Positions 1-64,000 of a DNA stretch of 64,000 nucleotides are shown in pieces. The DNA lies in contig NZ_FOOA01000012.1 in the NCBI RefSeq assembly GCF_900113065.1, positions 62,001-126,000 on the forward strand. Reading direction: 5' to 3'. Under the pieces are notes generated by a model. That model did not search any database. It was not told the DNA's origin and saw nothing but the letters and a program-made list of their open reading frames with translations. Every line of letters starts with the position of its first letter. The stretch's first letter is position 1. Source of the stretch: Aureimonas phyllosphaerae. Lineage in GTDB: Bacteria; Pseudomonadota; Alphaproteobacteria; Rhizobiales; Rhizobiaceae. The position numbers and the translations under genes were made by a program.

Positions 1-535
1 GTTGGTTGAGGGTCAGGGCAGCGCTTACGTCGCACGCGCGTAGCAATTAAAAGTTCCGCGGAGTGCGGAGACGGCCCAAGGAGCGCTGCCTGGCGGGATC
101 AAGCTGCGTGTCGTGCCCTTGATACAGACTGGCAAGCGCGACTTGGCGACGTTCTGGTTCTGTACCGAGCACGTTCGGTGGCGCTCGCGCTTGGTCACCG
201 ATCGATCAGATTCCGTCCGACGAACCAATGCTGTCCGCATCGTTAATCGAAACGCTTTGGCAAACAGTCATCGGCCGGGCATTCGGCAACATCCGAAGGT
301 TAGAGGGGGTGATCGGTGCGGTTGCTACTCTTGGACACGTTTTATCCCGCCCCAGCGCTTGTTGCCCCATGCACGCGACGTACGTGCGGGATTGACGGAC
401 TTTCGCTACCAGATCGGCCAAGAGACAAACACGAACCAAGCGGAACAAGCCTTGCGCGACTTGGAGAACCAATTAGTCCTCGTCTGACGCATCCTGTAAC
501 GTTGCTCGATGCCGTAATTCCGAGCGCTCATCGAC
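1..535. other. Left edge, no recognisable gene
   Basis: Short open frames exist on both strands here, but none has a recognisable domain, a convincing ribosome binding site or a composition that separates it from noise. The stretch lies downstream of the caspase gene at the end of the conflict-system operon. It may be decayed mobile-element DNA, but I see no motif that proves it. Confidence 0.4.
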
Positions 536-1582
536 CTATGGCAGTTTTTGCATGGCATCGGCGATCATGTTTTTGATCGCATCGTTGTCGGGATGGTCGT
601 CGGCCACAGTGCGAAGCAACGTGATTAGCCGGAGGTCTCCTCCACCATCAATCCGACGCAAGGCCGAATGCCATTGTGACAGACCGTTCCCCGTGACGTT
701 CAGACGGGACAGATCCCCTCCCGAGCGCGACCAGATTTCATCCTGCGTAGGCCCGAGCGGATAAAGGGTTGCAAGAACCTTCTCGCGCTCGCCGCGCTGC
801 GCTGCATTCCCGACTTGGGTCGACTTCGCTCTTCGCGCGATAGGAAAGTTGCCGTCGATGTTTTCTGTACTGAGAACGGGATGTTGATCAGCGTGCCGCG
901 GCACCTCTTCGGCGACATGATGGAAGACATCAAGCAGGCGCACGAAACCGTCCGACCTGTCATGCGCGCGACCTCGCAAGGCGTCGAGGAGGGCGGTGGT
1001 GAACAGGCTGTTCCGCGCTCCTGGCAGGACCACGGACACTTCTTCCGCCCGGCAGGAGGACAACAATGCCCGTCCAGCTCCCCGGTTGAGATCATGGGGC
1101 ATTCCACCGATGCCCGTCGGGGCATGTGCGTCGCCTTTGCCGGCCGCAACGGCCGCGGCGTGGCAGGCGTCCAGCAGGACGACCTGTCGTAGAGAAGGGA
1201 TGGCGCCAAGCAGGTCCGACAGGTCCGTCGCGTCGAACGCGGAAGCGTCGAGGTCGGACATCGTGCTCTCGTAGGTGAGAAGCCAGCTGCGACTTCCGAT
1301 CGTCGTAACGTCACGATGACCGTGTCCCGAGAAGAAGAATAGGAAAGGGTCTTTGGCCGGCGCCGAGCTGGATGCGATCAACTCCCGTTGCATCGCATCG
1401 GTGGTCGCGGCTTCGTCGACCAGCAGCCTGACGTTCGCCGGCTCGAAGGCGCCGCGTTCTGGATCGACGAGCAGTGCCGCCAAGTCCTCGGCATCTGCTC
1501 GGACGGCCGTGGGCAGGGACCGAACGCTCTCGTAGCGTGAGATGCCGACGATCAGGGCACGCCCCCCGTGGGTGCCGCTCAT
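536..1582 (-). CDS. Caspase-like (peptidase C14) protease with C-terminal EAD1-like domain
   Basis: This 348-aa protein is a caspase-fold cysteine protease and the likely effector of the operon. The N-terminal two thirds begins with the RALIVGISRY strand. It carries the catalytic histidine in FFFSGHGH (around residue 87) and the catalytic cysteine in VLLDACHAAA (around residue 142). After about residue 255 a separate small domain follows with the pattern LYPLGPTQDEIW, SRSGGDLSRL, then a Trp and a conserved DDHPDN. This fits effector-associated domain 1 (EAD1), a death-like adaptor known from NTPase-centred bacterial conflict systems. The ATG overlaps the stop of the upstream GAP1 gene by 4 nt, so the two are translationally coupled. 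It is the last gene of the operon. The protease call is firm; the EAD1 call is by pattern. Confidence 0.9.
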   Translation of the reverse strand: MSGTHGGRALIVGISRYESVRSLPTAVRADAEDLAALLVDPERGAFEPANVRLLVDEAATTDAMQRELIASSSAPAKDPFLFFFSGHGHRDVTTIGSRSWLLTYESTMSDLDASAFDATDLSDLLGAIPSLRQVVLLDACHAAAVAAGKGDAHAPTGIGGMPHDLNRGAGRALLSSCRAEEVSVVLPGARNSLFTTALLDALRGRAHDRSDGFVRLLDVFHHVAEEVPRHADQHPVLSTENIDGNFPIARRAKSTQVGNAAQRGEREKVLATLYPLGPTQDEIWSRSGGDLSRLNVTGNGLSQWHSALRRIDGGGDLRLITLLRTVADDHPDNDAIKNMIADAMQKLP

Positions 1583-4056
1583 TTCTTGGTCCTGAACATG
1601 GGGTCCGACTTCATCCTGTTGAGCGCCCAGTTATGGGGATTGTCCCACGACATCACCTCGATCAAGCGATCGACGTCGATGGCTCCCCTGCCCCGCTCGG
1701 CAGCGGAGATCACGATCCTCCAAGCCTCTCGGCCGGTGTCGGCTTTCGGGATGTCCGCTTCTTTGCCCCCGGCACGGGTCCAGAGGCTGTCGGCTCCGGG
1801 GCCATAGCCGTAAAGCTCGAACGCGACCTCCTCGAGGATGCGCCATTTGTCCGAGACGCCGGGCGACTCGCCCAGTATGTTCAGGCGCCACCTCGTCAGG
1901 AACCCAAGCAGGTCCTTGATGTAGGAAAGGGCCGGACGCAGGTCGTCTCTGCTTCGGTCGTGGACAGCGTCGGCGATATCGACGGCGGCGCTTCTCCAGC
2001 CACGTGAAGCCACCAGTCGCCCAAGCCCGTTCGCGCTCTCGCGGTCGACCTGCCCACCCCGATCGACTAGCCGACCGAACCAGTTCCGGAACTCTCCTTC
2101 GCGCAACCGCGGAAGGGCTCGGAATGCCGTACAGCCGATTTCGGGCCGGGACAGGGCATGCTCGAGCAAGGGTTCGATCCGGCCGGGCGTCGCGACTGCG
2201 GCCGCAAGCTCTTCCTCCAACATTCCGCTGTCGTCGCCGTTTCCGACTGCCGCCACCCAAGCGTCGGCAGTGGCGGCGAGGTAGTCTGCTCTCGCAGTAC
2301 CGGGCAGATGTCTCCACAACTCCGCTCGCCGTGGGAACCACAGGACGTCGGCCAACGGAGTGGTGGCCAGCAAGTCGATCAACCCGTGCGCATCACCGCC
2401 TTGCGACAGCTCCGTCAGCAGACGATCCATCACCCGTCGGGGGTGCGCCGGTCCCTGCCAGGCTTCCTGATTGGCCTGAAGCACGAGGCTCCACAATGAC
2501 AGCCACCTTGGGTCGCCGGGATCCAGGGATTTCAGAAGGGCAGGTTGTGCAGCCGCCTCCTTCGCGCCCATTCCCGTCAGGGTCTCGTTGTCGTGGCGCA
2601 GAGCGGCGGACAGGATTTGCTGTGGCGTGGCCTTGGAGGCCGAGAGCCGCAGGGATTCGACGTTGTATTCTCCGTCCGCCAGATGCCGATCCATGGCATC
2701 GTCCGGGGTGAACGCGATCGCACATACCGATGCGTGCAGCTGTGGCATCTTCGCCCTCACGGCAGAGGTGAGAAGAAGCTCCGCCCTGTCCATCTCCAAT
2801 CGGACAGGCGGTCGCGATGACAGGGTCACGTCCAGTTTCGCGGGGCGCGAGACGGACATGAGGTCCGCGAGCAGGCCCGGCCGTTCCGCGAGCGCGCGCC
2901 AAGTGGCAGAAACCACCTCGCTGCCGGGATCGGACCACGCCGCCTTCAGCCCGTCCGCTACGGCCTTTCGCCAGGAAGCAACCGGTGCGTTGGTGGCCGA
3001 CGACACCGCATCGGCGATCGTAAGGGCCGTCATGGAACCGTCGCGCTCTTTCCAGATCCCGTCCGCTGCCCAGGAGGACAGCCCGGACCAGAACGGGGCA
3101 GGATCAGCAAAGGCCGCCAAGTCTAGGTTGCGGGCCATCCTCGCCTCCTGACAGCCCGCTGCCATGAAGGCCGTTGCGGCACGCGTCACCAAGGCTTGTT
3201 TGACGTCGGCACCGACCTTCGGATCAGCCGCAAGGCTGGCAGCCATGCGCATGGCATCTATCAGGTCTGTCAGTTCGGTTCCGGAACTTGCAGCGACTGC
3301 GACTTCCGCCAATACGGCCGTCGATCGGAGGGAAGCTCCGCCGGCAGCCAAGCTTCCCACCAGCGGACGAATGGACCCGGCGCCGTGCGCCCCCATCAAG
3401 ATGTCGAGGGCCAGCCTGTTCTCGGGATCGTCACCGTCGCGAGCTATTCGGTAGCCCGACCACCGACCAAGCAATTTCGCGGGAGTGCAAGCGATGTCCG
3501 GTGGATCGGAAAGCACGTCCTGTGGTGAGAATGCGAGCCGGAAGGAGAGCTGCGCGCGGGCAGCCGGCCAAAGATTGCGCCAGATCCCCGCAATGGCGTC
3601 GCCGAAGCCGTCCTGGCCGGGCCAGACCACCGGACCGTCGGAATCCTTCAGGAGCGCCTGCGAAAGCCCGAGATGGGCCGAAGGTGTGGTACCCTCCGGC
3701 CATACGAGGTCGGTCGGCTCGTCTTTGGACCGTCCAAGGGACTCGAGCAACGCAAGGAGCCCCGTGATGTTCTCCTGCTGCGACGCGAGTTCTAGCGGGA
3801 TCAGGAATGCGCGGGAGAACACCATATGGCGAGGGGCATCAGGATCCTGCGCTGTTCTCGAAAGCACGTAATGTTCGCCATCAGCAAAGCCGCTGAGATA
3901 TGGCGTCCATTCGGCATAAGGCGGCGGAGACCCTCGCAGGTCCATCTTCGCGGCCAGTCTCCGAGCTCCGACAGCCGCTGGGCTTGCACCCAGCAGGTCG
4001 TGTCCGCGATTGCGCTCGCCAAAGATGGCGTGGCCAATGATCGGGGGCAAAGTCAC
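1579..4056 (-). CDS. GTPase-associated protein 1 (GAP1-like)
   Basis: This 825-aa protein starts with a GAP1-N2-like domain. The HAIFGERNRGHDLLGAS segment near residue 8 and the PYLSGFADGEHYVLSRT and HMVFSRAFLIP segments that follow are characteristic. The rest is a long, mostly helical region without a recognised enzyme motif. In the family, GAP1 proteins accompany conflict-system GTPases and probably couple GTP-dependent sensing to effectors. I chose the GTG at 4056 because it overlaps the stop of the upstream GTPase gene (GTGA, 4 nt) and places the conserved motif at the N-terminus. The frame is open 267 nt further upstream, but that part lies antiparallel-free inside the GTPase gene and has no homologous look. 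The stop overlaps the caspase start by 4 nt. Confidence 0.85.
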   Translation of the reverse strand: MTLPPIIGHAIFGERNRGHDLLGASPAAVGARRLAAKMDLRGSPPPYAEWTPYLSGFADGEHYVLSRTAQDPDAPRHMVFSRAFLIPLELASQQENITGLLALLESLGRSKDEPTDLVWPEGTTPSAHLGLSQALLKDSDGPVVWPGQDGFGDAIAGIWRNLWPAARAQLSFRLAFSPQDVLSDPPDIACTPAKLLGRWSGYRIARDGDDPENRLALDILMGAHGAGSIRPLVGSLAAGGASLRSTAVLAEVAVAASSGTELTDLIDAMRMAASLAADPKVGADVKQALVTRAATAFMAAGCQEARMARNLDLAAFADPAPFWSGLSSWAADGIWKERDGSMTALTIADAVSSATNAPVASWRKAVADGLKAAWSDPGSEVVSATWRALAERPGLLADLMSVSRPAKLDVTLSSRPPVRLEMDRAELLLTSAVRAKMPQLHASVCAIAFTPDDAMDRHLADGEYNVESLRLSASKATPQQILSAALRHDNETLTGMGAKEAAAQPALLKSLDPGDPRWLSLWSLVLQANQEAWQGPAHPRRVMDRLLTELSQGGDAHGLIDLLATTPLADVLWFPRRAELWRHLPGTARADYLAATADAWVAAVGNGDDSGMLEEELAAAVATPGRIEPLLEHALSRPEIGCTAFRALPRLREGEFRNWFGRLVDRGGQVDRESANGLGRLVASRGWRSAAVDIADAVHDRSRDDLRPALSYIKDLLGFLTRWRLNILGESPGVSDKWRILEEVAFELYGYGPGADSLWTRAGGKEADIPKADTGREAWRIVISAAERGRGAIDVDRLIEVMSWDNPHNWALNRMKSDPMFRTKK

Positions 4057-4880
4057 GTAAAGGCTCGGACGGCGAGCGTCAGGTCCGGGTCCTGGCAACC
4101 GTCCTCCAAGACGACATAGCCGAAACTCTCCGGCCCGCGATCGATGTAATCCTCGTCCGCCACTTGGTCGCTCAACGGCCTGCCGAGCGCGGACAGGCCC
4201 ATGACGTGCAACGAGCCGGGCAACCAGTTGGCTTCGACGAAAGCGGATACCATCGGCAGACGCGAGAGCAGAACCTGGCGAGGTGCGGACGCGATCTGAG
4301 CCGGGGGTAACTCGTCCCAACACGAGAGCAGCAACAGCAGTATGGGCTCGGCAACCCTAGCCAGAGAGCCTGTCCGCCTTACGAACATCAACCATTGCAA
4401 AAGGTCGACGATGCCGGCTTGCTGCGAGATGGAGAACGTCCTTTCGCCCGCGACGTCGCCGCTGGCGGGTCCGAGCGGTCGGCTGAAGACGTCGTCGCTC
4501 AACTGGGCGTTGCCGATCCTTATCATCACGATCCAACCGGATGCGGAGTTCACACGTTCGGTCCAGGCACGCGGAAGACGGCGATCGGTCTTGATGGTCG
4601 AGAGTTGCTCGCCTCCATAGTCCGGCCAGACGAGATCCATTCGGTTGCCGTCCCGATCGCCGACCGGCCAACAGCTTTCGACATACAGGTCGCGCGAGGT
4701 GTGGGGCGCCGACAACCCGCGGTTCAGGCTCGCGACCACCGCCTCGAACGGCTGAAGCGTCGGGGCTGCCCCGACCATGCGCAACGCTCCGGCCTCTTGG
4801 TTCAGGCGACCGAGCAACTGGGCGCCGAAGTGACTCTTGCCCACGTCCGATTCACCGAGAAGCAGCACGGATCTCGTCAT
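4053..4880 (-). CDS. P-loop GTPase of the GAP1 system (second GTPase)
   Basis: This 275-aa P-loop protein has its Walker A sequence GESDVGKS at residues 8-15. It has a DLVWPDYGGEQ segment as the probable Walker B/switch II, and LLLLSCWDEL in the place where the base-specificity (NKxD) motif is expected. The last is a degenerate form, with Trp-Asp in place of Lys-x-Asp. It is preceded and followed by 4-nt overlaps with the first GTPase and GAP1. In this system class the GTPase is thought to act as a switch that responds to an invasion signal and controls the effector. Function here is inferred from the motifs and the neighbourhood. Confidence 0.85.
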   Translation of the reverse strand: MTRSVLLLGESDVGKSHFGAQLLGRLNQEAGALRMVGAAPTLQPFEAVVASLNRGLSAPHTSRDLYVESCWPVGDRDGNRMDLVWPDYGGEQLSTIKTDRRLPRAWTERVNSASGWIVMIRIGNAQLSDDVFSRPLGPASGDVAGERTFSISQQAGIVDLLQWLMFVRRTGSLARVAEPILLLLLSCWDELPPAQIASAPRQVLLSRLPMVSAFVEANWLPGSLHVMGLSALGRPLSDQVADEDYIDRGPESFGYVVLEDGCQDPDLTLAVRAFT

Positions 4881-5836
4881 GTCCGTGCTCCCACCAGGAA
4901 AAACGGATCATCGCAGCTGACACCCGAGCGGGGGATGTCGAACCCGCGGGCGGTCCGCTCGAAGCTCCAGCCGAGCAAGTCGAGCATCGACTCGGCTGCG
5001 TCATGTCGTATGTCGCCGATGCTGAAGTCGCTGACGCTCGTCCTGAATCGTGCGGCCTCCGGCGCGGCAAGCCTCATCGCTCCCCAGATCGCATCCCGTA
5101 TCCCCGCAGACACCTCCACGTCCGCCTTCGCCCAGACAAGTGCGACCGGCCTGCCGCGTCTTACTGAACCCAGTCGCCGAATGAGTTGGACAAGATCGTT
5201 GCGAGCTTCCCCACGAGACCGGCCCGCCAACGCTTCGCAGTCGGCTACGACCACGAACGCCGAGGCGCGATCGGCCAGCCAGCGCGCCCCCTCCGCATCC
5301 GGTGCGTTCTCGTCGACCGCCCACCGGTGAAACCACTCGCCAGGCGCGTCCGCGAACAGGTAGTCGACGGGCATCCGATCGGCTTCGCGGAACGCCAGGT
5401 GAAGAAGGCCCGGCCGGCGTCCGGCGCCGGAAGAAGTGTGTGGCGGGAACCCGGGCGCGCCCCCGTTCCAGCGCAACGCGTGAGCGACGGCTTCCCAGCC
5501 TTCGAGCGAGTAGCTGCCCGCGAAGAGCGCCTCGCCTGCCCGCCCCGATCTGCCGACCAGCTGATACCATGAACCGAGGATGGTCGTCTTTCCGGCGTTG
5601 TGCGGTCCGACCAACGCAACCAGTTTCGGCTCGCCGCGCGAAGCCAGAAATGGAAGATCGGTCGTTCCCAACGCGGCTCCCGACCACGGCAGGCGGGTTT
5701 CGTCCTCCCTTGGGGCTGGGCTACGGGCCTTGGGCGCGCCCGCGTCCCTCCAATTCGGGCACTCCTCGAGCTCGAGCTCGCCCATGCGGCAGCTCACCCC
5801 GGGCGCGTTGCATTTCGGGTCGGAGCAAGTTTTCAT
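4877..5836 (-). CDS. GTPase with N-terminal cysteine cluster (first GTPase of the GAP1 system)
   Basis: This 319-aa GTPase is distinct from its downstream neighbour. The N-terminus holds four cysteines spaced C4, C8, C15 and C25, which suggests a small metal-binding knuckle. It is followed by a linker and the P-loop GPHNAGKT near residue 77. A DAPGEW segment is the likely G3 motif and WAKAD the G4 (NKxD-type) motif. I placed the start at 5836: this ATG overlaps the GASH stop by 4 nt and keeps the cysteine cluster. The frame is open 72 nt further upstream, but inside the GASH gene. Two paralogous switch GTPases in tandem suggest they act together, perhaps as a heterodimer (inference). Confidence 0.85.
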   Translation of the reverse strand: MKTCSDPKCNAPGVSCRMGELELEECPNWRDAGAPKARSPAPREDETRLPWSGAALGTTDLPFLASRGEPKLVALVGPHNAGKTTILGSWYQLVGRSGRAGEALFAGSYSLEGWEAVAHALRWNGGAPGFPPHTSSGAGRRPGLLHLAFREADRMPVDYLFADAPGEWFHRWAVDENAPDAEGARWLADRASAFVVVADCEALAGRSRGEARNDLVQLIRRLGSVRRGRPVALVWAKADVEVSAGIRDAIWGAMRLAAPEAARFRTSVSDFSIGDIRHDAAESMLDLLGWSFERTARGFDIPRSGVSCDDPFFLVGART

Positions 5837-7134
5837 CGTCGAAGGGACTTCACGCGTTTGGCAACTCTGGGCGTCGCGGCGGCGGCCTGCTGCTCCCGAA
5901 ACAGCCACAGGGCGAACCCAATGGGCGTCATGGACGTGTCCGCCTCCAGCCCCGTGCGCACTGCCAGAACGCCTGCGTCGATCCGAACTTCACCCGCGAT
6001 CAAAGAGGCCAGCGTGGTGCGTCCCGGAGAGGCGTGCATGGGCGCCATTGCCCCCCTGCACGCCTCTCCGGCAGGACTGGCGTCCGCTTGTACCGCAGCC
6101 GCCATCTCGACGAGCGAAAGCGACGTAGTCATTGCGTCAGGATCGATGCGTCGCACCGCCTCCGTGACGAAGTGCTCGGCCATGCGAGGAGCGAATGCTC
6201 CCGTCAGTGCGGAGGCATCGACTGACGCCAATGCAGCCGCGATCGCCGGATTCAACTCCCGGTAGGATAGCCCGCTCGACGGCGAGAATAGTGCCTCCTT
6301 CCACCAGAGTAGCCGGGATCGGCGTTCGAGGACATGAACGGTGGCCTGGGTCGAATGCGCGAGTCCTTGTGCGAAGTCCTGGAGCGCCGTGCCAATCGAA
6401 CTCGAAGTTTGAACGGTATCGAGCGTTTTAGCGAACCTAGCCACGACTGCGTCGATCACGTCAGCTATCCCATCCACCGCGATGGGAGTGAATGCATGGG
6501 ACCATGATTGCCCCGAGTTCGGCCAGTACGGGTTGGCGCCCTTCAGCGCGCTGCCCTCCTCGTCGTTGGGTCCAACCGCGGCGGCCATCTTTCCTTTGAG
6601 GAAATCTCGGTTCACGATTGGGACCGCGATCGGTTGATGTTCGGGTACCTGGAACCGCGGGGCCGTCAACCCCTCGGACGGCAGCCCCCACTCCCTCGTC
6701 GCCCGTTCTTCGAGACGACTTTCGGCGGCCGAGACGAGTTCGATCCACACGGCCTTGTCGGTCCGGCTTCCCAGATGGGGCAACAGGTTCCGGCTCGTTG
6801 CGGAGATTGCAGCCGCCGACCCGTCGTTGCCGACGACGTCAGCGAGGGCTTGCAGGATGATCGCACGGGCGACAGTAGGAAGCTGCTCGTCGGAGAATGC
6901 GCCGGCATAGCTCTTCCAGCGCTTCCCAAGTATCGCAACCGCTTCCCTGACGATCGGCTCGTCCGGGCCAACCTCCCGGTCGATTCCGACCATCGTGAAG
7001 GATGCGACCCGTTCCGGCGAGGACTTAAGTGTTCCGCTCAGGTCCGTAGCGGCCTCCCGAAGGCGTTCGAGCCGTGCGTCGTCGGCCGACACGTCGAACA
7101 GCCGGGCGTTGAGGAAGCTCTGCAATACATTCAC
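5833..7134 (-). CDS. GASH-type (GTPase-associated system helical) protein
   Basis: This 433-aa, almost entirely alpha-helical protein has no signal peptide, no transmembrane segment and no catalytic motif. Its position directly before the two GTPases and GAP1, its length and its MNVLQSFLNARLFDVS start fit the GASH family defined in GTPase-centred conflict systems, where it is a constant partner of unknown biochemical role. The GTG start at 7134 overlaps the stop of the preceding 71-aa frame (GTGA), and the stop overlaps the ATG of the first GTPase. The family call rests on context and general look more than on a sharp motif. Confidence 0.7.
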   Translation of the reverse strand: MNVLQSFLNARLFDVSADDARLERLREAATDLSGTLKSSPERVASFTMVGIDREVGPDEPIVREAVAILGKRWKSYAGAFSDEQLPTVARAIILQALADVVGNDGSAAAISATSRNLLPHLGSRTDKAVWIELVSAAESRLEERATREWGLPSEGLTAPRFQVPEHQPIAVPIVNRDFLKGKMAAAVGPNDEEGSALKGANPYWPNSGQSWSHAFTPIAVDGIADVIDAVVARFAKTLDTVQTSSSIGTALQDFAQGLAHSTQATVHVLERRSRLLWWKEALFSPSSGLSYRELNPAIAAALASVDASALTGAFAPRMAEHFVTEAVRRIDPDAMTTSLSLVEMAAAVQADASPAGEACRGAMAPMHASPGRTTLASLIAGEVRIDAGVLAVRTGLEADTSMTPIGFALWLFREQQAAAATPRVAKRVKSLRR

Positions 7135-7346
7135 TCGTGCATGCCTCGCATGATTTGCTTAACGCCGTGGATCACGCGGCCCGACGACGCATCCGTGGAT
7201 GGCGTCGTCTGCCCGGTGGCGCCAGTTAATGGGTTTGGTTTCAGTTCTTCGGGTGGACCGAGCCGACCGACCTGCCGCGATGACCGCAACGCATCGGAAC
7301 GCCTGGGGCGCGGGCCGTCAAGCGGCAAGTTCCCAATATTCACCAT
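7131..7346 (-). CDS. Possible 71-aa low-complexity linker protein
   Basis: This frame spans the only gap in the operon. Its ATG (7346) lies inside the end of the hydrolase gene, with AAGG six bases upstream, and its stop overlaps the GASH start codon as GTGA. That geometry is what a real, translationally coupled small gene would show. The product is rich in Pro, Gly, Arg and Ser, predicted disordered and without recognised homology. Alternatively it is chance and the 180 bases are a spacer. I keep it because every other junction of the operon is coupled in the same way. Confidence 0.4.
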   Translation of the reverse strand: MVNIGNLPLDGPRPRRSDALRSSRQVGRLGPPEELKPNPLTGATGQTTPSTDASSGRVIHGVKQIMRGMHE

Positions 7347-8778
7347 CGGTTGCCTTGAGGCGCCGCAATCCCGCCCGACGGCCGGGTTCCAGTTCCGAGA
7401 CGATCAGCTGGTGGATGTCCATGAGAACGGGGCGACAGCCTGCGACGTATCCGTGCCCCAGATACGACAGGTCGACCTTGCTGACGCTTACGGTGTCGAT
7501 TCCGGGCTCGATCGTAAGCGGCGGCTCGAAACCTACCCTGGCTGCGGCATGCACGAAGCGAGACGACCGGACCGCCAGATCCTTGGAGGAGACGTAAAGC
7601 GTCGTCCGAGCCGCGAGCGAGGGGTAGGCCCTGGACAGCATGGCGAAGGTGCGGCGGTCGACGTCGGGCGCGGCGAGGATGATCTGGCCGAAGGACTTGC
7701 CGGACAGTCTCGCGGCATTGGTTGCAATCCGGTCCATAGCCCTGATGAGGCCCCGGTTGCCCATGCTGTGGGCTATGAAGTGGACCCTGCGCGCCCCGGA
7801 GCGCGACGCGAACGCCTCCAGAAATTCGGTGATCTGCTTCTCGCTCGCCTCGATAGACGCCTCGTCTGCCGAATACGCATGAACGCGTCCCCGTGACGGC
7901 CAGCTGAAGAAGGCCATTACCCCCGGCAGATTGAGGTCGGCCCCGATCTGGGCACAACGGACCGCCGCATCTTCGAAGGACACATTGTATCCGTGCAGGA
8001 ACACGATCGCGTCGGAGGGTTGGATGCTTCCTTCGACCAGTCGAGCCCGGATGTCCTTCCAGAAGCCCTCGATGTCCATGGCGACGACCGAAGCCAAGGA
8101 GAGAGGGCGCTCCCCGAACACGATGCGGCGCCACCACGGCGGCTGGCCCTCCCCGATCCTGTGGGTACGAGGGATCGTCACACCGCATCTGCCCACTGTC
8201 GTCGTTGTGCTGGTTTCGCCTGAGAAGCCGAGCACCGCGCCGTTCTCGACGATCGGGGCGCGGTTGGTGCCGAACCATACCTCGTAGACGCGCTCTCCCC
8301 CGGCAGTCGTATCGGACGACTTCCTGGAGAAATTGATCAGATCGTCCCGGGCGCGGGTTCGCGCGACGGCCGTACGGAGCCGCTGGATCCCGCGGCGCAG
8401 GCTTTCCGTCAGCCGGAGGCGGAGCGGCTCCGAAAGACCGAGATCAGCGGGATCGCCGACCAGGTCGAGCAAATCCTCCTCCCTTTCGATCGCGAACTCC
8501 GCCGCGAAGGCCATCCCCCGCTCGGCGGCGACCCTCGCTTCTTCCTCCACGACCGAGTACCCGGTGGTGTCGAGATCGGCACGTCCGAGTTGCTCCCTTA
8601 GGGCCTCGTCCGGGTGATCCGAAAGAATCTCGCCGGCCAATTGCGAGCGCTCTTCTGAAAGGGCCCTGAACACCGGAGCGACGAAGCCACGCAAGGATCC
8701 CGAAAGGAGTCCGTAACGGTAAGCAGACTCGACAAGATTGTTTATCAGCAGGCGACGCCAAAGCAGAGCCTCGTCCAT
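7318..8778 (-). CDS. Alpha/beta hydrolase (DUF900-like), predicted second effector
   Basis: This 486-aa protein is the first gene of the conflict operon. Residues 1-150 are helical and may be an adaptor region. From about residue 165 a DUF900-type serine hydrolase follows: VWFGTNRAP entry strand, IVFLHGYNVSFEDA oxyanion region, FFSWPS, and the nucleophile elbow FIAHSMGN. A late GHGY His is a candidate for the third catalytic residue. No signal peptide is present, so it acts in the cytoplasm. Such hydrolases are found as lipase- or esterase-like effectors in bacterial conflict systems. The ATG at 8778 has AAAGGGG eight bases upstream and a sigma70-type promoter in front. Confidence 0.85.
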   Translation of the reverse strand: MDEALLWRRLLINNLVESAYRYGLLSGSLRGFVAPVFRALSEERSQLAGEILSDHPDEALREQLGRADLDTTGYSVVEEEARVAAERGMAFAAEFAIEREEDLLDLVGDPADLGLSEPLRLRLTESLRRGIQRLRTAVARTRARDDLINFSRKSSDTTAGGERVYEVWFGTNRAPIVENGAVLGFSGETSTTTTVGRCGVTIPRTHRIGEGQPPWWRRIVFGERPLSLASVVAMDIEGFWKDIRARLVEGSIQPSDAIVFLHGYNVSFEDAAVRCAQIGADLNLPGVMAFFSWPSRGRVHAYSADEASIEASEKQITEFLEAFASRSGARRVHFIAHSMGNRGLIRAMDRIATNAARLSGKSFGQIILAAPDVDRRTFAMLSRAYPSLAARTTLYVSSKDLAVRSSRFVHAAARVGFEPPLTIEPGIDTVSVSKVDLSYLGHGYVAGCRPVLMDIHQLIVSELEPGRRAGLRRLKATDGEYWELAA

Positions 8779-8802
8779 TCACTGACCCCTTTCGTTGTTA
8801 GG

Positions 8803-8830
8803 ATGATAGCCGGCGTCGATCGACCGTCAA
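8803..8830 (-). promoter_or_regulatory. Predicted sigma70 promoter of the GAP1/caspase operon
   Basis: On the minus strand TTGACG and TATCAT are separated by 16 bp. They lie about 25 nt upstream of the hydrolase ATG, which has its own strong AAAGGGG ribosome binding site. The predicted leader is very short (about 15-20 nt). No further promoter is visible inside the operon, so all six or seven genes probably depend on this one. Confidence 0.5.
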
Positions 8831-9084
8831 CGAACACCGCCGGCGGCACAGCTTCTCTTCGACGCACCGCCGGGACGTCAAAGACTGAGCGTCGGGCATT
8901 GGTAACGTTCGACCGGGAAAACCGATCGGTGACTGTTGGACGACTCACGGCGACGGCGAGCGGTCCGGCACGTTCCCGGAATGGCTTAGGATGCGAGACC
9001 CGCTGACGTGCCTCTCCGAATTTCCGCCACGGATGGATAGAGTCCGCCCAACGACAGAGGACGGCCGCCAACCAGCGCTGGAGA

Positions 9085-9330
9085 CTGGATTTCTCGAGAC
9101 TGGGAAAGCCTATGGACAATGCCTCCATGAAAGCCCTTAACGCCCGCCTGCGGAGCGAATGCCTCAACGCCTCCTAGTTCCTATCTATGGCCGATGCCCG
9201 GTTCCGGATCGGTGCATGGCGGGATGACTACAACCACCACCGTCCGCACACGAGCTTGGGAAGCTCGATCCCGCCGAGGTCGCGGATCAACTCAGAAGAG
9301 CCCGAGAGCTCTCAAGACGCCTGGGCCAAA
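9085..9330 (+). pseudogene. IS3-family transposase (OrfB) C-terminal remnant
   Basis: Read in one frame, the DNA gives LDFSRLGKPMDNASMKALNARLRSECLNAS, a TAG stop at 9175, and then FLSMADARFRIGAWRDDYNHHRPHTSLG. This is the C-terminal part of an IS3-family DDE transposase, including the region of the last catalytic Glu (RLRSECLN) and the RPHTSLG box. The TAG replaces a position that is usually Trp. After the SLG box the family-like continuation (LDPAEVADQLRRARE) is found in another frame, so there is also a frameshift. The 5' part of the transposase and the terminal repeats are not recognisable. It is a dead fragment between the conflict operon and the RiPP locus. Confidence 0.8.
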
Positions 9331-9695
9331 CTCCGGGTCAGAACCAACCTCTTCCGGTCGTCTGGAACGAAGTTTCCCGCATCGCTCAGATCCTTCCATT
9401 CTTACCACCAGGGCTGCCCGACGTCGTTACCTGTACTCAGTGGACGCCCATTGCGATGAGCGCCTGAACCCTAAGCGAATGGGCAGGCTGGATTTCGGTA
9501 GGTCGCGATCGGAAAAATATTCCGCTGCGCGACGCGATGTTTCCGTCGACTTTGCCCTTTTCGATCAGCCGCCGCCGGTCCGCTTGCGGCTGGATCGAAA
9601 CACGCATGCATGCCTGGTGGGGTGATGGACCATAGAACCGACTTCGCCATCCTCCCTCGACGCAGCAGCAGACAAGGCTGAACGGGTTGCCCTTC
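9331..9695. other. No gene recognised after the IS remnant
   Basis: This stretch lies between the transposase remnant and the convergent end of tfuA. It contains only short unrecognised open frames. I see no terminator, repeat or RNA signature. Confidence 0.4.
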
Positions 9696-10568
9696 TCAGC
9701 CATCCCAAACGGAGTGGACTGATGCTTCGGCCAGCGGCTCCGTTCCCGGCCGAGATGACGCGGATCGTGTGACGTTGGTCGCTCCACCTGTGGGCACGGC
9801 CGCATTCGGTTGTCTCGTGTCGGAGAAGCCCGTCGGTCGAAAGCCGAGGACGCGTTCAAGATCCCGCTCCAGCGACATCCAATGCGAAGTTCTCGACAGG
9901 GTCCAAGGCACCTGGGCCGAATTGCGAGCCGTGGACAACCAGTCCACGACCTTCCAGGCGTCTTCCCGTTTGCGGTCCCGAACGTTTGCGAGCAGCCTCT
10001 CCAAGACGATCGTGCGCCGCCTTTCCCTCATGCCCTCCACCATCTGAAGGGCGCGACCAAAGGTTCGTTCCGTGTAGTGCAGGTGGCGGCCGGCGATCAT
10101 CACGAGATCGCGCTCGTCCGAGGTCACCTCTCCCCTGACAGTCGCTCCGACGACAGTGGCGGCGAAGTTGACCCATGGAACGCTGAGGGGAAGCCAATCG
10201 ATCTCGGCGGGCCCATGCGCCAAGCAAACCTCCTCGTCGTCATTCAGGCGGCCTGTTTTGTAGTCGTCGTAGATCTCTCCGACCCCATGCATCCCGAACG
10301 CGTCACACTCAACGGCCCGAAGCGCGCCCATGCTTGCTCCGCCGCCGACGGCGACCCCCTTTTCGAGCGCGAACAGGATCTCCTTATGCCAGACAGACTG
10401 CATAGCCCCGAAGCACCCGTCGACGATCGCTATCGCCGTGGCTCCCTCGATGACCGCCGTTGCGACATTGCCGCGTACGGCCGGATGCCTCAGCACGAAG
10501 TCGGGGTGGCGCGTGGCAAGATGCTCGCGTTGGCCGTGGAGGCTGGGGCCGACGAACATGAACTTCAT
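9696..10568 (-). CDS. tfuA: TfuA-like protein (RiPP modification partner of YcaO)
   Basis: This 290-aa protein has the TfuA core. It opens with the FVGPSLHG strand and continues through FVLRHPAVRGNV, IAIVDGCFG, WHKEILFALEKGV and GGASMGALRAVEC. TfuA proteins, first known from trifolitoxin production, pair with a YcaO enzyme and are implicated in peptide-backbone thioamide formation, probably by supplying sulfur or activating YcaO. The ATG overlaps the ycaO stop by 4 nt, so the pair is translationally coupled. The C-terminal 60 residues are poorly conserved and look disordered. The role follows from family knowledge; the product here is unknown. Confidence 0.9.
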   Translation of the reverse strand: MKFMFVGPSLHGQREHLATRHPDFVLRHPAVRGNVATAVIEGATAIAIVDGCFGAMQSVWHKEILFALEKGVAVGGGASMGALRAVECDAFGMHGVGEIYDDYKTGRLNDDEEVCLAHGPAEIDWLPLSVPWVNFAATVVGATVRGEVTSDERDLVMIAGRHLHYTERTFGRALQMVEGMRERRRTIVLERLLANVRDRKREDAWKVVDWLSTARNSAQVPWTLSRTSHWMSLERDLERVLGFRPTGFSDTRQPNAAVPTGGATNVTRSASSRPGTEPLAEASVHSVWDG

Positions 10569-11839
10569 GCCGCGGCTCGCATCATCCTGGCAGCTCGCAA
10601 GCCTAGCTGGACGTTCTCACCGCCAATGTCGACCTCCAAGCCGGGCACCACCATCCTGACCACAGAGAGGCCCAAACAGGGATCGCCCATCGGGACAGCT
10701 ATTGCCTCCTCGATCCCGGCTGCCGAAAGACGGTTCAGCACAGACGCGATCTGGTCCTGCAACGATGCGTCCTGGTCCCCGCTGGGCCGTGGTTCGCTGC
10801 TCATCCCTGCGTGGCGTAGGTTCGCGACGACGGTATCGCCGTTCAAGCTGCCGCTCTCGTAGAGGGCGGCGGAAAAATCGTCTCGGCTTCCCGCGATGGC
10901 GGTCAACCGCGACTGCGCAGCCTCGACGACGGCGCGTATCGCCGCTCGGGATGCGATAGGGTGGCAGCCGGAACCGCCACAGACCTCGGACAGCGAGTGT
11001 TCGGGGCCGCCTTTCGTCAGCTGGGGGACGATGACCGCGCTGTATGAAGGAACGCCGATGTCGGAGGTGATATCCAAAAGGATCAGTTCCACGCCGGCAC
11101 GTTCGATGCGGGCGACGAGCGTCTGCATGACCGGATCGCGGAATTGTGCCGGATCGATGCGGGCTTGGGCCAATCGCGAGGCCGGCCAAAGCCGCATCAG
11201 CGTCCAAGCGTCCCTTTCGATCAACTCGCACAAGCCGTGCAAGACAGCCTCGGCGTGGCAATTCCCCGATGAAAGTCCATCACTGGACTGCTCGAAACCG
11301 GGAGGGCGAGGATCGCGATGGTCGACGCCCACCAGCCACCAAGGGACCGCGATCTCGACGCCCCCCATGAGATCCAGCCCCGAGCACCAAGGGATCGCCG
11401 CGTCCTCTCCGAACGCCCAAGGGACGCATCGCGCGGTCCTATCCAAGCGTATCGTCCGCCTGCCCTGTGCCCGCATTCCCCTTACCGAACCGACGCGCAG
11501 TCCTGCTGGCGGAAGTTCGGCTATGCGCGTCTCGAACGCTTCCATGGCCGCGGACACCATCGAGGCGTCAACGTCCAATCCCTTGCCCTGGAAAACGGAT
11601 AGCGTGAAGCTGTTGGGTCTGGTCGCAAACGCCACTGGTATGCCGATGACGTCCAGTCCGGTTAGCAACCCCAACCTTGTGATACCCAAATCGGGAAACA
11701 GCGGACGGAGCTTCGCGAGGGTTTCGCAGGGCCTCCGGACGCGGTCGCCGTAGACCCCCATCAAGCGATCGGTCCCGACGAGGTCGGCCTCGAGCAGCCT
11801 GATGTGATCTGTGGGAAAGCATCCGGAACCCAACGTCAC
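10565..11839 (-). CDS. ycaO: YcaO-like cyclodehydratase/thioamidase
   Basis: This 424-aa YcaO protein uses ATP to activate peptide backbone amides, giving azolines or, with TfuA, thioamides. The ATP-binding acidic residues appear in the SAAMEAFE segment and in LCELIERDAW near residue 200. Further conserved parts are GNCHAEAV, ILLDITSDIGVPSYSAVI and CGGSGCHP. I set the start at GTG 11839 because TAAGGA lies at ribosome-binding distance (it overlaps the stop of the candidate precursor gene) and because the upstream in-frame extension has no family resemblance. The order precursor-ycaO-tfuA, with a SARP regulator just upstream, fits a small RiPP cluster without a visible exporter or protease. 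Confidence 0.9.
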   Translation of the reverse strand: MTLGSGCFPTDHIRLLEADLVGTDRLMGVYGDRVRRPCETLAKLRPLFPDLGITRLGLLTGLDVIGIPVAFATRPNSFTLSVFQGKGLDVDASMVSAAMEAFETRIAELPPAGLRVGSVRGMRAQGRRTIRLDRTARCVPWAFGEDAAIPWCSGLDLMGGVEIAVPWWLVGVDHRDPRPPGFEQSSDGLSSGNCHAEAVLHGLCELIERDAWTLMRLWPASRLAQARIDPAQFRDPVMQTLVARIERAGVELILLDITSDIGVPSYSAVIVPQLTKGGPEHSLSEVCGGSGCHPIASRAAIRAVVEAAQSRLTAIAGSRDDFSAALYESGSLNGDTVVANLRHAGMSSEPRPSGDQDASLQDQIASVLNRLSAAGIEEAIAVPMGDPCLGLSVVRMVVPGLEVDIGGENVQLGLRAARMMRAAA

Positions 11840-11850
11840 TATGTTGGTCC

Positions 11851-11997
11851 TTAGCGGAACTTCATGGCGTGGACGACGGAGCCCATGCCGTTGTCGCGCG
11901 GGATGACCGAACAGGAGCCGATAGCCTCCCGGGCCTCGGCGGAAAGGTGGACTGGGCAAGCGGCAGGTGCCACCTTGATCGTCGCATTCGCCTTCAT
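11851..11997 (-). CDS. Candidate RiPP precursor peptide (48 aa)
   Basis: A short gene sits directly upstream of ycaO: AAAGGGA, then six bases, then ATG at 11997, with a TAA stop at 11851-11853. The stop is 11 bp before the ycaO GTG, and its TAAGGA doubles as the ycaO ribosome binding site. The peptide starts MKANATIKVAPAACPVHLS and ends GSVVHAMKFR, with Cys at positions 14 and 29 and several Ser, Asn and Gly in the second half. That is the expected size and place for a YcaO substrate. I recognise no known precursor family, and it does not resemble the trifolitoxin precursor. A SARP-type operator lies 48 bp upstream of the ATG. Confidence 0.7.
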   Translation of the reverse strand: MKANATIKVAPAACPVHLSAEAREAIGSCSVIPRDNGMGSVVHAMKFR

Positions 11998-12044
11998 GTG
12001 CATTCCCTTTCACGGCAGCGAGAAGGGGAATGTTTCGATCGAAG

Positions 12045-12062
12045 GCCGTCACACGGGCGTCA
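12045..12062 (-). promoter_or_regulatory. SARP-type direct-repeat operator A (precursor-ycaO-tfuA promoter)
   Basis: In the direction of the RiPP operon the site reads TGACGCC-CGTG-TGACGGC: two heptamers with an 11-bp period, the geometry known for SARP/BTAD activators. A weak -10 candidate (GAAACA) lies eight bases after the second heptamer, again as expected for SARP-dependent promoters. A third, inverted heptamer (12081-12087) makes an inverted repeat with the site. Nearly the same 18-mer occurs at 14171 and 19545. Confidence 0.65.
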
Positions 12063-12102
12063 ACGGCCAAGATCAGCCCGTGACGGCTACGAAGCGTCGG
12101 CC

Positions 12103-14049
12103 CTAGTCAAGGCCCGCCAAAAGCAGGCCCTCCATGAGCTTACGCGTATCGTCGGGTCTTCGATCGGGGACAATCTGCCAGACTTGCTCAACCCGAAAGC
12201 TTGGATAGTTCTCCCGTACGACCGCCGCAAAGCGGCGGGCGTCGAGGTTGCGCCCTGCCATCGCACAGCTGGCGGCCATCAGTCGGGACGTAGCGGCGAC
12301 CTCGGAGACGGGTTCGAGCGCGTGGATAGCCCCTACGTAATCCTCCAACTGGTAATGGATGCTCGCCTCGATCCAGCGGTAGTAGTCGGGCGGCAACGGG
12401 TTCACGCGCCTCGCCTCGGCCAGCGCTACAAGAGCTTCGTCCGCCTGCCCGTCATGCAGCAGCGCGTCGGCATAGTCCGCGAGGAGATCGCCGTCGTTCG
12501 GCATCAGGGACCTGGCTTCCGAGAAGTGCTCGAGACTTTCGGCATGGCGCTTGCGGTACAGGGACACAAAGCCGAGTTCCCTCAGCGCTCGCCCACTATT
12601 GGGATCGCAATGCCGGGCACGGTTGGCCATGGCCAAGGATTCGTCGAGCAGCTGGCTTTCCGTCATTCCCCGGACCAGCCATTCCATCGAATAGGTCCGC
12701 GACAGTCCGGCGAACGCCGAGGAGAAGCCGTCACACCTGCGCACCGCCGCCTTGAACCATCGCCGGGCCTGCCGTAAGGATTCGAGGCGGGTACCCCCGA
12801 TGGCCCGGCGACCCTCGAGATACAGTCGGTAGCCCGTCGAATCGTTGTCGTCCACGGGCGTCATGGATTCGGCCCTGTCCATGGCGTCCGCCAGTGTCGA
12901 GACCGTCTTGCGCACGACGATGTCGAGCGACTTCTTTAGGTCGGTGGTATCGATGGGTGCCCGGATCGCCCAGATCACTTCCCGGTCAGCCACCCGCGTC
13001 AAGCGACAGGACGCACCGAGCTCACCCGATCCGCCTCGAACCGAGATCGTCACCTCGTAGTCGAACTGCGTATCAGGGGACACCACCGACTCCTTTCCGA
13101 TCCGGGCGAGCTCAAAACTCGTATGGGCCGCGATGATCCGAAAAGACCTGTACTGGCTGAGGCCGACCGTGACGTCCTCGATCAACGCCTTGCCCAGCCT
13201 TTCGTAAAGCGGCTCGTCGTCGAGTCCCGTCGGTGGCATCATAATGACACGGGGCACTCCCGCGCCCCCGCGCAAATTGATGGGTACCGACCCACGGGAA
13301 GCCCGTGTGGGGCTCCCGAGACCAAGTCGCGTGGCGACGGCGTGCGTCGCGGCATCCGGTGACGAGTTGGCCTCCTCCCTCATTACGACCCGGCATTCAT
13401 GCCAAGCGCGTCGCGCCAGATACGCCGATCCCGCGTCGGCGTGGGCTTCCATCAGTGCCCGATGGCCGAAACCTTCCGTTGGGTCGATCGCCGTCAACGC
13501 TTCCGCAAGCCTGACCCGCATGGCTGGCTCTACCGCCCGCCCGCCATCAGAGAGGAGCCCCGACAGGAGGGCGGCGCGCTTGAGTGAGACCGTCCTCCGA
13601 GCCGACTGCAGCCATTCCTCGAAGGCGGGACTTTGCGCATCCACTCCCTCCAGCAGCTCGCCAGACGTAAGCCAGGCCGGCAAGTCGGACGTGAGTTCCA
13701 CTGCCGCCGTCCCCAACAGGTCTTGGACGTCCACACGCCAGCGCGTCCCAGCAAGACGAAGGGTTTCGCCGCCGGCAACCAAACAGTCGGATAGTTCGGT
13801 CAGCTTCGACATCCTCAACAGCAATTGCCGGAGGTTGGCGGATTGACGGCTGGAAGGCACATCGCCCCAGAGTAGTGATTTGACATCTCGCCGCTCGACC
13901 GTCCTTCCTGGTGAAAGCAGCAGCAACGCCAGCAGGCAGTATCCCTTCTGAGGGATGGCAAGACCGGTCATGTGGATCCGCGCTTGCGGCCGACCGAGCA
14001 GTTCGAGGGTACCGCAAGGAGGGATAGGTCCCCGGACGAACTCCAGCAT
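12103..14049 (-). CDS. SARP/BTAD-family transcriptional regulator with TolB-like and TPR domains
   Basis: This is a protein of about 648 aa. Residues 5-90 form a winged-helix DNA-binding domain (CGTLELLGRPQARI, GYCLLALLLLSPGRTVERRDVKSLLW). Residues 95-240 are a bacterial transcriptional activator (BTAD) helical domain. Residues 255-390 resemble the TolB-like region found in large regulators (VIMMPPTG, LIEDVTVGLSQYRSFRIIA). The C-terminus is a run of TPR helices (ALRELGFVSLYRKRHAESLEHF). It lies 105 bp upstream of the precursor gene on the same strand and is the obvious candidate for binding the three TGACGCC repeats. I prefer the ATG at 14049 (GGAAAG five bases before it). ATG 14064 or TTG 14073 are alternatives. 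Confidence 0.85.
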   Translation of the reverse strand: MLEFVRGPIPPCGTLELLGRPQARIHMTGLAIPQKGYCLLALLLLSPGRTVERRDVKSLLWGDVPSSRQSANLRQLLLRMSKLTELSDCLVAGGETLRLAGTRWRVDVQDLLGTAAVELTSDLPAWLTSGELLEGVDAQSPAFEEWLQSARRTVSLKRAALLSGLLSDGGRAVEPAMRVRLAEALTAIDPTEGFGHRALMEAHADAGSAYLARRAWHECRVVMREEANSSPDAATHAVATRLGLGSPTRASRGSVPINLRGGAGVPRVIMMPPTGLDDEPLYERLGKALIEDVTVGLSQYRSFRIIAAHTSFELARIGKESVVSPDTQFDYEVTISVRGGSGELGASCRLTRVADREVIWAIRAPIDTTDLKKSLDIVVRKTVSTLADAMDRAESMTPVDDNDSTGYRLYLEGRRAIGGTRLESLRQARRWFKAAVRRCDGFSSAFAGLSRTYSMEWLVRGMTESQLLDESLAMANRARHCDPNSGRALRELGFVSLYRKRHAESLEHFSEARSLMPNDGDLLADYADALLHDGQADEALVALAEARRVNPLPPDYYRWIEASIHYQLEDYVGAIHALEPVSEVAATSRLMAASCAMAGRNLDARRFAAVVRENYPSFRVEQVWQIVPDRRPDDTRKLMEGLLLAGLD

Positions 14050-14170
14050 GCGTGCTTTCCACATGTCTTTCAAACGAGCTGTTTGAAGTCTGCCGGCGGA
14101 CCGCTTTGGTCACGGGTCCCTCCCGGTCGCTTCCGCTTACCAGATGCTTACCTCGCTGAAAATTACGGTG

Positions 14171-14188
14171 TGACGCCTCTGTGACGCC
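14171..14188 (+). promoter_or_regulatory. SARP-type direct-repeat operator B
   Basis: Reads TGACGCC-TCTG-TGACGCC, two identical heptamers with an 11-bp period. GATAGA, a usable -10, begins exactly eight bases after the second copy, so the site points toward the plus strand and the toxin-antitoxin genes, 200 bp away. It also lies about 120 bp upstream of the SARP gene on the other strand, so autoregulation is equally possible. Confidence 0.6.
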
Positions 14189-14354
14189 AGTGAAGCGATA
14201 GACCGCAGTATGGTCCCTGACCGCCTTTCCCCGATCGCCTCGGTAACGGCGATCTTTCGCCGGGTGCCGCAGTGAACGCTGCGTTCCTCCACCGCACGGT
14301 TGGGAACGCTCCGCGACCCGGACAGCCAGCCGTTGGAGTGGCCAGCGGCAGTTT

Positions 14355-14366
14355 CAGAAATTTCTG
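14355..14366. promoter_or_regulatory. Palindrome upstream of mqsR, candidate antitoxin operator
   Basis: CAGAAATTTCTG is a perfect 12-bp palindrome 36 bp before the toxin start codon, in an AT-rich pocket unlike the surrounding DNA. MqsA-type antitoxins bind palindromes in front of their own operon, so this is a natural operator candidate. The sequence differs from the Escherichia coli MqsA box. Confidence 0.4.
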
Positions 14367-14402
14367 ACTTGCCACGTTGAATATTAGGTATCACGGTGCT
14401 AC

Positions 14403-14747
14403 ATGAGTGATCACAATCTTGGGGCGGTTGGGTTCGACCCTCTGGAGGTGGAGCGCCTCGCGAAGGAGCGGCTTATTGACGTAAGGGTGAAGCCTCTTGA
14501 TGACATCTACGGTTTCGGGTTGGATTCCGATGATGTCTGCGATTGGCTTTCTGAATTTAGCGCACATATTGCCCGAAGAGATTGCGCGTTCATCAAGTCC
14601 AAGCCGACGGAAAAATACCCGCCGGATACGCTATCTTATTATTATCAAGCGTACGTTGCACCGTGCAGGACGAATATATTCCTGAAATTTGCGGTCTATC
14701 AAGGACTTCTCGTGATTACATCCTTCAAGGAATTCAGCAATGACTGA
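14403..14747 (+). CDS. mqsR: MqsR-like toxin
   Basis: This 114-aa protein matches the MqsR mRNA-interferase pattern in its second half: FGLDSDDVCDWLSEF, then FIKSKPTE, a Tyr-rich stretch, YQAYV, and the final strands IFLKFAVYQGLLVITSFKE. MqsR (RelE-like fold) cleaves mRNA and is neutralised by MqsA. The protein is slightly longer than E. coli MqsR (98 aa), with an N-terminal extension. Its stop overlaps the start of the antitoxin gene by 8 bp. The toxin-first gene order is the usual mqsRA order. No good ribosome binding site is seen before the ATG. Confidence 0.75.
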   Translation: MSDHNLGAVGFDPLEVERLAKERLIDVRVKPLDDIYGFGLDSDDVCDWLSEFSAHIARRDCAFIKSKPTEKYPPDTLSYYYQAYVAPCRTNIFLKFAVYQGLLVITSFKEFSND

Positions 14748-15837
14748 TTCTCGAGCCATCTTCTGCCTTGAGTGTGGCAGCGAGAACGTCACGGAAGAGG
14801 TTTCGGAGGTCACGGCGAACGTCCGGGGTAGGACAGTAGTGCTTCCCGCCGACCGCCACATGCGCTGCGGCGCCTGCGGGTCCATCAGCCATCCGGGCAA
14901 GATGGCTGATCAGCACTTGGAGGCGATTGGCGAACGCATCCGGGAAGAAGATGGCTTGCTGTCGGTAGCCGATCTGAAGGAGATCAGGACCCGCTATGGC
15001 CTGCAACAGGAAGAGATGGAAGCGCTTATCGGCACCGGACCCAAAACTTGGGTTCGATGGGAGCGCGGACGTGTCGTGCCTTCTCCTCAGTCGGATAAGG
15101 TGATCCGGCGCATCGCCGAGGATCCTAGGTATCTGCTTCAGCTCATGGAAGAAAAGGGCGTGAGCAACGAAACAGCCTTGGGAGTGATCGAAGAGGCGTG
15201 CGAACGCGAGGTTCGAACCCACAGCGATGCATTCCGTGCGTCTCCAGCGCCCGAAAGGCAGCCAGTCGAAGTCATTGTGTCTTCTGTGCTCGGAAGGGGT
15301 TCGGAAGTCCGGAAGAGGCTCTTCGACGTCCGCAAAGCTTATGTTGATATTGATGCGACAATCGCCCGCCACAAAGAAAGGGTGCCCGTCGACGTCGAGG
15401 GATTGGCGAGGGATTTGGGCATTTCGATCGCCCGCGACACGCGAATGACGATGGGCTCGTCGGGAAGCATCACGCGAGAGACACGCCCGACGGGAGCCGC
15501 CGGCTTCCTCATTTCCGTAAACGGGCGCGAGCACCCTCACCGTCAGCGGTTCACGATCGCGCATGAGGTCGCGCATTACGTTATGCATCGCGATCGGATT
15601 GGCAATGGCATAACCGAGCCAGTACTCAATCGGAACCTCGATGGGCAAGATCCGATCGAGAGGGAAGCCAACGCGATGGCTGCCGAACTCCTCATGCCGG
15701 AGAATTCGCTGCGAGAGGCATTCGCCGAGACCAATGACGCCGCGGAGTTGGCGAGACGGTTCAAAGTCTCCCACGAAAGTATGGGATGGCGCCTTTTCGG
15801 CCTCGGTCTTACCAAAGTGAGACCACGGCAAAACTGA
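14740..15837 (+). CDS. MqsA-like antitoxin fused to ImmA/IrrE metallopeptidase
   Basis: This 365-aa two-part protein has an MqsA-type module at residues 1-130. That module contains a zinc ribbon with CLEC (C9, C12) and CGAC (C43, C46), and the MqsA helix-turn-helix LKEIRTRYGLQQEEMEAL...WVRWERG. Residues 200-365 form an ImmA/IrrE (COG2856) zinc protease domain with HEVAHYVMH near residue 275 and the downstream EREANAMAAELLMP Glu. ImmA-type peptidases cleave repressors. Here the protease is joined to a DNA-binding antitoxin, so it could relieve toxin repression or degrade the toxin partner. It overlaps mqsR by 8 bp. Domain calls are firm; the regulatory role is inference. Confidence 0.88.
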   Translation: MTDSRAIFCLECGSENVTEEVSEVTANVRGRTVVLPADRHMRCGACGSISHPGKMADQHLEAIGERIREEDGLLSVADLKEIRTRYGLQQEEMEALIGTGPKTWVRWERGRVVPSPQSDKVIRRIAEDPRYLLQLMEEKGVSNETALGVIEEACEREVRTHSDAFRASPAPERQPVEVIVSSVLGRGSEVRKRLFDVRKAYVDIDATIARHKERVPVDVEGLARDLGISIARDTRMTMGSSGSITRETRPTGAAGFLISVNGREHPHRQRFTIAHEVAHYVMHRDRIGNGITEPVLNRNLDGQDPIEREANAMAAELLMPENSLREAFAETNDAAELARRFKVSHESMGWRLFGLGLTKVRPRQN

Positions 15838-16077
15838 ACCTGCATTGACGTTTTGGTTGCGCCGCGAAGGCATACGCAGCTCGGATCCGCGGCAAAGCGA
15901 CCGCTCTGATCAAACTACTGCTACAAGCGATCGTACTCCAAGCAGTACCCCGCTCGCCGGGCGTCCTGCGCCAACCACTTGAACAGACCTTTGCCCCACC
16001 GCATACGTCCGAATTCGAACATTCGGCCGTTTGTGGTGGGTATTTGCGCTCAACCACCTACGGGCGTACAACGCCGG

Positions 16078-18099
16078 CTATCTCGACAGTTGGGAGATTA
16101 GAATCTCGCTTTGCAGTCGTTCGATGCCTTGTAGATCCTCGGTCTGCGGAGTCGCGATACGGGTGGCCCCGCTGACGAGAGTGGGCAACTCGCTCACGGT
16201 CCAGGTGATCCTGTTCAAGAACCGTCTTAGCGTATAAGGCGACGACATCCGTTCATCGAAATTTTTGGCAGCTTCACGTTCGGTCCGGTAAAGTGTGGTC
16301 GATTGCGTCACGCTGCGGCCCATCGAGTCCGATACCATCCCGATGCTGAGACTCCCCCCACTCAAATAGGTTCGCAAAAATTCCGCTTCGACGACGAGGA
16401 CACCATCAACACGCTCTGAGAAGCCGTATCCTTGGTTCGTCACCACGAGCGGCATGACATCCAGCTCAGCGGCATCGGCTTCGACTATCCCAAGCGCATC
16501 GGCAAGCACATCCCGACGTCGCTCGAGCTTGCCTGCCTTCCGACTTGCTTGAGAAGCGGCATCGAGAAGCTTTTTGTCGAACCGCTCGCGCTCATGAGGA
16601 TCCGCAGGCATCAGGAAAAACTTGACCTCGCAGACGAGGCACAGCCCCCCGAACGACAGGACGAGGTCGACTTGCTCATCGAACCGGTTGGATTTCGCGA
16701 TACCATCCGGCGCATGTCGCGGATTTGCAAAAGCTTTGTTGCTCTCGAGCGCCTTTCGGATCCGGTCCCGAAACAGGACCTCGTAACGGTCTCCGCGAGC
16801 AGTGGAAGCATTATCGGAGATGCCGCCTTTCTCCAGCCAAGCCTCCGCTCGTCTAACTGGATTGCTCGTCACCAGAGCAGGCAAAGCCAGCAGCAGCTCA
16901 TCCGTCTCCGGGACAGCGACCAGCGGCGCTGCCCAAAGCCCTTTGTTGCCTTTTGCCTTCCGTGTTCCACCAGTCTGGAACGAGAACGTCAGGAATGCCA
17001 CCACACGCTCGGCGGTAACTCTGTCGATCCTGAGTGAGGAGCTGATCGCCTCCACCAGCGTTGATGCTTCCACAGCAAGGGCGAGCCGCCTCGCCTGCGT
17101 CGGGCTCAGCGACGTGGGCAACGCTACCCTCTTAGAGAGTAGTCGGGCTATGTCTAAGATCACGTGCCACGCTTCTTGCAGCAAGCCAACGTTCAAATCG
17201 CTGTGCAGCGGCATAGGTGTCTTGATAAAGTCAGCCACATAACTGCCCTCCAGCATCCCCTTGTCGTACATGTACGAAGGCATGTGCTTCGAACGGTACG
17301 AAATGGCCCGAACCTTCAACTTGAGCTTCTTGCCGTACCCTTCGATCTCCGTGACTGAAAACGTCCTTGCCAGCGTTCGGCGTCGCTCGGGATCAATGCG
17401 CATCCAAGCGGCGCGATCGATGCTCGGATAATTCATGAAGTTCGCCTCTTGGCGCACTCTCCACGCATAAACCAATCGCTCGCGGTCGAAATCACGTGGG
17501 ATCCAGCAAATGCCGCGGGCCTGCTCGTCACGAAGATGCCATCCTTCGATCCAAGCTCTGTTCCAAAGGGTATTGAGGCTTTTTCGAAAGCTGTAGAACA
17601 TCGTGGCAGCAACCGCCATCGGCGCCAGATCGGCGATGTTCTCGCCTTCCGCGCCCGTGGATTGCGCCGCGTCGTATAACCAGTTCTCCGTAAGGTCCAC
17701 GCCCACTTCCGCGATGTCGGCAACCGTGAAGTTTTGGTTGGCCAAGCCACGAATACGTTGGTTCGCGGTCGCGTCCAGCGAACGGACGCCGCTCTTTATG
17801 GCTTCGGAGAGAGTCTTCCTGCCTAGCTCTGAAGCAGTCCGAAACTCCCGGTTCAGGGCAGCGACCGCCAAAACAGCACCCCATTCGGGCGAAAGCTTAG
17901 CGATTTCCGGATGTTGCAAGCTGCTGGCGGCTGCTCCTTCCTGGCCCAGCCAGATCGCAGCATCGTACAATCGACTATCTTCATCCGTGACGGGACCAGC
18001 CGTGAATGCCTCCTGCCAATCTGATGCCTCGAACGCGGCAGAACTTGGCGGCTTCAGCTTTTTGACAATCTGGCGGAAACGGGAAGTCTCGGTGCTCAT
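16078..18099 (-). CDS. Large protein with C-terminal PD-(D/E)XK-like nuclease motif
   Basis: A protein of 673 aa with no signal peptide or membrane segment. Residues 1-430 are helical and unrecognised. The region around residues 440-560 shows a restriction-endonuclease-like pattern: RGDRYEVLFRDRIRKALE, then QVDLVLSFGG, a strand, and CEVKFFLMPADPHERERFDKKL. It therefore has the D...E-x-K catalytic triad typical of PD-(D/E)XK enzymes. An anti-phage or anti-plasmid nuclease is plausible from the island context, but no named family is recognised. I prefer ATG 18099 over the TTG 39 nt upstream. It is 268 bp downstream of the small gene 18367-18768 on the same strand. Confidence 0.7.
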   Translation of the reverse strand: MSTETSRFRQIVKKLKPPSSAAFEASDWQEAFTAGPVTDEDSRLYDAAIWLGQEGAAASSLQHPEIAKLSPEWGAVLAVAALNREFRTASELGRKTLSEAIKSGVRSLDATANQRIRGLANQNFTVADIAEVGVDLTENWLYDAAQSTGAEGENIADLAPMAVAATMFYSFRKSLNTLWNRAWIEGWHLRDEQARGICWIPRDFDRERLVYAWRVRQEANFMNYPSIDRAAWMRIDPERRRTLARTFSVTEIEGYGKKLKLKVRAISYRSKHMPSYMYDKGMLEGSYVADFIKTPMPLHSDLNVGLLQEAWHVILDIARLLSKRVALPTSLSPTQARRLALAVEASTLVEAISSSLRIDRVTAERVVAFLTFSFQTGGTRKAKGNKGLWAAPLVAVPETDELLLALPALVTSNPVRRAEAWLEKGGISDNASTARGDRYEVLFRDRIRKALESNKAFANPRHAPDGIAKSNRFDEQVDLVLSFGGLCLVCEVKFFLMPADPHERERFDKKLLDAASQASRKAGKLERRRDVLADALGIVEADAAELDVMPLVVTNQGYGFSERVDGVLVVEAEFLRTYLSGGSLSIGMVSDSMGRSVTQSTTLYRTEREAAKNFDERMSSPYTLRRFLNRITWTVSELPTLVSGATRIATPQTEDLQGIERLQSEILISQLSR

Positions 18100-18366
18100 G
18101 ATTGGATTATCGGCTTTCGCAAAATGGAAGCACGGCAAAGGCGAAAAACATCCCCTGCCAAGTTCTCAGCCGGAGGAAGACTTTCGAACCGTTATGAGAA
18201 CACAGCTATTTTAAGACAGCATCCCAGAAGCTCAAGCCGAAATAGGCTCCGCGACTCGCCAACACTGGCTTTAGACAGTTACTCGTCCTGTTCGCCAGCC
18301 GACTCCGCTCCTACGGATTTTATTGAGGCGCAAGTCTGTCTTTGCATACGATCGCGGGAACGCCAC

Positions 18367-18768
18367 TCACTTGATCGTGCTAGCGAACGATCTCCTGATG
18401 TCATCCTTCGAAAACTGTGACAGCGCCATATGCACGAGAATTGTAATGATTTGCGATTTTGAAGGCTTATACTTCTCGACGCCAATCGAATCAGAAATGC
18501 TTGACAAAATTTCGACATCTTCGTCGAGCAAGTTCACCTTTAACTGAGCGCTCGCTCCTGGAAGGCTGGGCCGCCCTCCAGTAGATACTAACCTTCGCTC
18601 CATCTCTTTCGCGACCTGCCATAAAGAGAACGGACTGTCGTCATCTCCGACGGCACGCCCTTGAACCGCACCGAATGCGAGGGCTACGTCTTCGACGCTT
18701 ACTTTGCTCGGAAGCTTGTCAGCCTTCAGAACCCTTCGCCCGACCGCTTTTTCCGCTTTCAGCTTCAT
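18367..18768 (-). CDS. Hypothetical protein with ribbon-helix-helix-like C-terminus
   Basis: A 133-aa protein with a basic N-terminus. Residues 80-130 (LKVNLLDEDVEILSSIS... KPSKSQIITILVHMALSQF) have the strand-helix-helix pattern of ribbon-helix-helix DNA-binding proteins. It begins 11 bp after the stop of the 127-aa gene, forming a pair, and may regulate this pair and the nuclease gene downstream. No family name can be given. Confidence 0.6.
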   Translation of the reverse strand: MKLKAEKAVGRRVLKADKLPSKVSVEDVALAFGAVQGRAVGDDDSPFSLWQVAKEMERRLVSTGGRPSLPGASAQLKVNLLDEDVEILSSISDSIGVEKYKPSKSQIITILVHMALSQFSKDDIRRSFASTIK

Positions 18769-18779
18769 CTCTTTCTCGC

Positions 18780-19163
18780 CTAATCGAAATTTGACACCGT
18801 GAAGAATGTACCGAGCGACTCCATTCCGACTGAGCCTTGGTTTGTCTCCCGTCCCAAGCGCCTTACGAAATCGATCACTTTATCAATCTCGGCAACGAAT
18901 TTGTCCGGGTCTACGTACGAATAGACAACTACTGGCTCTTCAAGAATGAGTTGCCCTGTCTGAGGGTTCACCCAGGCTCCTGTGACGGGTGGCATTGCGG
19001 TCGCCCCGCCGCCAATGTCGGATAGAAGATACAGAGCCTCGGCAACCCAAGTCTTTTGGTCGACAGGTTCACCGTGCCGGTCCTTGTTCGGAATGTAGAT
19101 TGCGAAGCGATCACCGAGGGCCTCACCACCAAATGCGTCAATGACGTCGAATTCGTCTTCCAT
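18780..19163 (-). CDS. Small conserved-looking hypothetical protein
   Basis: A 127-aa soluble protein of mixed alpha/beta pattern. Its middle (WVAEALYLLSDIGGGATA...GAWVN...EEPVVVYSYV) and its end (RRLGRETNQGSVG) look like a small ferredoxin-like fold family often seen as a single-domain hypothetical protein. No catalytic motif is visible. It is the first gene of a pair with the ribbon-helix-helix-like protein. SARP-like site C lies 380 bp upstream and points toward it. Confidence 0.6.
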   Translation of the reverse strand: MEDEFDVIDAFGGEALGDRFAIYIPNKDRHGEPVDQKTWVAEALYLLSDIGGGATAMPPVTGAWVNPQTGQLILEEPVVVYSYVDPDKFVAEIDKVIDFVRRLGRETNQGSVGMESLGTFFTVSNFD

Positions 19164-19307
19164 GTCATGCCTTTAGATTTTGACTTTTTGCCCAAAAAGT
19201 CAAGGGAAGTTTTTGATCTCGCCGATCGGGCGGGAAGCGGCGCGTGGTGGGTGATCCTTTTGGGAGATCTCGCGTACGGCGCCGACCATCGAACGGTAGC
19301 CGTCATT

Positions 19308-19341
19308 CCGATGCGCAGCTGCAGCCGCAGCTGCGCATCGG
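19308..19341. repeat. 15-bp perfect inverted repeat with 4-nt loop
   Basis: CCGATGCGCAGCTGC and its exact complement are separated by AGCC. The RNA from either strand would form a very stable hairpin. There is no T-run behind it on either strand, so it is not a standard terminator. It lies within the predicted leader that would start at SARP-like site C. Confidence 0.8.
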
Positions 19342-19544
19342 GAAAGCCATCGACCGCATTCATGCCCGCCGGTCCAGCTTTGCGGGGCGATCTGCACGAG
19401 TGTGTGCAGCCTTGCGGCGAGTCTGGATGACCCGAGATGCACGAAGCCCGCCAGGCTTAGAGTAGCGTCGACTTCAGCCGTCAAACGTTCGCATCAAACT
19501 TTCCCAGCAACGGTGGCCATGATTGTGCGGACCATTCCCACCGG

Positions 19545-19562
19545 GGCGTCACAAGGGCGTCA
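19545..19562 (-). promoter_or_regulatory. SARP-type direct-repeat operator C
   Basis: On the minus strand it reads TGACGCC-CTTG-TGACGCC, the same heptamers and 11-bp period as operators A and B. AATGGT follows eight bases later as a poor -10 candidate. It points toward the hairpin and the 127-aa gene. No other gene start lies close in that direction. Confidence 0.55.
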
Positions 19563-19823
19563 ATCGTGCATGTCTTGATCGAACGACGAGACGAAGGGCC
19601 ACGTCGATCGTCTGAAGCTCTTCAATCGCTAAAGGTACGGCCGCGGCAAGCGCGACCTTTTCCAAAAGTTCCCCGTCGGAACGCCCGGACCCAAACCGCG
19701 CGTGCGTTCAATCCGAAGTCAGGCGCCGTTCGCTTCGGAAGGCAGAGAGAACAAGTGCTGTGGATTGAGGACGACGCAGGCGGATCGGTTAAGAATCCCG
19801 AAGGCCCTACCTGTGACGTTGCA

Positions 19824-20891
19824 TCAAGGCTGGGTCGGCTGCTCGGGTCGGCGAACGCGGATCTCGATGCGCCGACGCTCACGGGCATCGCGTGCTGACG
19901 ACCCGTCGCTGACGGCATCGCCGGGCAGGACCATCTGTCCGCCGGACAGCGGGATCACCGTGACATTCGAAAACCGGGGGTCGGTGCGAAACAGTCTGGC
20001 GACCGAAACGGCCCGGGCCATGCCCAACCCGGCATTGTCAGCAGGGGAGAGCGTACCGATGTCGGTCTTTCCCGACAGAACCGGAATGAGGTCCCGGTCG
20101 AGGTTGGATTCCCGCTTTCCCATCGCTTGCTCGTCGGTATGGCCGATCACCTCGACGACGCCCGCGTCGTACCGACCCATGATCTTGACGACCTCTTCCG
20201 CGATCTTTGATCTGAGGCGTTCGGCGAACTCCGGCGTGAGGTCGGCACTCCCGACCGCGAAGCTGTAGCCGGCCGCCTCGCTCAAGTTGATGATGGGAGG
20301 CCAGTCATGCTCGCCCTTGCCCGACCGCTCGGCAGCCTGCCCGAGGCCTGCAAGGCGCACGAGTTCGGCCGGCGATAGCGTGCTTACGCTTCCCTGCGCC
20401 GAAACCGCGTCGGCCAGCGCCTGCGAGGCCGTCACGGCTTGCGCGATTTCCTCTCCCGTCACGCCCCGTTCCAAGAGGGGCTGCACGGTGGCGACGTCGG
20501 CCGCCGACGTGACCAGCCGCTCCGGGGACAGCCCGGCCTCGCGCATGCGGCTGACGACCTCGTCGGACGCCACGAGGCGCTGCCATTCCTCGTCGAGCTG
20601 CCGTCGCTCGGCAGGGGACCTCCCGCTTTCGACGACCAGCCGCTTCAAACGCACAGCCTCCGCCGTCTGCCGCCGCGCGTCGTCGCGGGCGTCCGCGAGT
20701 TCGGCGTCCCGCTGGGTGAGCTGCGTTCGTAGTTCGTCGCGGACCCTGCGGTCTTCTTTGAAGATGACCGCAGCGGCGATCAGGAGGCAGAAGACGAGGA
20801 GTAGCATGATCTCCGCCATCGTCAGCCCGAGTACGAGGCCTCGGCGGTACGCGGAGCCGTCACGGTCTATGGATGTCGAGACACGACTCAT
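19824..20891 (-). CDS. OmpA/MotB-like envelope protein (ZorB-like)
   Basis: A 355-aa protein with a single N-terminal membrane helix (residues 19-43, GLTMAEIMLLLVFCLLIAAA). A coiled coil (45-115) and a linker follow, then a C-terminal OmpA-like peptidoglycan-binding domain (VEVIGHTDEQ near residue 250, later AGLGMARAVSVARLF and RRRIEIRVRR). MotB, ZorB and similar stator proteins have this layout, with an acidic residue at the start of the membrane helix for ion flow. Here that residue would be the Glu in TMAE instead of Asp. It starts 3 bp after the four-TM coiled-coil gene, its likely stator partner. Not a standard flagellar MotB. Confidence 0.8.
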   Translation of the reverse strand: MSRVSTSIDRDGSAYRRGLVLGLTMAEIMLLLVFCLLIAAAVIFKEDRRVRDELRTQLTQRDAELADARDDARRQTAEAVRLKRLVVESGRSPAERRQLDEEWQRLVASDEVVSRMREAGLSPERLVTSAADVATVQPLLERGVTGEEIAQAVTASQALADAVSAQGSVSTLSPAELVRLAGLGQAAERSGKGEHDWPPIINLSEAAGYSFAVGSADLTPEFAERLRSKIAEEVVKIMGRYDAGVVEVIGHTDEQAMGKRESNLDRDLIPVLSGKTDIGTLSPADNAGLGMARAVSVARLFRTDPRFSNVTVIPLSGGQMVLPGDAVSDGSSARDARERRRIEIRVRRPEQPTQP

Positions 20892-20894
20892 CGT

Positions 20895-22226
20895 CTACCT
20901 GACTCCACTGAATTCCGGCACGTTCGAGGACGGAACCCCGAACTGGTCTCGAAGATCGTGCTCCAGAGCATCCGCGAATGCGTCGTCTCCGGCGCCGTCG
21001 TCGTGCGAGGGCGCAATGACACTCTCGTTTCTGGCCGTTGGCTCGGCGGATGACTGTTCCCCGAAGGCTGCGGCGACGGCGGTCAGCCCGGCGGCGGCAT
21101 TCGTCAATGCTTGGATCTGACGCGACCGTACAGCGTCGGCTTCGAAATCCCTCGCGCGGTCGGCTTCCAGTTGCTGCAAGAGACGCAATGTCCCCTCCGC
21201 CCTTTCGGTCGCCTGACGCTCCGTTTCGGCCAAGGCTTCGACCCGCTTTTCCATGGACCTCGCCAAGCTCGCCAGCGAGCTGGCTTGCTTCTGGTGCTGT
21301 GCGCCGGATCGGGTGATCGCGTCGATGACCTCGCGATCGATCTCGTCCTTTCGACGTATCTCGGCGGCAAACCCTTTCATGGTCGCCTCCAATGACGCTG
21401 CGATGGGCTGGAATTGGACCGCGATGACCTTGTCCGGCATCTGCATGTCCGCCAGCCTTGCGGTCGTCGTGCGAAGGGCCTTGGTCAGTTCGGCAGTCCC
21501 AGTCGCCAGCTTCTCGTTCTCCTCCGCCAGTCGGCGAGCGGACCCGTCGAGGCTGTCGCTGATCCGTTGGGCGAGCGTCGAGAGGACGACGCCAGAACTC
21601 TCGGAGGCCGCCTCGAATGGACCGGACGCCTTCCTCGTCATGTCCTCAAACGTCGACAGAATGCGCCCCGACACCTCCTCCATGTTCACCCGGACGTGCT
21701 CGAAGCCTTCAGCAACCTGCTGCTGGGCCGAACGGCGGAAATGGGCGAGCTCCACCACGGTCTCGTCCAGCTCCCGCCGCATCCGCCTCGCGGCTTCCGA
21801 GAGCTCGAGCCTCGCTGCATGCTCGACGTCGCTTGGGTCTCGGCGCATCTGGTTGAAGACGACGCGCAGCGCCACCCCGGCGATCGTGGAGGCGACCGCG
21901 ATGCCGAAGTTGTGGACGATCTCCTCGGCCGGCCCGTCGGCCCGGAACTGGTAGAGCGACACGCCGAGGCTCGTCAGGGTGTAGAGAAAACCGAGGTAGT
22001 AGAGGTTGTCACCCGCCTGGTCGTCCCGCAGGCGCACGAAGGGGACGAACTTCACGCAACCCGCATAGGCCAGCATGACGAGGACCGGGACGGACGTCAC
22101 GGCGACCGGGGGCAATCCCGCGAACTTCGACATCACGATGTACGCGCATCCAAGTGCCATGAAGACGAAAAACAGGATGGAGTTCGCGTGTGCCGCAGCG
22201 GCCGAGGCGTCCTGGTCCCGTGCCAT
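20895..22226 (-). CDS. Four-TM membrane protein with long coiled-coil tail (MotA/ZorA-like)
   Basis: A 443-aa protein. Four membrane helices lie in residues 15-140: ILFFVFMALGCAYIVMS, VTSVPVLVMLAYAGCV, LYYLGFLYTLTSLGVSLY and NFGIAVASTIAGVALRVV. The last resembles the pore helix of MotA/TolQ/ExbB proteins. A coiled-coil tail of about 300 residues follows, as in ZorA. The ATG at 22226 overlaps the stop of the vWA-like gene by one base (TAATG); the frame is open far upstream but antisense to nothing homologous. With the OmpA-like neighbour it would form an ion-driven stator spanning the envelope. The ZorA relation is inferred from layout, not from close sequence match. Confidence 0.75.
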   Translation of the reverse strand: MARDQDASAAAAHANSILFFVFMALGCAYIVMSKFAGLPPVAVTSVPVLVMLAYAGCVKFVPFVRLRDDQAGDNLYYLGFLYTLTSLGVSLYQFRADGPAEEIVHNFGIAVASTIAGVALRVVFNQMRRDPSDVEHAARLELSEAARRMRRELDETVVELAHFRRSAQQQVAEGFEHVRVNMEEVSGRILSTFEDMTRKASGPFEAASESSGVVLSTLAQRISDSLDGSARRLAEENEKLATGTAELTKALRTTTARLADMQMPDKVIAVQFQPIAASLEATMKGFAAEIRRKDEIDREVIDAITRSGAQHQKQASSLASLARSMEKRVEALAETERQATERAEGTLRLLQQLEADRARDFEADAVRSRQIQALTNAAAGLTAVAAAFGEQSSAEPTARNESVIAPSHDDGAGDDAFADALEHDLRDQFGVPSSNVPEFSGVR

Positions 22227-23050
22227 TATCCCGCTCCCTGCACCTTCTCGACGTCCCTCACCCTGCCCCGGTTCGCCTCGAACCACTCCTGCCAGAAGGC
22301 GACCTGCCCGTTCGCGTCGAACTTCGCGGAAGCGCGCTGGATGAGCCGGATCGAGACGTCGGCGCCATGCAGGTCCGTGGCGAAGGCGCGGCTGGCGGCC
22401 GACTTGGAGAACGCTGCAAAGGACACGCCCTCCTTGTACTGCGAGTAGATCGGACCGTGCTCGATCATGTCCGACACTACGACCAGCCTCTTGTCGACGT
22501 CCTCGACGCTTCGTCCGTCGAAACGCTCCACGGCGATCCGCTGGATCGTCTCCATGATGGGCGAGGACTCCGAGGCGGACGGAGCCATGCCTTGGTCGAG
22601 GGCGGCGCGCAGCGGAGCCTGGAACGTCTCCGTCCATCGGCGGCGGACCGCGGCAGGGTTGGCGACGAGCTGGCTGAGGTTTGCGCCGTTGCCGGGATTG
22701 CACTTGGAGAATACGGTCCGCCCGCCGTCGACGGAGGGATCCAGCAAGCGAAGCTCGAGCAAGCCGTAGTCCGGGAGTTCGTCTGCGAGGTCGCCAAGAT
22801 AGGTGGCGAGCTGACGACGACCTACGGCCGGAATGTCGTCGGAGGTGTCCAGAAGCACAACCGTCACGGATCGTGGCCCGTCCACCGGACACAGGGTCTC
22901 GGCAACGAGTTCGGGCCGCTTCTCAGCCGTGAGCTTGAACCAGGCGAAGCCACCGATGATGGCAAGGCACGCCACCCCCAGAAGCGAGGCAGCGAGCACC
23001 TGCGTGCCGGATCCTCCGGAACGCCTCCCCCTACGCCGGCTGCGCGCCAT
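22226..23050 (-). CDS. Membrane-anchored vWA-like protein
   Basis: A 274-aa protein with a basic start (RSRRRGRR), one N-terminal membrane helix (residues 18-42) and a periplasmic domain. That domain opens with SVTVVLLDTSDD, a DxSxx motif like the metal site of von Willebrand A domains. It continues through a helix (RRQLATYLGDLADEL) and the later strand KRLVVVSDMIEHG. This is a vWA-like fold that could bind a protein ligand outside the inner membrane. The start overlaps the upstream gene by 20 nt and the end touches the ZorA-like gene. Function is unknown. Confidence 0.75.
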   Translation of the reverse strand: MARSRRRGRRSGGSGTQVLAASLLGVACLAIIGGFAWFKLTAEKRPELVAETLCPVDGPRSVTVVLLDTSDDIPAVGRRQLATYLGDLADELPDYGLLELRLLDPSVDGGRTVFSKCNPGNGANLSQLVANPAAVRRRWTETFQAPLRAALDQGMAPSASESSPIMETIQRIAVERFDGRSVEDVDKRLVVVSDMIEHGPIYSQYKEGVSFAAFSKSAASRAFATDLHGADVSIRLIQRASAKFDANGQVAFWQEWFEANRGRVRDVEKVQGAG

Positions 23051-24479
23051 CGATCTGCCTTTCGTCGGGAACGAGGTCGTCGAGGCTGCGGTACTGGCGC
23101 ACGGCGTTCTCGAACTCTGCGTGAATCGCCACGACCTCCGTGGTCAGGAGCTCCTGCGTTTCGGAAATGCGCTGCCGAAGTTCGCTGGGATCCCACTCAG
23201 CGGACGTGTTCGCGAACACGCTTACGCGCTCCATCTTGTAGGGAACGGCAAACCTCTTGGGCGCCTTGGTCTGGCGTGCGCGGACGTTGGCCTCCCGGTA
23301 GATCCCGAGGAGCGTGTTGCCGGCCCGCTCCAGTTGGGTCTGGTGCTGATCGAAGAGCTGGACCATCCGGGAGCGGTTGGTCAGGACGACGTCGTGCTCG
23401 CCGCGGCGAACCGAGAGATCGCGGTTCAACTCCTTCATCTCGTCCTGGTAGCGGTCGCGGATGTCACTGAGCCCGTCGATGAGCTCGCTCGCCATCCCGG
23501 AATACTCCTCCCGCTTCTCTGTCAACCGCTTCTGAACGCCCGCGAAACCGGGGTAAGGGTCCGTCATCGACAGGCTGTCTGCAAAGGCGATCACCGAGAA
23601 CAGGATGCCGATGCCAAAGAAGACCCACGAGTTGAAGTCGGCCAGTCCGGCAGGATCGGAACGCAACCGATCCATTACCAGCCGACCGGCGCCTGAATCG
23701 ACAGTCGTCTTGATCTCTCGATAGTGCGCGAGAGCCAAGTTCAGCGCTACGGCCAACGCTACGTAAGCGACGCCCGAAGCCAGCCCCACCACCTTCCTGA
23801 GTATGGAGCGGTGGGAGAGTTGGCCTGCCAATCGCGCCAGCATGAAGGCGGCGCCGATGTTCAGGAACGCGAAACTGAGTGCCTCGGTGACGCCACCCAA
23901 CAGTCCTTGCTCGTTGCCGACCGACAGAAACGATCCGTTCAACACGGCCTCTATCAGAAGAAGGAAGGCAAGGAGCGCCCACTTCATGGCGTGCCATGCG
24001 CCTCCCTTCACCTGCGCCGTCCGCTCCAAACGGTGTTTGCGCCTGAAGGCGTCGTGCTCGTTCTCGGCCTCCCGCAGGTCCCGCCGCCGTCCATGAAGGT
24101 CGTTGAGCCCCTTGGCGACTTCGGCTTTGAACTCGCCGATGCAGGCCGGAGCCGCTTGACGGATGCCGCTGAAGCGCTCCTCGAAATCCAGCGCGGCCAA
24201 GCGTTCGGCGTAGGTGCGCAACTGGTCCTCGACCAAAGCATGGGACGCCTTGCGTTCGGCCTCCACACGCTCGACGATACGCGCCTCGACCTCGTCCATC
24301 GCGACAGACCCGGTCGGCGGCTCCTCTCGGGCACCGCGCTCCGCCGCAAACGCCTCCAGCGACAGCTCGGACGCCACGCGGTTCACGTCTAAGTCGGCGA
24401 ACGTCTCGATCGAGGGACGCTTGTCGTGGTTCGGACGTCCGACGCCTTCGAGCAGGCGTGACAGGGCACTGGGTTTCAA
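23031..24479 (-). CDS. Large membrane protein with coiled coils, first gene of the envelope cluster
   Basis: A 482-aa protein. Residues 1-190 are helical and charged, with a coiled coil. Four or five membrane helices follow between about 190 and 340 (MKWALLAFLLLIEAVLNG, ALSFAFLNIGAAFMLARL, VVGLASGVAYVALAVALN, WVFFGIGILFSVIAFADSL). A second coiled-coil region completes the protein. No enzyme motif is seen. I take the TTG at 24479 (MKPSALSRLLEGVG) with AGGCGA upstream; no ATG is available near the start of the homologous-looking part. It heads an operon with the vWA-like, ZorA-like and OmpA-like genes and may be the cytoplasmic sensor or scaffold of the complex (inference). Confidence 0.75.
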   Translation of the reverse strand: MKPSALSRLLEGVGRPNHDKRPSIETFADLDVNRVASELSLEAFAAERGAREEPPTGSVAMDEVEARIVERVEAERKASHALVEDQLRTYAERLAALDFEERFSGIRQAAPACIGEFKAEVAKGLNDLHGRRRDLREAENEHDAFRRKHRLERTAQVKGGAWHAMKWALLAFLLLIEAVLNGSFLSVGNEQGLLGGVTEALSFAFLNIGAAFMLARLAGQLSHRSILRKVVGLASGVAYVALAVALNLALAHYREIKTTVDSGAGRLVMDRLRSDPAGLADFNSWVFFGIGILFSVIAFADSLSMTDPYPGFAGVQKRLTEKREEYSGMASELIDGLSDIRDRYQDEMKELNRDLSVRRGEHDVVLTNRSRMVQLFDQHQTQLERAGNTLLGIYREANVRARQTKAPKRFAVPYKMERVSVFANTSAEWDPSELRQRISETQELLTTEVVAIHAEFENAVRQYRSLDDLVPDERQIDGAQPA

Positions 24480-24706
24480 GGAGAGTCGCCTGAATGGTGA
24501 TGGAAGCGTCGCGCGTCCCGATGGGCCGAGAGCTGTGATCCCTACGATTAGAGGTAGTGACCGTGGCTGCCAAGAAGGGTGGCGGCGGAATGGGGAGGTT
24601 TCACCATCGGTGAAGAGCGCATCCGGAACCAAGCGCCGTCCCCGTCCCGAACCATCGGGAAGCCATGCATCGTGGACTGGAGGCCGTACAGTCGGTCACC
24701 GATGGG

Positions 24707-25795
24707 TTACCCTTCCACGACCTCTGGCAATTCCTTCACGGCACCGGTCGCGTAGGCCTTCGCGGTCGCCCGGATCCGATCGCTGTGGTCGTAGATGTGG
24801 TCCAGCGACTCGATCCGGTGCCGCGTCTCGGTCTTGCCGTCAAAGATGCCGATGTACTTAACTGCTCGATTGAAGTGCAGACGCACGAGCGGCTTACGGT
24901 TGTTGTTGTCGACGAGGATGGCGCAGTAGCTCTTGCTGTCGCGCATGTGGATTCGGTTCGCCGCGATCGCCTCGCGGGCGATGGCCCGCACGATCATGAA
25001 GCCCTCGCGCTCCTCCTCGGTGGTAACGACCTCGTCCTCATCGGCGGGCGCCGCGTCGACCGGGTCCATCTCAACGACGCTCGTCGTTGCCAGCGCCGAC
25101 GAGATCCGTGACTGCACCATGTCGCGCACCATCTCGCGGAAGGCGTTCTTCACCATCGGCGAGAACTGTTCCTTGATGGTCGCGGTGAACCGCCCTTCGT
25201 AGACTTCGGCGATCGCCATGCGGATGAACTCCTCGGTCGGGTCGTCCATCAGGGCGGTCAGCTTGCGCTTGATGCCCGATGTGTACTTCAGGCGGTGCGC
25301 CGACTGGAGGACCCCGTCGACGTCGAAGCCCTCCTTCCCGAACTTGGTCAGCTCAGGCAGGAGCGCGGTGTTGAGCTCGCCGAGGTCGAACGTCAGGAAG
25401 GGCTTGTCGTCGAGCTTGTTGGGCGCCTCGAGGTCGGTGTGGAATTGGAAGGACCGCCCGTTGGTCAGGATCGCGAACTTGGCGTCGGTGACCGAGAAGT
25501 AGCGGTAGAGCTGCGCCAGGTGGATCTTGTCGAGGTTGGTCGTCAGCGGCTTGCACTCGACCAAGATGCGGATCTGCCCGTCGATCTTGATGGCATAGTC
25601 GACCTTCTCGCCCTTCTTTCCGACGGCGTCGGCGGTGTACTCGGGCACGACCTCGGCCGGATCGAACACGTCGTAGCCGAGCGCGGCGAGGAACGGCAGG
25701 ACAACGGAGGTCTTCACGGCCTCCTCGGTCGCCATCGCTGAGGAGTGGTTCTTGATGCGGTCGCTGAGTGCCCGCAGGCGTTCTTCCATGCTCAT
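24707..25795 (-). CDS. Stand-alone HsdR N-terminal-type nuclease
   Basis: A 362-aa protein with the type I restriction enzyme HsdR N-terminal domain: TEEAVKTSVVLPFLAALGYDVF, then VVPEYTAD, KVDYAIKIDGQIRILVECKPL, YFSVTDAKFAILTNG. The D...ECK arrangement is the PD-(D/E)XK nuclease core. The ATPase/translocase part of HsdR is absent. Residues 220-362 are unrelated to HsdR and contain an acidic linker. Such orphan HsdR_N proteins are common in defence islands. It is 227 bp upstream of the envelope cluster on the same strand and could belong to it. ATG 25795 or the second Met can be the start. Confidence 0.85.
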   Translation of the reverse strand: MSMEERLRALSDRIKNHSSAMATEEAVKTSVVLPFLAALGYDVFDPAEVVPEYTADAVGKKGEKVDYAIKIDGQIRILVECKPLTTNLDKIHLAQLYRYFSVTDAKFAILTNGRSFQFHTDLEAPNKLDDKPFLTFDLGELNTALLPELTKFGKEGFDVDGVLQSAHRLKYTSGIKRKLTALMDDPTEEFIRMAIAEVYEGRFTATIKEQFSPMVKNAFREMVRDMVQSRISSALATTSVVEMDPVDAAPADEDEVVTTEEEREGFMIVRAIAREAIAANRIHMRDSKSYCAILVDNNNRKPLVRLHFNRAVKYIGIFDGKTETRHRIESLDHIYDHSDRIRATAKAYATGAVKELPEVVEG

Positions 25796-26214
25796 GCGCG
25801 TCGCCTCTCAATTGATTCGAGAGTCGACTGTAGGTTTCAACCCACGAGCGTGGAAGGACCACGTTCGGATCCATGTGGGACGGACCAAGGTCGCCTCGAC
25901 ACCCATCTCAATAAAGGAACAGGTCCTGATCATGCCAGGCATCCGTCGAACCAAAGGAGTGATGATCGCCGTCGGCTGGGCAGTGTCGGATCCAAAGGCG
26001 GCGAGCGACGTGGCGAACCTGGCGCAATCGGGGACGAACGTCGCCATCGCTACTTCACCGTGAGACGAACCATCCCCGTACGGGACGGTCTCCCCTACAG
26101 TTCCGTTCACCGATTTTGGTTGTAGTTCCGCACCAAAAGCGCAACCACCGTTGCCAAGGTCGCGGCGCTGTTGTGTGGTGGGCTGTCCCGACTCCGTCCG
26201 AGAGACCACGACCC
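25796..26214. other. Divergent intergenic region, possible 43-aa peptide at 25932-26063 (+)
   Basis: Promoters for the nuclease gene and the YARHG gene must lie here. A plus-strand frame of 43 codons starts at ATG 25932 behind AAAGGAACAGG and ends with TGA at 26063. Its product (MPGIRRTKGVMIAVGWAVSD start) has no recognised homologue, so I leave it unconfirmed. Nothing else was recognised. Confidence 0.35.
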
Positions 26215-27684
26215 ATGCCGACGCTGCGACGCCTCTTTCTGACCCTCGCGCTGTCGACCCTGGCACCTTTCGCCGCCCATGCGGACGGAGGCATCTGTGC
26301 ACGCGACCCGTCCTGCGATTTCCGCTTTCCAACATCCGGCTTCGAGCGCATTCGACCCGAATGGCTGGCCGACCTGCCATCCCAGACGCTTTGGGAGGCG
26401 CGCAACGAAATCATGGCGCGGCACGGCTATGCCTTCGACACGCCTCGCGCCATGCAGGTGTTCGGGTCGAAGGGCTGGTACCGACCGACGACACGCAACG
26501 TCGCGCTTTCCGCCGTCGAGAAGGCCAACATCGATCTGATCCGAGCGTTCGAGGAGGGACGAGGCGACGCCTACCTCGGCAGCGTCACCACGCGGGCACC
26601 CGACACCGCGACCTATGAAGTCGTCGGTCTCGATGCGAACGGCGACGGCTTCCTGTCGGTGCGCGGCGGGCCGGGAGGCAAGTTTCGCGAGCTCGGTCGC
26701 ATCTACCAAGCGGACCGCGTGACTGTCATGGAGGCGTCCGGGCGTTGGCTTCACCTTCGCTACGCGGGCGGCGAAGGCTGGTCCCATTCGCGCTACCTGC
26801 GCCCAATCCCATCGGCGCCTGCCGCAGTCGCGGTCGCCGGTGCCGCCAGCTCCTCATCCGTCCACATCGAGATCGAAAGCGACGCGTCGCGGACCGACGA
26901 ACTGCGTGAGGACCTGTCGGTCATTTCGGGCCAGCTTCACGACCTTTCCACTCAGGTCGCGCAGCGCGAGGTCGCGGCCAGCATCCCTCAGCCGTCCCCC
27001 GAACGGTCGGCTGCGAAGGAGGAGGTCGAGGCTCTGAAGGAGCGCATCGCGACCCTCGAGGCGCAGCGCAGCGAGACGACCGAAGAGCTGCGCACGTACG
27101 AGACGCCCGTGCGCCCGGAGAACAGCAACCTCCAGACCGACGCCCGCCGCTCGTCGGAGCGTTACCAAAAAGTCCCCTACTTCGTGCCCGGAACCAAGAC
27201 AGTCGGCGAGATGTGGGTCGAGCCCAAGGTCGACGACGCCGGACAGCTTCGCTTCGACGTGAACTTCATCGATCCCGAGGCGGACTACCAGAAGATCGCC
27301 ATTGCCATCCCCATGACCCCGGACGAGATCGGTCGGCTCGAGACGGCCCTTTCCAGCGTCGAGGACTGGAGCCGGACGGCCACCGAGAAGAAGATCCGCA
27401 AGCGCTACGAGAAGGAGGCGGTATGCCTGCCGGCAGCTCGCTGCGAGGGATCGGCAGCACCGACGTCCGGCCTCGTCACGCGGATCCTGTTCCAGATCGA
27501 CGACGACGGCTCGACGGCGACCCTGTTGCGAACGCGGCAGGGTTCGTTCGAGCGCGCCTACGCCTTCTCGATGGAGAGCACGGCGGTGCTGCGTAAATAC
27601 CTGCGCCATGTCGCCGACGTCGGCGCCAGCGAGTTCCAGGCGGGATCGGCGACCAAGGAGGATCTCGACGCGCTGTTCCAGTGA
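26215..27684 (+). CDS. Secreted YARHG and SH3-domain protein
   Basis: A 489-aa exported protein. A signal peptide occupies residues 1-23 (RRLFLTLALSTLAPFAAHA). A YARHG domain follows (ARNEIMARHGYAF...GWYRPTTR, residues 60-100), with a two-cysteine segment before it. Next is a bacterial SH3-like domain (FLSVRGGPGGKFRELGRIY...GWSHSRYL, about 140-200), a coiled coil (220-300) and a C-terminal beta-rich domain. YARHG domains occur in extracellular proteins with peptidoglycan- or surface-related roles. I use ATG 26215 because it gives the signal peptide; the open frame upstream does not. It points away from the envelope cluster. Confidence 0.85.
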   Translation: MPTLRRLFLTLALSTLAPFAAHADGGICARDPSCDFRFPTSGFERIRPEWLADLPSQTLWEARNEIMARHGYAFDTPRAMQVFGSKGWYRPTTRNVALSAVEKANIDLIRAFEEGRGDAYLGSVTTRAPDTATYEVVGLDANGDGFLSVRGGPGGKFRELGRIYQADRVTVMEASGRWLHLRYAGGEGWSHSRYLRPIPSAPAAVAVAGAASSSSVHIEIESDASRTDELREDLSVISGQLHDLSTQVAQREVAASIPQPSPERSAAKEEVEALKERIATLEAQRSETTEELRTYETPVRPENSNLQTDARRSSERYQKVPYFVPGTKTVGEMWVEPKVDDAGQLRFDVNFIDPEADYQKIAIAIPMTPDEIGRLETALSSVEDWSRTATEKKIRKRYEKEAVCLPAARCEGSAAPTSGLVTRILFQIDDDGSTATLLRTRQGSFERAYAFSMESTAVLRKYLRHVADVGASEFQAGSATKEDLDALFQ

Positions 27685-27716
27685 GGCGTCGCCGATCTCG
27701 CAAGGAATTTGCGGTC

Positions 27717-28694
27717 TCAATGGAGCGGAAGCTCGTCCAGGCAAACGTTCTCGGAGCCTACCTCCAGGGTGTCGAGTAGGTCGAACTTATCGCCCGTGAA
27801 ATTGAAGTACTCGCGCTTGCACTTGTTGCCGTCGGACGGGTCCACCCACTGGGCTACGACGAGCGAGCTGTCAATGCGGTGGTGTATCCCGAGGTACATG
27901 TTGTCCTCCCCGCCGCGGGGAAACCGCACGAGCCTGCCCGTCTTGTTGTCGCCGACCACAGCGAACACGCAGGCGGTACCGCAGCCGATGACCGTGACGG
28001 AGTAGTGGCCCGCAAGATTGGGGCCGGCCTTCATGCCCTCGCGGATGCGGGTCCTGAAGGACGAGAAATCCTTCTCCCGGCGCTGGAAGTCCGGAAATTT
28101 CGTGGACGTCGCTTTCGGCACCTGTGCCTGAAAGCCAGCGAACCTGTAGGGCACCTCGGCAGAACCGGACTGCGATGACGTGCCCGCCGTCCAGTCCGTT
28201 TGCAGGCAGTCGCCGAAGTTGTTGAGCGCCACGTCGCTCTGGCGGCCGCGGAAGCTCGCGATCTTGGTGCCGTTCGGGTTGAGGACCGTCACGGTCGTCG
28301 CTTGCGCGATCATCCCCAGCAGGGCAGCGTATGTCTGCGCTCCCGTGAAGTCGTGATAGTACGAGTTGGGGTCGCGCATTCCCATGAGTTCGGCCGCATA
28401 GCTCTCGCCCTTGATGTCGAATTCGATGCTGAACTTGCTTCTCCCTTCGAGAAGCTCCCACGAAGCGTTGTGGACCTCGAGGAACGTGTCGTTCTGGTCC
28501 TTGTAGCGAACGATCCGGAACACCGTATCGCCGTCATGGGACTCGAGGGCGCAGAAAAGGCGGTTGCTGCTCTCGTTGCGGTAGAGAACCGCCGACCAGT
28601 CCCCGGTCTTTTTTTCCACCTCGGGACGGAGGCTGGCCGCACTTGCCACCACGGTCGATGCAGCCAAAAAGAATGCGACCAATCTCCGCAACAC
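27717..28694 (-). CDS. Secreted hypothetical protein
   Basis: A 325-aa protein with a clear signal peptide (LRRLVAFFLAASTVVASA) from the GTG at 28694, which has GGGAGC upstream. The mature part is beta-rich without membrane segments and contains a few cysteines (GDCLQTDW, GCGTACVFAV) that may form disulfides. No family is recognised. It lies in a run of genes for exported proteins and is convergent with the YARHG gene. Confidence 0.7.
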   Translation of the reverse strand: MLRRLVAFFLAASTVVASAASLRPEVEKKTGDWSAVLYRNESSNRLFCALESHDGDTVFRIVRYKDQNDTFLEVHNASWELLEGRSKFSIEFDIKGESYAAELMGMRDPNSYYHDFTGAQTYAALLGMIAQATTVTVLNPNGTKIASFRGRQSDVALNNFGDCLQTDWTAGTSSQSGSAEVPYRFAGFQAQVPKATSTKFPDFQRREKDFSSFRTRIREGMKAGPNLAGHYSVTVIGCGTACVFAVVGDNKTGRLVRFPRGGEDNMYLGIHHRIDSSLVVAQWVDPSDGNKCKREYFNFTGDKFDLLDTLEVGSENVCLDELPLH

Positions 28695-28911
28695 GACGCG
28701 CTCCCAAAGTTTCTGTTTGTTTCGAGGTGATCCTGCTCGACCCTGCGGAGTCGAGCAACCTTCCTTGATGCAGCCGCCTCCCGAACCGTTCGGACCGGAC
28801 TGGCGCCCAACTGCGATCTCGAGCGGGCGGTGAAGGCAGATGCACGTGGCCCCAGCCGCCGAGGCATCGTAAACATACCGAACGCCATCTTCGGCTCGAA
28901 CGCATGGGCGG

Positions 28912-30135
28912 CTAGCGACCCGCGGCGAGGCCCTTCTCTTCCGACTGATAGCTCGCGACGACAGAGGCAACCCCCGCGAGGGGCGTGTCAGCTGGGACCG
29001 TGTCCATGACGATCAGCATCCCATTGGGGACGCCGACGTCGGCGTCGGGATTCACGATCCCTTCGGAGGACGAGAACTCCCAGAAGTCCCCGTCGCCCAG
29101 CGGTTCGAAGAGCTCCTCGACGGTGCCTGCGGCCCGGTACAGCACCCGCGGACTGCCAAGACCGGAGTCGAACACGCACCAAAGGAATTCCTTGCCGTCG
29201 GGCGTCATCGTGATCGGGGTGAAGGCGACCCACGACCGCTTCGTGCCCTGACGGACGGTTCGAACCCCGAAGCCCAGCCCCACCTCCCCGTTGTCGAGAA
29301 GCTCGCTGCCTTCCTCGAAGTCCCGCATCGCACGCGTCGCGATGCCGTAGCCCGGCAACGCGCTCCGTCTCTGGCGGTGGTACCAGCGGTTGATGCACGC
29401 GTTGCGGACCATCGACGGAGTGATCGACGGAAGATTTCTGAACTGGAGGGAGCGGTCGGCATAGTCGATCCAAAGCGAGCGGACGGCGTCGACGGTGTCG
29501 ACCATGAACGCGGCATTGCGATCGGGCTCGAGCAGGCGTGGCAGTTCGGTCGGCTCGACATAAAGACGGTCGGCGAGTTGGATCAGAAGCGAGATTCCGT
29601 CGACCGCTGCCCGGTACGCTTCGCCGACGGTCGCGGACGAGTAGCTCGCCTCCGGGACGTCGAGATAGGGTGCATGAAAGCCCAGCGTCCCGCCCGGCTC
29701 TAGGGTGCGGGACGGCGGCTGGTTCGGGATGTCGTCACCCTCGACGCCAACGTCGCGCAACGGTTCCGCGCCGCCGAGGAAGGCGAGCGCACAGGCCGAG
29801 TAGCATTCAGCGCCACCCCTCACGACCGTTGCAGCCCCCGCCCTCCTGAACGCCGCGGCGAGGAGCAGGCCCTCCACATAGGAGCCGCCCGGGCTTCTCA
29901 GTTCCACGACGACGCGCTCCCCATCCGGCGACGACTTCGACGCCTCCCTCCCGAAACGTTCGACGTCACCGTCGACGATGGCCCCGCCGAGCGTGATGAC
30001 GAGCGCGGTGGTGCCGATGGGATCCGGGGCGTTGCGCGAACTGAAGTCGGCGGTGTGCGCGGCTCCCGTCCACGCGAGAGCGGCGCCGAGGACCAGGGTG
30101 GCGAGGCGCACGGCTATTTCGCGATGCCGGGGCAC
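28912..30135 (-). CDS. Exported ClpP/crotonase-fold protein (COG3904-like)
   Basis: A protein of about 407 aa with a signal peptide (VRLATLVLGAALAWTGAAHT). Residues 40-210 resemble predicted periplasmic ClpP-fold proteins: VITLGGAIVDGDVERF, VVELRSPGGSYVEGLLLA, and GAECYSACALAFLGGA, where the Ser of the CYSAC segment is the probable nucleophile. GTLGFHAPY supplies the candidate His. The C-terminal 190 residues are an unrecognised beta-rich domain. The start may be GTG 30135, overlapping the upstream stop by 22 nt, or GTG 30111 right after it. Together with 30114-30578 it forms a two-gene operon. Confidence 0.75.
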   Translation of the reverse strand: MPRHREIAVRLATLVLGAALAWTGAAHTADFSSRNAPDPIGTTALVITLGGAIVDGDVERFGREASKSSPDGERVVVELRSPGGSYVEGLLLAAAFRRAGAATVVRGGAECYSACALAFLGGAEPLRDVGVEGDDIPNQPPSRTLEPGGTLGFHAPYLDVPEASYSSATVGEAYRAAVDGISLLIQLADRLYVEPTELPRLLEPDRNAAFMVDTVDAVRSLWIDYADRSLQFRNLPSITPSMVRNACINRWYHRQRRSALPGYGIATRAMRDFEEGSELLDNGEVGLGFGVRTVRQGTKRSWVAFTPITMTPDGKEFLWCVFDSGLGSPRVLYRAAGTVEELFEPLGDGDFWEFSSSEGIVNPDADVGVPNGMLIVMDTVPADTPLAGVASVVASYQSEEKGLAAGR

Positions 30136-30578
30136 AGGACCTGGAAAATGCCAAGCGCGGTCGGGTAGCCGGACGCGCTCGAGCCGTCGAGGACCTCTCC
30201 GGTGTCGAGACGCTTCACGACGTAGTCAGCCATGGAGTCGCGATCCTTCTGACGGCCGAGGAACGCGAAGCGCTCGCCGTAGAGGTCCGTCCAGGTTCGC
30301 TTCCGGCAGTCGGCGGTAACGCGGTCGCGCACCTTCACGCTCGCCATCGTCTTACGGACGCAAGCCATCGAGTTGTCGAGCACGTAATCCACATAAAAGG
30401 CCTTCGCGTTCCGCGGGCGGTGCTCGACGCGGATCACGGCCATCGAGGTGCCGATGCCCGCCTTCGACACGGTCGTCACGCTCATCCCGGCACGGGAGCC
30501 GTAGTAGATCTCGTCGTCCTCGGCACGGGCAGTTCCGGTTGCCAGGACGACGAAGGCCAGGATCGCGGTTCGGAGCAT
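30114..30578 (-). CDS. Small secreted hypothetical protein
   Basis: A 154-aa protein with a signal peptide (MLRTAILAFVVLATGTARA). The mature domain contains three cysteines (SMACVRKTM, TADCRKRTW, VLCPGIAK), a surface-protein-like pattern. The frame is open 72 nt upstream, but ATG 30578 gives the clean signal peptide. It is first in the operon with the ClpP-fold protein. No family is recognised. Confidence 0.65.
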   Translation of the reverse strand: MLRTAILAFVVLATGTARAEDDEIYYGSRAGMSVTTVSKAGIGTSMAVIRVEHRPRNAKAFYVDYVLDNSMACVRKTMASVKVRDRVTADCRKRTWTDLYGERFAFLGRQKDRDSMADYVVKRLDTGEVLDGSSASGYPTALGIFQVLCPGIAK

Positions 30579-30848
30579 GTCTTCGATTCTCCCGGGGACC
30601 ATGGACCGAAATGACGACGAAACGCCCCTCGCTTGCAATCGGGATTTCACGGCGTTCTTGAGGGGCTACGTCCCCTACATGTCGCGACCCCCAGCTTTCC
30701 GGAGTTCGGGGAATGCCCGGCATTCTCTGCAACGGCTTATGCGGGCGGAAACCCTGTCGGCAGATGGAGGAAAATCCGGCGTACGCGTTAGGGGTGCAAC
30801 GACAGACGCCAAGGTAGCACGTCGGTCCTCCTCAACCGGGACACACCG

Positions 30849-31283
30849 ATGCGCAAACCGATTCTCCTCACCCTCGCGACCGTATTCGCCCTTACCCTGA
30901 CAGGGTGCGCCACATCGAACATGGCCTACGAACGCATCGGCTACGGCCCCGAACTCGAATACGCCAAGGCCGAGTGCGAAATCCGGGCCCTGGGAACGGA
31001 GCAGGGTTACGCCGCGTACGGCAGCGCTGCCTTCGTGCTTGGGAGCGCGATCGGGAACGCGATCGACAACGAGGTCCGCAAGTCAGGCTTCATGCGCAAT
31101 TGCATGACCCTTCAGGGCTGGCGTCAGGTTCCGCGGGAAAGATCCACGGCGGCGACGCAGGAGGGGACGATCGCACCCGCCGTGCAGCAACGCCGTTCGG
31201 CACCCCGCATCGATACGTCCGCGCAGGCATTCAACCGACCGGGCTACCGCTCGGGACGATGCTTTGACGCGTGCCTGCGTTGA
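30849..31283 (+). CDS. Predicted lipoprotein
   Basis: A 144-aa protein whose N-terminus, RKPILLTLATVFALTLTGC, is a type II signal peptide with the lipobox LTGC, so Cys19 should be lipidated and the protein anchored to the outer membrane. The rest has a small Gly/Ala-rich hydrophobic stretch (GSAAFVLGSAIGNAI) and a disordered tail. No family is recognised. It starts a plus-strand run of exported proteins. Confidence 0.75.
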   Translation: MRKPILLTLATVFALTLTGCATSNMAYERIGYGPELEYAKAECEIRALGTEQGYAAYGSAAFVLGSAIGNAIDNEVRKSGFMRNCMTLQGWRQVPRERSTAATQEGTIAPAVQQRRSAPRIDTSAQAFNRPGYRSGRCFDACLR

Positions 31284-31350
31284 AGGCGGACATGGACAGG
31301 CAACCACAACCCAAGGATGATCCCGACCGACGGGGGGAGAGGGGCGTCCG

Positions 31351-31683
31351 ATGATTCGATGGGTTCGTGGATTGATCGCGGTCGTGATCATTCAGATGTC
31401 CGCGTCGCTGGGCGGGATCGCCCTCGCGCGCGAACTCCCGTCGCTCGAGCGCTTGGCGATACTCCGCAACGCCGACGGTGGAACGGGCCGGCAGTCGCAT
31501 CCCCGCGACGAACGCCATGCCCAGGCCCGGACCTGCAAGGCGGTGTCGAGCTGCGAGGAGGCGGTACGCCTCTGGTGCGGGGGCTACCGCCGGGCTGACG
31601 GCGACAACGACGGCATCCCCTGCGAGAACGTCTGCTCGTCCCTATCCGAGGTCGAGGCGATCAAGGCCGAGATCGGATGCTGA
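31351..31683 (+). CDS. Secreted protein with excalibur calcium-binding domain
   Basis: A 110-aa protein with a hydrophobic signal (LIAVVIIQMSASLGGIALA) and a C-terminal excalibur domain. The pattern is CKAVSSCEEAVRLWCGGY, then RADGDNDGIPCE and VCSS. The DGDNDG loop is the calcium site of the family and the cysteines form disulfides. The stop overlaps the start of the next gene by 7 nt, so the two are translated together. Confidence 0.85.
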   Translation: MIRWVRGLIAVVIIQMSASLGGIALARELPSLERLAILRNADGGTGRQSHPRDERHAQARTCKAVSSCEEAVRLWCGGYRRADGDNDGIPCENVCSSLSEVEAIKAEIGC

Positions 31684-32993
31684 GCGTGGTTCGAACGATC
31701 CTGGCGGGCATCCTGGCGCTCACGGTCGTCACGCTCGGCGGAATGCCCGCGTCGTCGGCCGAGCCCTCGGCGCTCGCCCCCTTCCGCTTCGATCCAAAAC
31801 GGCCCGACATCGTGGAACTTGACGGCGCCCTGACGTCTGGCGCGGCGCTCGCCTTCCGCAGGACGCTTCTCGCCGCCCCGAACGCCAGGCTCCTCGTTCT
31901 GAACAGTCCGGGCGGCGACGTCGATGCGGGGCTCCTGATCGCCGACGACGTCCATACCCGCAAGCTCGACACGCTGATTCCGGACGGGTCGACCTGCGCC
32001 TCGGCCTGCTCCTACATCTTCCTGGCTGGCCACGAGCGGCAGGCGGACGGCCGCCTCGGCGTGCACCAAATGTGGTCGGAACGGCCGAACCTGCAATCGG
32101 CGCAGATGTCGGTGGCCGACGTCATCGACACGCTGGACCGCTTCGGCACGCCGACGGGCGTCATCACCATCATGTTCCGCACGCCACCCGACGACATGCA
32201 CTTCTTCACGCCCGACGAGGTGGCGCGGTTCGGCATCAACAAGACGGCGGGCGCAGCCGTGGCCGACGTGACCGTGGCACCCATGGCACCCTCCCCTTCG
32301 CCCGATGCGAACCAAGGCATCACGCCGGCACCCGCCGACGCCGTCAGCATGCCGAACGACGGTACGCAGACCGAGGCCGCGGCACTCGCCGCCCCGTCCC
32401 CCGCCATGTCGGACCGCACGGCGGCGGCGCTCTCGACGCTCGAGACCTACACCAAGCAACCGACACGCATGGCGATCTACGCGGGTCTGGACTTCTTCGG
32501 CGAGGACGTGGGCAGCACGTTCGTCGCGGACGCTCCGGCCTGCGCTGCCAAGTGCTTCGAGTTGGGCGGCCAGTGCCGGGCCTTCACGTTCAACATGAAG
32601 ACGCGCCCGGGCCGGGGACCGAACTGCTTCCTTAAGTCGGGACGCGGCGAGGTGGACGGCAACTCGGCGGCCTTCTCGGGCGAACTCCTGTCACGGTCGG
32701 ATCGCGATCCGTCCCCCATGACGATCCCAGTGATCGATCCGGAGACCGCGCTGTTTCAGAACGTCGACCTCCCAGGCTACGACCTGTCCCGCCGGCCCAA
32801 CCCGGCCGCGACCCAGTTCGAGTGCCGCCGGGCATGCGTTGCCGATGACCGATGCGTCGCCTTCACCTACGTGAAGCCGAAGAAGCAGTGCTGGTTGAAG
32901 GGCGGCGCCGGTTCGCCGCGGGCGATGGCGGGCGCGGTGACCGGGATCAAGAAGGTCGAGAGCTTCTCTGCCCAAACGATCACGCTGGACTGA
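31677..32993 (+). CDS. Exported ClpP-fold protein with two PAN/apple domains
   Basis: A 438-aa protein with a signal peptide at residues 1-28. Residues 35-200 have the COG3904-like ClpP fold: VELDGALTSGAALAFRRTL, LLVLNSPGGDVDAGLLIAD, GSTCASACSYIFLAGH with the probable nucleophilic Ser, and RLGVHQMW with the probable His. A Pro/Ala-rich linker follows. Two PAN/apple modules complete the protein (about 260-345 with CAAKCFELGGQCRAFTF, and 350-430 with CRRACVADDRCVAFTY), each with paired cysteines for carbohydrate or protein binding. It resembles the minus-strand ClpP-fold neighbour but adds binding domains. Likely a periplasmic or surface-associated serine protease. Confidence 0.85.
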   Translation: MLSVVRTILAGILALTVVTLGGMPASSAEPSALAPFRFDPKRPDIVELDGALTSGAALAFRRTLLAAPNARLLVLNSPGGDVDAGLLIADDVHTRKLDTLIPDGSTCASACSYIFLAGHERQADGRLGVHQMWSERPNLQSAQMSVADVIDTLDRFGTPTGVITIMFRTPPDDMHFFTPDEVARFGINKTAGAAVADVTVAPMAPSPSPDANQGITPAPADAVSMPNDGTQTEAAALAAPSPAMSDRTAAALSTLETYTKQPTRMAIYAGLDFFGEDVGSTFVADAPACAAKCFELGGQCRAFTFNMKTRPGRGPNCFLKSGRGEVDGNSAAFSGELLSRSDRDPSPMTIPVIDPETALFQNVDLPGYDLSRRPNPAATQFECRRACVADDRCVAFTYVKPKKQCWLKGGAGSPRAMAGAVTGIKKVESFSAQTITLD

Positions 32994-33009
32994 GGCGAGC
33001 TGTACGCCC

Positions 33010-33246
33010 ATGCGCTTCCAGGACCTGACACCAACCCAGCGCCAGGCGATGACGCGCATCGTCGGCTGGGCTTCCGACGGGATCCCGATCGGCGCCTTGG
33101 AAGACAGCCTGCCACCCGCGCTCATCGAGGCGGTCGTTGAACTCGAAGGCCTCGGCCTGGCGCACGTCGAGGCAGGGTGGCGCGGGACGCGCTGGTGGCA
33201 CCTGACCAAACGGGGTCAATTCATCCGTGATCGGGGCGAGGGATGA
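33010..33246 (+). CDS. Small hypothetical protein, winged-helix-like
   Basis: A 78-aa soluble protein. The spacing of helices and the final strands (ALIEAVVELEGLGLAHVEAG...WWHLTKRGQFIRD) look like a winged-helix reader. It begins 17 bp after the PAN-domain gene, and its stop overlaps the next start by 4 nt, so it is part of the same operon. No family is recognised. Confidence 0.6.
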   Translation: MRFQDLTPTQRQAMTRIVGWASDGIPIGALEDSLPPALIEAVVELEGLGLAHVEAGWRGTRWWHLTKRGQFIRDRGEG

Positions 33247-33446
33247 TGGACCGCGACTGGGATCGACGGTTCGGATCGGCCATCCGCGCCGCGGATGGCA
33301 CCCCGGACGAGGACGGCACGATGCCGGCAACGAAAGATCCACATACGGGCCGATGGGACTTCGCGCGTCCGCACCGCGCCGGCAACGGCGCGATCCTCAT
33401 GGTTGGCCTCGCCGTCGTCACGGCGCTGGTATGGCTTGCCTACTGA
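33243..33446 (+). CDS. Small single-pass membrane protein
   Basis: A 67-aa protein with a charged N-terminal 45 residues and one C-terminal membrane helix (GAILMVGLAVVTALVWLAY). It overlaps the preceding gene by 4 nt. Possibly a tail-anchored protein. Function unknown. Confidence 0.55.
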   Translation: MMDRDWDRRFGSAIRAADGTPDEDGTMPATKDPHTGRWDFARPHRAGNGAILMVGLAVVTALVWLAY

Positions 33447-33455
33447 CGGCGTCCC

Positions 33456-33785
33456 TCAGGCGAACGGGTTCCGCACCCGCTTCGGCGCAGGAGCGTCCTG
33501 TGTCTCCGTTTCGGACCCCACCCGCTCCGGCAGATCGCCCTTCGCCTTCAATGCCTCAACGATGGCGTTGACCGCGCGCTGCAACGCCTCGGCCGCTTCC
33601 AACCCAGCCTGGTCGGGTGCGATGTCGAGCGAGCCGCTCAGCGAGACACGGTCTGTCCCGTTCTCGATGGTCACCCCGCCGATCGTCACTGCGGTCTCGT
33701 CATCGGCGAACGGGCGGAATTCTGAGGTCTCCAACGAATTCCCGTCGTCTTCTCCGCCGCCTGCCGTGTTCCTGCGCTTGGCCAT
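33456..33785 (-). CDS. Small hypothetical protein
   Basis: A 109-aa, mostly acidic protein. It has a disordered N-terminus, two short strands (TAVTIGGVTIENG, VSLSGSLDIAP), a helix (AAEALQRAVNAIVEALKAKG) and a basic tail. It lies 6 bp downstream of the nuclease gene on the same strand, so it may be co-expressed. Possibly an immunity or accessory protein, but that is a guess from position only. Confidence 0.55.
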   Translation of the reverse strand: MAKRRNTAGGGEDDGNSLETSEFRPFADDETAVTIGGVTIENGTDRVSLSGSLDIAPDQAGLEAAEALQRAVNAIVEALKAKGDLPERVGSETETQDAPAPKRVRNPFA

Positions 33786-33791
33786 CCGTGT

Positions 33792-34571
33792 CTACTCCGC
33801 TCGGCAGCTCTTGGGCTGGGTCAATGCCAGTCGTCCCGTACCCGCGGGCAGCGCGGGGAACGGGTCGATCCCACTGAATGCCCGGAACGCTGGAACCGTC
33901 ATGATGCGACAGTTGGGAATGTCGGCGTTGTCGGCAACGTAGACCGCGGCACCTTCGCGTTTGGGATCGTAGACCGCTTTCCAGACATGCGTCGGCACAA
34001 GGACATCGTTGGCTCCGATCGCTCCGACGTCGCCGCCGATGAAGAGTGGCCCCGTCACGACCCAGGCCTCGCCGTCGAGGGTCGCGACGTCGCGCACTGT
34101 CTCCTCGATCCGGCTCCATACTCCCGTGTTCACGCGGTGGTTCTGCGGGACCATGTTGGCGAGGCTGAAGCTGTCGCCTTGGCTCTTGGCATCCGGCATG
34201 TTGCCGGACGGGGCCATGTGCCCGCGGTCGAAGCCGGAGCGACGGTAGTCCGACAGCTCGGAACGCTCGCGCCTGGGCAGGCGCCGTTCGGCATGGAAGC
34301 GGTCGGTTCGCGACATGGCCTCGGCCGCCCGGACCTGCGCGGTCGTCAGGTGCTCGCCGGCCCACAAGGGCGTCCGCGTAGCACCCGAATGGAGGATGGC
34401 GAACTCGGCGTAGCACAGCTCGCGCGCCGGGGTTGCCTGCGCGACGCGCGAGAAGTCCGGCATCTGGCCGCCGAGGTACGAGGCCGGGCAGGTCGAGGGG
34501 GCGGCCGGCGCAGCCGTGAAGCCGCAAAGGAGGAGAAACCCTACGAACACGCTTCGTCTTACGCCCCGCAT
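33792..34571 (-). CDS. Secreted DNA/RNA non-specific endonuclease (NucA family)
   Basis: A 259-aa protein with a signal peptide (RRSVFVGFLLLCGFTAAPAAP). The His-Me finger nuclease signature DRGHMAPSGNM appears near residue 116, followed by SFSLANMVPQNHRVNTGVW, where the Asn binds the metal. Length and layout match the Serratia/NucA family, which degrades DNA and RNA outside the cytoplasm. ATG 34571 is chosen because it gives the signal peptide. It could serve nutrient scavenging, or destroy incoming DNA in the periplasm. Confidence 0.92.
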   Translation of the reverse strand: MRGVRRSVFVGFLLLCGFTAAPAAPSTCPASYLGGQMPDFSRVAQATPARELCYAEFAILHSGATRTPLWAGEHLTTAQVRAAEAMSRTDRFHAERRLPRRERSELSDYRRSGFDRGHMAPSGNMPDAKSQGDSFSLANMVPQNHRVNTGVWSRIEETVRDVATLDGEAWVVTGPLFIGGDVGAIGANDVLVPTHVWKAVYDPKREGAAVYVADNADIPNCRIMTVPAFRAFSGIDPFPALPAGTGRLALTQPKSCRAE

Positions 34572-34983
34572 GTCCTTGCTCCCCGCCGCCGGTCTTGCAG
34601 AGAGGTTGTGGCGTGCCTGTCGGGCGCGCGCAAGGCCATCTACGGATCCAGTCGGCATGCAGGTTTCCGGGGATAGCGCCCCAAATCGGAGACGCGGCCG
34701 GGCCGATTTCGCCTGGCAGTATGCCCAGCCTCGACCGCTACCGCGAGGGGGACGTCTACCCCATTAGATCCCCTGGCTGGAGGAGGTCCTCGTTGCGGTG
34801 CCTCCCTTTCCCAGTCCCGGAGGCGTTCCGGGGCCAACCGACCGAGCTCTACGCTGATGGAGCCTACGATTGTCGCCGATGCCGACGCGGCCTGACCATT
34901 CCCGCATCGAGCAATCCATCCGCCAACGTGGGCCGAACGCGGCCAGCGTCTCTCAGGACAAACCCAAGTCGCTCGGAGTTCTT
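34572..34983. other. Intergenic, no gene recognised
   Basis: This gap precedes the nuclease gene and follows the end of the minus-strand gene 34984-36291. Short frames on both strands lack recognisable features. The nuclease promoter should lie in the left part, but I see no strong match. Confidence 0.4.
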
Positions 34984-36291
34984 CTATCGGAATGGGGCGA
35001 TGGCGGGATCGACCTCGCCAAACCGAATCTCGACATAGTCGTCGCTGTCGTTCTCGCCGGTCTTGAAGACCTCGATCGACGACGGAAGCCGCCCTTCCGA
35101 GAGATTGCGTTCGATCATCGCCTGCGCTCGGTTCGACGTTCCGGAAAGCTTGCGTGCGGCTTCGACATTCTTCGCTCCGTTGTCTGCAAGTGTCCTCAGG
35201 CCCGCGAGTATCTCCGTGAACTCGCGAAGGCTGAGACGGACTGAAGATTGCGACATGGTATAGCTTCCGTGATGGCCGAGGTCATAGCCTTCCTCGCGAG
35301 CGCGAAGCGCGCCGTTCACTGGCGAGCGTGTCGGCGTCGGGAAGTGCGTCAGCATCTCGTCGAACAGGGCACATAGACGGCTCCTGAGGTTGCTTCCGTC
35401 ACGAACATGGAGTCCGGCAGCGTTTTGCCGAACGGTCCCGCTTGGTCTCCAGCTCCTTCTGGACTCGGTCACGCCGAGAAGCAGCACGAAATCGACGCGG
35501 GTAAATTGTCGGAAAAATTCTCCTACAATGACGTCGGCGGTGACACGGTCCCGGCCGGGCGGCCGCCCGGCGAGAGCTGAGCAGTCGCCATCGCCGACGA
35601 CGATCCCGACGATCCCTTCCGCGCCTCGAAGCTGCGTCGCCTTTGCCTTGAGCGCGTTGTAGAGCGGGTTGCGGTCTTTTATCTTCGGCACGTCGTAGGC
35701 CGCGAAGCCCATGGAGATGTATGGCGATCGATCTGGATCAACGGTGACGTCGATGCCGACGTCCTCGTCGTCGATCGAGACGCGCAGCACACGCTCGCCC
35801 GCCTCAATCTGGTTGCGCAGCTGCGGAACGATGCAGTCCCGAACGAACGTATCCAGCTGTTTCTTCGGCGGCAGGAGAAGGACCGTCTGCGTTCCGCGGC
35901 TTGTCTTCTTGTGACGGGCGCGAACCTGCAGGTCGAGTCCCCCGATCGGAAGCCCGAGCCTACGCTTGGCTTTTTCAACTTGGTGGCTCAGCTCGAGATA
36001 GGGATTGTCGTTGTCCAGGCCGTCGTCCGAGACCGCCGTCACATCGGCGGTGATCAGAAGACCTGACGCTTCGAGCTTTATGTCTGGGCGGCGCCCCGAA
36101 GCCAGTTCGACCTCGCTCTCAAGCTTGCCGACATTCGAGAGAGCGTGAAGCACTACCGTCTCCCACATGGCAGCGAGGCGATCCTTCCCGGGACGGTTGA
36201 GGCGATGCACCAGTCCATCGACCGCTTTCTCGCCGAGGACATCCCGCAGCTCGTTCAACCGCCGTTGCAGCCCACGCCGCTCATAAATCAC
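34984..36291 (-). CDS. Hypothetical protein with probable PD-(D/E)XK-like N-terminal domain
   Basis: A 435-aa soluble protein. Residues 25-130 show a nuclease-like arrangement: RLAAMWETVVLHALS, then SEVELASGRRPDIKLE, and the strand LLITADVTAVSDDGLD. The E...PD...D-x-T pattern resembles PD-(D/E)XK-fold proteins with an altered third motif. Residues 200-300 form an alpha/beta region (EGIVGIVVGDGDCS, RVDFVLLLGV). The rest is helical. No family name can be given. It is divergent from the SIR2 gene over a 665-bp gap. Confidence 0.6.
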   Translation of the reverse strand: MIYERRGLQRRLNELRDVLGEKAVDGLVHRLNRPGKDRLAAMWETVVLHALSNVGKLESEVELASGRRPDIKLEASGLLITADVTAVSDDGLDNDNPYLELSHQVEKAKRRLGLPIGGLDLQVRARHKKTSRGTQTVLLLPPKKQLDTFVRDCIVPQLRNQIEAGERVLRVSIDDEDVGIDVTVDPDRSPYISMGFAAYDVPKIKDRNPLYNALKAKATQLRGAEGIVGIVVGDGDCSALAGRPPGRDRVTADVIVGEFFRQFTRVDFVLLLGVTESRRSWRPSGTVRQNAAGLHVRDGSNLRSRLCALFDEMLTHFPTPTRSPVNGALRAREEGYDLGHHGSYTMSQSSVRLSLREFTEILAGLRTLADNGAKNVEAARKLSGTSNRAQAMIERNLSEGRLPSSIEVFKTGENDSDDYVEIRFGEVDPAIAPFR

Positions 36292-36956
36292 GTATACACC
36301 CCATTTTCTCTCTCTGATCGGGCGATCGACCAGCCATCACCACCACGTCGTGGCCTCGGGGTTGAAGTTCGCGGTTGGCTGCCGGCCGGTCCTGGGACCC
36401 AAAGCCCGCCCGCGCGGTCGAAAACGAGGCAGGCCTCAGAAACAGTTTTTATGTCGGGCACACAGGTGGACGGACACCCGTAAGCGTCGAGCGAAATTGC
36501 CCGCATGCCTCCCACTTCGCGATCGCCGATACATGCTGCCCAACGTAGTGCCAACCCTGGCACCGCGACCAAGGGAAAGGCTCGCCGCGTTGCAGACGAC
36601 TGCGACCGCCAGGGTTGTCATAAAAGACCGGGATGCCCCGGCTGGGCATCGGATGAGCTTCGGTGCGAACGCAACGCGGGAACGAGCGGCACCCCGCGTT
36701 CGGGCATCGGAAAACTTTTCGCATCCTTATTGAGCAGCGAAAAGGACGACTCACCGCACGAGCGGGATGCCGTAGGGCCGTTCCCCGTGGAATTCGTCCG
36801 CGGCAACTCGATCGACCGGTCTTCCATTGTGTCTGCCGCCAAGGCATCTGCGACAGCCGGACCGAGGAGGCATCTCACCGCAAACCATCGAGCTGCTGCG
36901 TGGCGCCCCTCAATATGCTCAGCTGGGCCAAAGCTGCCACAGGAAACGTCCGCTCC
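36292..36956. other. Divergent intergenic region before the SIR2 gene
   Basis: This stretch separates two divergent genes and must carry both promoters. It contains a short inverted repeat (GATGCCC/GGGCATC around 36632-36650). Open frames in it, including an upstream extension of the SIR2 frame, show no family resemblance, so I treat it as non-coding. Confidence 0.4.
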
Positions 36957-39900
36957 ATGTCCACGACCAGCCCCATGCCCGGTCTGGCTTCCCTGCCGCT
37001 TCTTCGATCCCTCGCACGATCGCTGTGGGGCGAGACGGAACTGCGGGGCGCCGCTCTCATGATCGGCGCAGGCTTCTCGCGCAACGCGGACCTACCGGCG
37101 CACGACAGCCGAGGCCCTCCGCTATGGCGCGACCTCGAAGCCGAGATGCGCGCGGAACTTGGTCCGGAGATAGTTTCAGCCCAGTCCGCGCCCGCGCTGG
37201 CGGCGCAATACGAGGAGACCTTCGGTCGACCGAGGCTGGAGGGCCTGATCCGCCGCCTCGTTCCGGATGGCAGTTGGCAACCCGGGGACCTACACAGACG
37301 GCTGCTCGGCCTTCCTTGGACAGAGGTCCTCACGACGAACTACGATACGCTGCTCGAGCGAGCGGCCGAGCAGATCGTCGAACCCATCTACGAAACGGTT
37401 CTGACGCCGACTGACCTCGCCCGGACGAGATCCCCGCGCGTCGTCAAGCTGCACGGATCACTGCCGTCGCACACGCCCTTCATCATCACTGATTCGGACT
37501 ACCGCACCTATGCGGACAACTTCGGACCCTTCGTGAACCTTGCCCGTCACGTACTCCTGGAGAACGACGTATGCATGCTGGGCTTCTCGGGCGACGACCC
37601 AAACTTCCGCAATTGGGTGGATTGGGTCCAAGCCGAGATCGGACAATACGGAAGGACGATCTTCCTCGTCGGCGTGTTCGACGCGGACGATCGGATGCGC
37701 TCGTTTTACGATGGACGGGGAGTACGCCTCCTCGATCTCGGCCCGTTCGTTCCCACGGAGACAGGGGACATCGACGAACGCAACGCCGCCGCCGCGCGCC
37801 TCTTCCTGGAAACCATCGAGTCCATGAGACCGCTGCCCGTCGATGCATGGCCGTCCCGGACGCCTTGGCCACCCTCGGCCATTCCGCCGATAGACCCGAC
37901 GGATCCGCACGCACCTTGGCTCGATTTCAGCGATGCGACATTCTGTTTGAACTATCTGGAGACCTGCGCATCCCGCTGGCGCGATGAACGCGCGAGCTAT
38001 CCGGGTTGGTGTGAGCCGCCTCCATTGGTGCGGCGGCAGGTGGAGCTCAATCTTCCGGACCATGTGGCAGCCGTGCTGTCGGATGCCGCATCGGGACAGG
38101 ATGATCGACACGCCATGCTGGGCGACGTGTTGTGGCGCCTGGATCTGGTGCATGGCGACATTGCCCCCCACGACCTCGCGCGCATCGAGACCATGCTCGC
38201 CGCGCTCGATCTGACAAGGCTCCGGCGACAGGACCGAGCCCCGGTCGGACGATTGATGTTGAGGACCTACCGCGAGGCGAAAAATCGACAGGGCTTCGAG
38301 CGATGGATCTCGAGGCTTTCCGCCATCCACACTTCCGACAGGAACCTTTCGGCGCTGGTCGCCTACGAGAGTGCCCTGTGGGCGCGAGATCACGTCGACT
38401 TCGAAAGCATCGAAGGTCATTTGACCCACATCGCGGGCGCTGATCCGATCTGGGGACTTCGCCGGGCCTCGCTGCTAGCGGAACTGGGCCGCCACGACGA
38501 ATTTGCCGAGACAATCTTCGAAACGCTTTCGCGTCTGAAAGGGTTGGTTGCCCGCGATCGAACGTCGCTCTCGCTCAGATCGCGGTTCGCTTGGGCGGCT
38601 TTCTTGGCCAACGCCTTGGTGCAGGGAACGCCAGGGGCCCCGTTGAGAGCCGAGGTCATCGAGGAGCGCTTGGACCGGGACGACTGGTACCGTCGGTTCG
38701 AGATCGGCCTCTGCAACCCGTGGGATCGCCTGGAGGCGTTGGACGACGCCATCGTGAAGGCGGAACGCGATAGACGCCGCGAACTCCGGGACAGGGGTCC
38801 GCATTTCGACGCGGGCATGTTCCGTGCGGCTCCCACGCGTTGGACAAGGGCGCCGGTTGCCTCGATCGAACGCTTCGCCGCCCGCTTTGCAGACCATGTC
38901 GGTCTTCCCGCGTCGCTGGGCGGGTTCGTCAACGTCATGGAGAGCCGCTTCGCTTCTGCGCTCGAGGCGACCGCCGATACGTCCGGTCCGGACCCCTCGG
39001 CTCTCCTCCTTTGCATATCGCGTGGAGAGGCTGCCCTCCTCGACAGATCATTCGACCGCATCAGCGTGGCCCGATTCGAGCGTAGCGTGATCGACGATCT
39101 CACGAGCCGTACAAGACGCGCGATCGAGCATGCGCTGGCAGCGCGTCCCGCGGACATGTTCTGGCGTAACCGACTCGAGGCACTTGTCGGCCTGCTTTCG
39201 CGGCTTTGCATCCGGATGTCGCCGTCCGACGCTTCGAGTTGCCTGCGTCTTGCCGCGGACCTCACGAGCGATCCCATCTGGGGGCGGGCCGGCCTCGGTC
39301 GGGTGGTCGGTCTTCTCCTGTCTCGATCGATGGAGGCTCTTCCACCCTCCAGCCGATCACCGCACATTCCCGCTCTGATCGCCTTCCCGCTTCCTTCGGA
39401 TCTCGGACTGCCGCCGACGCCGGGCTGGCCGGATACCGGGAGTCTGATCCGTACCGACGACATCCGCCCCGACGACGACGGAACATGGGGAGTCGCGATC
39501 TCGCGGATGCTGGCCCTGTCCCGGGACGGATCCTCCTTCGAGGCATCGTTGGCGATCCTGCGACTGCTGGCTCTCGCTCGAGGGAACCTCCTGCGAGACA
39601 GCGAGCTTGCCGCCCTCGACGAAGCATTCCAGTCCAGGCGAAGGCGTGCCGAGGGGCCCGACTATCACGGGAACATCGCGGTCATGGCACTCCTCGACGT
39701 GCCATCGAACGACGAGGCCGAACGACGTTCGGTCGTCCGGCGTCTCGTGCTGTCGAGCGTGCACGATTTCGGCCAGCCGTTCGATCCTGTCCGGGGACTG
39801 CTTTGCCGGATGGCTACTATGCCCTCGCTCGACATCCGAACGGTCCTCGGATCGGATGATCGTCTCCAAGTGCTCGACGGTTTGGTTCGCTGGCGCCCCC

Positions 39901-40610
39901 GTGAGGAGGATCGGTCAACGGACCTGCTCGGACTTGCCTTCGAGGAGGTGCGAACGAGCCGGGAGATCGCGTCCGCGTTAGCCGGGACCGTGCTCCCGGC
40001 CATGACTGCAGAGACGATGGGCGAGGAACGCTTGGGCGCCATTCGGCAACTCCTGACCGATCCGCGCCTGCCGGACCACCTCACGCTGGTGCCTCAGGCG
40101 ATCCGGTTGGGTATCGTCGACATAGATGCCGGTACGACCAAATTGAGGGGCGGCTTGCTCTCGAGATGCGACCGCAGGATTTCGGCTGCGCTCACTACGC
40201 TCGTCGGCTGGTCGCGCGCACCGAACGACCCTGCCATCGGTCCGCTTCCCGCCACGCTGGTCGACGACGTCGTCGCCCACGTCGCGCTCCGGGTGCAGAC
40301 GGCTTTGCCGCAGGCCCTGCAGGCGGTTGCGTTGGTCGCGTCGGCCGGAACGCTGTCCCCGACACAGATCGAACGTGTTTCTTTCGCGCTCCACGAACTC
40401 CTCGAAGAGACGAATTACGGCGATTGGCGTGGTACGGACGAGGAGAGCGCGCGTCTGACCCTCGTCAGGGCCTCTTGCGTCACCTTGTCGAGGGTCCTGG
40501 TCGAACTCGGGGTGTCCTCTGCCGCCGCAGACCGCTGGATCGCTGTGCAAGAAGGCGACGAACTCCCCGAAATCAGGAATGCCCCGATGGTCGTCATAGG
40601 CGGCGCCTGA
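36957..40610 (+). CDS. Large SIR2-domain protein, predicted NADase defence effector
   Basis: A 1,217-aa protein. Residues 25-310 form a SIR2 family domain: AALMIGAGFSRNADLP (NAD-binding glycine loop), VLTTNYDTLLER near residue 127, RVVKLHGSL near 164, and CMLGFSGDDPNFRNW near 208. The C-terminal 900 residues are a helical, Arg/Leu-rich repeat-like region that probably senses the invader. SIR2 proteins of this size (for example the DSR group) deplete NAD during phage infection. The ATG at 36957 has CAGGAAAC upstream; ATG 36915 lacks one. No partner gene is visible, so it may act alone. Confidence 0.88.
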   Translation: MSTTSPMPGLASLPLLRSLARSLWGETELRGAALMIGAGFSRNADLPAHDSRGPPLWRDLEAEMRAELGPEIVSAQSAPALAAQYEETFGRPRLEGLIRRLVPDGSWQPGDLHRRLLGLPWTEVLTTNYDTLLERAAEQIVEPIYETVLTPTDLARTRSPRVVKLHGSLPSHTPFIITDSDYRTYADNFGPFVNLARHVLLENDVCMLGFSGDDPNFRNWVDWVQAEIGQYGRTIFLVGVFDADDRMRSFYDGRGVRLLDLGPFVPTETGDIDERNAAAARLFLETIESMRPLPVDAWPSRTPWPPSAIPPIDPTDPHAPWLDFSDATFCLNYLETCASRWRDERASYPGWCEPPPLVRRQVELNLPDHVAAVLSDAASGQDDRHAMLGDVLWRLDLVHGDIAPHDLARIETMLAALDLTRLRRQDRAPVGRLMLRTYREAKNRQGFERWISRLSAIHTSDRNLSALVAYESALWARDHVDFESIEGHLTHIAGADPIWGLRRASLLAELGRHDEFAETIFETLSRLKGLVARDRTSLSLRSRFAWAAFLANALVQGTPGAPLRAEVIEERLDRDDWYRRFEIGLCNPWDRLEALDDAIVKAERDRRRELRDRGPHFDAGMFRAAPTRWTRAPVASIERFAARFADHVGLPASLGGFVNVMESRFASALEATADTSGPDPSALLLCISRGEAALLDRSFDRISVARFERSVIDDLTSRTRRAIEHALAARPADMFWRNRLEALVGLLSRLCIRMSPSDASSCLRLAADLTSDPIWGRAGLGRVVGLLLSRSMEALPPSSRSPHIPALIAFPLPSDLGLPPTPGWPDTGSLIRTDDIRPDDDGTWGVAISRMLALSRDGSSFEASLAILRLLALARGNLLRDSELAALDEAFQSRRRRAEGPDYHGNIAVMALLDVPSNDEAERRSVVRRLVLSSVHDFGQPFDPVRGLLCRMATMPSLDIRTVLGSDDRLQVLDGLVRWRPREEDRSTDLLGLAFEEVRTSREIASALAGTVLPAMTAETMGEERLGAIRQLLTDPRLPDHLTLVPQAIRLGIVDIDAGTTKLRGGLLSRCDRRISAALTTLVGWSRAPNDPAIGPLPATLVDDVVAHVALRVQTALPQALQAVALVASAGTLSPTQIERVSFALHELLEETNYGDWRGTDEESARLTLVRASCVTLSRVLVELGVSSAAADRWIAVQEGDELPEIRNAPMVVIGGA

Positions 40611-40890
40611 GAAGCCGCTGCGTTTTTAGCGTGGGTTCCGCGCCCCGCGACAGCTTCGAATCACGCAACAAGGGACATCGACAAATCCAATTGACGCAGC
40701 TTGAAACTGACAGTTTAGACGGCGGCTTGTTTCTGATCCGCCCCGGGGGCGGTCTAGCGGTCAAACGGCCTGCAAAACTGACGCCTGATCGGCGTCCGAA
40801 TTTTGGACGCTGATACCTCCGCTGAAAGGCCAAACTTGGGCTCCGGCGCAATCTCGATGCAGGCTGAAGGGTAGAGCTTCCGATAGCCGC
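40611..40890. other. Non-coding gap downstream of the SIR2 gene
   Basis: Holds a GC-only inverted repeat (40738-40752) and a second short one (GACGCC/GGCGTC at about 40780-40797). Neither has a T-run. No gene was recognised. Confidence 0.35.
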
Positions 40891-41727
40891 ATGAGATTAT
40901 TCGGATTTCCAGTGCATGCCGCTGCGAGAGCCATGGACAAGGTCGCCAACCTGGGTTCACCGAACGTGCGCATCGCTGTTGCAATCGGCGAGCGCGACCG
41001 CCGGCCAGTCCCATTAAGGCGGGTATCGCCTGGGAAAACTCGGACGTATGCCGCTTCGGAAGCTTCGAAACTCAACTTCCGCCGTGACCACTCGCGGGCT
41101 TCCCTCTTGTGCTGTTTCCCCGCAACGTTGAGGGAAATGAACGGGGAGGCGTCTTTGGAACAACTCAGGCCAACGGCGCCGTCCATACCGTCGACGCCCG
41201 TCTCCGGTCTCGCGCTCGCCGGGTCAGGCGAAGCCAACACAATCGCCGTGGATACCTCACATGCCGTTACGCGCGCATCCGCCTTGCAAGACATCCTTCC
41301 AACCAGACGCTCCCGCTCGGGAACGGCGAGCTCATCCACATCGGCACGCACCTCGATCGGCGGTCCCACGCCGTCCCGCGAAGACATACAGTGGCTCCGC
41401 CGTCTATTCCGCGACCGATGCTTTCGCGCCGACGGCTCGGCCCAAGCGCTTCGCGCACCCTGCGGGACACGAAGTCGTCGGCTTGCGAAAACGGTGCGCG
41501 ACCGCCTCCTTCGGATGCCGAAGCACCGCCGCGCTCTTATCGAAGCCTTGCTGCTGACCGTGCCCCCGGAAAGCTATCCTGCCGTGGAAGAAGCCATCTA
41601 CCGCTTGGTCGATGTGGGCCCGGACTGGGACATGCTGCAGGAACTGGCTGCCACTGCGCCTGAACCCTGTCGGTCGAGGGCCAACGGCCTTGTGGTTGCC
41701 GAGCAGATTTCGCTGTTTCTCTGCTAG
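40891..41727 (+). CDS. Doubtful open frame, 278 codons
   Basis: The last 80 codons read like a protein helix bundle (HRRALIEALLLTVPPESYPAVEEAIYRLVDVGPDWDMLQEL). The first 200 have mixed codon use and no recognisable pattern, and the opposite strand is open as well. The 3' part may be the remnant of a real gene, or a shorter gene may start inside. I give it low confidence and no function. Confidence 0.25.
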   Translation: MRLFGFPVHAAARAMDKVANLGSPNVRIAVAIGERDRRPVPLRRVSPGKTRTYAASEASKLNFRRDHSRASLLCCFPATLREMNGEASLEQLRPTAPSIPSTPVSGLALAGSGEANTIAVDTSHAVTRASALQDILPTRRSRSGTASSSTSARTSIGGPTPSREDIQWLRRLFRDRCFRADGSAQALRAPCGTRSRRLAKTVRDRLLRMPKHRRALIEALLLTVPPESYPAVEEAIYRLVDVGPDWDMLQELAATAPEPCRSRANGLVVAEQISLFLC

Positions 41728-41729
41728 GA

Positions 41730-43109
41730 CTATCCGAAGGGGTTCCAACCTCGCTGCCTCCGAAACCTCAGTTCCTCTTCCGCTCCCTCTGGCTCGTCTT
41801 CTGGATCATTGTCGAGGTCGTGCGCCGGCGGCGGCTTCAAGCGACGCTTGGTGATGAACGGTTGGGGTTTGTCCGGTTCGGGTTCGTCAGGTCCGGGGTC
41901 GTACAGACTTTCCAGCGTGGCGACGAGCATATCGTTCTCCGTGGTATCGAATGCCACAAGCCGCCGTTGCGTCAAGGGAAGAACCCGTTCCCCTCGGAGT
42001 GCTTCTTTGACTTCGTCTAACGTGTCGAAAGTCAGCCAAGCCCCGGAAACCATCGGGTCCAGCAACCGCGAAACGAAGGTCGGTAGATCCCAAGCGTTTC
42101 CAAACGGCGAACCCAGCGTGTCCACGCTTTGGAACCGGGGGGGTTCACCCAAGCCCCAGACGTCCTGGAAGACGTCTTCCGCAGAGACGACGGAGGCAAA
42201 CCGGAAGCGGTCATACTTCTCAGGTGAACTTGCCGGATAGAACAGGTAGAAGCCCATCCCCGTCCCGCGCAGGCCAGTGAGCTGGCGACCGCCGCGCACG
42301 CCGATCTTGCCACCGTGGTCCGGCCTCCACTTCGCTTGAAGCAAGCACACCCTATAAACAGGTCTCCCTTCAATCCTCAATCCGACGACGATGGCGAGAT
42401 CACTGTCGAGCTCGTCTCTCGACGTCTGCATGTTAACCGTGAGGAAGTGCAGAAACATGCCGGGAGGAAGATCGGTCGGCGACATGTTAATCGAATCGAG
42501 CAACTCCGCAGCCTCCTTGCCGATCCTGGCAACAAGCGCGTCCGTGAACGTAGGCTCCTTCTTGCCGCCAGCCCATTCCAATTCAGAGGCGAACCCCAAC
42601 TGTACAGCCGAATGAACGATTCCAGCCGCCGGGTTACCCCAAAGGGAGGGATCGGCAGCCTGCCATTGAGCATAAGCATAAAGATGGTGTTGCTCGAGCT
42701 CGACCTGCTCATTCGGATCGATGTCCCAGAGTCCGACCCTACTCAACCACAGCGTTCTGCGGGTATCGTCGAACTCGTATGGAGGAGGACCGGCTCGCTT
42801 CAATTCCCTGACCCAAGCACGAAGCGGGGTTTGCGTTGCTGGATCTGCCATGCCCTTCACGAGTCGACGGTAAGCGGCCGCCAAGAAATGTGCCCGCGGG
42901 CCTGTCATTACTTTTGGAAGGCGTCCCGCATGCCCGGAGCGATCCATCGCTTGCAGGACATTTTTCGAGCGAGCGCGAAACAAACGCCCAAGATTCTCGT
43001 CGACCAACCACGGGCACATGCGAAGTCCCTCGAGTTTGCGCAGCCGCTGAAAGAATCGCTTCGTCCATGGGAGTGTACCACCGCATAGCGAGCAACCTGC
43101 CTTCGACAC
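41730..43109 (-). CDS. Hypothetical protein with restriction-enzyme-like core
   Basis: A 459-aa soluble protein. It begins with a CSLCGG pair that, with a further Cys, may bind metal. In the middle, RDELDSDLAIVVGLRIEGRPVYRVCLLQAKW has the spacing of a PD-(D/E)XK active site in which the acid of the third motif is replaced by Gln (D...QAK), a variant known among restriction enzymes. The C-terminal 70 residues are acidic and disordered, with a Pro-rich basic patch. Its position beside the SIR2 gene suggests a defence role, which is inference. Confidence 0.6.
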   Translation of the reverse strand: MSKAGCSLCGGTLPWTKRFFQRLRKLEGLRMCPWLVDENLGRLFRARSKNVLQAMDRSGHAGRLPKVMTGPRAHFLAAAYRRLVKGMADPATQTPLRAWVRELKRAGPPPYEFDDTRRTLWLSRVGLWDIDPNEQVELEQHHLYAYAQWQAADPSLWGNPAAGIVHSAVQLGFASELEWAGGKKEPTFTDALVARIGKEAAELLDSINMSPTDLPPGMFLHFLTVNMQTSRDELDSDLAIVVGLRIEGRPVYRVCLLQAKWRPDHGGKIGVRGGRQLTGLRGTGMGFYLFYPASSPEKYDRFRFASVVSAEDVFQDVWGLGEPPRFQSVDTLGSPFGNAWDLPTFVSRLLDPMVSGAWLTFDTLDEVKEALRGERVLPLTQRRLVAFDTTENDMLVATLESLYDPGPDEPEPDKPQPFITKRRLKPPPAHDLDNDPEDEPEGAEEELRFRRQRGWNPFG

Positions 43110-43160
43110 TTGTCGCCGCGAGTAGCTAGAGTTTCTAATTCCGGTGAGGAATTGAGTACC

Positions 43161-44426
43161 TCAACGTCCGACGAACCGATCCATTAGGTCAGGACCTCCC
43201 ATCTGACCGCCTTTCAGCAGCAGCAGCATGCCGTCGCGATCGGGTCGGTCGGAGCGCGCTCGGGAGATCGAGACGCCCTTGTCAGCGCGGCCAACGAAAC
43301 CAAGACCCCAAAAGCCAAGCGCTTGGACGAGATGGCTTGAGGTGTCGCCGCCGGCGGCAAACACGCGACGAACCGGACACTGGGCTAGGATCGCACAGAC
43401 GAGCTTAGCTCCTTCCGGAGCGAGCGAGGCCTCGGCTGTATCGGGTGTTGAACCATCCAGTGACATCGTGTGAAGGAGAAGATTGTCGCCAACCTGCAGG
43501 ATCTTCATCGCCTCCGCCAAAAGGTCCTCCCGATAGGCACTGCTGACGCCTAGAGCGATCGGATCGATCTGGAGCCGTCGGTAGCGTCGCGATGCAAGGA
43601 CTTGCGCACGGGTAGTCGGCGACAGGGATCCAGCTAAGGCCAGCACCTGCGAAACCTCCAGATCGTCGGTTGCCGCGCGTGTCGGTGATTGGCGGGTTTG
43701 AAAGAAGGCTTCGGCGATTCCGCTCGCCCCCATTGCCAGAACGGAGCCTTTTTCCGACAGCAGTCTCAAAGCTGTGCCCGCCACGGACACATGCTCCTGC
43801 GTCAATGCATCCAAGAGGACCGCTTCGTCCCTCGACGAGGTGAGTCGATCTAGTAGATGCGGTGCGTCATCCATAAGCGGGTAGTGAATCCCCTCGACCG
43901 TTTCGAGACCAAGCGTCGCGAAATGCCGTCGCAGGTCCGCCTCGCCCATGGGCGTCGCGGGGTGTCGGCTCATCGTCGGATGCCGATCAAGCCGATGGGT
44001 CTCTTCGCCCGCGACGGCGAAGAGGTTGGAGAAAGCGCAATAACGGCCGAGCGAGGGCTGGCCGCCCAAGATCACGGCGGTCGGTTGGTCGACGAAAGGG
44101 CGAAGGGTCTCGAGAGCGATCGCGAGATTCCCTACCTCCAGCGCGCTGTCGAAGGTCGAGCAGCATTTGTAATGGACCAAGCGGACGCCGAGCGCGCGAA
44201 AAAAACGGCCGGCCGGCTCCACCGCCGCGCGCAGTTCGCCCGACCCCATCGATCGCGTGGCGCTGGCGATGCCGACCGCATCGAGCGGCCCCGCCGCGCG
44301 TAGACAAGCCGCATCGGGAACTCCGAGGAACAGGAAGGCGCGGTGTCCCCTTTCGCTGATCGTCGCGAGCGTATCCGTCGCACCCGTGAAGTCGTCACCG
44401 AACCAGCCGTAGCGTGGCGCGTCCAT
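43161..44426 (-). CDS. DUF1537-family four-carbon acid sugar kinase
   Basis: A 421-aa ATP-dependent kinase of acidic sugars. The family signature WFGDDFTGATD is at residues 8-18. The C-terminal nucleotide-binding part contains VFAAGGDTSSHLVQALG. Related enzymes phosphorylate threonate, erythronate, 2-oxo-tetronate or 3-oxo-isoapionate. The start codon overlaps the stop of the RuBisCO-like gene by one base (TGATG). A DUF1537 kinase next to a RuBisCO-like protein is the arrangement of the 3-oxo-isoapionate branch of D-apiose/apionate use (OiaK with OiaX), which I consider the leading candidate. Substrate not proven. Confidence 0.88.
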   Translation of the reverse strand: MDAPRYGWFGDDFTGATDTLATISERGHRAFLFLGVPDAACLRAAGPLDAVGIASATRSMGSGELRAAVEPAGRFFRALGVRLVHYKCCSTFDSALEVGNLAIALETLRPFVDQPTAVILGGQPSLGRYCAFSNLFAVAGEETHRLDRHPTMSRHPATPMGEADLRRHFATLGLETVEGIHYPLMDDAPHLLDRLTSSRDEAVLLDALTQEHVSVAGTALRLLSEKGSVLAMGASGIAEAFFQTRQSPTRAATDDLEVSQVLALAGSLSPTTRAQVLASRRYRRLQIDPIALGVSSAYREDLLAEAMKILQVGDNLLLHTMSLDGSTPDTAEASLAPEGAKLVCAILAQCPVRRVFAAGGDTSSHLVQALGFWGLGFVGRADKGVSISRARSDRPDRDGMLLLLKGGQMGGPDLMDRFVGR

Positions 44427-45691
44427 CAGCGCGCGCCGAAAAAGTCGAGCGCCTGCGTCAGAACCCGATCGGTACGGGCCGCCTCGCAGAGATCGATTCC
44501 GTTCTCGGCCGCAGCCCAAGCAGCCCGGATGCTGGCAACTCCCTCCGCCGGCCCGCCCGGATGGGCCATGATGCCGCCACCCGCCATGAACAGGAGGTCG
44601 CTGGTTCCGGCTGCCGCATAGGTCGGCGCCACCGTGCCGGCCCACTGCCCGGAGGAGAAGGCAGGCAGGACACGGTCGTCGTCCCCGGCCAGGGGCGTCA
44701 GACAGGCGCGAGCGCTGTCGATGACCTCGTCATCCTCCTGCGCGAACTTTCCCGAAAGACCGTGGACATGCATGTGGTCGACGCCGGCAAGCCGCCAGAG
44801 CGTTTGGTAGGCGCGAAAGCCGATCCCTAGCGCCTTGTGCCGCGAAAAGGCGCCGTAGCCGTTGCGATGGCCGTGGAGCACGAGGTCGGTGTGCCGGCGC
44901 AGCGTTTCCACCGCGGAGAAGCCGCACCAGTTGAGGCTGACCATCGCGCAGGTGCCGCCCTCTCGGGCGATCAGGTCGGCATGCCGGCGCATGGCGTCGG
45001 TTTCGTCGGTGATGTTGAAGGCGACCATCACGGACTTGCCCGTGCGGTCCTCGTGCGCCCTGACCGCCCGCATCACGGCGGGAATGCGCTCGGCGAGCGG
45101 CGCGTGGTCGGGATCGGCGGAGATTTCGTCGTCCTTGATGAAGTCGAGCCCGGCGGCGCACAGGCGTGCCGCGAGTTCGCCGGTCTCGGCTGCGGACAGG
45201 CCGACATTGGGCTTGATGATCGAGCCGATCATCGCCCCATTGGCGACGCCTGTCAGCCGCCGCGTACCCACGACACCGTGGCGCGGCATGGGAAAGCGAC
45301 GGCGGTAGGCGGCGGGAACCCGGACATCCTCTAGGCGCAGCCCGGTCGTCTCGCCGAGGTCGAAGAGGTTGCCGGAGACGGTTGCGGCCAGCGTCGAAAG
45401 GTTCGCCCCGACATTGGCCACGGGAAACCGGATCACCACCCGGCCCCGACGCGAGGCGCGGGTCTCGCCGCGCCGGCGCAGCCAGGCGCTCGGCGCGGAG
45501 GGGTGCGCCACCTCGCCGATGTCCGCGACCGAGACGACGATCGCCCGGGCGCGTTCGCGCAGGGCATCGGTCTCGCCCTCGACGCGGGCGAAGGTGCCGC
45601 AGGACTGCTCGCCCGCCATGATCTCCGCCACCGTCTCCAGCGGCAGCGGCGTCTCGACGAGATAGGTCGCCTCGAAGGTCTCGGCGCTCAC
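44426..45691 (-). CDS. RuBisCO-like protein (form IV)
   Basis: A 421-aa RuBisCO large-subunit fold protein. Conserved catalytic features include GSIIKPNVGLS (Lys160), FIKDDE (Lys186 with Asp188 and Glu189, the carbamylation and metal site), a HGHRNG segment, and DHMHVHGLSGK near residue 310. The substitutions around the phosphate-binding loops mean it is not a true RuBisCO. Form IV members act as enolases, isomerases, transcarboxylases or decarboxylases on sugar phosphates. The kinase downstream would supply a phosphorylated keto acid. It is 5 bp downstream of the VOC gene, in an operon led by the TRAP binding protein. Confidence 0.9.
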   Translation of the reverse strand: MSAETFEATYLVETPLPLETVAEIMAGEQSCGTFARVEGETDALRERARAIVVSVADIGEVAHPSAPSAWLRRRGETRASRRGRVVIRFPVANVGANLSTLAATVSGNLFDLGETTGLRLEDVRVPAAYRRRFPMPRHGVVGTRRLTGVANGAMIGSIIKPNVGLSAAETGELAARLCAAGLDFIKDDEISADPDHAPLAERIPAVMRAVRAHEDRTGKSVMVAFNITDETDAMRRHADLIAREGGTCAMVSLNWCGFSAVETLRRHTDLVLHGHRNGYGAFSRHKALGIGFRAYQTLWRLAGVDHMHVHGLSGKFAQEDDEVIDSARACLTPLAGDDDRVLPAFSSGQWAGTVAPTYAAAGTSDLLFMAGGGIMAHPGGPAEGVASIRAAWAAAENGIDLCEAARTDRVLTQALDFFGAR

Positions 45692-45696
45692 GGCCT

Positions 45697-46236
45697 TCAG
45701 ACCTTCGCCAGATCGGGGAACGGACGCACCGGATCCCGGCCGTTCCAGTTCTCGGACGCCGCGCGGATCATGTCGAACATCCGCCCCTTCGGCCCCGCCA
45801 CCTCCGACAGCTCGATCACCGTGCCAGGATGGAACTCGGTGTCGAAGTAGACGAAGCGGCCGCGCTCGCCGACCTCGCCGCTCATCACGGGCTCGAACCC
45901 TTCCGCGATCAGGCGCGCGAGATCGGCGTCGTAGTCCTGCGTCCAGTACGCGACGTGCTGGAGGCCGCGATGACCCGCCTGGCGGAAGTCGCGATACATG
46001 GACGGGGCGTCGTTGCGGGTCTGGATGAGTTCGATCTGCAGGGGACCGGAATTGGCCAGGGCCACCGAGTTGTGCGGCGTGTGGCTTGTCCCGCGATACT
46101 GGTAGTTCTCGATCGGTACCCGCTCCTTGTAGAAGAACGGCCCGACGCCGAGCACCCGCGACCAGTGGTCCATGGCCGCTTCGATGTCGTCGACGACATA
46201 GCCGGCCTGTTTGATCTCACCGAAGAATCGGCTCAT
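45697..46236 (-). CDS. VOC-family (glyoxalase-like) protein
   Basis: A 179-aa metal-binding beta-alpha-beta-beta-beta protein. Possible ligands appear in EIKQAGYVVDD, the strand LQIELIQ (Glu), LQHVAYW (His) and TVIELSE (Glu). VOC proteins include isomerases, epimerases and dioxygenases. It lies between the TRAP binding-protein gene and the RuBisCO-like gene in one operon, so it probably isomerises or opens the imported sugar acid. Confidence 0.85.
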   Translation of the reverse strand: MSRFFGEIKQAGYVVDDIEAAMDHWSRVLGVGPFFYKERVPIENYQYRGTSHTPHNSVALANSGPLQIELIQTRNDAPSMYRDFRQAGHRGLQHVAYWTQDYDADLARLIAEGFEPVMSGEVGERGRFVYFDTEFHPGTVIELSEVAGPKGRMFDMIRAASENWNGRDPVRPFPDLAKV

Positions 46237-46321
46237 GGAACGCCTTTCGCTGGGGATGGCTGGCGGGCAGCGCCCGCCTTGAAGGAAGGGAATGGGCGGT
46301 CAGGGCGGACCGCCCGGCCGG

Positions 46322-47338
46322 TCAGGCGAGCGTGCCGACGGCGCTTTCGAGGTGGCCCCACGCTTCCTCGCCGAACTTTTCCTTCCACTCGCCGTAGAAA
46401 CCGGCCTCGCGCAGCTTGGCGCGGAAGCTTTCGGTATCGGCCTCGTTGAACGTCAGGCCCTTGCCCGAGAGGTCCGCCTCGACGGAAGCGTTCAGCGCCT
46501 TGATGTCCGCGCGCTGCTGGAGGCCCGCCTCGTTGATGGCGCGCGAGACGATCTCCTTCACGTCGTCGGGCATGTCCGACCACTGCCGGCCGTTGGCGAT
46601 GAACCAGTAGCCGTCCCAGATGTGGTTGGTGCGCGCGCAGGAGGACTGCACCTCGTAGAGCTTGGCGACCTGGATGATCGGCAGCGGGTTTTCCTGCGCG
46701 TCAACGACCTTGGTCTGGAGCGCCGTGTAGACCTCGGAGAACTGAAGGCTGGCCGGCGCGGCGCCGAGCCCCGAGAACATGGAAATGCTGATCGGCGAGA
46801 CCGGCACGCGGATCTTGAGGCCCGAAAGCGAGGCCGCGGACGTGATGGGCTCGCCGCTCGTGGTCATCTGGCGGAAGCCGTTGTCCCACATCGTTTCCAG
46901 CGCATGGAGTCGCGAGCCCTCGATGGCCTTGCGCACGTGAGCGCCGACCGGCCCGTCCATCGCCGCCCAGACCTGGTCGTAGTCGGAAAAGGCGAAACCG
47001 ACGGCATTGATCGCCGCGACCGGCACCAGGGTCGCGATCACGAGCGCCGACGGCGTGAAGAAGGTCAGCGCGCCGTTGCGGACCTGGGACAGCATGTCCG
47101 TGTCGCCGCCGAGCTGGTTCGCCGGGAAGATCTGCATCTCGACGCGGCCGTCGCTCTCCTTGGCGATGCGGTCGGCGGCTTCCTTGGCGCGGATGTTGAG
47201 CGGGTGGCTGAGCGGCAGGTTGTTGCCGTAGCGCAGCGTGATCTCGGCGGCATGGGCATAGCGCGGGATCGAGAAGAGCGTGGCGGCGGCCGGAACGGCG
47301 GCGAGGCCCTGCAGCAGCGTGCGTCGGGTGAGCGTCAT
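46322..47338 (-). CDS. dctP: TRAP transporter substrate-binding protein (DctP family)
   Basis: A 338-aa periplasmic binding protein with an RR-containing signal (TLTRRTLLQGLAAVPAAATL), possibly Tat-dependent. The DctP fold follows: ITLRYGNNLPLSHPLNIRAKEAADRI, GRVEMQIFPANQLGGDTDML, and the central KIRVPVSP with the Arg that binds carboxylates in this family. ATG 47338 has GGGGAGG upstream; 14 further codons upstream are dispensable. It is the first gene of the minus-strand operon, and its membrane partner (DctQM) is on the divergent strand. Confidence 0.9.
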   Translation of the reverse strand: MTLTRRTLLQGLAAVPAAATLFSIPRYAHAAEITLRYGNNLPLSHPLNIRAKEAADRIAKESDGRVEMQIFPANQLGGDTDMLSQVRNGALTFFTPSALVIATLVPVAAINAVGFAFSDYDQVWAAMDGPVGAHVRKAIEGSRLHALETMWDNGFRQMTTSGEPITSAASLSGLKIRVPVSPISISMFSGLGAAPASLQFSEVYTALQTKVVDAQENPLPIIQVAKLYEVQSSCARTNHIWDGYWFIANGRQWSDMPDDVKEIVSRAINEAGLQQRADIKALNASVEADLSGKGLTFNEADTESFRAKLREAGFYGEWKEKFGEEAWGHLESAVGTLA

Positions 47339-47409
47339 GTCGGTTTTCCTCCCCAGGGATCGATTTGGGCTTCCCTCCATGCAAAATCGATCATACCAAT
47401 GATTGGGTC

Positions 47410-47421
47410 AAATCATGATTT
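47410..47421. promoter_or_regulatory. LacI-type operator between dctP and lacI-like genes
   Basis: AAATCATGATTT is a perfect 12-bp palindrome. A second, weaker repeat (ATCAT-N4-ATGAT) lies 20 bp away on the dctP side. The region is AT-rich compared with its surroundings and contains both divergent promoters, so the regulator could control both operons from here. Confidence 0.55.
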
Positions 47422-47443
47422 TGATGTGAAATGATGTAATTAG

Positions 47444-48496
47444 ATGAGCGTGATCGAAGACGGATCCGTGCGGCGGCGCGCCACCATCACCGACGTGGCC
47501 CGGCTCGCCGACGTCTCCACCGCGACGGTGGATCGGGTGCTGAACGGACGCGCCGGCGTCAAGGCGCTCACGACCCGCCGCGTCATGCAGGCGGCGGCCG
47601 AGCTCGGCTACGTCGACGAGAGCGACGAGCGCGCGCGCGACGTGGTGCCCAAGGGGCAGATCGTGTTCCTTCTGCCGGAGGGCACCAACCGCTACCTCAC
47701 GCAGCTCGGCCGGCAGATCACCGAGATGGCGCCCCAGTTCGACCGCCTGTCGCTGCGCCCGACGGTGGAGCACATCCGCTCCTTCAACCCCGAGCTTCTC
47801 GCCAAGGCGCTCCAGAAGCACGCCAAGTCCGCCGCCGGCATCGCCTTCATGGGCATCGAGCACCCCGTCGTGCGCGAGGCCGTGACGCGCATCGGCGCGG
47901 CCGGCGTGCCCGTTGTCACCCTCATTTCCGATGTCGCGAGCCCCGGTCGAACCGCCTATCTCGGCCTCGACAACCGCGCGGCCGGGCGGATGGCGGCCTA
48001 TCTCCTCGCCCGCTTCATCACACGGCGCCCCGCCAAGGTCGCGATGATCGCCGGCAGCCTCGGCTACCGTGCCCATGGCGAGCGCGAGATGGGCTTCCTC
48101 GACCTCCTGCAGGAGGAGCATCCGGGCATCGAGGTGGTCGGCCTGCGCGAGGGGCAGGACGACGAGGCGTTGAACCATCGGCAGATGCGCATGCTCCTGT
48201 CGCAGCATCCCGATCTCGCCGGCATCTATAATATCGGCGGCGGCGCGTCCGGCGTCGGGCGGGCGTTGAAGGACGCGCGACGCGAGCGCGACATCGTCTT
48301 CGTCGGCCACGGGCTGACGCCCGACACGCGGGAATACCTGGTGGATGGCACGATGGACGCGGTGATCACCCAAAGCGCCGAGGACACGGTGCGCCGTTGC
48401 GCGGCGATCTTCGCCGACATGCGCGCCGGCCGGCCGGCCGAGGCGGCGGGCGCGACCATGCGAATTGAGGTCGTGTTCCGCGAGAACCTGCCTTGA
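47444..48496 (+). CDS. LacI-family transcriptional regulator
   Basis: A 350-aa regulator. Residues 12-60 hold the LacI helix-turn-helix (ATITDVARLADVSTATVDRVLNG) and hinge. Residues 70-350 form the periplasmic-binding-protein-like sensor domain, with YLGLDNRAAGRMAAYLLAR and YNIGGGASGVGRAL. It is divergent from dctP and just ahead of dctQM, so it likely senses the sugar acid or its phosphate and represses both operons. Confidence 0.92.
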   Translation: MSVIEDGSVRRRATITDVARLADVSTATVDRVLNGRAGVKALTTRRVMQAAAELGYVDESDERARDVVPKGQIVFLLPEGTNRYLTQLGRQITEMAPQFDRLSLRPTVEHIRSFNPELLAKALQKHAKSAAGIAFMGIEHPVVREAVTRIGAAGVPVVTLISDVASPGRTAYLGLDNRAAGRMAAYLLARFITRRPAKVAMIAGSLGYRAHGEREMGFLDLLQEEHPGIEVVGLREGQDDEALNHRQMRMLLSQHPDLAGIYNIGGGASGVGRALKDARRERDIVFVGHGLTPDTREYLVDGTMDAVITQSAEDTVRRCAAIFADMRAGRPAEAAGATMRIEVVFRENLP

Positions 48497-48586
48497 GGGG
48501 GGGCAGGGGCGGAGGAGGACCGCCCCGGCGCCGACGAAAATTCAAGCGGCCGAGGGGCCGCATCGACCCATCGGGAGGAGGCCGCG

Positions 48587-50458
48587 ATGTCGCTGGCGCA
48601 CACGGACGAGACGACCTACGGGGCCCTGGCCGAGGAGATGCTGGAGGTGCGCTCCGGCTCGCCGCTGATGCGGCCCGTGGAAGCGGTCGCCGCGCTTCTG
48701 CTCGTCGGCATCATCGGGCTTCTTCTGATGGGCGTCGTGTCGCGCTACGTCTTCTCCATTCCCGTGGTCTGGATCGACGAGGCGGCCTCGATCGCGTTCC
48801 TGTGGCTGGCCATGCTGGGCTCCGCGATCGCCATCGACCGGGCCGAGCATCTGCGGCTGACGATCTTTCTCAACATGCTGCCCGAGCGGCTCCGGGGGCT
48901 CGCTTCGACGCTCGGCCTGCTGCTCGTCGCAACCTTTCTCGCGGCCCTTCTGGAGCCGGCCATCGAATACGTGGTGGAGGAATCCTATCTCACCTCGGCG
49001 GCGCTCAACATCCCGATGGGTTGGCGCGTCGCCGCTCTCCCCGTCGGCATCGGCCTCATGCTGCTTCTTGTTCTGCGCGACGCGTTCCGCTCGGGGACGC
49101 CGATGAATGTCGCGGGTTGCCTCGCTGCGATCGGCCTCGTTCTCGCAGCACTCTGGGTCTTTTCCCCCGGCCTCGCATCGTTCGGCTACGGCAACATCCT
49201 GGTTTTCCTTGTCGGCTTCGTCGCCGTGTTCCTGGCGCTCGGCGTGCCCATCGCCTTCTGCTTCGGCCTCGGCGCGCTCGCCTTCCTCACCTTCACGACG
49301 TCCATTCCGACCATGGTGATGATCGGGCGGATGGACGAGGGCATGTCCGCACTGATCCTGATCTCGGTGCCGATCTTCGTGCTGCTCGGCTGCATCCTCG
49401 ATGCCACCGGCATGGGCCGCGCGATCGTCGAGTTCCTGGCGTCGCTTCTCGGCCATGTGAAGGCCGGCATGAGTTACGTCCTTCTCGGCTCGTTGTTCCT
49501 GGTGTCCGGTATTTCAGGCTCCAAGGTGTCCGACATGGCGACGGTGGCGCCCGCCCTGTTTCCGGAAATGAAGCGGCGCGGCCATAAGCCCAAGGAGATG
49601 ATCGCGCTGCTCGCCACCGGCGCTGCGATGGCCGACACGGTGCCCCCTTCGATCGTGCTGATCGTGCTCGGATCGGTCGCCGGCGTTTCGATCGCCGGGC
49701 TATTCACCTCCGGTTTCGTGATCGCCATGGTACTGCTTGCGGTGCTCGCAATTCTTGCCCGCTGGAAGGCGCGCGGCGAGGCGATGGAGGGCATCCGCCG
49801 CGCGCCGATGAGAACGGTCGGCAAGGCCGCCCTCGTTGCGGCGCCGGCGCTCGTCCTGCCCTTCCTGATCCGCTCGGCCGTCGGGAGCGGCGTGGCGACC
49901 GCCACGGAAGTCTCGACCATTGCCGTCCTCTACGCGCTGGTGATCGGGGCCGTCCTCTACGGCGGCATCCGTCCCCGGAAAATGTACGCCATGCTGGTCG
50001 AGACCGCCGCTTTGTCGGGCGCCATCCTCCTGATCCTCGGCACCGCCTCGGCCATGGCCTGGACCCTGACGCAGACCGGGTTTGCGTTCCACATGGCTGC
50101 GCTCGTCACCGATCTCCCCGGCGGCTGGCTCACCTACATGCTGGTCACGATCGCGGTGTTCATGGCGCTTGGATGCGTGCTGGAAGGGCTACCCGCGCTC
50201 GTGCTCATGGCTCCGATCATGTTTCCCATCGCCAAGAACCTCGGCATCCACGACATCCACTATTCGATGGTCGTGGTGACGGCCATGAACATCGGCCTCA
50301 TGGCCCCGCCGATCGGGGTCGGCTTCTATATCGCCTGCAAGATCGGCAGCGTGTCGCCCGACGAGGCGATGGGCGCGATCTGGCCTTACATTGCGGCCCT
50401 CTTCGTCGGCCTACTCCTTATCGCCGTGGTGCCTGCGTTCTCGATTGGATACCTTTGA
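48587..50458 (+). CDS. dctM: Fused TRAP transporter small and large permease (DctQM)
   Basis: A 623-aa membrane protein. Residues 25-165 are the small four-helix DctQ subunit (SRYVFSIPVVWIDEAA, then AFLWLAMLGSAIAIDRAEHL). From about 200 on, the large DctM subunit follows with its IFVLLGCILDATG, SGISGSKVSDMATVAPAL and LIVLGSVAGVSIAGLF segments. A natural fusion of the two subunits is known in this family. Together with DctP it takes up an organic acid with sodium ions. ATG 48587 has a GGGAGGAGG ribosome binding site. Confidence 0.92.
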   Translation: MSLAHTDETTYGALAEEMLEVRSGSPLMRPVEAVAALLLVGIIGLLLMGVVSRYVFSIPVVWIDEAASIAFLWLAMLGSAIAIDRAEHLRLTIFLNMLPERLRGLASTLGLLLVATFLAALLEPAIEYVVEESYLTSAALNIPMGWRVAALPVGIGLMLLLVLRDAFRSGTPMNVAGCLAAIGLVLAALWVFSPGLASFGYGNILVFLVGFVAVFLALGVPIAFCFGLGALAFLTFTTSIPTMVMIGRMDEGMSALILISVPIFVLLGCILDATGMGRAIVEFLASLLGHVKAGMSYVLLGSLFLVSGISGSKVSDMATVAPALFPEMKRRGHKPKEMIALLATGAAMADTVPPSIVLIVLGSVAGVSIAGLFTSGFVIAMVLLAVLAILARWKARGEAMEGIRRAPMRTVGKAALVAAPALVLPFLIRSAVGSGVATATEVSTIAVLYALVIGAVLYGGIRPRKMYAMLVETAALSGAILLILGTASAMAWTLTQTGFAFHMAALVTDLPGGWLTYMLVTIAVFMALGCVLEGLPALVLMAPIMFPIAKNLGIHDIHYSMVVVTAMNIGLMAPPIGVGFYIACKIGSVSPDEAMGAIWPYIAALFVGLLLIAVVPAFSIGYL

Positions 50459-50676
50459 GAGCCGCAAGCTGACAGCCGGCTTTCGGATTTGTCCGGCGGA
50501 AAGCCGTCGCTCCGCTTAAGACCCGGCCAGACCGTCGATCGGCGAGACAGCAGACGTGGAACAACGATTCAATCGCGGCGCAGCTTTGATGGCCCGCAGC
50601 GTCCAAAGGCAGCCGACTGCTTTGTCTTCCAAAGCTCCCGCATTCTTCGCACAGCGATAGACACAAACCAATGCCA

Positions 50677-50687
50677 GTCATATGATG
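50677..50687 (+). promoter_or_regulatory. GntR operator copy upstream of the gntR-like gene
   Basis: GTCATATGATG, 46 bp before the regulator start codon, differs by one base from the two half-sites in front of kdgD. It suggests that the regulator controls its own gene. Confidence 0.55.
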
Positions 50688-50732
50688 ACGTGCGGGCCTC
50701 TGTTATAGCTCGCTCATGGAGGCCGCCGCATT

Positions 50733-51491
50733 GTGGCGGAAGCGCATTTGGCTCGAGCACGCGTCGCAACCCAGTCCCGCCCCCTGCGGGAGATCGTCAC
50801 CGAAGTTTTGCGTCAGCAGATCGAGGACGGCGATTATGCGCCGGGTGATCAACTGCCCACCGAACCGGTCCTCGTGTCCCGCTTCGGCTACAGCCGGACG
50901 GTGATCCGGGAAGCGATCGCGGCGCTTCGTGCCGACGGCCTGGTCGACTCGCGGCACGGCGTCGGCGTCTTCGTGATCGGCCCAAAGCGGCCGAGCGCGG
51001 AGTTGGAGCTCTTCCGACAGGCGACCGACAAGATCTCGGACATCATCGAGGAACTGGAACTGCGCATCGGGGTCGAGGTCGAAGCCGCCGGCCTTGCGGC
51101 TATGCGCTCGTCTCCCGCGCAGGAGGCGGAGATACTGTCGCTCATCGACGAGTTTCGCGAACGGGTGGAACGCGGCGAGCCGACCGACGAGGCCGACTTC
51201 GCGTTCCACATGGCCATTGCCAAGGCGACGAACAACACGCGCTTCCAGACCTTTCTGGAGCACATCGGCAAGCGGATCATCCCGCGCGTGAAGTTCCGGA
51301 CGGTGATGGGCGGCGTTGACCCCCTTCCCAATCGCGACCGCATCATCCTGAAGGAACACGAGGCGGTCGGTGACGCGATCTCGGGTCGCGACCCCGAGGG
51401 CGCCAGGGAGGCGATGCGTCATCACCTCCAGGGCGGTATCAAGCGCTACCGCGCGCTGACCCGGACCCGTCCTTCCGAAAAGATAGATTGA
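50733..51491 (+). CDS. GntR/FadR-family transcriptional regulator
   Basis: A 252-aa regulator. Residues 15-85 are the GntR winged helix (IVTEVLRQQIEDGDYAPGDQLP, LVSRFGYSRTVIREAIAALRADGLVD). Residues 105-235 are the helical FCD ligand-binding domain with the metal-binding pattern (FHMAIAKATNN, KEHEAVGDAI, MRHHLQ). The GTG start has GGAGG upstream. The next gene is kdgD, whose promoter carries the same operator motif. The ligand is probably a hexarate-pathway acid. Confidence 0.9.
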   Translation: MAEAHLARARVATQSRPLREIVTEVLRQQIEDGDYAPGDQLPTEPVLVSRFGYSRTVIREAIAALRADGLVDSRHGVGVFVIGPKRPSAELELFRQATDKISDIIEELELRIGVEVEAAGLAAMRSSPAQEAEILSLIDEFRERVERGEPTDEADFAFHMAIAKATNNTRFQTFLEHIGKRIIPRVKFRTVMGGVDPLPNRDRIILKEHEAVGDAISGRDPEGAREAMRHHLQGGIKRYRALTRTRPSEKID

Positions 51492-51505
51492 CCCCGACGC
51501 TTTGT

Positions 51506-51538
51506 CATCATACGACTACCCCATCGAGTCGTATGATG
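51506..51538. promoter_or_regulatory. Paired GntR operator upstream of kdgD
   Basis: CATCATACGACT and AGTCGTATGATG form a perfect 12-bp inverted repeat separated by 9 bp, directly before the kdgD ribosome binding site. Each arm contains GTCGTATGATG, the motif also found upstream of the regulator. Binding here would block transcription of kdgD and any genes behind it. Confidence 0.7.
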
Positions 51539-51541
51539 TGA

Positions 51542-52450
<909 letters not shown>

Positions 52451-52515
52451 ACCTGAGCGGCCGCGCGGGAGGCGCTGGCCGTCCTGAACCTGACGACACG
52501 AACGGGAGGATCATC

Positions 52516-54024
52516 ATGAGGACAACCACGATCGCCGGGATGGCCCTTGCGGCCCTTGCCGGCACGGTCGCCCAGCCCGCCCTCGCGCAAGGGGCGGCCG
52601 GCGAGATCACCATCGTCCTGCCGGAGCAGCCGAGCAACCTTGAGCCCTGCGGCTCGATCCTGACCGATGTCGGGCAGGTGCTCAGCCAGAACATCACCGA
52701 GACCTTGACGGTGGTGGATCCGGCCGACGGCTCGGTCGATCCCAAGCTTGCGGCGTCCTGGGAACAGGTCGAACCGCTGACCTGGCGCTTCAAACTGCGC
52801 GAGGGCGTCAAGTTCCAGGACGGCGAGACCTTCGACGCCGAGGCGGTCAAGTTCTCGATCGACCGCATGACGTCCAAAGCCTTCACCTGCAACAACCTCG
52901 CCAAGTTCGGCAACGACACGATCACCGTTGAGGTTGTCGATCCCACCACCGTCGACGTGAAGTCCACGCAGCCGCAGCCGATCCTGCCGACGCTTATCAG
53001 CGTGGCGATGATCGTCTCGCCCAAGACTCCGGCCACGCAGGCGACAAACGCGCCGGTCGGCACCGGACCCTATGGGCTGAAGGAGGCGAGCCCCGAGCGC
53101 ATCGTCCTCGAGCGCTCCGACAGCTATTGGGGCGAGGCGCCGACGGTGACGAAGGCCACCTATGTCTGGCGCGGCGAGTCCTCGCTGCGGATCGCGATGA
53201 TCCAGACGGGCGAGGCCGACCTGACGCCGACGATCGCGCTCCAGGACGCAACCGACCCCGCCCGTGACGTCTCCTACCTCAACTCGGAGACGACGGCGGT
53301 CCGCATCGACATGGACTATCCCCCGCTCGACGACGCGCGCGTGCGCAAGGCGCTCAACATGGCGATCGACTGGGACGGGATGGCAGGCCTCTTCGGCGAC
53401 GAGGCGTTGCGCGCCTCGCAGATGGTGCCGCCCGGCATCAACGGACACGACAAGGACCTGAAGCCCTGGGCCTTCGATCCCGACGGGGCGGCCAAGCTTC
53501 TGAAGGAAGCCCGCGCTGCCGGCGTGCCGGTCGACACCGAGATCAACCTCGTCGGGCGCAATGGCATCTATCCCAACGGCACCGAGGCCATGGAAGCCAT
53601 GATGGCCATGTGGAACGATGCCGGCTTCAACGTGAAGCTGACCATGCTCGACGTGGCTGACTGGACCCGCTACCTCCAGAAGCCGTTTCCGGCCGAGCGC
53701 GGCCCGACGCTTCTCCAGATCCAGCACGACAACAACAAGGGCGACGCCGCCTTCACCGTGCCGCTGCTCTACCGTTCGTCGGGCAGCTACTCAACGCTGA
53801 ACGACCCGGCGATGGACGCCGAGATCGACACGGCGCTCTCGGCGACCGGCGACGAGCGCGGACAGAAGTTCCGCGCGGTCTTTGGCAAGGTCCACGACGA
53901 TATCGCCGCCGACGTGCCGATGTTCCACATGATCGGCTACACCGCCGTCGGCCCTCGCATCGACTGGCGTCCGAGCCTCGCCACCAACAGCGAGATCCCG
54001 CTCGCGCAGATCCGCTTCAAATAG
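52516..54024 (+). CDS. ABC transporter substrate-binding protein, family 5 (peptide/nickel type)
   Basis: A 502-aa periplasmic protein with a signal peptide cut near ALAQGAAG. The body is that of SBP family 5: LAASWEQVEPLTWRFKLREGVKFQDGETF, then DARVRKALNMAIDW. The family binds peptides but also sugars and acids. Because it follows kdgD in the same direction, its ligand could be an oligogalacturonide or aldarate instead of a peptide. GGGAGG precedes the ATG. Confidence 0.9.
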   Translation: MRTTTIAGMALAALAGTVAQPALAQGAAGEITIVLPEQPSNLEPCGSILTDVGQVLSQNITETLTVVDPADGSVDPKLAASWEQVEPLTWRFKLREGVKFQDGETFDAEAVKFSIDRMTSKAFTCNNLAKFGNDTITVEVVDPTTVDVKSTQPQPILPTLISVAMIVSPKTPATQATNAPVGTGPYGLKEASPERIVLERSDSYWGEAPTVTKATYVWRGESSLRIAMIQTGEADLTPTIALQDATDPARDVSYLNSETTAVRIDMDYPPLDDARVRKALNMAIDWDGMAGLFGDEALRASQMVPPGINGHDKDLKPWAFDPDGAAKLLKEARAAGVPVDTEINLVGRNGIYPNGTEAMEAMMAMWNDAGFNVKLTMLDVADWTRYLQKPFPAERGPTLLQIQHDNNKGDAAFTVPLLYRSSGSYSTLNDPAMDAEIDTALSATGDERGQKFRAVFGKVHDDIAADVPMFHMIGYTAVGPRIDWRPSLATNSEIPLAQIRFK

Positions 54025-54097
54025 CTGTAGGTCCCGTGCCGGGGGGCGGCTTTCCGCCCTCCGGTCGACCGTCGCATTTTCAGGACGGACACATCCC

Positions 54098-55012
54098 ATG
54101 CTCGGCTTCATCGTCAAGCGCGCCTTCAACAGCGCGGTCTCCATCCTCGGTCTCCTGGTCCTCGTCTTCGTGCTGACGCGCCTGACGGGCGATCCCGCGG
54201 CCCTGTTCCTGCCGCTCGACTCCTCGCTGGAGGCGCGCCAGGAATTCAACCGCCTGAACGGCTTCGACCAACCCGTGGTCTCCCAGTTCTTCGCCTATCT
54301 CGGCGATCTCCTCCGCCTCGATTTCGGCATGTCGCTCCGGCAGAACCGTCCGGCGATGGAGGTCGCGCTGGAGGCGTTCCCGCGTACGCTTCAACTCGCG
54401 TTCTTCGCCATCCTCCTGTCCTTCTCGCTGGCGCTCGTGGTGGGCGCGCTCGCGGCGGCCCGGCCCGGCGGCTGGTTCGATCGCCTGTCGAGCTTCGTCT
54501 CGCTGGCAGGCGCCAGCGCCCCGGACTTCTGGGTGGCGATCGTCGGCGTCCTCGTCTTCTCGGTCGGCCTCGGCCTTCTGCCGACGTCGGGCACCGGGGG
54601 CCTCGCCTACTGGATCCTGCCGGTGGCCGTCCTGACGCTGCGCCCCTTCGGCCTCCTGGTCCAGGTGGTGCGCGGCACGATGATCGGCGTGCTCGCCCAG
54701 CCGCACGTCAAGACCGCCAAGGCCAAGGGCCTTTCCCCCCGTTCGATCCTGCTGCGCCACGGCCTGCGCAACTCGATGCTGCCGGTCGTCACCGTGGCGG
54801 GCGATCTGGCCGCCAGCCTCGTCAACGGGGCGGTGGTGGTGGAGACGATCTTCGGCTGGCCCGGCATCGGCAAGCTGATGATCGATTCCATCGTCCAGCG
54901 CGACTTCGCCGTGGTCCAGAGCACGATCCTCGTCACCGCCTGCGCGATCTTCCTCCTGAACATCCTGATCGACCTCCTTTACGCCGCGCTCGACCCGCGC
55001 ATCCGGTACTGA
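54098..55012 (+). CDS. ABC transporter permease, DppB type
   Basis: A 304-aa inner-membrane protein with six helices. It has the DppB hallmarks: the long periplasmic loop after helix 1 (FLPLDSSLEARQEFNRLNGFDQP), the EAA-like loop (TAKAKGLSPRSILLRHGLRNSMLP) and GWPGIGKLMIDSI. It is the first permease of the importer, with the DppC-type gene 4 bp downstream. Confidence 0.92.
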   Translation: MLGFIVKRAFNSAVSILGLLVLVFVLTRLTGDPAALFLPLDSSLEARQEFNRLNGFDQPVVSQFFAYLGDLLRLDFGMSLRQNRPAMEVALEAFPRTLQLAFFAILLSFSLALVVGALAAARPGGWFDRLSSFVSLAGASAPDFWVAIVGVLVFSVGLGLLPTSGTGGLAYWILPVAVLTLRPFGLLVQVVRGTMIGVLAQPHVKTAKAKGLSPRSILLRHGLRNSMLPVVTVAGDLAASLVNGAVVVETIFGWPGIGKLMIDSIVQRDFAVVQSTILVTACAIFLLNILIDLLYAALDPRIRY

Positions 55013-55016
55013 CCCC

Positions 55017-55943
55017 ATGAGCGAGATCACCACCACACTCGATCGGCCGGCGTCCCGCACGGCGCGGCTCGGCACCTGGGCCGCATGGCTGCGGCGAGAC
55101 AAGCTGGCCTTCGCCGCCGTCCTGTTCCTTCTCGTGCTGGCGGTGGCCGCCGTGCTGTCGCCGTTCCTTCTCGACGCGGCAGCCACGCGCCCGGGCCTTC
55201 GCCAGCGCAACCTCGCGCCCTTCACGCTCGATGCCGGCTGGCTCTACGTGCTCGGCGCCGACACACTCGGCCGGCCGATGCTCGCGCGCCTTCTCGTCGG
55301 TGCCGGCACGACGCTCGGCATCGCGGCGGCAGCGGTCCTCGGCTCGATGGTCCTGGGCGGCTGCCTCGGGCTCGTGGCGGGCTATTCGCGGCGCTGGTTC
55401 GCTCAAGGCATCATGCGCGTCGCCGACGTCATCATGAGCTTCCCGTCGCTGCTCCTCGCGCTGATCGTCCTCTATCTCCTCGGCCCGAGCGTCACCAACC
55501 TCATCATCGTCCTCGCCGTCACGCGGGTGCCGATCTACCTGCGCACCACGCGCGCGGAGGTGCTGGAGCTGCGTGAGCGCATGTTCGTGCAGGCGGCGCG
55601 CTCGATGGGCGCCGGCCACGGGCGCATCCTGTTCCGCCACATCGCGCCGCTTACCATCCCGACGCTCGTCACCATCGGCGCGATCGACTTCGCCGCCGTG
55701 ATCCTGGCGGAGTCGGCGCTGAGCTTCCTCGGCCTCGGCATCCAGCCGCCGGCCTTCACCTGGGGCGCGATGGTGGCCACCGGGCGCGGCTACCTGCAGA
55801 CCGCGTGGTGGATCGCCTTCTGGCCGGGCCTCCTGATCATGCTGACGACGCTGTCGCTCAACATCGTCGCGAGCTGGGCGCGCGTCGCCTCCGACCCCCA
55901 CCAGCGTTGGCGGCTCCAGTCGCTGAGGAGAGCGCCGAAATGA
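55017..55943 (+). CDS. ABC transporter permease, DppC type
   Basis: A 308-aa inner-membrane protein. It has the N-terminal OppC-type cap (one helix), LGADTLGRPMLARLLVGAGTTL, and the EAA loop (QAARSMGAGHGRILFRHIAP). It forms the channel with the DppB-type subunit. Its stop overlaps the ATPase start by 4 nt. Confidence 0.92.
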   Translation: MSEITTTLDRPASRTARLGTWAAWLRRDKLAFAAVLFLLVLAVAAVLSPFLLDAAATRPGLRQRNLAPFTLDAGWLYVLGADTLGRPMLARLLVGAGTTLGIAAAAVLGSMVLGGCLGLVAGYSRRWFAQGIMRVADVIMSFPSLLLALIVLYLLGPSVTNLIIVLAVTRVPIYLRTTRAEVLELRERMFVQAARSMGAGHGRILFRHIAPLTIPTLVTIGAIDFAAVILAESALSFLGLGIQPPAFTWGAMVATGRGYLQTAWWIAFWPGLLIMLTTLSLNIVASWARVASDPHQRWRLQSLRRAPK

Positions 55944-57595
55944 CCGCGATCGACCCTCCTGTTCTCGAGATCCGCGACCTGACCGTCGACTTCCTGTCGG
56001 ACGAAGCGCCGGTGCGCGCGGTGGACGGCGTCAGCCTCCGGGTGCGGCGCGGCGAGACCCTGTGCATCCTCGGCGAGAGCGGCTCGGGCAAGAGCGTCAG
56101 CTCCTCCACCGTGCTCGACATCCTCGACACGCCGCCGGCCGAGATCGTCTCGGGGCAGATCCTGTTCGAGGGCCGGGACCTCGCCGCGATGACGCCCGAG
56201 GAGCGGCGGCAGATCAACGGCCGCAAGATCGCGATGATCTTCCAGGACCCCCTCGCCCATCTGAACCCGGTCTATACCGTCGGCGCCCAGATCTGCGAGG
56301 TGTTCCGCGCCCATCGCGTCTGCGACGGGGCCGAGGCACGGCGGCGCGGCATCGAGCTTTTCGGCCGGGTCGGCATCCCGGACCCCGAGGCGCGCTTCGA
56401 CCGCTATCCGCACGAGTTCTCGGGTGGGCAGCGCCAGCGCATCATGATCGCGATGGCGATCGCCCTCGGCCCTTCCCTCCTGATCGCCGACGAGCCGACC
56501 ACCGCGCTCGACGTTTCCGTCCAGGCGCAGATCCTCGAACTTCTGACCGATCTCCAGCGCGAGTTCGGCATGGCGCTGGTGATGATCACCCACGATCTCG
56601 AAGTCGCCGCCTCGATGGCCGATCGCGTCATCGTCATGCGGCGCGGGCGCATCGTCGAGGAGGGCGAGGCGCGTGCCGTCTTTACGCGGCCCGGCGACGA
56701 CTACACGCGCCGGCTGATGGCCGCGATCCCCTCGCACGACGGCGAGGGCGGCCGTCGCTCCAGGGCGCCGGCCGCGGAGACGCTTCTCGACGTCCAAGGG
56801 CTCACGAAGGTCTATCAGGTCACCAGCGGGCTCTTCGCCGCGCCGCGAAGCGTGGCGGCGGTGGAGGACGTGTCGTTCCGAGTCGGGCGCGGCGAGACGC
56901 TCGGCATCGTCGGCGAGTCTGGATCGGGCAAGTCCAGCGTCGCCAAGATGCTGCTCCGGCTCGTCGACCCGACCGCCGGCCGGGCCCTGTTCCGCGGCGC
57001 GGACATCTATGACCTGGAGGGGGCGGAGCTCTTGGCGCTGCGCCGCAAGGTGCAGATGGTCTTTCAGGACCCCTACGGCTCGATGAACCCGCGCATGACC
57101 GTCGAGGCGATCATTTCGGAGCCCTGGCGCATTCACGGCGACATCCTGCCGAAGGCGCAGTGGCGCGCCCGCGTGCGAGAGCTCCTCGACCTCGTCGGCC
57201 TGAACCCGGACTGGGCGGGCCGTCACCCGCATCAGTTTTCCGGCGGACAGCGCCAGCGCATCGCGATCGCCCGCGCGCTCGCCTGCGATCCCGAACTCAT
57301 CGTCTGCGACGAAGCCGTCTCCGCGCTCGACGTGTCGGTCCAGATGCAGGTGATCGACCTCCTGGCCGACCTTCGCGACCGCCTGGGCCTCGCCTACGTC
57401 TTCATCACCCACGACCTGCCGGTGGTCCGGAACTTCGCCGACCGCATCATCGTCATGCGCGGCGGCAAGGTCGTTGAGGAGGCGGATACCGAAACCTTGT
57501 TCGCGAATCCCCGCCACGAGTACACTCGGACGCTTCTGTCATCTTCGCCCAGGCCAAAATGGGAAACGGCAATAGCTGCTTTCGACGGCTATTGA
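55940..57595 (+). CDS. Fused ABC transporter ATPase (DppD-DppF type)
   Basis: A 551-aa protein with two complete nucleotide-binding domains. The first (residues 5-260) has Walker A GESGSGKS, signature FSGGQRQRI and Walker B LLIADEPTT. The second (about 280-540) has GESGSGKS, FSGGQRQRI and LIVCDEAVS. The DppD and DppF roles are thus joined in one chain, a common variant of peptide-type importers. ATG 55940 overlaps the permease stop; the frame is open further upstream but inside dppC. Confidence 0.93.
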   Translation: MTAIDPPVLEIRDLTVDFLSDEAPVRAVDGVSLRVRRGETLCILGESGSGKSVSSSTVLDILDTPPAEIVSGQILFEGRDLAAMTPEERRQINGRKIAMIFQDPLAHLNPVYTVGAQICEVFRAHRVCDGAEARRRGIELFGRVGIPDPEARFDRYPHEFSGGQRQRIMIAMAIALGPSLLIADEPTTALDVSVQAQILELLTDLQREFGMALVMITHDLEVAASMADRVIVMRRGRIVEEGEARAVFTRPGDDYTRRLMAAIPSHDGEGGRRSRAPAAETLLDVQGLTKVYQVTSGLFAAPRSVAAVEDVSFRVGRGETLGIVGESGSGKSSVAKMLLRLVDPTAGRALFRGADIYDLEGAELLALRRKVQMVFQDPYGSMNPRMTVEAIISEPWRIHGDILPKAQWRARVRELLDLVGLNPDWAGRHPHQFSGGQRQRIAIARALACDPELIVCDEAVSALDVSVQMQVIDLLADLRDRLGLAYVFITHDLPVVRNFADRIIVMRGGKVVEEADTETLFANPRHEYTRTLLSSSPRPKWETAIAAFDGY

Positions 57596-58051
57596 GCCAG
57601 CCATCAACCGTGTTTCACATTGGAACCGCTGAAGACTGCTCTTGGCTCGTAAGACAGCGGCTCGAATGAAGTGGCCCAAGCTAGCTGCGCGGCTCGGACG
57701 CTAATCGGCAGTGGGGATCGGTTAACGTGCATGATGCTGGCGCTGCTTTTACATGAGGTTCGTCAGCTTCGGGTTCAGACCATCCCGATGCGGACTGTCG
57801 CCTCTTCACCCAGCTTTGCCGCCGCAGGACGGCGTGACAGGGCCGGAAGCGAAACGTCGACTGCTGTGCACCTCAAGCGAGAAAGCTGACATTCAACTGT
57901 TCGCGTCAGGCAAGCACGCTTATGCAGGGGATGGTGCGGGAAGCCGGTGGAACCAGGCGAGCAGCGAATGGGAACGAGACAACATGGCATTGGGCGTTGA
58001 CCACGCGGTTGAGAACCCGAACTCGCTGGCTGTCCCGTATCGAGCCTGCCA
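57596..58051. other. Intergenic between the ABC importer and rsgA
   Basis: No gene is recognised. The composition is less GC-rich than the genes on both sides. The rsgA promoter is expected here, but no clear -35/-10 pair stands out. No terminator hairpin is seen directly after the ATPase gene. Confidence 0.4.
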
Positions 58052-59089
58052 TTGAACGCGCCGGAACAGCGCGCCGAGCACGAGACCCTCGACGCGCTGG
58101 GTTGGAGCGCATTCTTTGCGGACCAACTCGGGCCGAACGATGCGGATCTCGAGCCGGTGCGCATCTCTCGGGTTCATCGCTCTCGGCTGACCGCCCTGTC
58201 GACGCGCGGGGTCGTCGAGCCGGTGCTTGGGCCAAACATCGAGACCAGTCAGTTCGCCGTCGGCGACTTTGTCCTCCTCGATCCCGTGACGGCGCATCTC
58301 TATCGGCGCCTCGAACGCCGGTCAGTGATCGAGCGTCGCGCGTCGGGCGGCAGCGCCCCCCAGCTGGGCGGGGCCAACATCGACACGCTCTTTATCGTCA
58401 CATCGTGCAACCTCGACTTCAATCCGGCCCGCTTGGAGAGGTATCTGGCATGGTCCAATCAGGCAGGGATCGAACCCATGATCGTCCTGACCAAAGCCGA
58501 TCTGGCCGACGACCTCTCGTTCTACGAGGACGGGGCCCGTGCCCTGCAACGAGGCCTCGACGTCGTGGCGATCCATCCCAATGCGGCGCAGACCGTCGCC
58601 TCGCTCGCGCGCTGGTGCGGACACGGGCAGACGATCGCGCTGGTCGGCTCGTCAGGTGCCGGCAAATCGACGCTCGTGAACACGCTGGTCGGCGCGACCG
58701 AGGAGCCGCCACAGGAAACGGGGGCCATCCGGGAGCAGGACGCCAAGGGGCGTCACACGACGACAGCCCGCTCGCTCCACCCCATCCTGGGTGGCGGCTG
58801 GGTGATCGATACGCCCGGCATCCGCAGCCTGCAGGTCAGCGACCTCGCCGACGGGTTGGACGTTCTGTTCGCCGAGATCACGGAACTCGCGGCCCGTTGC
58901 CGCTTTCGCGACTGTATCCACGCGCATGAGCCCGGCTGCGCGGTGCGGGCGGCCGTGACGGAGGGCAGCATCGATCCTCAGCGCCTGGAGCGCTGGCGTC
59001 TTCTCCAGAACGAGACTGTGCAGAACGACCGGACGAAGCCTCGAGGTGCAGGCGGTCAGGCCGGCAGAGGCCGCGGCAAGCAGCGCTGA
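58052..59089 (+). CDS. rsgA: Ribosome small-subunit-dependent GTPase A
   Basis: A 345-aa circularly permuted GTPase that assists late maturation of the 30S ribosomal subunit. An OB-fold domain comes first. In the GTPase domain the G4 motif (LTKADL) precedes the P-loop (GSSGAGKS near residue 195) and the G3 motif (DTPGIR). A C-terminal zinc knuckle has the C-x5-C-x-H-x5-C pattern (CRFRDCIHAHEPGC). The only usable start is TTG 58052, without a strong ribosome binding site, so the N-terminus may be slightly off. The tail is Gly/Arg-rich. Confidence 0.93.
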   Translation: MNAPEQRAEHETLDALGWSAFFADQLGPNDADLEPVRISRVHRSRLTALSTRGVVEPVLGPNIETSQFAVGDFVLLDPVTAHLYRRLERRSVIERRASGGSAPQLGGANIDTLFIVTSCNLDFNPARLERYLAWSNQAGIEPMIVLTKADLADDLSFYEDGARALQRGLDVVAIHPNAAQTVASLARWCGHGQTIALVGSSGAGKSTLVNTLVGATEEPPQETGAIREQDAKGRHTTTARSLHPILGGGWVIDTPGIRSLQVSDLADGLDVLFAEITELAARCRFRDCIHAHEPGCAVRAAVTEGSIDPQRLERWRLLQNETVQNDRTKPRGAGGQAGRGRGKQR

Positions 59090-59105
59090 GAACCCTCCCG
59101 AGACT

Positions 59106-59123
59106 GCCCGTTGCGCGGGCTTT
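59106..59123 (+). terminator. Weak candidate terminator after rsgA
   Basis: GCCCG-TTGCG-CGGGC is followed by TTTC, 17 bp after the rsgA stop and before the convergent desaturase gene. The stem is short and the T-tract poor, so termination would be partial. Confidence 0.35.
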
Positions 59124-59179
59124 CACGGGGGAAGGTTCGTGCGAGCGTCATCATCGCGCCCGCACGAGCGGCCCCGGCC

Positions 59180-60289
59180 TCAGAACGCGACGAGTTTCCG
59201 CCGGGCGGGGTCCCACAAGGCCAATCCGATGCACTGGAGGCTCTCGCGGATCGTCAAGCGCGACAGCGTTCCGAGCGCCGGCTCGTCGTCGAGGCACGAC
59301 TGCAGGCGGTAATTGGGGATCCGCGGGTTCAGATGGTGGATGTGGTGGAGCCCGATATTGCCGGTGAACCACTGCAGGACCTTCGGCATCACGTAGTAGG
59401 AGCTGCCGCTGAGCGCCGCGCGCTGCAGGGTCCACTCATCCGACGGTTCCCAATGCGTGTCCTCGAACTGGTGCTGCACGAAGAAGAGCCAGCCGCCGAC
59501 CCAGGATGCGAGAAGGGCCGTTGGTAGCACCGCCAGAGCGACTGCGGCAACGCCGAACGCAGCGACCAGACCGCCGTAGACGAGCAAGAGAGCAAGGTTC
59601 AGCCCCATGATGCTGCGCCAGGCATCCTGAACGGGGAGCGCCTGCCCGAAGGGCGAGCGCTGCAACAGGATGAAATAGAGCGGGGGGCCGAGCACGTGGA
59701 GAAACAAGGGGTGACGATAGATGCGGTAGCGCAACTTCGCACCGCGCGGCAGCGCCGCGTATTCGTCGACCGTCAAGGTGTCGACATCGCCGATCCCGCG
59801 CCGCCCGAGATCGCCCGCCGTCGTATGATGTACGGCGTGCGAGCGGCTCCAGTAGCCGAAGGGCGTCAGGGTGAAGACGCTGAGGAGGCGCCCGACGAGA
59901 CGGTTGGTGTTCCTGGATGCGAAGAACGAGTTGTGGCCGCAGTCGTGCTGAACGCCGAACAAGCGGACGAGAAATCCACCGGCGGGAAGAAACAGCGCGA
60001 GAAGCGCGTAGGCGCCCGATGCCGCTCCATACAGCATCAGTCCCGCCGCTAGAAAGAACAGACCGAGCGTCGTACTGAGCTGGATCCAGGCCATACGGTC
60101 GTCGGCATCGCGGTAGCGAAGGCAGTGACGCGACAAGCGGCGGATCTCGGCCTCGTCGAGGCTCAAGGGCGAGCGCTGGACGCTGCGTCCAGGCGCGACA
60201 TGCGGAAATGACAATCGATCGATCCAAAGGTGAGACCCTGAAGGCGACCGGGTCGGCGTCCTCGTCGCATGGCGACGGGACGCAGGCAA
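59180..60289 (-). CDS. Fatty acid desaturase (membrane di-iron)
   Basis: A protein of up to 369 aa with the three histidine boxes of membrane desaturases: HDCGHNSFF, HAVHHT (within WSRSHAVHHTTAGD) and HHIHHL (GNIGLHHIHHLNPRIPNY). Four or more membrane helices lie between them. It introduces a double bond into membrane acyl chains, or hydroxylates or desaturates a related lipid. The TTG at 60289 is the first possible start; later TTG codons are also possible, so the first 45 residues are uncertain. It is convergent with rsgA. Confidence 0.9.
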   Translation of the reverse strand: MPASRRHATRTPTRSPSGSHLWIDRLSFPHVAPGRSVQRSPLSLDEAEIRRLSRHCLRYRDADDRMAWIQLSTTLGLFFLAAGLMLYGAASGAYALLALFLPAGGFLVRLFGVQHDCGHNSFFASRNTNRLVGRLLSVFTLTPFGYWSRSHAVHHTTAGDLGRRGIGDVDTLTVDEYAALPRGAKLRYRIYRHPLFLHVLGPPLYFILLQRSPFGQALPVQDAWRSIMGLNLALLLVYGGLVAAFGVAAVALAVLPTALLASWVGGWLFFVQHQFEDTHWEPSDEWTLQRAALSGSSYYVMPKVLQWFTGNIGLHHIHHLNPRIPNYRLQSCLDDEPALGTLSRLTIRESLQCIGLALWDPARRKLVAF

Positions 60290-60408
60290 TCAACGAGATC
60301 GCGAGCCATGTCGCGTCGCCGAGCCCAAACAGGAGGGAACGGCCGTGACCGAAGGGGCGAGGCCCTTTGAAGTTGCACCCTGGGATGGCGGTCTGTAGAG
60401 CGACACGC

Positions 60409-61230
60409 ATGCACACTGTCACTTATGCAATCGGGGACATTCACGGTCGCCTCGATCTCCTCGAAGATCTCCTCGGCAAGGTCGAGGGCGACGCGGAGGC
60501 CCGTGGCGTACGTGCCAGGATCGTCTTCACCGGCGATTACGTCGATCGCGGAGCGGATTCTCGCGGGGTCATCGAGCGCCTGATGGCAGGTCCGAAGCGT
60601 TCGCAGGACGAATTCGTCTGCTTGCGCGGCAATCACGACGATCTGTTCGTCCGAGCCATCACACTGGGCGAAGGGTTGCCGGACTGGGCATGGCTTCTCT
60701 ACTGGCACACGGTCGTCAGCTATGGGCTCGATCGTCAGTCGGCCCGCGATTCGGATCCAACGCTCAATCGCCATGCGGAATTTCTCGCGGGCCTTCCCCT
60801 GACGCACGACGACGGCACGCATCTTTTCGTGCATGCGGGGATCAGGCCGGGGGTCGCGCTCGACCTGCAGGCCGAACAGGATCTCCTCTGGATTCGGCAT
60901 GAATTTCTCGACTACGACGGACCGCTGCCGCGCCGGGTGGTGCATGGGCACACGATCATCGGCGATCTGCCCATTGTAACTGCGAACCGCATCTCCATCG
61001 ACACCGGCGCCTTTCAATCGGGCATTCTGACGGCTGCGGTCATCGATGGTCCGGAGATCAGCTTCCTTCAGGCAGTCGGCGAGCCGGACCGCAGTGCCGT
61101 CGTGCGGGAGTTTGAGCTGCGGGCCATCGTGCATGGCCGGGTGGCGTCACCGATCGCGCTGCAGGCACAGTGCGATTACCTCGAAGGCCGCATCGGTCTG
61201 GCGGACCTCCAACAGCTCAGCGACGTTTGA
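60409..61230 (+). CDS. PPP-family serine/threonine phosphatase
   Basis: A 273-aa calcineurin-like phosphoesterase with the PPP signature motifs GDIHGR (residues 9-14), GDYVDRG near 47 and GNHD near 79. Later metal ligands appear in LFVHAGI and VVHGHT. It is similar in size to bacterial PrpA/PrpB-like protein phosphatases. ATG 60409 is preferred over the TTG 42 nt upstream because it starts right before the first motif. Confidence 0.9.
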   Translation: MHTVTYAIGDIHGRLDLLEDLLGKVEGDAEARGVRARIVFTGDYVDRGADSRGVIERLMAGPKRSQDEFVCLRGNHDDLFVRAITLGEGLPDWAWLLYWHTVVSYGLDRQSARDSDPTLNRHAEFLAGLPLTHDDGTHLFVHAGIRPGVALDLQAEQDLLWIRHEFLDYDGPLPRRVVHGHTIIGDLPIVTANRISIDTGAFQSGILTAAVIDGPEISFLQAVGEPDRSAVVREFELRAIVHGRVASPIALQAQCDYLEGRIGLADLQQLSDV

Positions 61231-61569
61231 AGCGGAAGTGGCCGACTGGGGCCTCAAGATCGTATCAGGGTGTGATTTCTCCTCCAACGTCGCTCGGGTG
61301 AGTTCTTGCTGGGGCGTAACTCAGGCTGATCTGCGGGCGTATGCCAGTAGATCGACGTTTGCGGGCCGATAGCTGACAGGCAGCTTTCGGACAGACGAGG
61401 ATGATAGCTGCCATTCCGTTCACAGACCGGACCTCAGCAAATCGCAAGGCTGCCCGACAGTCCGCTGAAGTATGCCTTTCGAGGACCGGGTCGCACCCGG
61501 TCTTGTAAGCGCGCTTTGACCGAGTGAAAAGGACCGAACACAAAGAGACGATCCAAAACGGATCAAGCT
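61231..61569. other. Intergenic before the recombinase remnant
   Basis: No coding region was recognised. Serine resolvases often act at sites just upstream of their gene, so a recombination site may lie here, but I cannot identify its inverted repeats with certainty. Confidence 0.35.
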
Positions 61570-62169
61570 ATGTTCGGGCGCGCCTACCTTCGGGTTTCCG
61601 CCTAGCAGCAGGACGAATCACGAGCTCGAGGGGCGCTCGACGGCTTCGCGGCCGAGCGGGGATTGCGCATCGCGGCCCGCTACATTGAGAACGAGAGCGG
61701 CGCGAAGCTCGATCGACCTAAGCTGTTCGGTCTCCTCGCCGACTGCGAGCCCGGCGACGTCCTCCTTGTCGAACAGGTCGACCGCTTGTCCCGCCTCACC
61801 TCTCCCGACTGGATGAAACTGCGGGCCGAGATCGACGCCAAGCAGGTCCGCATCGTAGCGCTTGATCTGCCGACGTCGTGGAACCTCGCTGCGCCGTAGG
61901 ACGAGTTCACAAGACGGATGTTTTCGGCGGTGAACAACATAATGCTCGACGTCCTCGCGGCCGTCGCGCGCAAGGACTATGAGGATCGCCGCCGGCGCCA
62001 GTCGAAAGGTACTGCCCGGGCGAACGCTGCTGGGCTCTACAATGGCCGCCCCGCGGACTCGTCGCGTAATGCGGCTATCGCGGCTATGCGCCAAGATGGG
62101 CGGACCTGGAACCAGGTCGTGAGCGCAACCGGATGCAGTCGGGCCCTTCTCGCGAAGCTTACACGGTAA
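61570..62169 (+). pseudogene. Serine recombinase (resolvase/invertase) interrupted by two in-frame TAG codons
   Basis: A single frame from ATG 61570 to the TAA at 62169 gives a complete resolvase of 199 codons. It has FGRAYLRVSA (catalytic-domain start; the usual Ser is in RVS), LLVEQVDRLSRLT, VRIVALDLPTSW, MLDVLAAVARKDYEDRRRRQ, and a C-terminal helix-turn-helix (RTWNQVVSATGCSRALLAKL). The frame is broken by TAG at 61603 (after RVSA) and TAG at 61897 (before DEFTRRMF), with no frameshift or deletion. Point decay of a mobile-element recombinase is the simplest reading. Confidence 0.88.
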
Positions 62170-62211
62170 CAGTGCGCTCAAGGTGCTTCGCAAACCGCAG
62201 ATTAGGAAGCG

Positions 62212-62946
62212 TCAGCCTGCCTTGTTCTCAGAGCTTATCAGCGTCTCGGTGCTGAGGGCGAGCTGCCGTGCGTACGTCCTAGATGCATCCAGAACGCTGG
62301 ACTGGCTTACGCCGAAAATGAAAAACATGGCGTGGATGAGTGAGAAAATAGCCAGGAAGACGAGCTTTCCATCACTCAAGCTGGCAAACCCGGGCTCAAG
62401 CCAAACGATAGCGGCAGCCAACGCGAATACAAGTATATTTAGGAGTATGCCAATGGGTTTCAGCCCGAGAAGATTGCGTCTAAAGCCATAGCTGACGTTC
62501 TCGTGGAACAGTAGCTTGAAACGCTCCGTATCGCGTGTGTTCTCCCGCAGCCAGAAGAAACACTCATCATAGAAATCGCGTGCAGCTTTCGGGTTCTGCC
62601 TTTCGTCGTCTTCCGATAGCGGCGCTTGGTTTATTTTACGGGCGATGAAGGTGCGGTAGCGGTCACGCATGCCTTTCACGAGCGTGGAATTGTCATGGCA
62701 AAGCTCGGTGTTGTATGGCTTGCCGCCCGTCTCAGCGAAAAGCTGACGCTCTCGTCGTCTACCCATGCGGCGCGCCAAATCCGCCGCCGCGAAGAAAAGA
62801 ACTGCGATCCCGACCGTAGAGACGATTTCAGAAAGGCCGGGGTCAGTCCAGTTCGTGGCGAGCAGCGCAAGAGCCACTGCAGGGGCAATCGTCAGGATCG
62901 CGGGGAAAAGACGGGCTCGAATCGAGTAGGCGTCAAGGAATTCCAT
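62212..62946 (-). CDS. Four-TM protein, candidate membrane effector
   Basis: A 244-aa protein with two N-terminal membrane helices (residues 13-33 and 38-58), a cytoplasmic charged region of about 100 residues, and two C-terminal helices (about 160-182 and 192-212). This layout resembles the 4TM effector-type proteins found with nucleotide-signalling or ubiquitin-like defence systems. It overlaps the upstream E1-JAB gene by 14 nt and is probably translated with it. No catalytic motif is present. Membrane disruption on activation is a family-based guess. Confidence 0.7.
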   Translation of the reverse strand: MEFLDAYSIRARLFPAILTIAPAVALALLATNWTDPGLSEIVSTVGIAVLFFAAADLARRMGRRRERQLFAETGGKPYNTELCHDNSTLVKGMRDRYRTFIARKINQAPLSEDDERQNPKAARDFYDECFFWLRENTRDTERFKLLFHENVSYGFRRNLLGLKPIGILLNILVFALAAAIVWLEPGFASLSDGKLVFLAIFSLIHAMFFIFGVSQSSVLDASRTYARQLALSTETLISSENKAG

Positions 62947-64000
62947 TAGCTCCCTCTTCCGTTCCCATGATGCAATGGAAATCCGTTGGCGTGACGATCA
63001 GGAGGATGGCGGGAGGAGCCCTTTCATCCGCCAACTGTCGCGCTGTATCGCGATCAAGGTTTGAAGGTCCAACGTCCACGAGATGGCTATGCCATGTGCC
63101 GACATCGAGCAGGCCGCCGCCACTGCGTTGATGTCTGTCTCGAATAGCGGCTTGGGCCCCCTCGGTTCCTAGAACGAACTTCGCCGCGCTTCTCGTGCTG
63201 TCGGGGGGGGCGGGTAAGGTATCGACGATAGTGATCGTCCTCATGCGAGCACTGCAGCTCCCGATGAGAAGGCCGCCAGTCTCCACATCCGTGTAGGCTG
63301 CGGCTTCGGCTCGAATGCGGTCGACCACTTCAACCGTCACCCGAACTCTCCATTCTGCCCCCGTGACCGGTATCTCAATCAAGGGCGGAACGGCCAAGCG
63401 CCGCCAGGTGAGGTTTGACGTCGTGCGATCCCGAACGCAAATCGCGACGTGCCCCCCACCCTCACGCTCTTCCCATCGATCCAGAATTTCCTCTGTCGCG
63501 ATCGCTGTCATTGATGACAAACGAGCATCCGACATAGGCATAGTCAAAGATCCACAACCTTGACCAATCTGAACCTGCGCAAGGCCATGCTCTTCGTCGA
63601 ACAGCAAAGCACTCTCATGAGGTGCTGCGGCTCCTGTAAGCACGGCCATTAGATCGACCAGGTTCGGGTTTCGCCCCTGCCCTTCGTAAAGGACGAAGCA
63701 CCCCTCACCACGTCCAAACAGTGCGACTTCAGAAACTCGCGGGGGGAAGCGCTCAATGGACGTAAGGCTGAGTGCCTCACGTACGAGAAGAGATGCGGTG
63801 GAATTGATCACCGTCTCAGCATGGCGCGGCGCAACTTCCTTCCAAATGCTGTCGTCCGCGAGACCAACAAGAACATCGCCACGATGGACTGAAGGCGACT
63901 GACCAAGGTTTCGGAGGTTCTCGGCTATTACGTCAGCCTTCGGCTGTGGGAGCGGTCCTGCAACGGGTCCATATCGAGCCATGTTGTGCGGTAGAAGGTT
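62933..64000 (-). CDS. E1 (ThiF)-JAB fusion protein, 5' end outside the window
   Basis: The frame stays open to the right edge with no stop. The visible part begins NLLPHNMARYGP, then PQPKADVIAENL, like the NLxRH...KA segment of E1/ThiF proteins, and continues GDVLVGLADD. The C-terminal 150 residues are a JAB/JAMM metalloprotease: DVETGGLLIGS supplies the Glu, and GTWHSHL near residue 295 with PSNLD supplies the zinc ligands. E1-JAB fusions belong to bacterial ubiquitin-like conjugation modules, including type II CBASS-like ones, where they attach and remove a protein modifier. The Met at 63982 is probably internal and not the true start. Confidence 0.8.
   Translation of the reverse strand, partial: NLLPHNMARYGPVAGPLPQPKADVIAENLRNLGQSPSVHRGDVLVGLADDSIWKEVAPRHAETVINSTASLLVREALSLTSIERFPPRVSEVALFGRGEGCFVLYEGQGRNPNLVDLMAVLTGAAAPHESALLFDEEHGLAQVQIGQGCGSLTMPMSDARLSSMTAIATEEILDRWEEREGGGHVAICVRDRTTSNLTWRRLAVPPLIEIPVTGAEWRVRVTVEVVDRIRAEAAAYTDVETGGLLIGSCSARMRTITIVDTLPAPPDSTRSAAKFVLGTEGAQAAIRDRHQRSGGGLLDVGTWHSHLVDVGPSNLDRDTARQLADERAPPAILLIVTPTDFHCIMGTEEGANGIP

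Follow-up and report, generated by a model that had tools for sequence, protein, structure and literature searches.

The window, by which we mean the whole 64,000-nucleotide stretch of Aureimonas phyllosphaerae DNA analysed here, contains three copies of a direct repeat, TGACGCC-NNTG-TGACGCC, that is very probably the operator of the SARP-type regulator encoded beside it. Site 1 (TGACGCCCGTGTGACGGC, one mismatch) lies at 12045..12062 on the minus strand, site 2 (TGACGCCTCTGTGACGCC, no mismatches) at 14171..14188 on the plus strand and site 3 (TGACGCCCTTGTGACGCC, no mismatches) at 19545..19562 on the minus strand. The spacers are CGTG, TCTG and CTTG, respectively, each of the form NNTG, and the regulator ORF (12103..14073, minus strand) sits between the first two sites; places, strands, spacers and gene position are all as given in a preliminary description of this DNA. 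The heptamers recur with an 11-bp period, and SARP operators are described, in the parts of PMC10936776 drawn on here, as direct repeats with a period of 11 or 22 bp. Judged from sequence comparison, site 1 is highly likely to act as an operator, site 2 probably does so and site 3 may do so, at somewhat less than an even chance. Membership of one shared regulon is strongly supported for site 1, plausible for site 2 and open for site 3.

The repeat is rare. With up to two mismatches allowed, the three sites are the only matches in the window, whilst shuffled windows gave a mean of 0.06 matches and none of 100 shuffles reached three. Across the entire genome (4,709,078 bases) they are the sole copies at up to one mismatch, a scan that the preliminary description had proposed and whose outcome favours the SARP-operator reading. 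Relaxing the threshold to two mismatches yields nine matches, the three sites plus six scattered ones that each carry two mismatches, and a reversed control pattern gave no match in the genome-wide scan. In 19 congeneric genomes (this genome and G171 left out) the exact repeat is absent and six one-mismatch matches, found in four of them, are ascribed to chance. Since one-mismatch matches arise in this way, the assignment of site 1 relies on its conserved position and not on match score alone. Searching positions 9000-20000 against Rfam at E-values up to 0.5 gave no matches, and a sigma-70 consensus scan of 11800-19900 found three matches against 1.9 expected by chance, none of them at sites 1-3.

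The regulator begins with an OmpR-type winged helix followed by an all-helical BTAD, the domain combination characteristic of the SARP family, and continues with a middle alpha/beta part and C-terminal TPRs. Its BTAD scores 20.8 bits, just under the Pfam cut-off of 22.1. Two fold searches with the whole regulator each returned no SARP among the best 50 matches, TPR proteins taking up the listings; because these swamped the searches, the N-terminus was folded alone, and its predicted fold is like that of the SARPs AfsR and EmbR. AfsR of Streptomyces coelicolor (PDB 8hvr, 8k60, 8jke; afs box) is the best match among SARP activators. Of the specific base contacts made by the AfsR recognition helix, R92 is kept as R87 in the window regulator, invariant in 13 sequences, whereas T88 aligns with the likewise invariant Q83. 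Further differences are the alphaproteobacterial host, the heptamer core TNACGC in place of the AfsR repeat, and a middle alpha/beta part; no NOD-type nucleotide-binding Pfam match was found in the regulator. EmbR of Mycobacterium tuberculosis (PDB 2fez, 2ff4) shares the N-terminal fold but has an FHA domain at its C-terminus, according to the sections of PMC10936776 used, where the window regulator has its middle part and TPRs. The body of the regulator weakly resembles the periplasmic domain of CadC (3ly7-3lya, with a Foldseek E of ~1e-5, TM 0.42-0.45 by target and rmsd 16-18), which generic TPR proteins outrank in the same search, and its TPR part weakly matches HilA/EilA (HilA score 22.9 against a cut-off of 589 bits). 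A sensory role is probable for the middle and TPR parts.

Site 1 is the predicted operator of a RiPP operon on the minus strand, made up of a gene for a 48-aa precursor peptide (11851..11997; MKANATIKVAPAACPVHLSAEAREAIGSCSVIPRDNGMGSVVHAMKFR), ycaO (10565..11839; PF02624, E 8e-65) and tfuA (9696..10568; PF07812, E 2e-38). It lies 47 nt from the precursor start codon at 11997; an in-frame ATG is also present at 12003. The GTG start of ycaO at 11839 is presumed, the longest ORF being 10565-12070. The same gene set, ycaO and tfuA together with a gene for a small precursor, marks the thioamidated RiPP clusters of Rhizobium, of which more than 500 have been reported (PMC8120280, as excerpted). That paper, in the passages covered, mentions cluster transcriptional regulators only in general and names no specific regulator or inducer, and the terms SARP and BTAD have no occurrences in its text.

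Comparison with 80 related regulator loci strongly supports the SARP reading of site 1. Regulator, ycaO and tfuA occur together in all 80, placing the regulator, like other SARPs, in a biosynthetic cluster; ycaO adjoins tfuA in every one of them, as in the window, and a precursor ORF of 41-51 aa is present in the window and in all loci except L112, as expected of a TfuA-type RiPP cluster. This ORF was picked by its ending, A[LMV][KRL][FY][RQ], a rule set after the sequences had been seen. Within 220 bp past the regulator stop, 79 of the 80 loci carry a repeat of the build TNACGC-N5-TNACGC (op1), against 0.03 loci predicted by shuffles, and the op1-type repeat stands 63-82 bp ahead of the start codon of the conserved precursor gene. 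This conserved architecture and the SARP fold of the regulator's head uphold the earlier suggestion that the repeats serve the local regulator as operators of the SARP type. In 69 loci a second copy (op2) lies close to where tfuA ends, and in eight others it precedes ycaO. The scoring matrix was trained on op1 sites, with op2 copies kept out, and op1 scores are therefore partly circular. Outside this group, distant regulators (26-32% identity by BLAST) have ycaO within about 1.5 kb in 22 of 30 loci, and matrix matches of at least 12 occur in only three of the 30 (L017, L031 and L149). Among 13 cases examined, the 5'-UTR hairpin mostly did not exceed shuffled sequences in stability (z from -0.1 to -2.2).

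As the 80 species are related, their 160 sites were reduced to 42 non-redundant ones at 70% identity. Over these, hexamer AT content reaches 0.68 at an offset of 8 nt past the 3' repeat, the maximum of 36 offsets and matched by none of 5000 shifts; this is the 8-bp spacing to the -10 element seen in the SARP family. The preliminary description had claimed such spacing for the window sites. It holds for the 42 sites and for site 2, where GATAGA (14197..14202, plus strand) is the sole fair -10-like hexamer among the three Aureimonas sites at this gap, but the candidates 8 nt past site 1 (GAAACA, 12031..12036, minus strand; weak by itself) and site 3 (AATGGT, 19531..19536, minus strand) are poor.

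The same 42 sites bear on whether the repeats might belong to a housekeeping OmpR-family regulator, above all CenR or PhoB, instead of the local SARP. Direct repeats of 10-11 bp are used by OmpR-type proteins too, and the pho box of PhoB consists of CTGTCAT repeats. CenR, reported as conserved in alphaproteobacteria in the portion of PMC9275681 consulted, recognises TGA-N8-TGA, which is present in the Aureimonas sites and which TGACGCCNNTGTGA fits exactly. The conserved core over the 42 sites is T-N-A-C-G-C, however, and not TGA: in the first repeat, position 2 is A in 50%, C in 38% and G in only 12%, and in the second it is mostly A, so that TGA at both half-sites is not the rule. A global regulator should moreover have many sites, whereas there are three here, and of 31 Rhizobium genomes that have a pattern match, 30 have a single one, mostly adjoining the SARP gene. 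Such cluster-linked sites make CenR or PhoB a very improbable owner of the repeats.

Matches away from the cluster are few. Three of the 25 Rhizobium genomes that lack a close regulator have one, as does a single genome with a regulator; these four off-locus matches in 60 Rhizobium genomes (G184:C8, G185, G188, G196) show no regulator, ycaO or tfuA in the 3-3.5 kb covered and were rejected. The G184 cluster itself carries both operators, in forms outside the pattern. Some Rhizobium loci also have TGACGGCGAAATAACGCT or a variant of it about 8.9 kb upstream of the regulator's stop codon (matrix score 19.2 in five loci, 15.8 in one and 12.6-13.5 in three). This copy was taken as chance because it lies inside an oxidoreductase-like ORF in L082 and L089, the two loci opened.

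We infer that the regulator binds and activates at the repeats. Two protomers would sit side by side over the -35 region, one per heptamer, and would recruit RNA polymerase to a promoter without a good -35 element, as AfsR does, thereby turning on the operon of precursor gene, ycaO and tfuA. Additional copies of the operator would place more transcription units under this control, namely the gene for an 89-aa protein behind tfuA in Rhizobium, ycaO itself in Neorhizobium-type loci and, in Aureimonas, the toxin-antitoxin pair faced by site 2. The second operator points to the 89-aa protein, for which no Pfam or NCBIfam family was found, as a new pathway member. SARPs and operators with 11-bp repeats are described from actinobacteria in the papers covered here. 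The complete set of promoter features, two heptamers with an 11-bp period and an 8-nt gap before the -10, is now seen in alphaproteobacterial RiPP clusters, with the operator's target genes readable from comparison alone. Among the titles and abstracts listed, in a search with most subscription journals outside its scope, none linked YcaO-TfuA clusters of Rhizobiales to an operator of this kind or to a SARP/BTAD regulator. A defined operator would enable a reporter, a search for the inducing signal and the switching on of silent clusters in plant-associated bacteria.

Site 2 faces a putative toxin-antitoxin pair on the plus strand. The small ORF in the toxin position (14403..14747; no matches in Pfam, PADLOC or NCBIfam) starts 214 bp from the site and is followed by an MqsA-like/HTH/ImmA-IrrE (M78) antitoxin-like protein (14740..15837). 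In Aureimonas ureilytica site 2 is identical at 18 of 18 bases, its -10 hexamer is identical too, and the pair again lies downstream (65% and 79% identical, respectively). The single regulon of the preliminary description is well supported for site 1 and partly supported for site 2, which is conserved but distant from the toxin. Site 2 is also upstream of the regulator ORF, 97 bp from its 5' end, and autoregulation is common; the site could serve only the regulator's own control, or the regulator could be a repressor at the repeats. We consider either unlikely, since the repeat orientation and 8-nt gap match SARP activator promoters (PMC10936776, sections seen) and the plus-strand -10 of site 2 is conserved. 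It is conceivable, though doubtful, that copies of one operator head the units of YcaO-TfuA clusters in a Rhizobiales-wide SARP regulon outside the actinobacteria, and that new genes join it by capturing such a copy, in Aureimonas the toxin-antitoxin pair (site 2) and possibly a three-ORF module encoding a 686-aa protein (site 3). Were this so, one regulator with a TPR-rich sensory body of its own would switch peptide production jointly with a module for growth control or defence.

For site 3, membership of the regulon, as claimed earlier, could not be established. It is seen in this genome alone, a transposase remnant lies 11 bp away, no conserved gene was found behind it and A. ureilytica lacks a third copy even with one mismatch allowed. 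Sites 2 and 3, oppositely oriented, bound a segment (14189-19544) of GC 0.565, against 0.63 and 0.645 outside, and with the transposase remnant could suggest that an acquired segment left them as its terminal inverted repeats or as scars of a duplication. This is most unlikely: A. ureilytica keeps site 2 beside the regulator without that third copy, 79 of 80 loci have a similarly built motif as op1, and the likeness of sites 2 and 3 ends with the 18-mer, whilst the A. endophytica operator agrees with site 3 at 20 of 21 bases. A search for an empty site corresponding to the supposed island between the double-GTPase/GASH genes did not reveal one: none of the other genes accompanies the DUF900 relative that is closest (G442, 19 kb), and for the other relatives the search covered short flanks.

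There is an even chance that site 3 is a relic of a lost RiPP operon or of a duplicated promoter, retained by chance, a reading compatible with the main explanation in which sites 1 and 2 alone would work. Its restriction to one genome and the adjoining remnant fit this; no homologue of the 89-aa gene was found in the window, and the flank shares with site 1 or the A. endophytica precursor region only the operator and short chance matches. Against it, the 18-mer is intact, which is unexpected for a long-dead site, and three adjoining ORFs lie on the strand of site 3, the first starting at 19163, 381 bp downstream. The 686-aa protein of this module has two relatives among 297 genomes of the order (E up to 1e-20, 25-26% identity), and its two small neighbours are absent at both relatives' loci. 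Further ORFs near site 3 span 19200-19484 (94 aa, TTG start) and 18968-19363.

All three copies of the direct repeat TGACGCC-NNTG-TGACGCC that the preliminary description took for operators of the SARP-type regulator (12103-14073, minus strand) are present: site 1 at 12045 (minus), site 2 at 14171 (plus) and site 3 at 19545 (minus). The genome scan it proposed, once run, returned these three as the sole copies with up to one mismatch in the 4.7-Mb genome, and many random copies away from promoters did not occur. Exact copies are very rare, with none in 19 congeneric genomes (this genome and its near relative G171 excluded), four of which hold between them six chance copies with one mismatch. 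Because site 1 itself departs from the motif at one base, the argument for it is comparative. It stands beside a 48-amino acid precursor ORF for a RiPP (11997-11851, minus) and the ycaO and tfuA genes, on the same strand as the regulator. Behind site 2, on the plus strand, are a 114-amino acid ORF (14403-14747) and a gene for a protein with MqsA-like, HTH and ImmA/IrrE parts (14740-15837), taken from their arrangement to be a toxin-antitoxin pair.

For the comparison, a collection of species genomes was scanned with an alignment of 24 regulators; 102 stretches matched, 82 of them encode a relative, and the best 80 were kept. All 80 loci have ycaO and tfuA alongside the regulator, the closest regulator (82% identity) being that of A. 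ureilytica (L040), where sites 1 and 2 are letter-for-letter the same. In A. endophytica, TGACGCCCGTGTGACGCC is located 24 bp past the regulator stop. A motif-free scan of Rhizobium and its relatives, in which 7-mers of whatever sequence were sought at an 11-bp period, found recurring repeats, TCACGCC-GAAA-TAACGCC and TAACGCT-TAAA-TGACGCA among them, in the gap equivalent to that of site 1, such repeats being among the top matches in many, not all, loci. A strict expression for this operator before the precursor gene (op1) matches 70 of the 80 loci and a relaxed one 79, missing only L112, where gene order differs. A motif matrix trained on op1 sites (19 different sequences, among them that of the window) reaches a score of 15.5 no more than 220 bp past the regulator stop in 79/80 loci, where dinucleotide shuffles predict 0.03. 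Because the matrix was trained on those sites, its score alone is circular; what counts as a test is the control with shuffles, together with operator position and the occurrence of second operators.

As to position, op1 starts 63–82 bp upstream of the precursor start in 79 loci (site 1 starts 65 bp before it in the window, or 59 bp from an upstream ATG at 12003), whilst its distance from the regulator stop varies from 18 to 154 bp. With a narrow range of spacings on one side and a wide one on the other, op1 is assigned to the promoter of the precursor gene. Precursor ORFs ending in A[LMV][KRL][FY][RQ], the ending being the rule by which they were selected, occur in 79/80 loci and in the window. 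A short hairpin recurs between operator and precursor start with differing sequences (GCAGC...GCTGC in Rhizobium; TTCCCCTT...AAAGGGAA in the window, 12003-12030, minus); its stability is not significant in most of 13 cases.

Second operators (op2), which are outside the training set, lie near the tfuA end in 69 loci at a score of at least 12 (67 at 15.5 or above). These 69 sites are 61–90 bp before the projected start of a gene for 89 amino acids, a spacing much like that of op1 to the precursor; in L053, op2 and the terminal part of the tfuA ORF overlap. The 89-amino acid gene follows tfuA in 77/80 loci (L053:12216-12482 and 76 others of L041-L119), whereas no copy was found in the window or in three loci, L040, L042 and L112; the L053 protein has no Pfam or NCBIfam match. 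Eight Neorhizobium-type loci, none carrying op2 near the tfuA end, have TCACGCC-CRAG-TCACGGT before ycaO (matrix score 12.5), an expression written after the matches were seen. Counting A. ureilytica site 2, at least two operators are present in 78/80 loci. The 1.38 Mb of the 80 loci contain 11 other matches at 15.5 or more, namely A. ureilytica site 2, three on the minus strand near the tfuA end, six at about -8.9 kb (which fall within an ORF in the two loci inspected) and one in L114 (-613). In a few loci only (L074:4697, L075:12063 and L078:12064, minus strand), motif matches scoring 17.6–18.4 lie ~70 bp before op2 at the tfuA end.

When 160 operator sites were reduced at 70% identity to 42, the AT content of the downstream 6-nt window peaked at a gap of 8 nt (0.68, against 0.52–0.63 on the shoulders and 0.35–0.49 further away), a peak matched in 0/5000 circular-shift trials; analysed separately, op1 peaks at 8 and op2 at 7–8. 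This 8-nt gap between the operators and an AT-rich hexamer agrees with the SARP rule as worded in PMC10936776, by which the repeats are 11 or 22 bp apart and 8 bp separate the 3' repeat from the -10.

Across 60 Rhizobium genomes, a degenerate pattern gave 32 exact matches in 31 genomes and the reversed pattern one. A close regulator (E <1e-140) is encoded in 35 of the 60; seven others encode a distant regulator (1e-61 to 1e-65). Twenty-seven of the matches sit within 100 bp past a close regulator, one is a second operator (G208) and four are elsewhere; op1 is present in 30/30 close-regulator loci whose DNA was examined, out of 35, and a match occurs in 3/25 genomes lacking a close regulator.

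On this comparative evidence, the proposal that the repeats are SARP operators is well supported as a prediction for the RiPP promoter of alphaproteobacterial YcaO-TfuA clusters, plausible for site 2 and weaker for site 3. SARP control is known from actinobacteria, and the literature matches listed include no prior description of it in such clusters; what would be new here is the appearance in alphaproteobacterial YcaO-TfuA clusters of a kind of regulation known from actinobacteria.

In A. ureilytica, site 2 is identical at 18/18 positions and GCGATAGA behind it is also kept; the flanks are 46% (14205-14380) and 69% (14074-14160) identical. A relative of the antitoxin (60%) occurs in G543, the only further one among 247 genomes to give a match at E ≤1e-70, where RiPP genes are absent from the 13 kb examined and no site precedes the toxin gene. 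This one comparison therefore suggests that site 2 goes with the regulator rather than with the toxin-antitoxin pair. That site 2 serves as promoter of the pair, with a leader of ~190 nt, is a plausible prediction.

Site 3 matches the motif exactly and has 20/21 bases in common with the A. endophytica operator, so a shared origin of the two is likely. No counterpart with up to one mismatch is present in A. ureilytica. Adjoining it is a decayed transposase piece (19574-19665), presumably of the ISL3 family, 77–80% identical to copies in the congeneric genomes G164, G167 and G170. Downstream are a palindrome (19308-19341), which has a perfectly paired stem of 15 bp but lacks a T run (z -6.7 when folded as DNA), and three adjoining ORFs on the same strand, the first beginning at 19163; a second palindrome seen by eye, TTGACTTTTTGGGCAAAAAGTCAA, lies at about 19180-19203, just ahead of that ORF. 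We consider it possible that site 3 is functional, whilst leaning slightly against it.

Motif-like repeats also occur near distant regulators (30–32% identity): TGACGCTCGCGTGACGCC at L193:5516 (plus) is upstream of and divergent from one, like site 2, and TCACGCCGGTGTCACGGC at L191:4368 (plus) follows another. Rhizobium populisoli has two matches to the Aureimonas motif, with one and two mismatches, 437 bp apart (L121:1501 and L127:1501; G152:C4:53668 and 54105). Both are away from its RiPP locus, and ~1.1 kb behind the second begins a segment with 30% identity to the regulator; perhaps this species encodes another SARP that has sites of its own.

GC content in the window is 0.565 between sites 2 and 3 versus 0.63–0.645 outside. 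Genes for double-GTPase, GASH and DUF900 proteins (4877-8778) and for OmpA-like and other proteins (19824-24632), all on the minus strand, perhaps form one GTPase-associated system split by the RiPP/toxin-antitoxin segment; their synteny was looked for in relatives and not found. A 686-amino acid protein (16078-18138, minus) with a D...ExK nuclease-like motif by eye has no Pfam, PADLOC or NCBIfam match and is rare: among 297 genomes, two others have a relative at E ≤1e-20. At 9187-9459 there is a transposase remnant, which by eye we take to resemble an IS3-type C-terminal piece.
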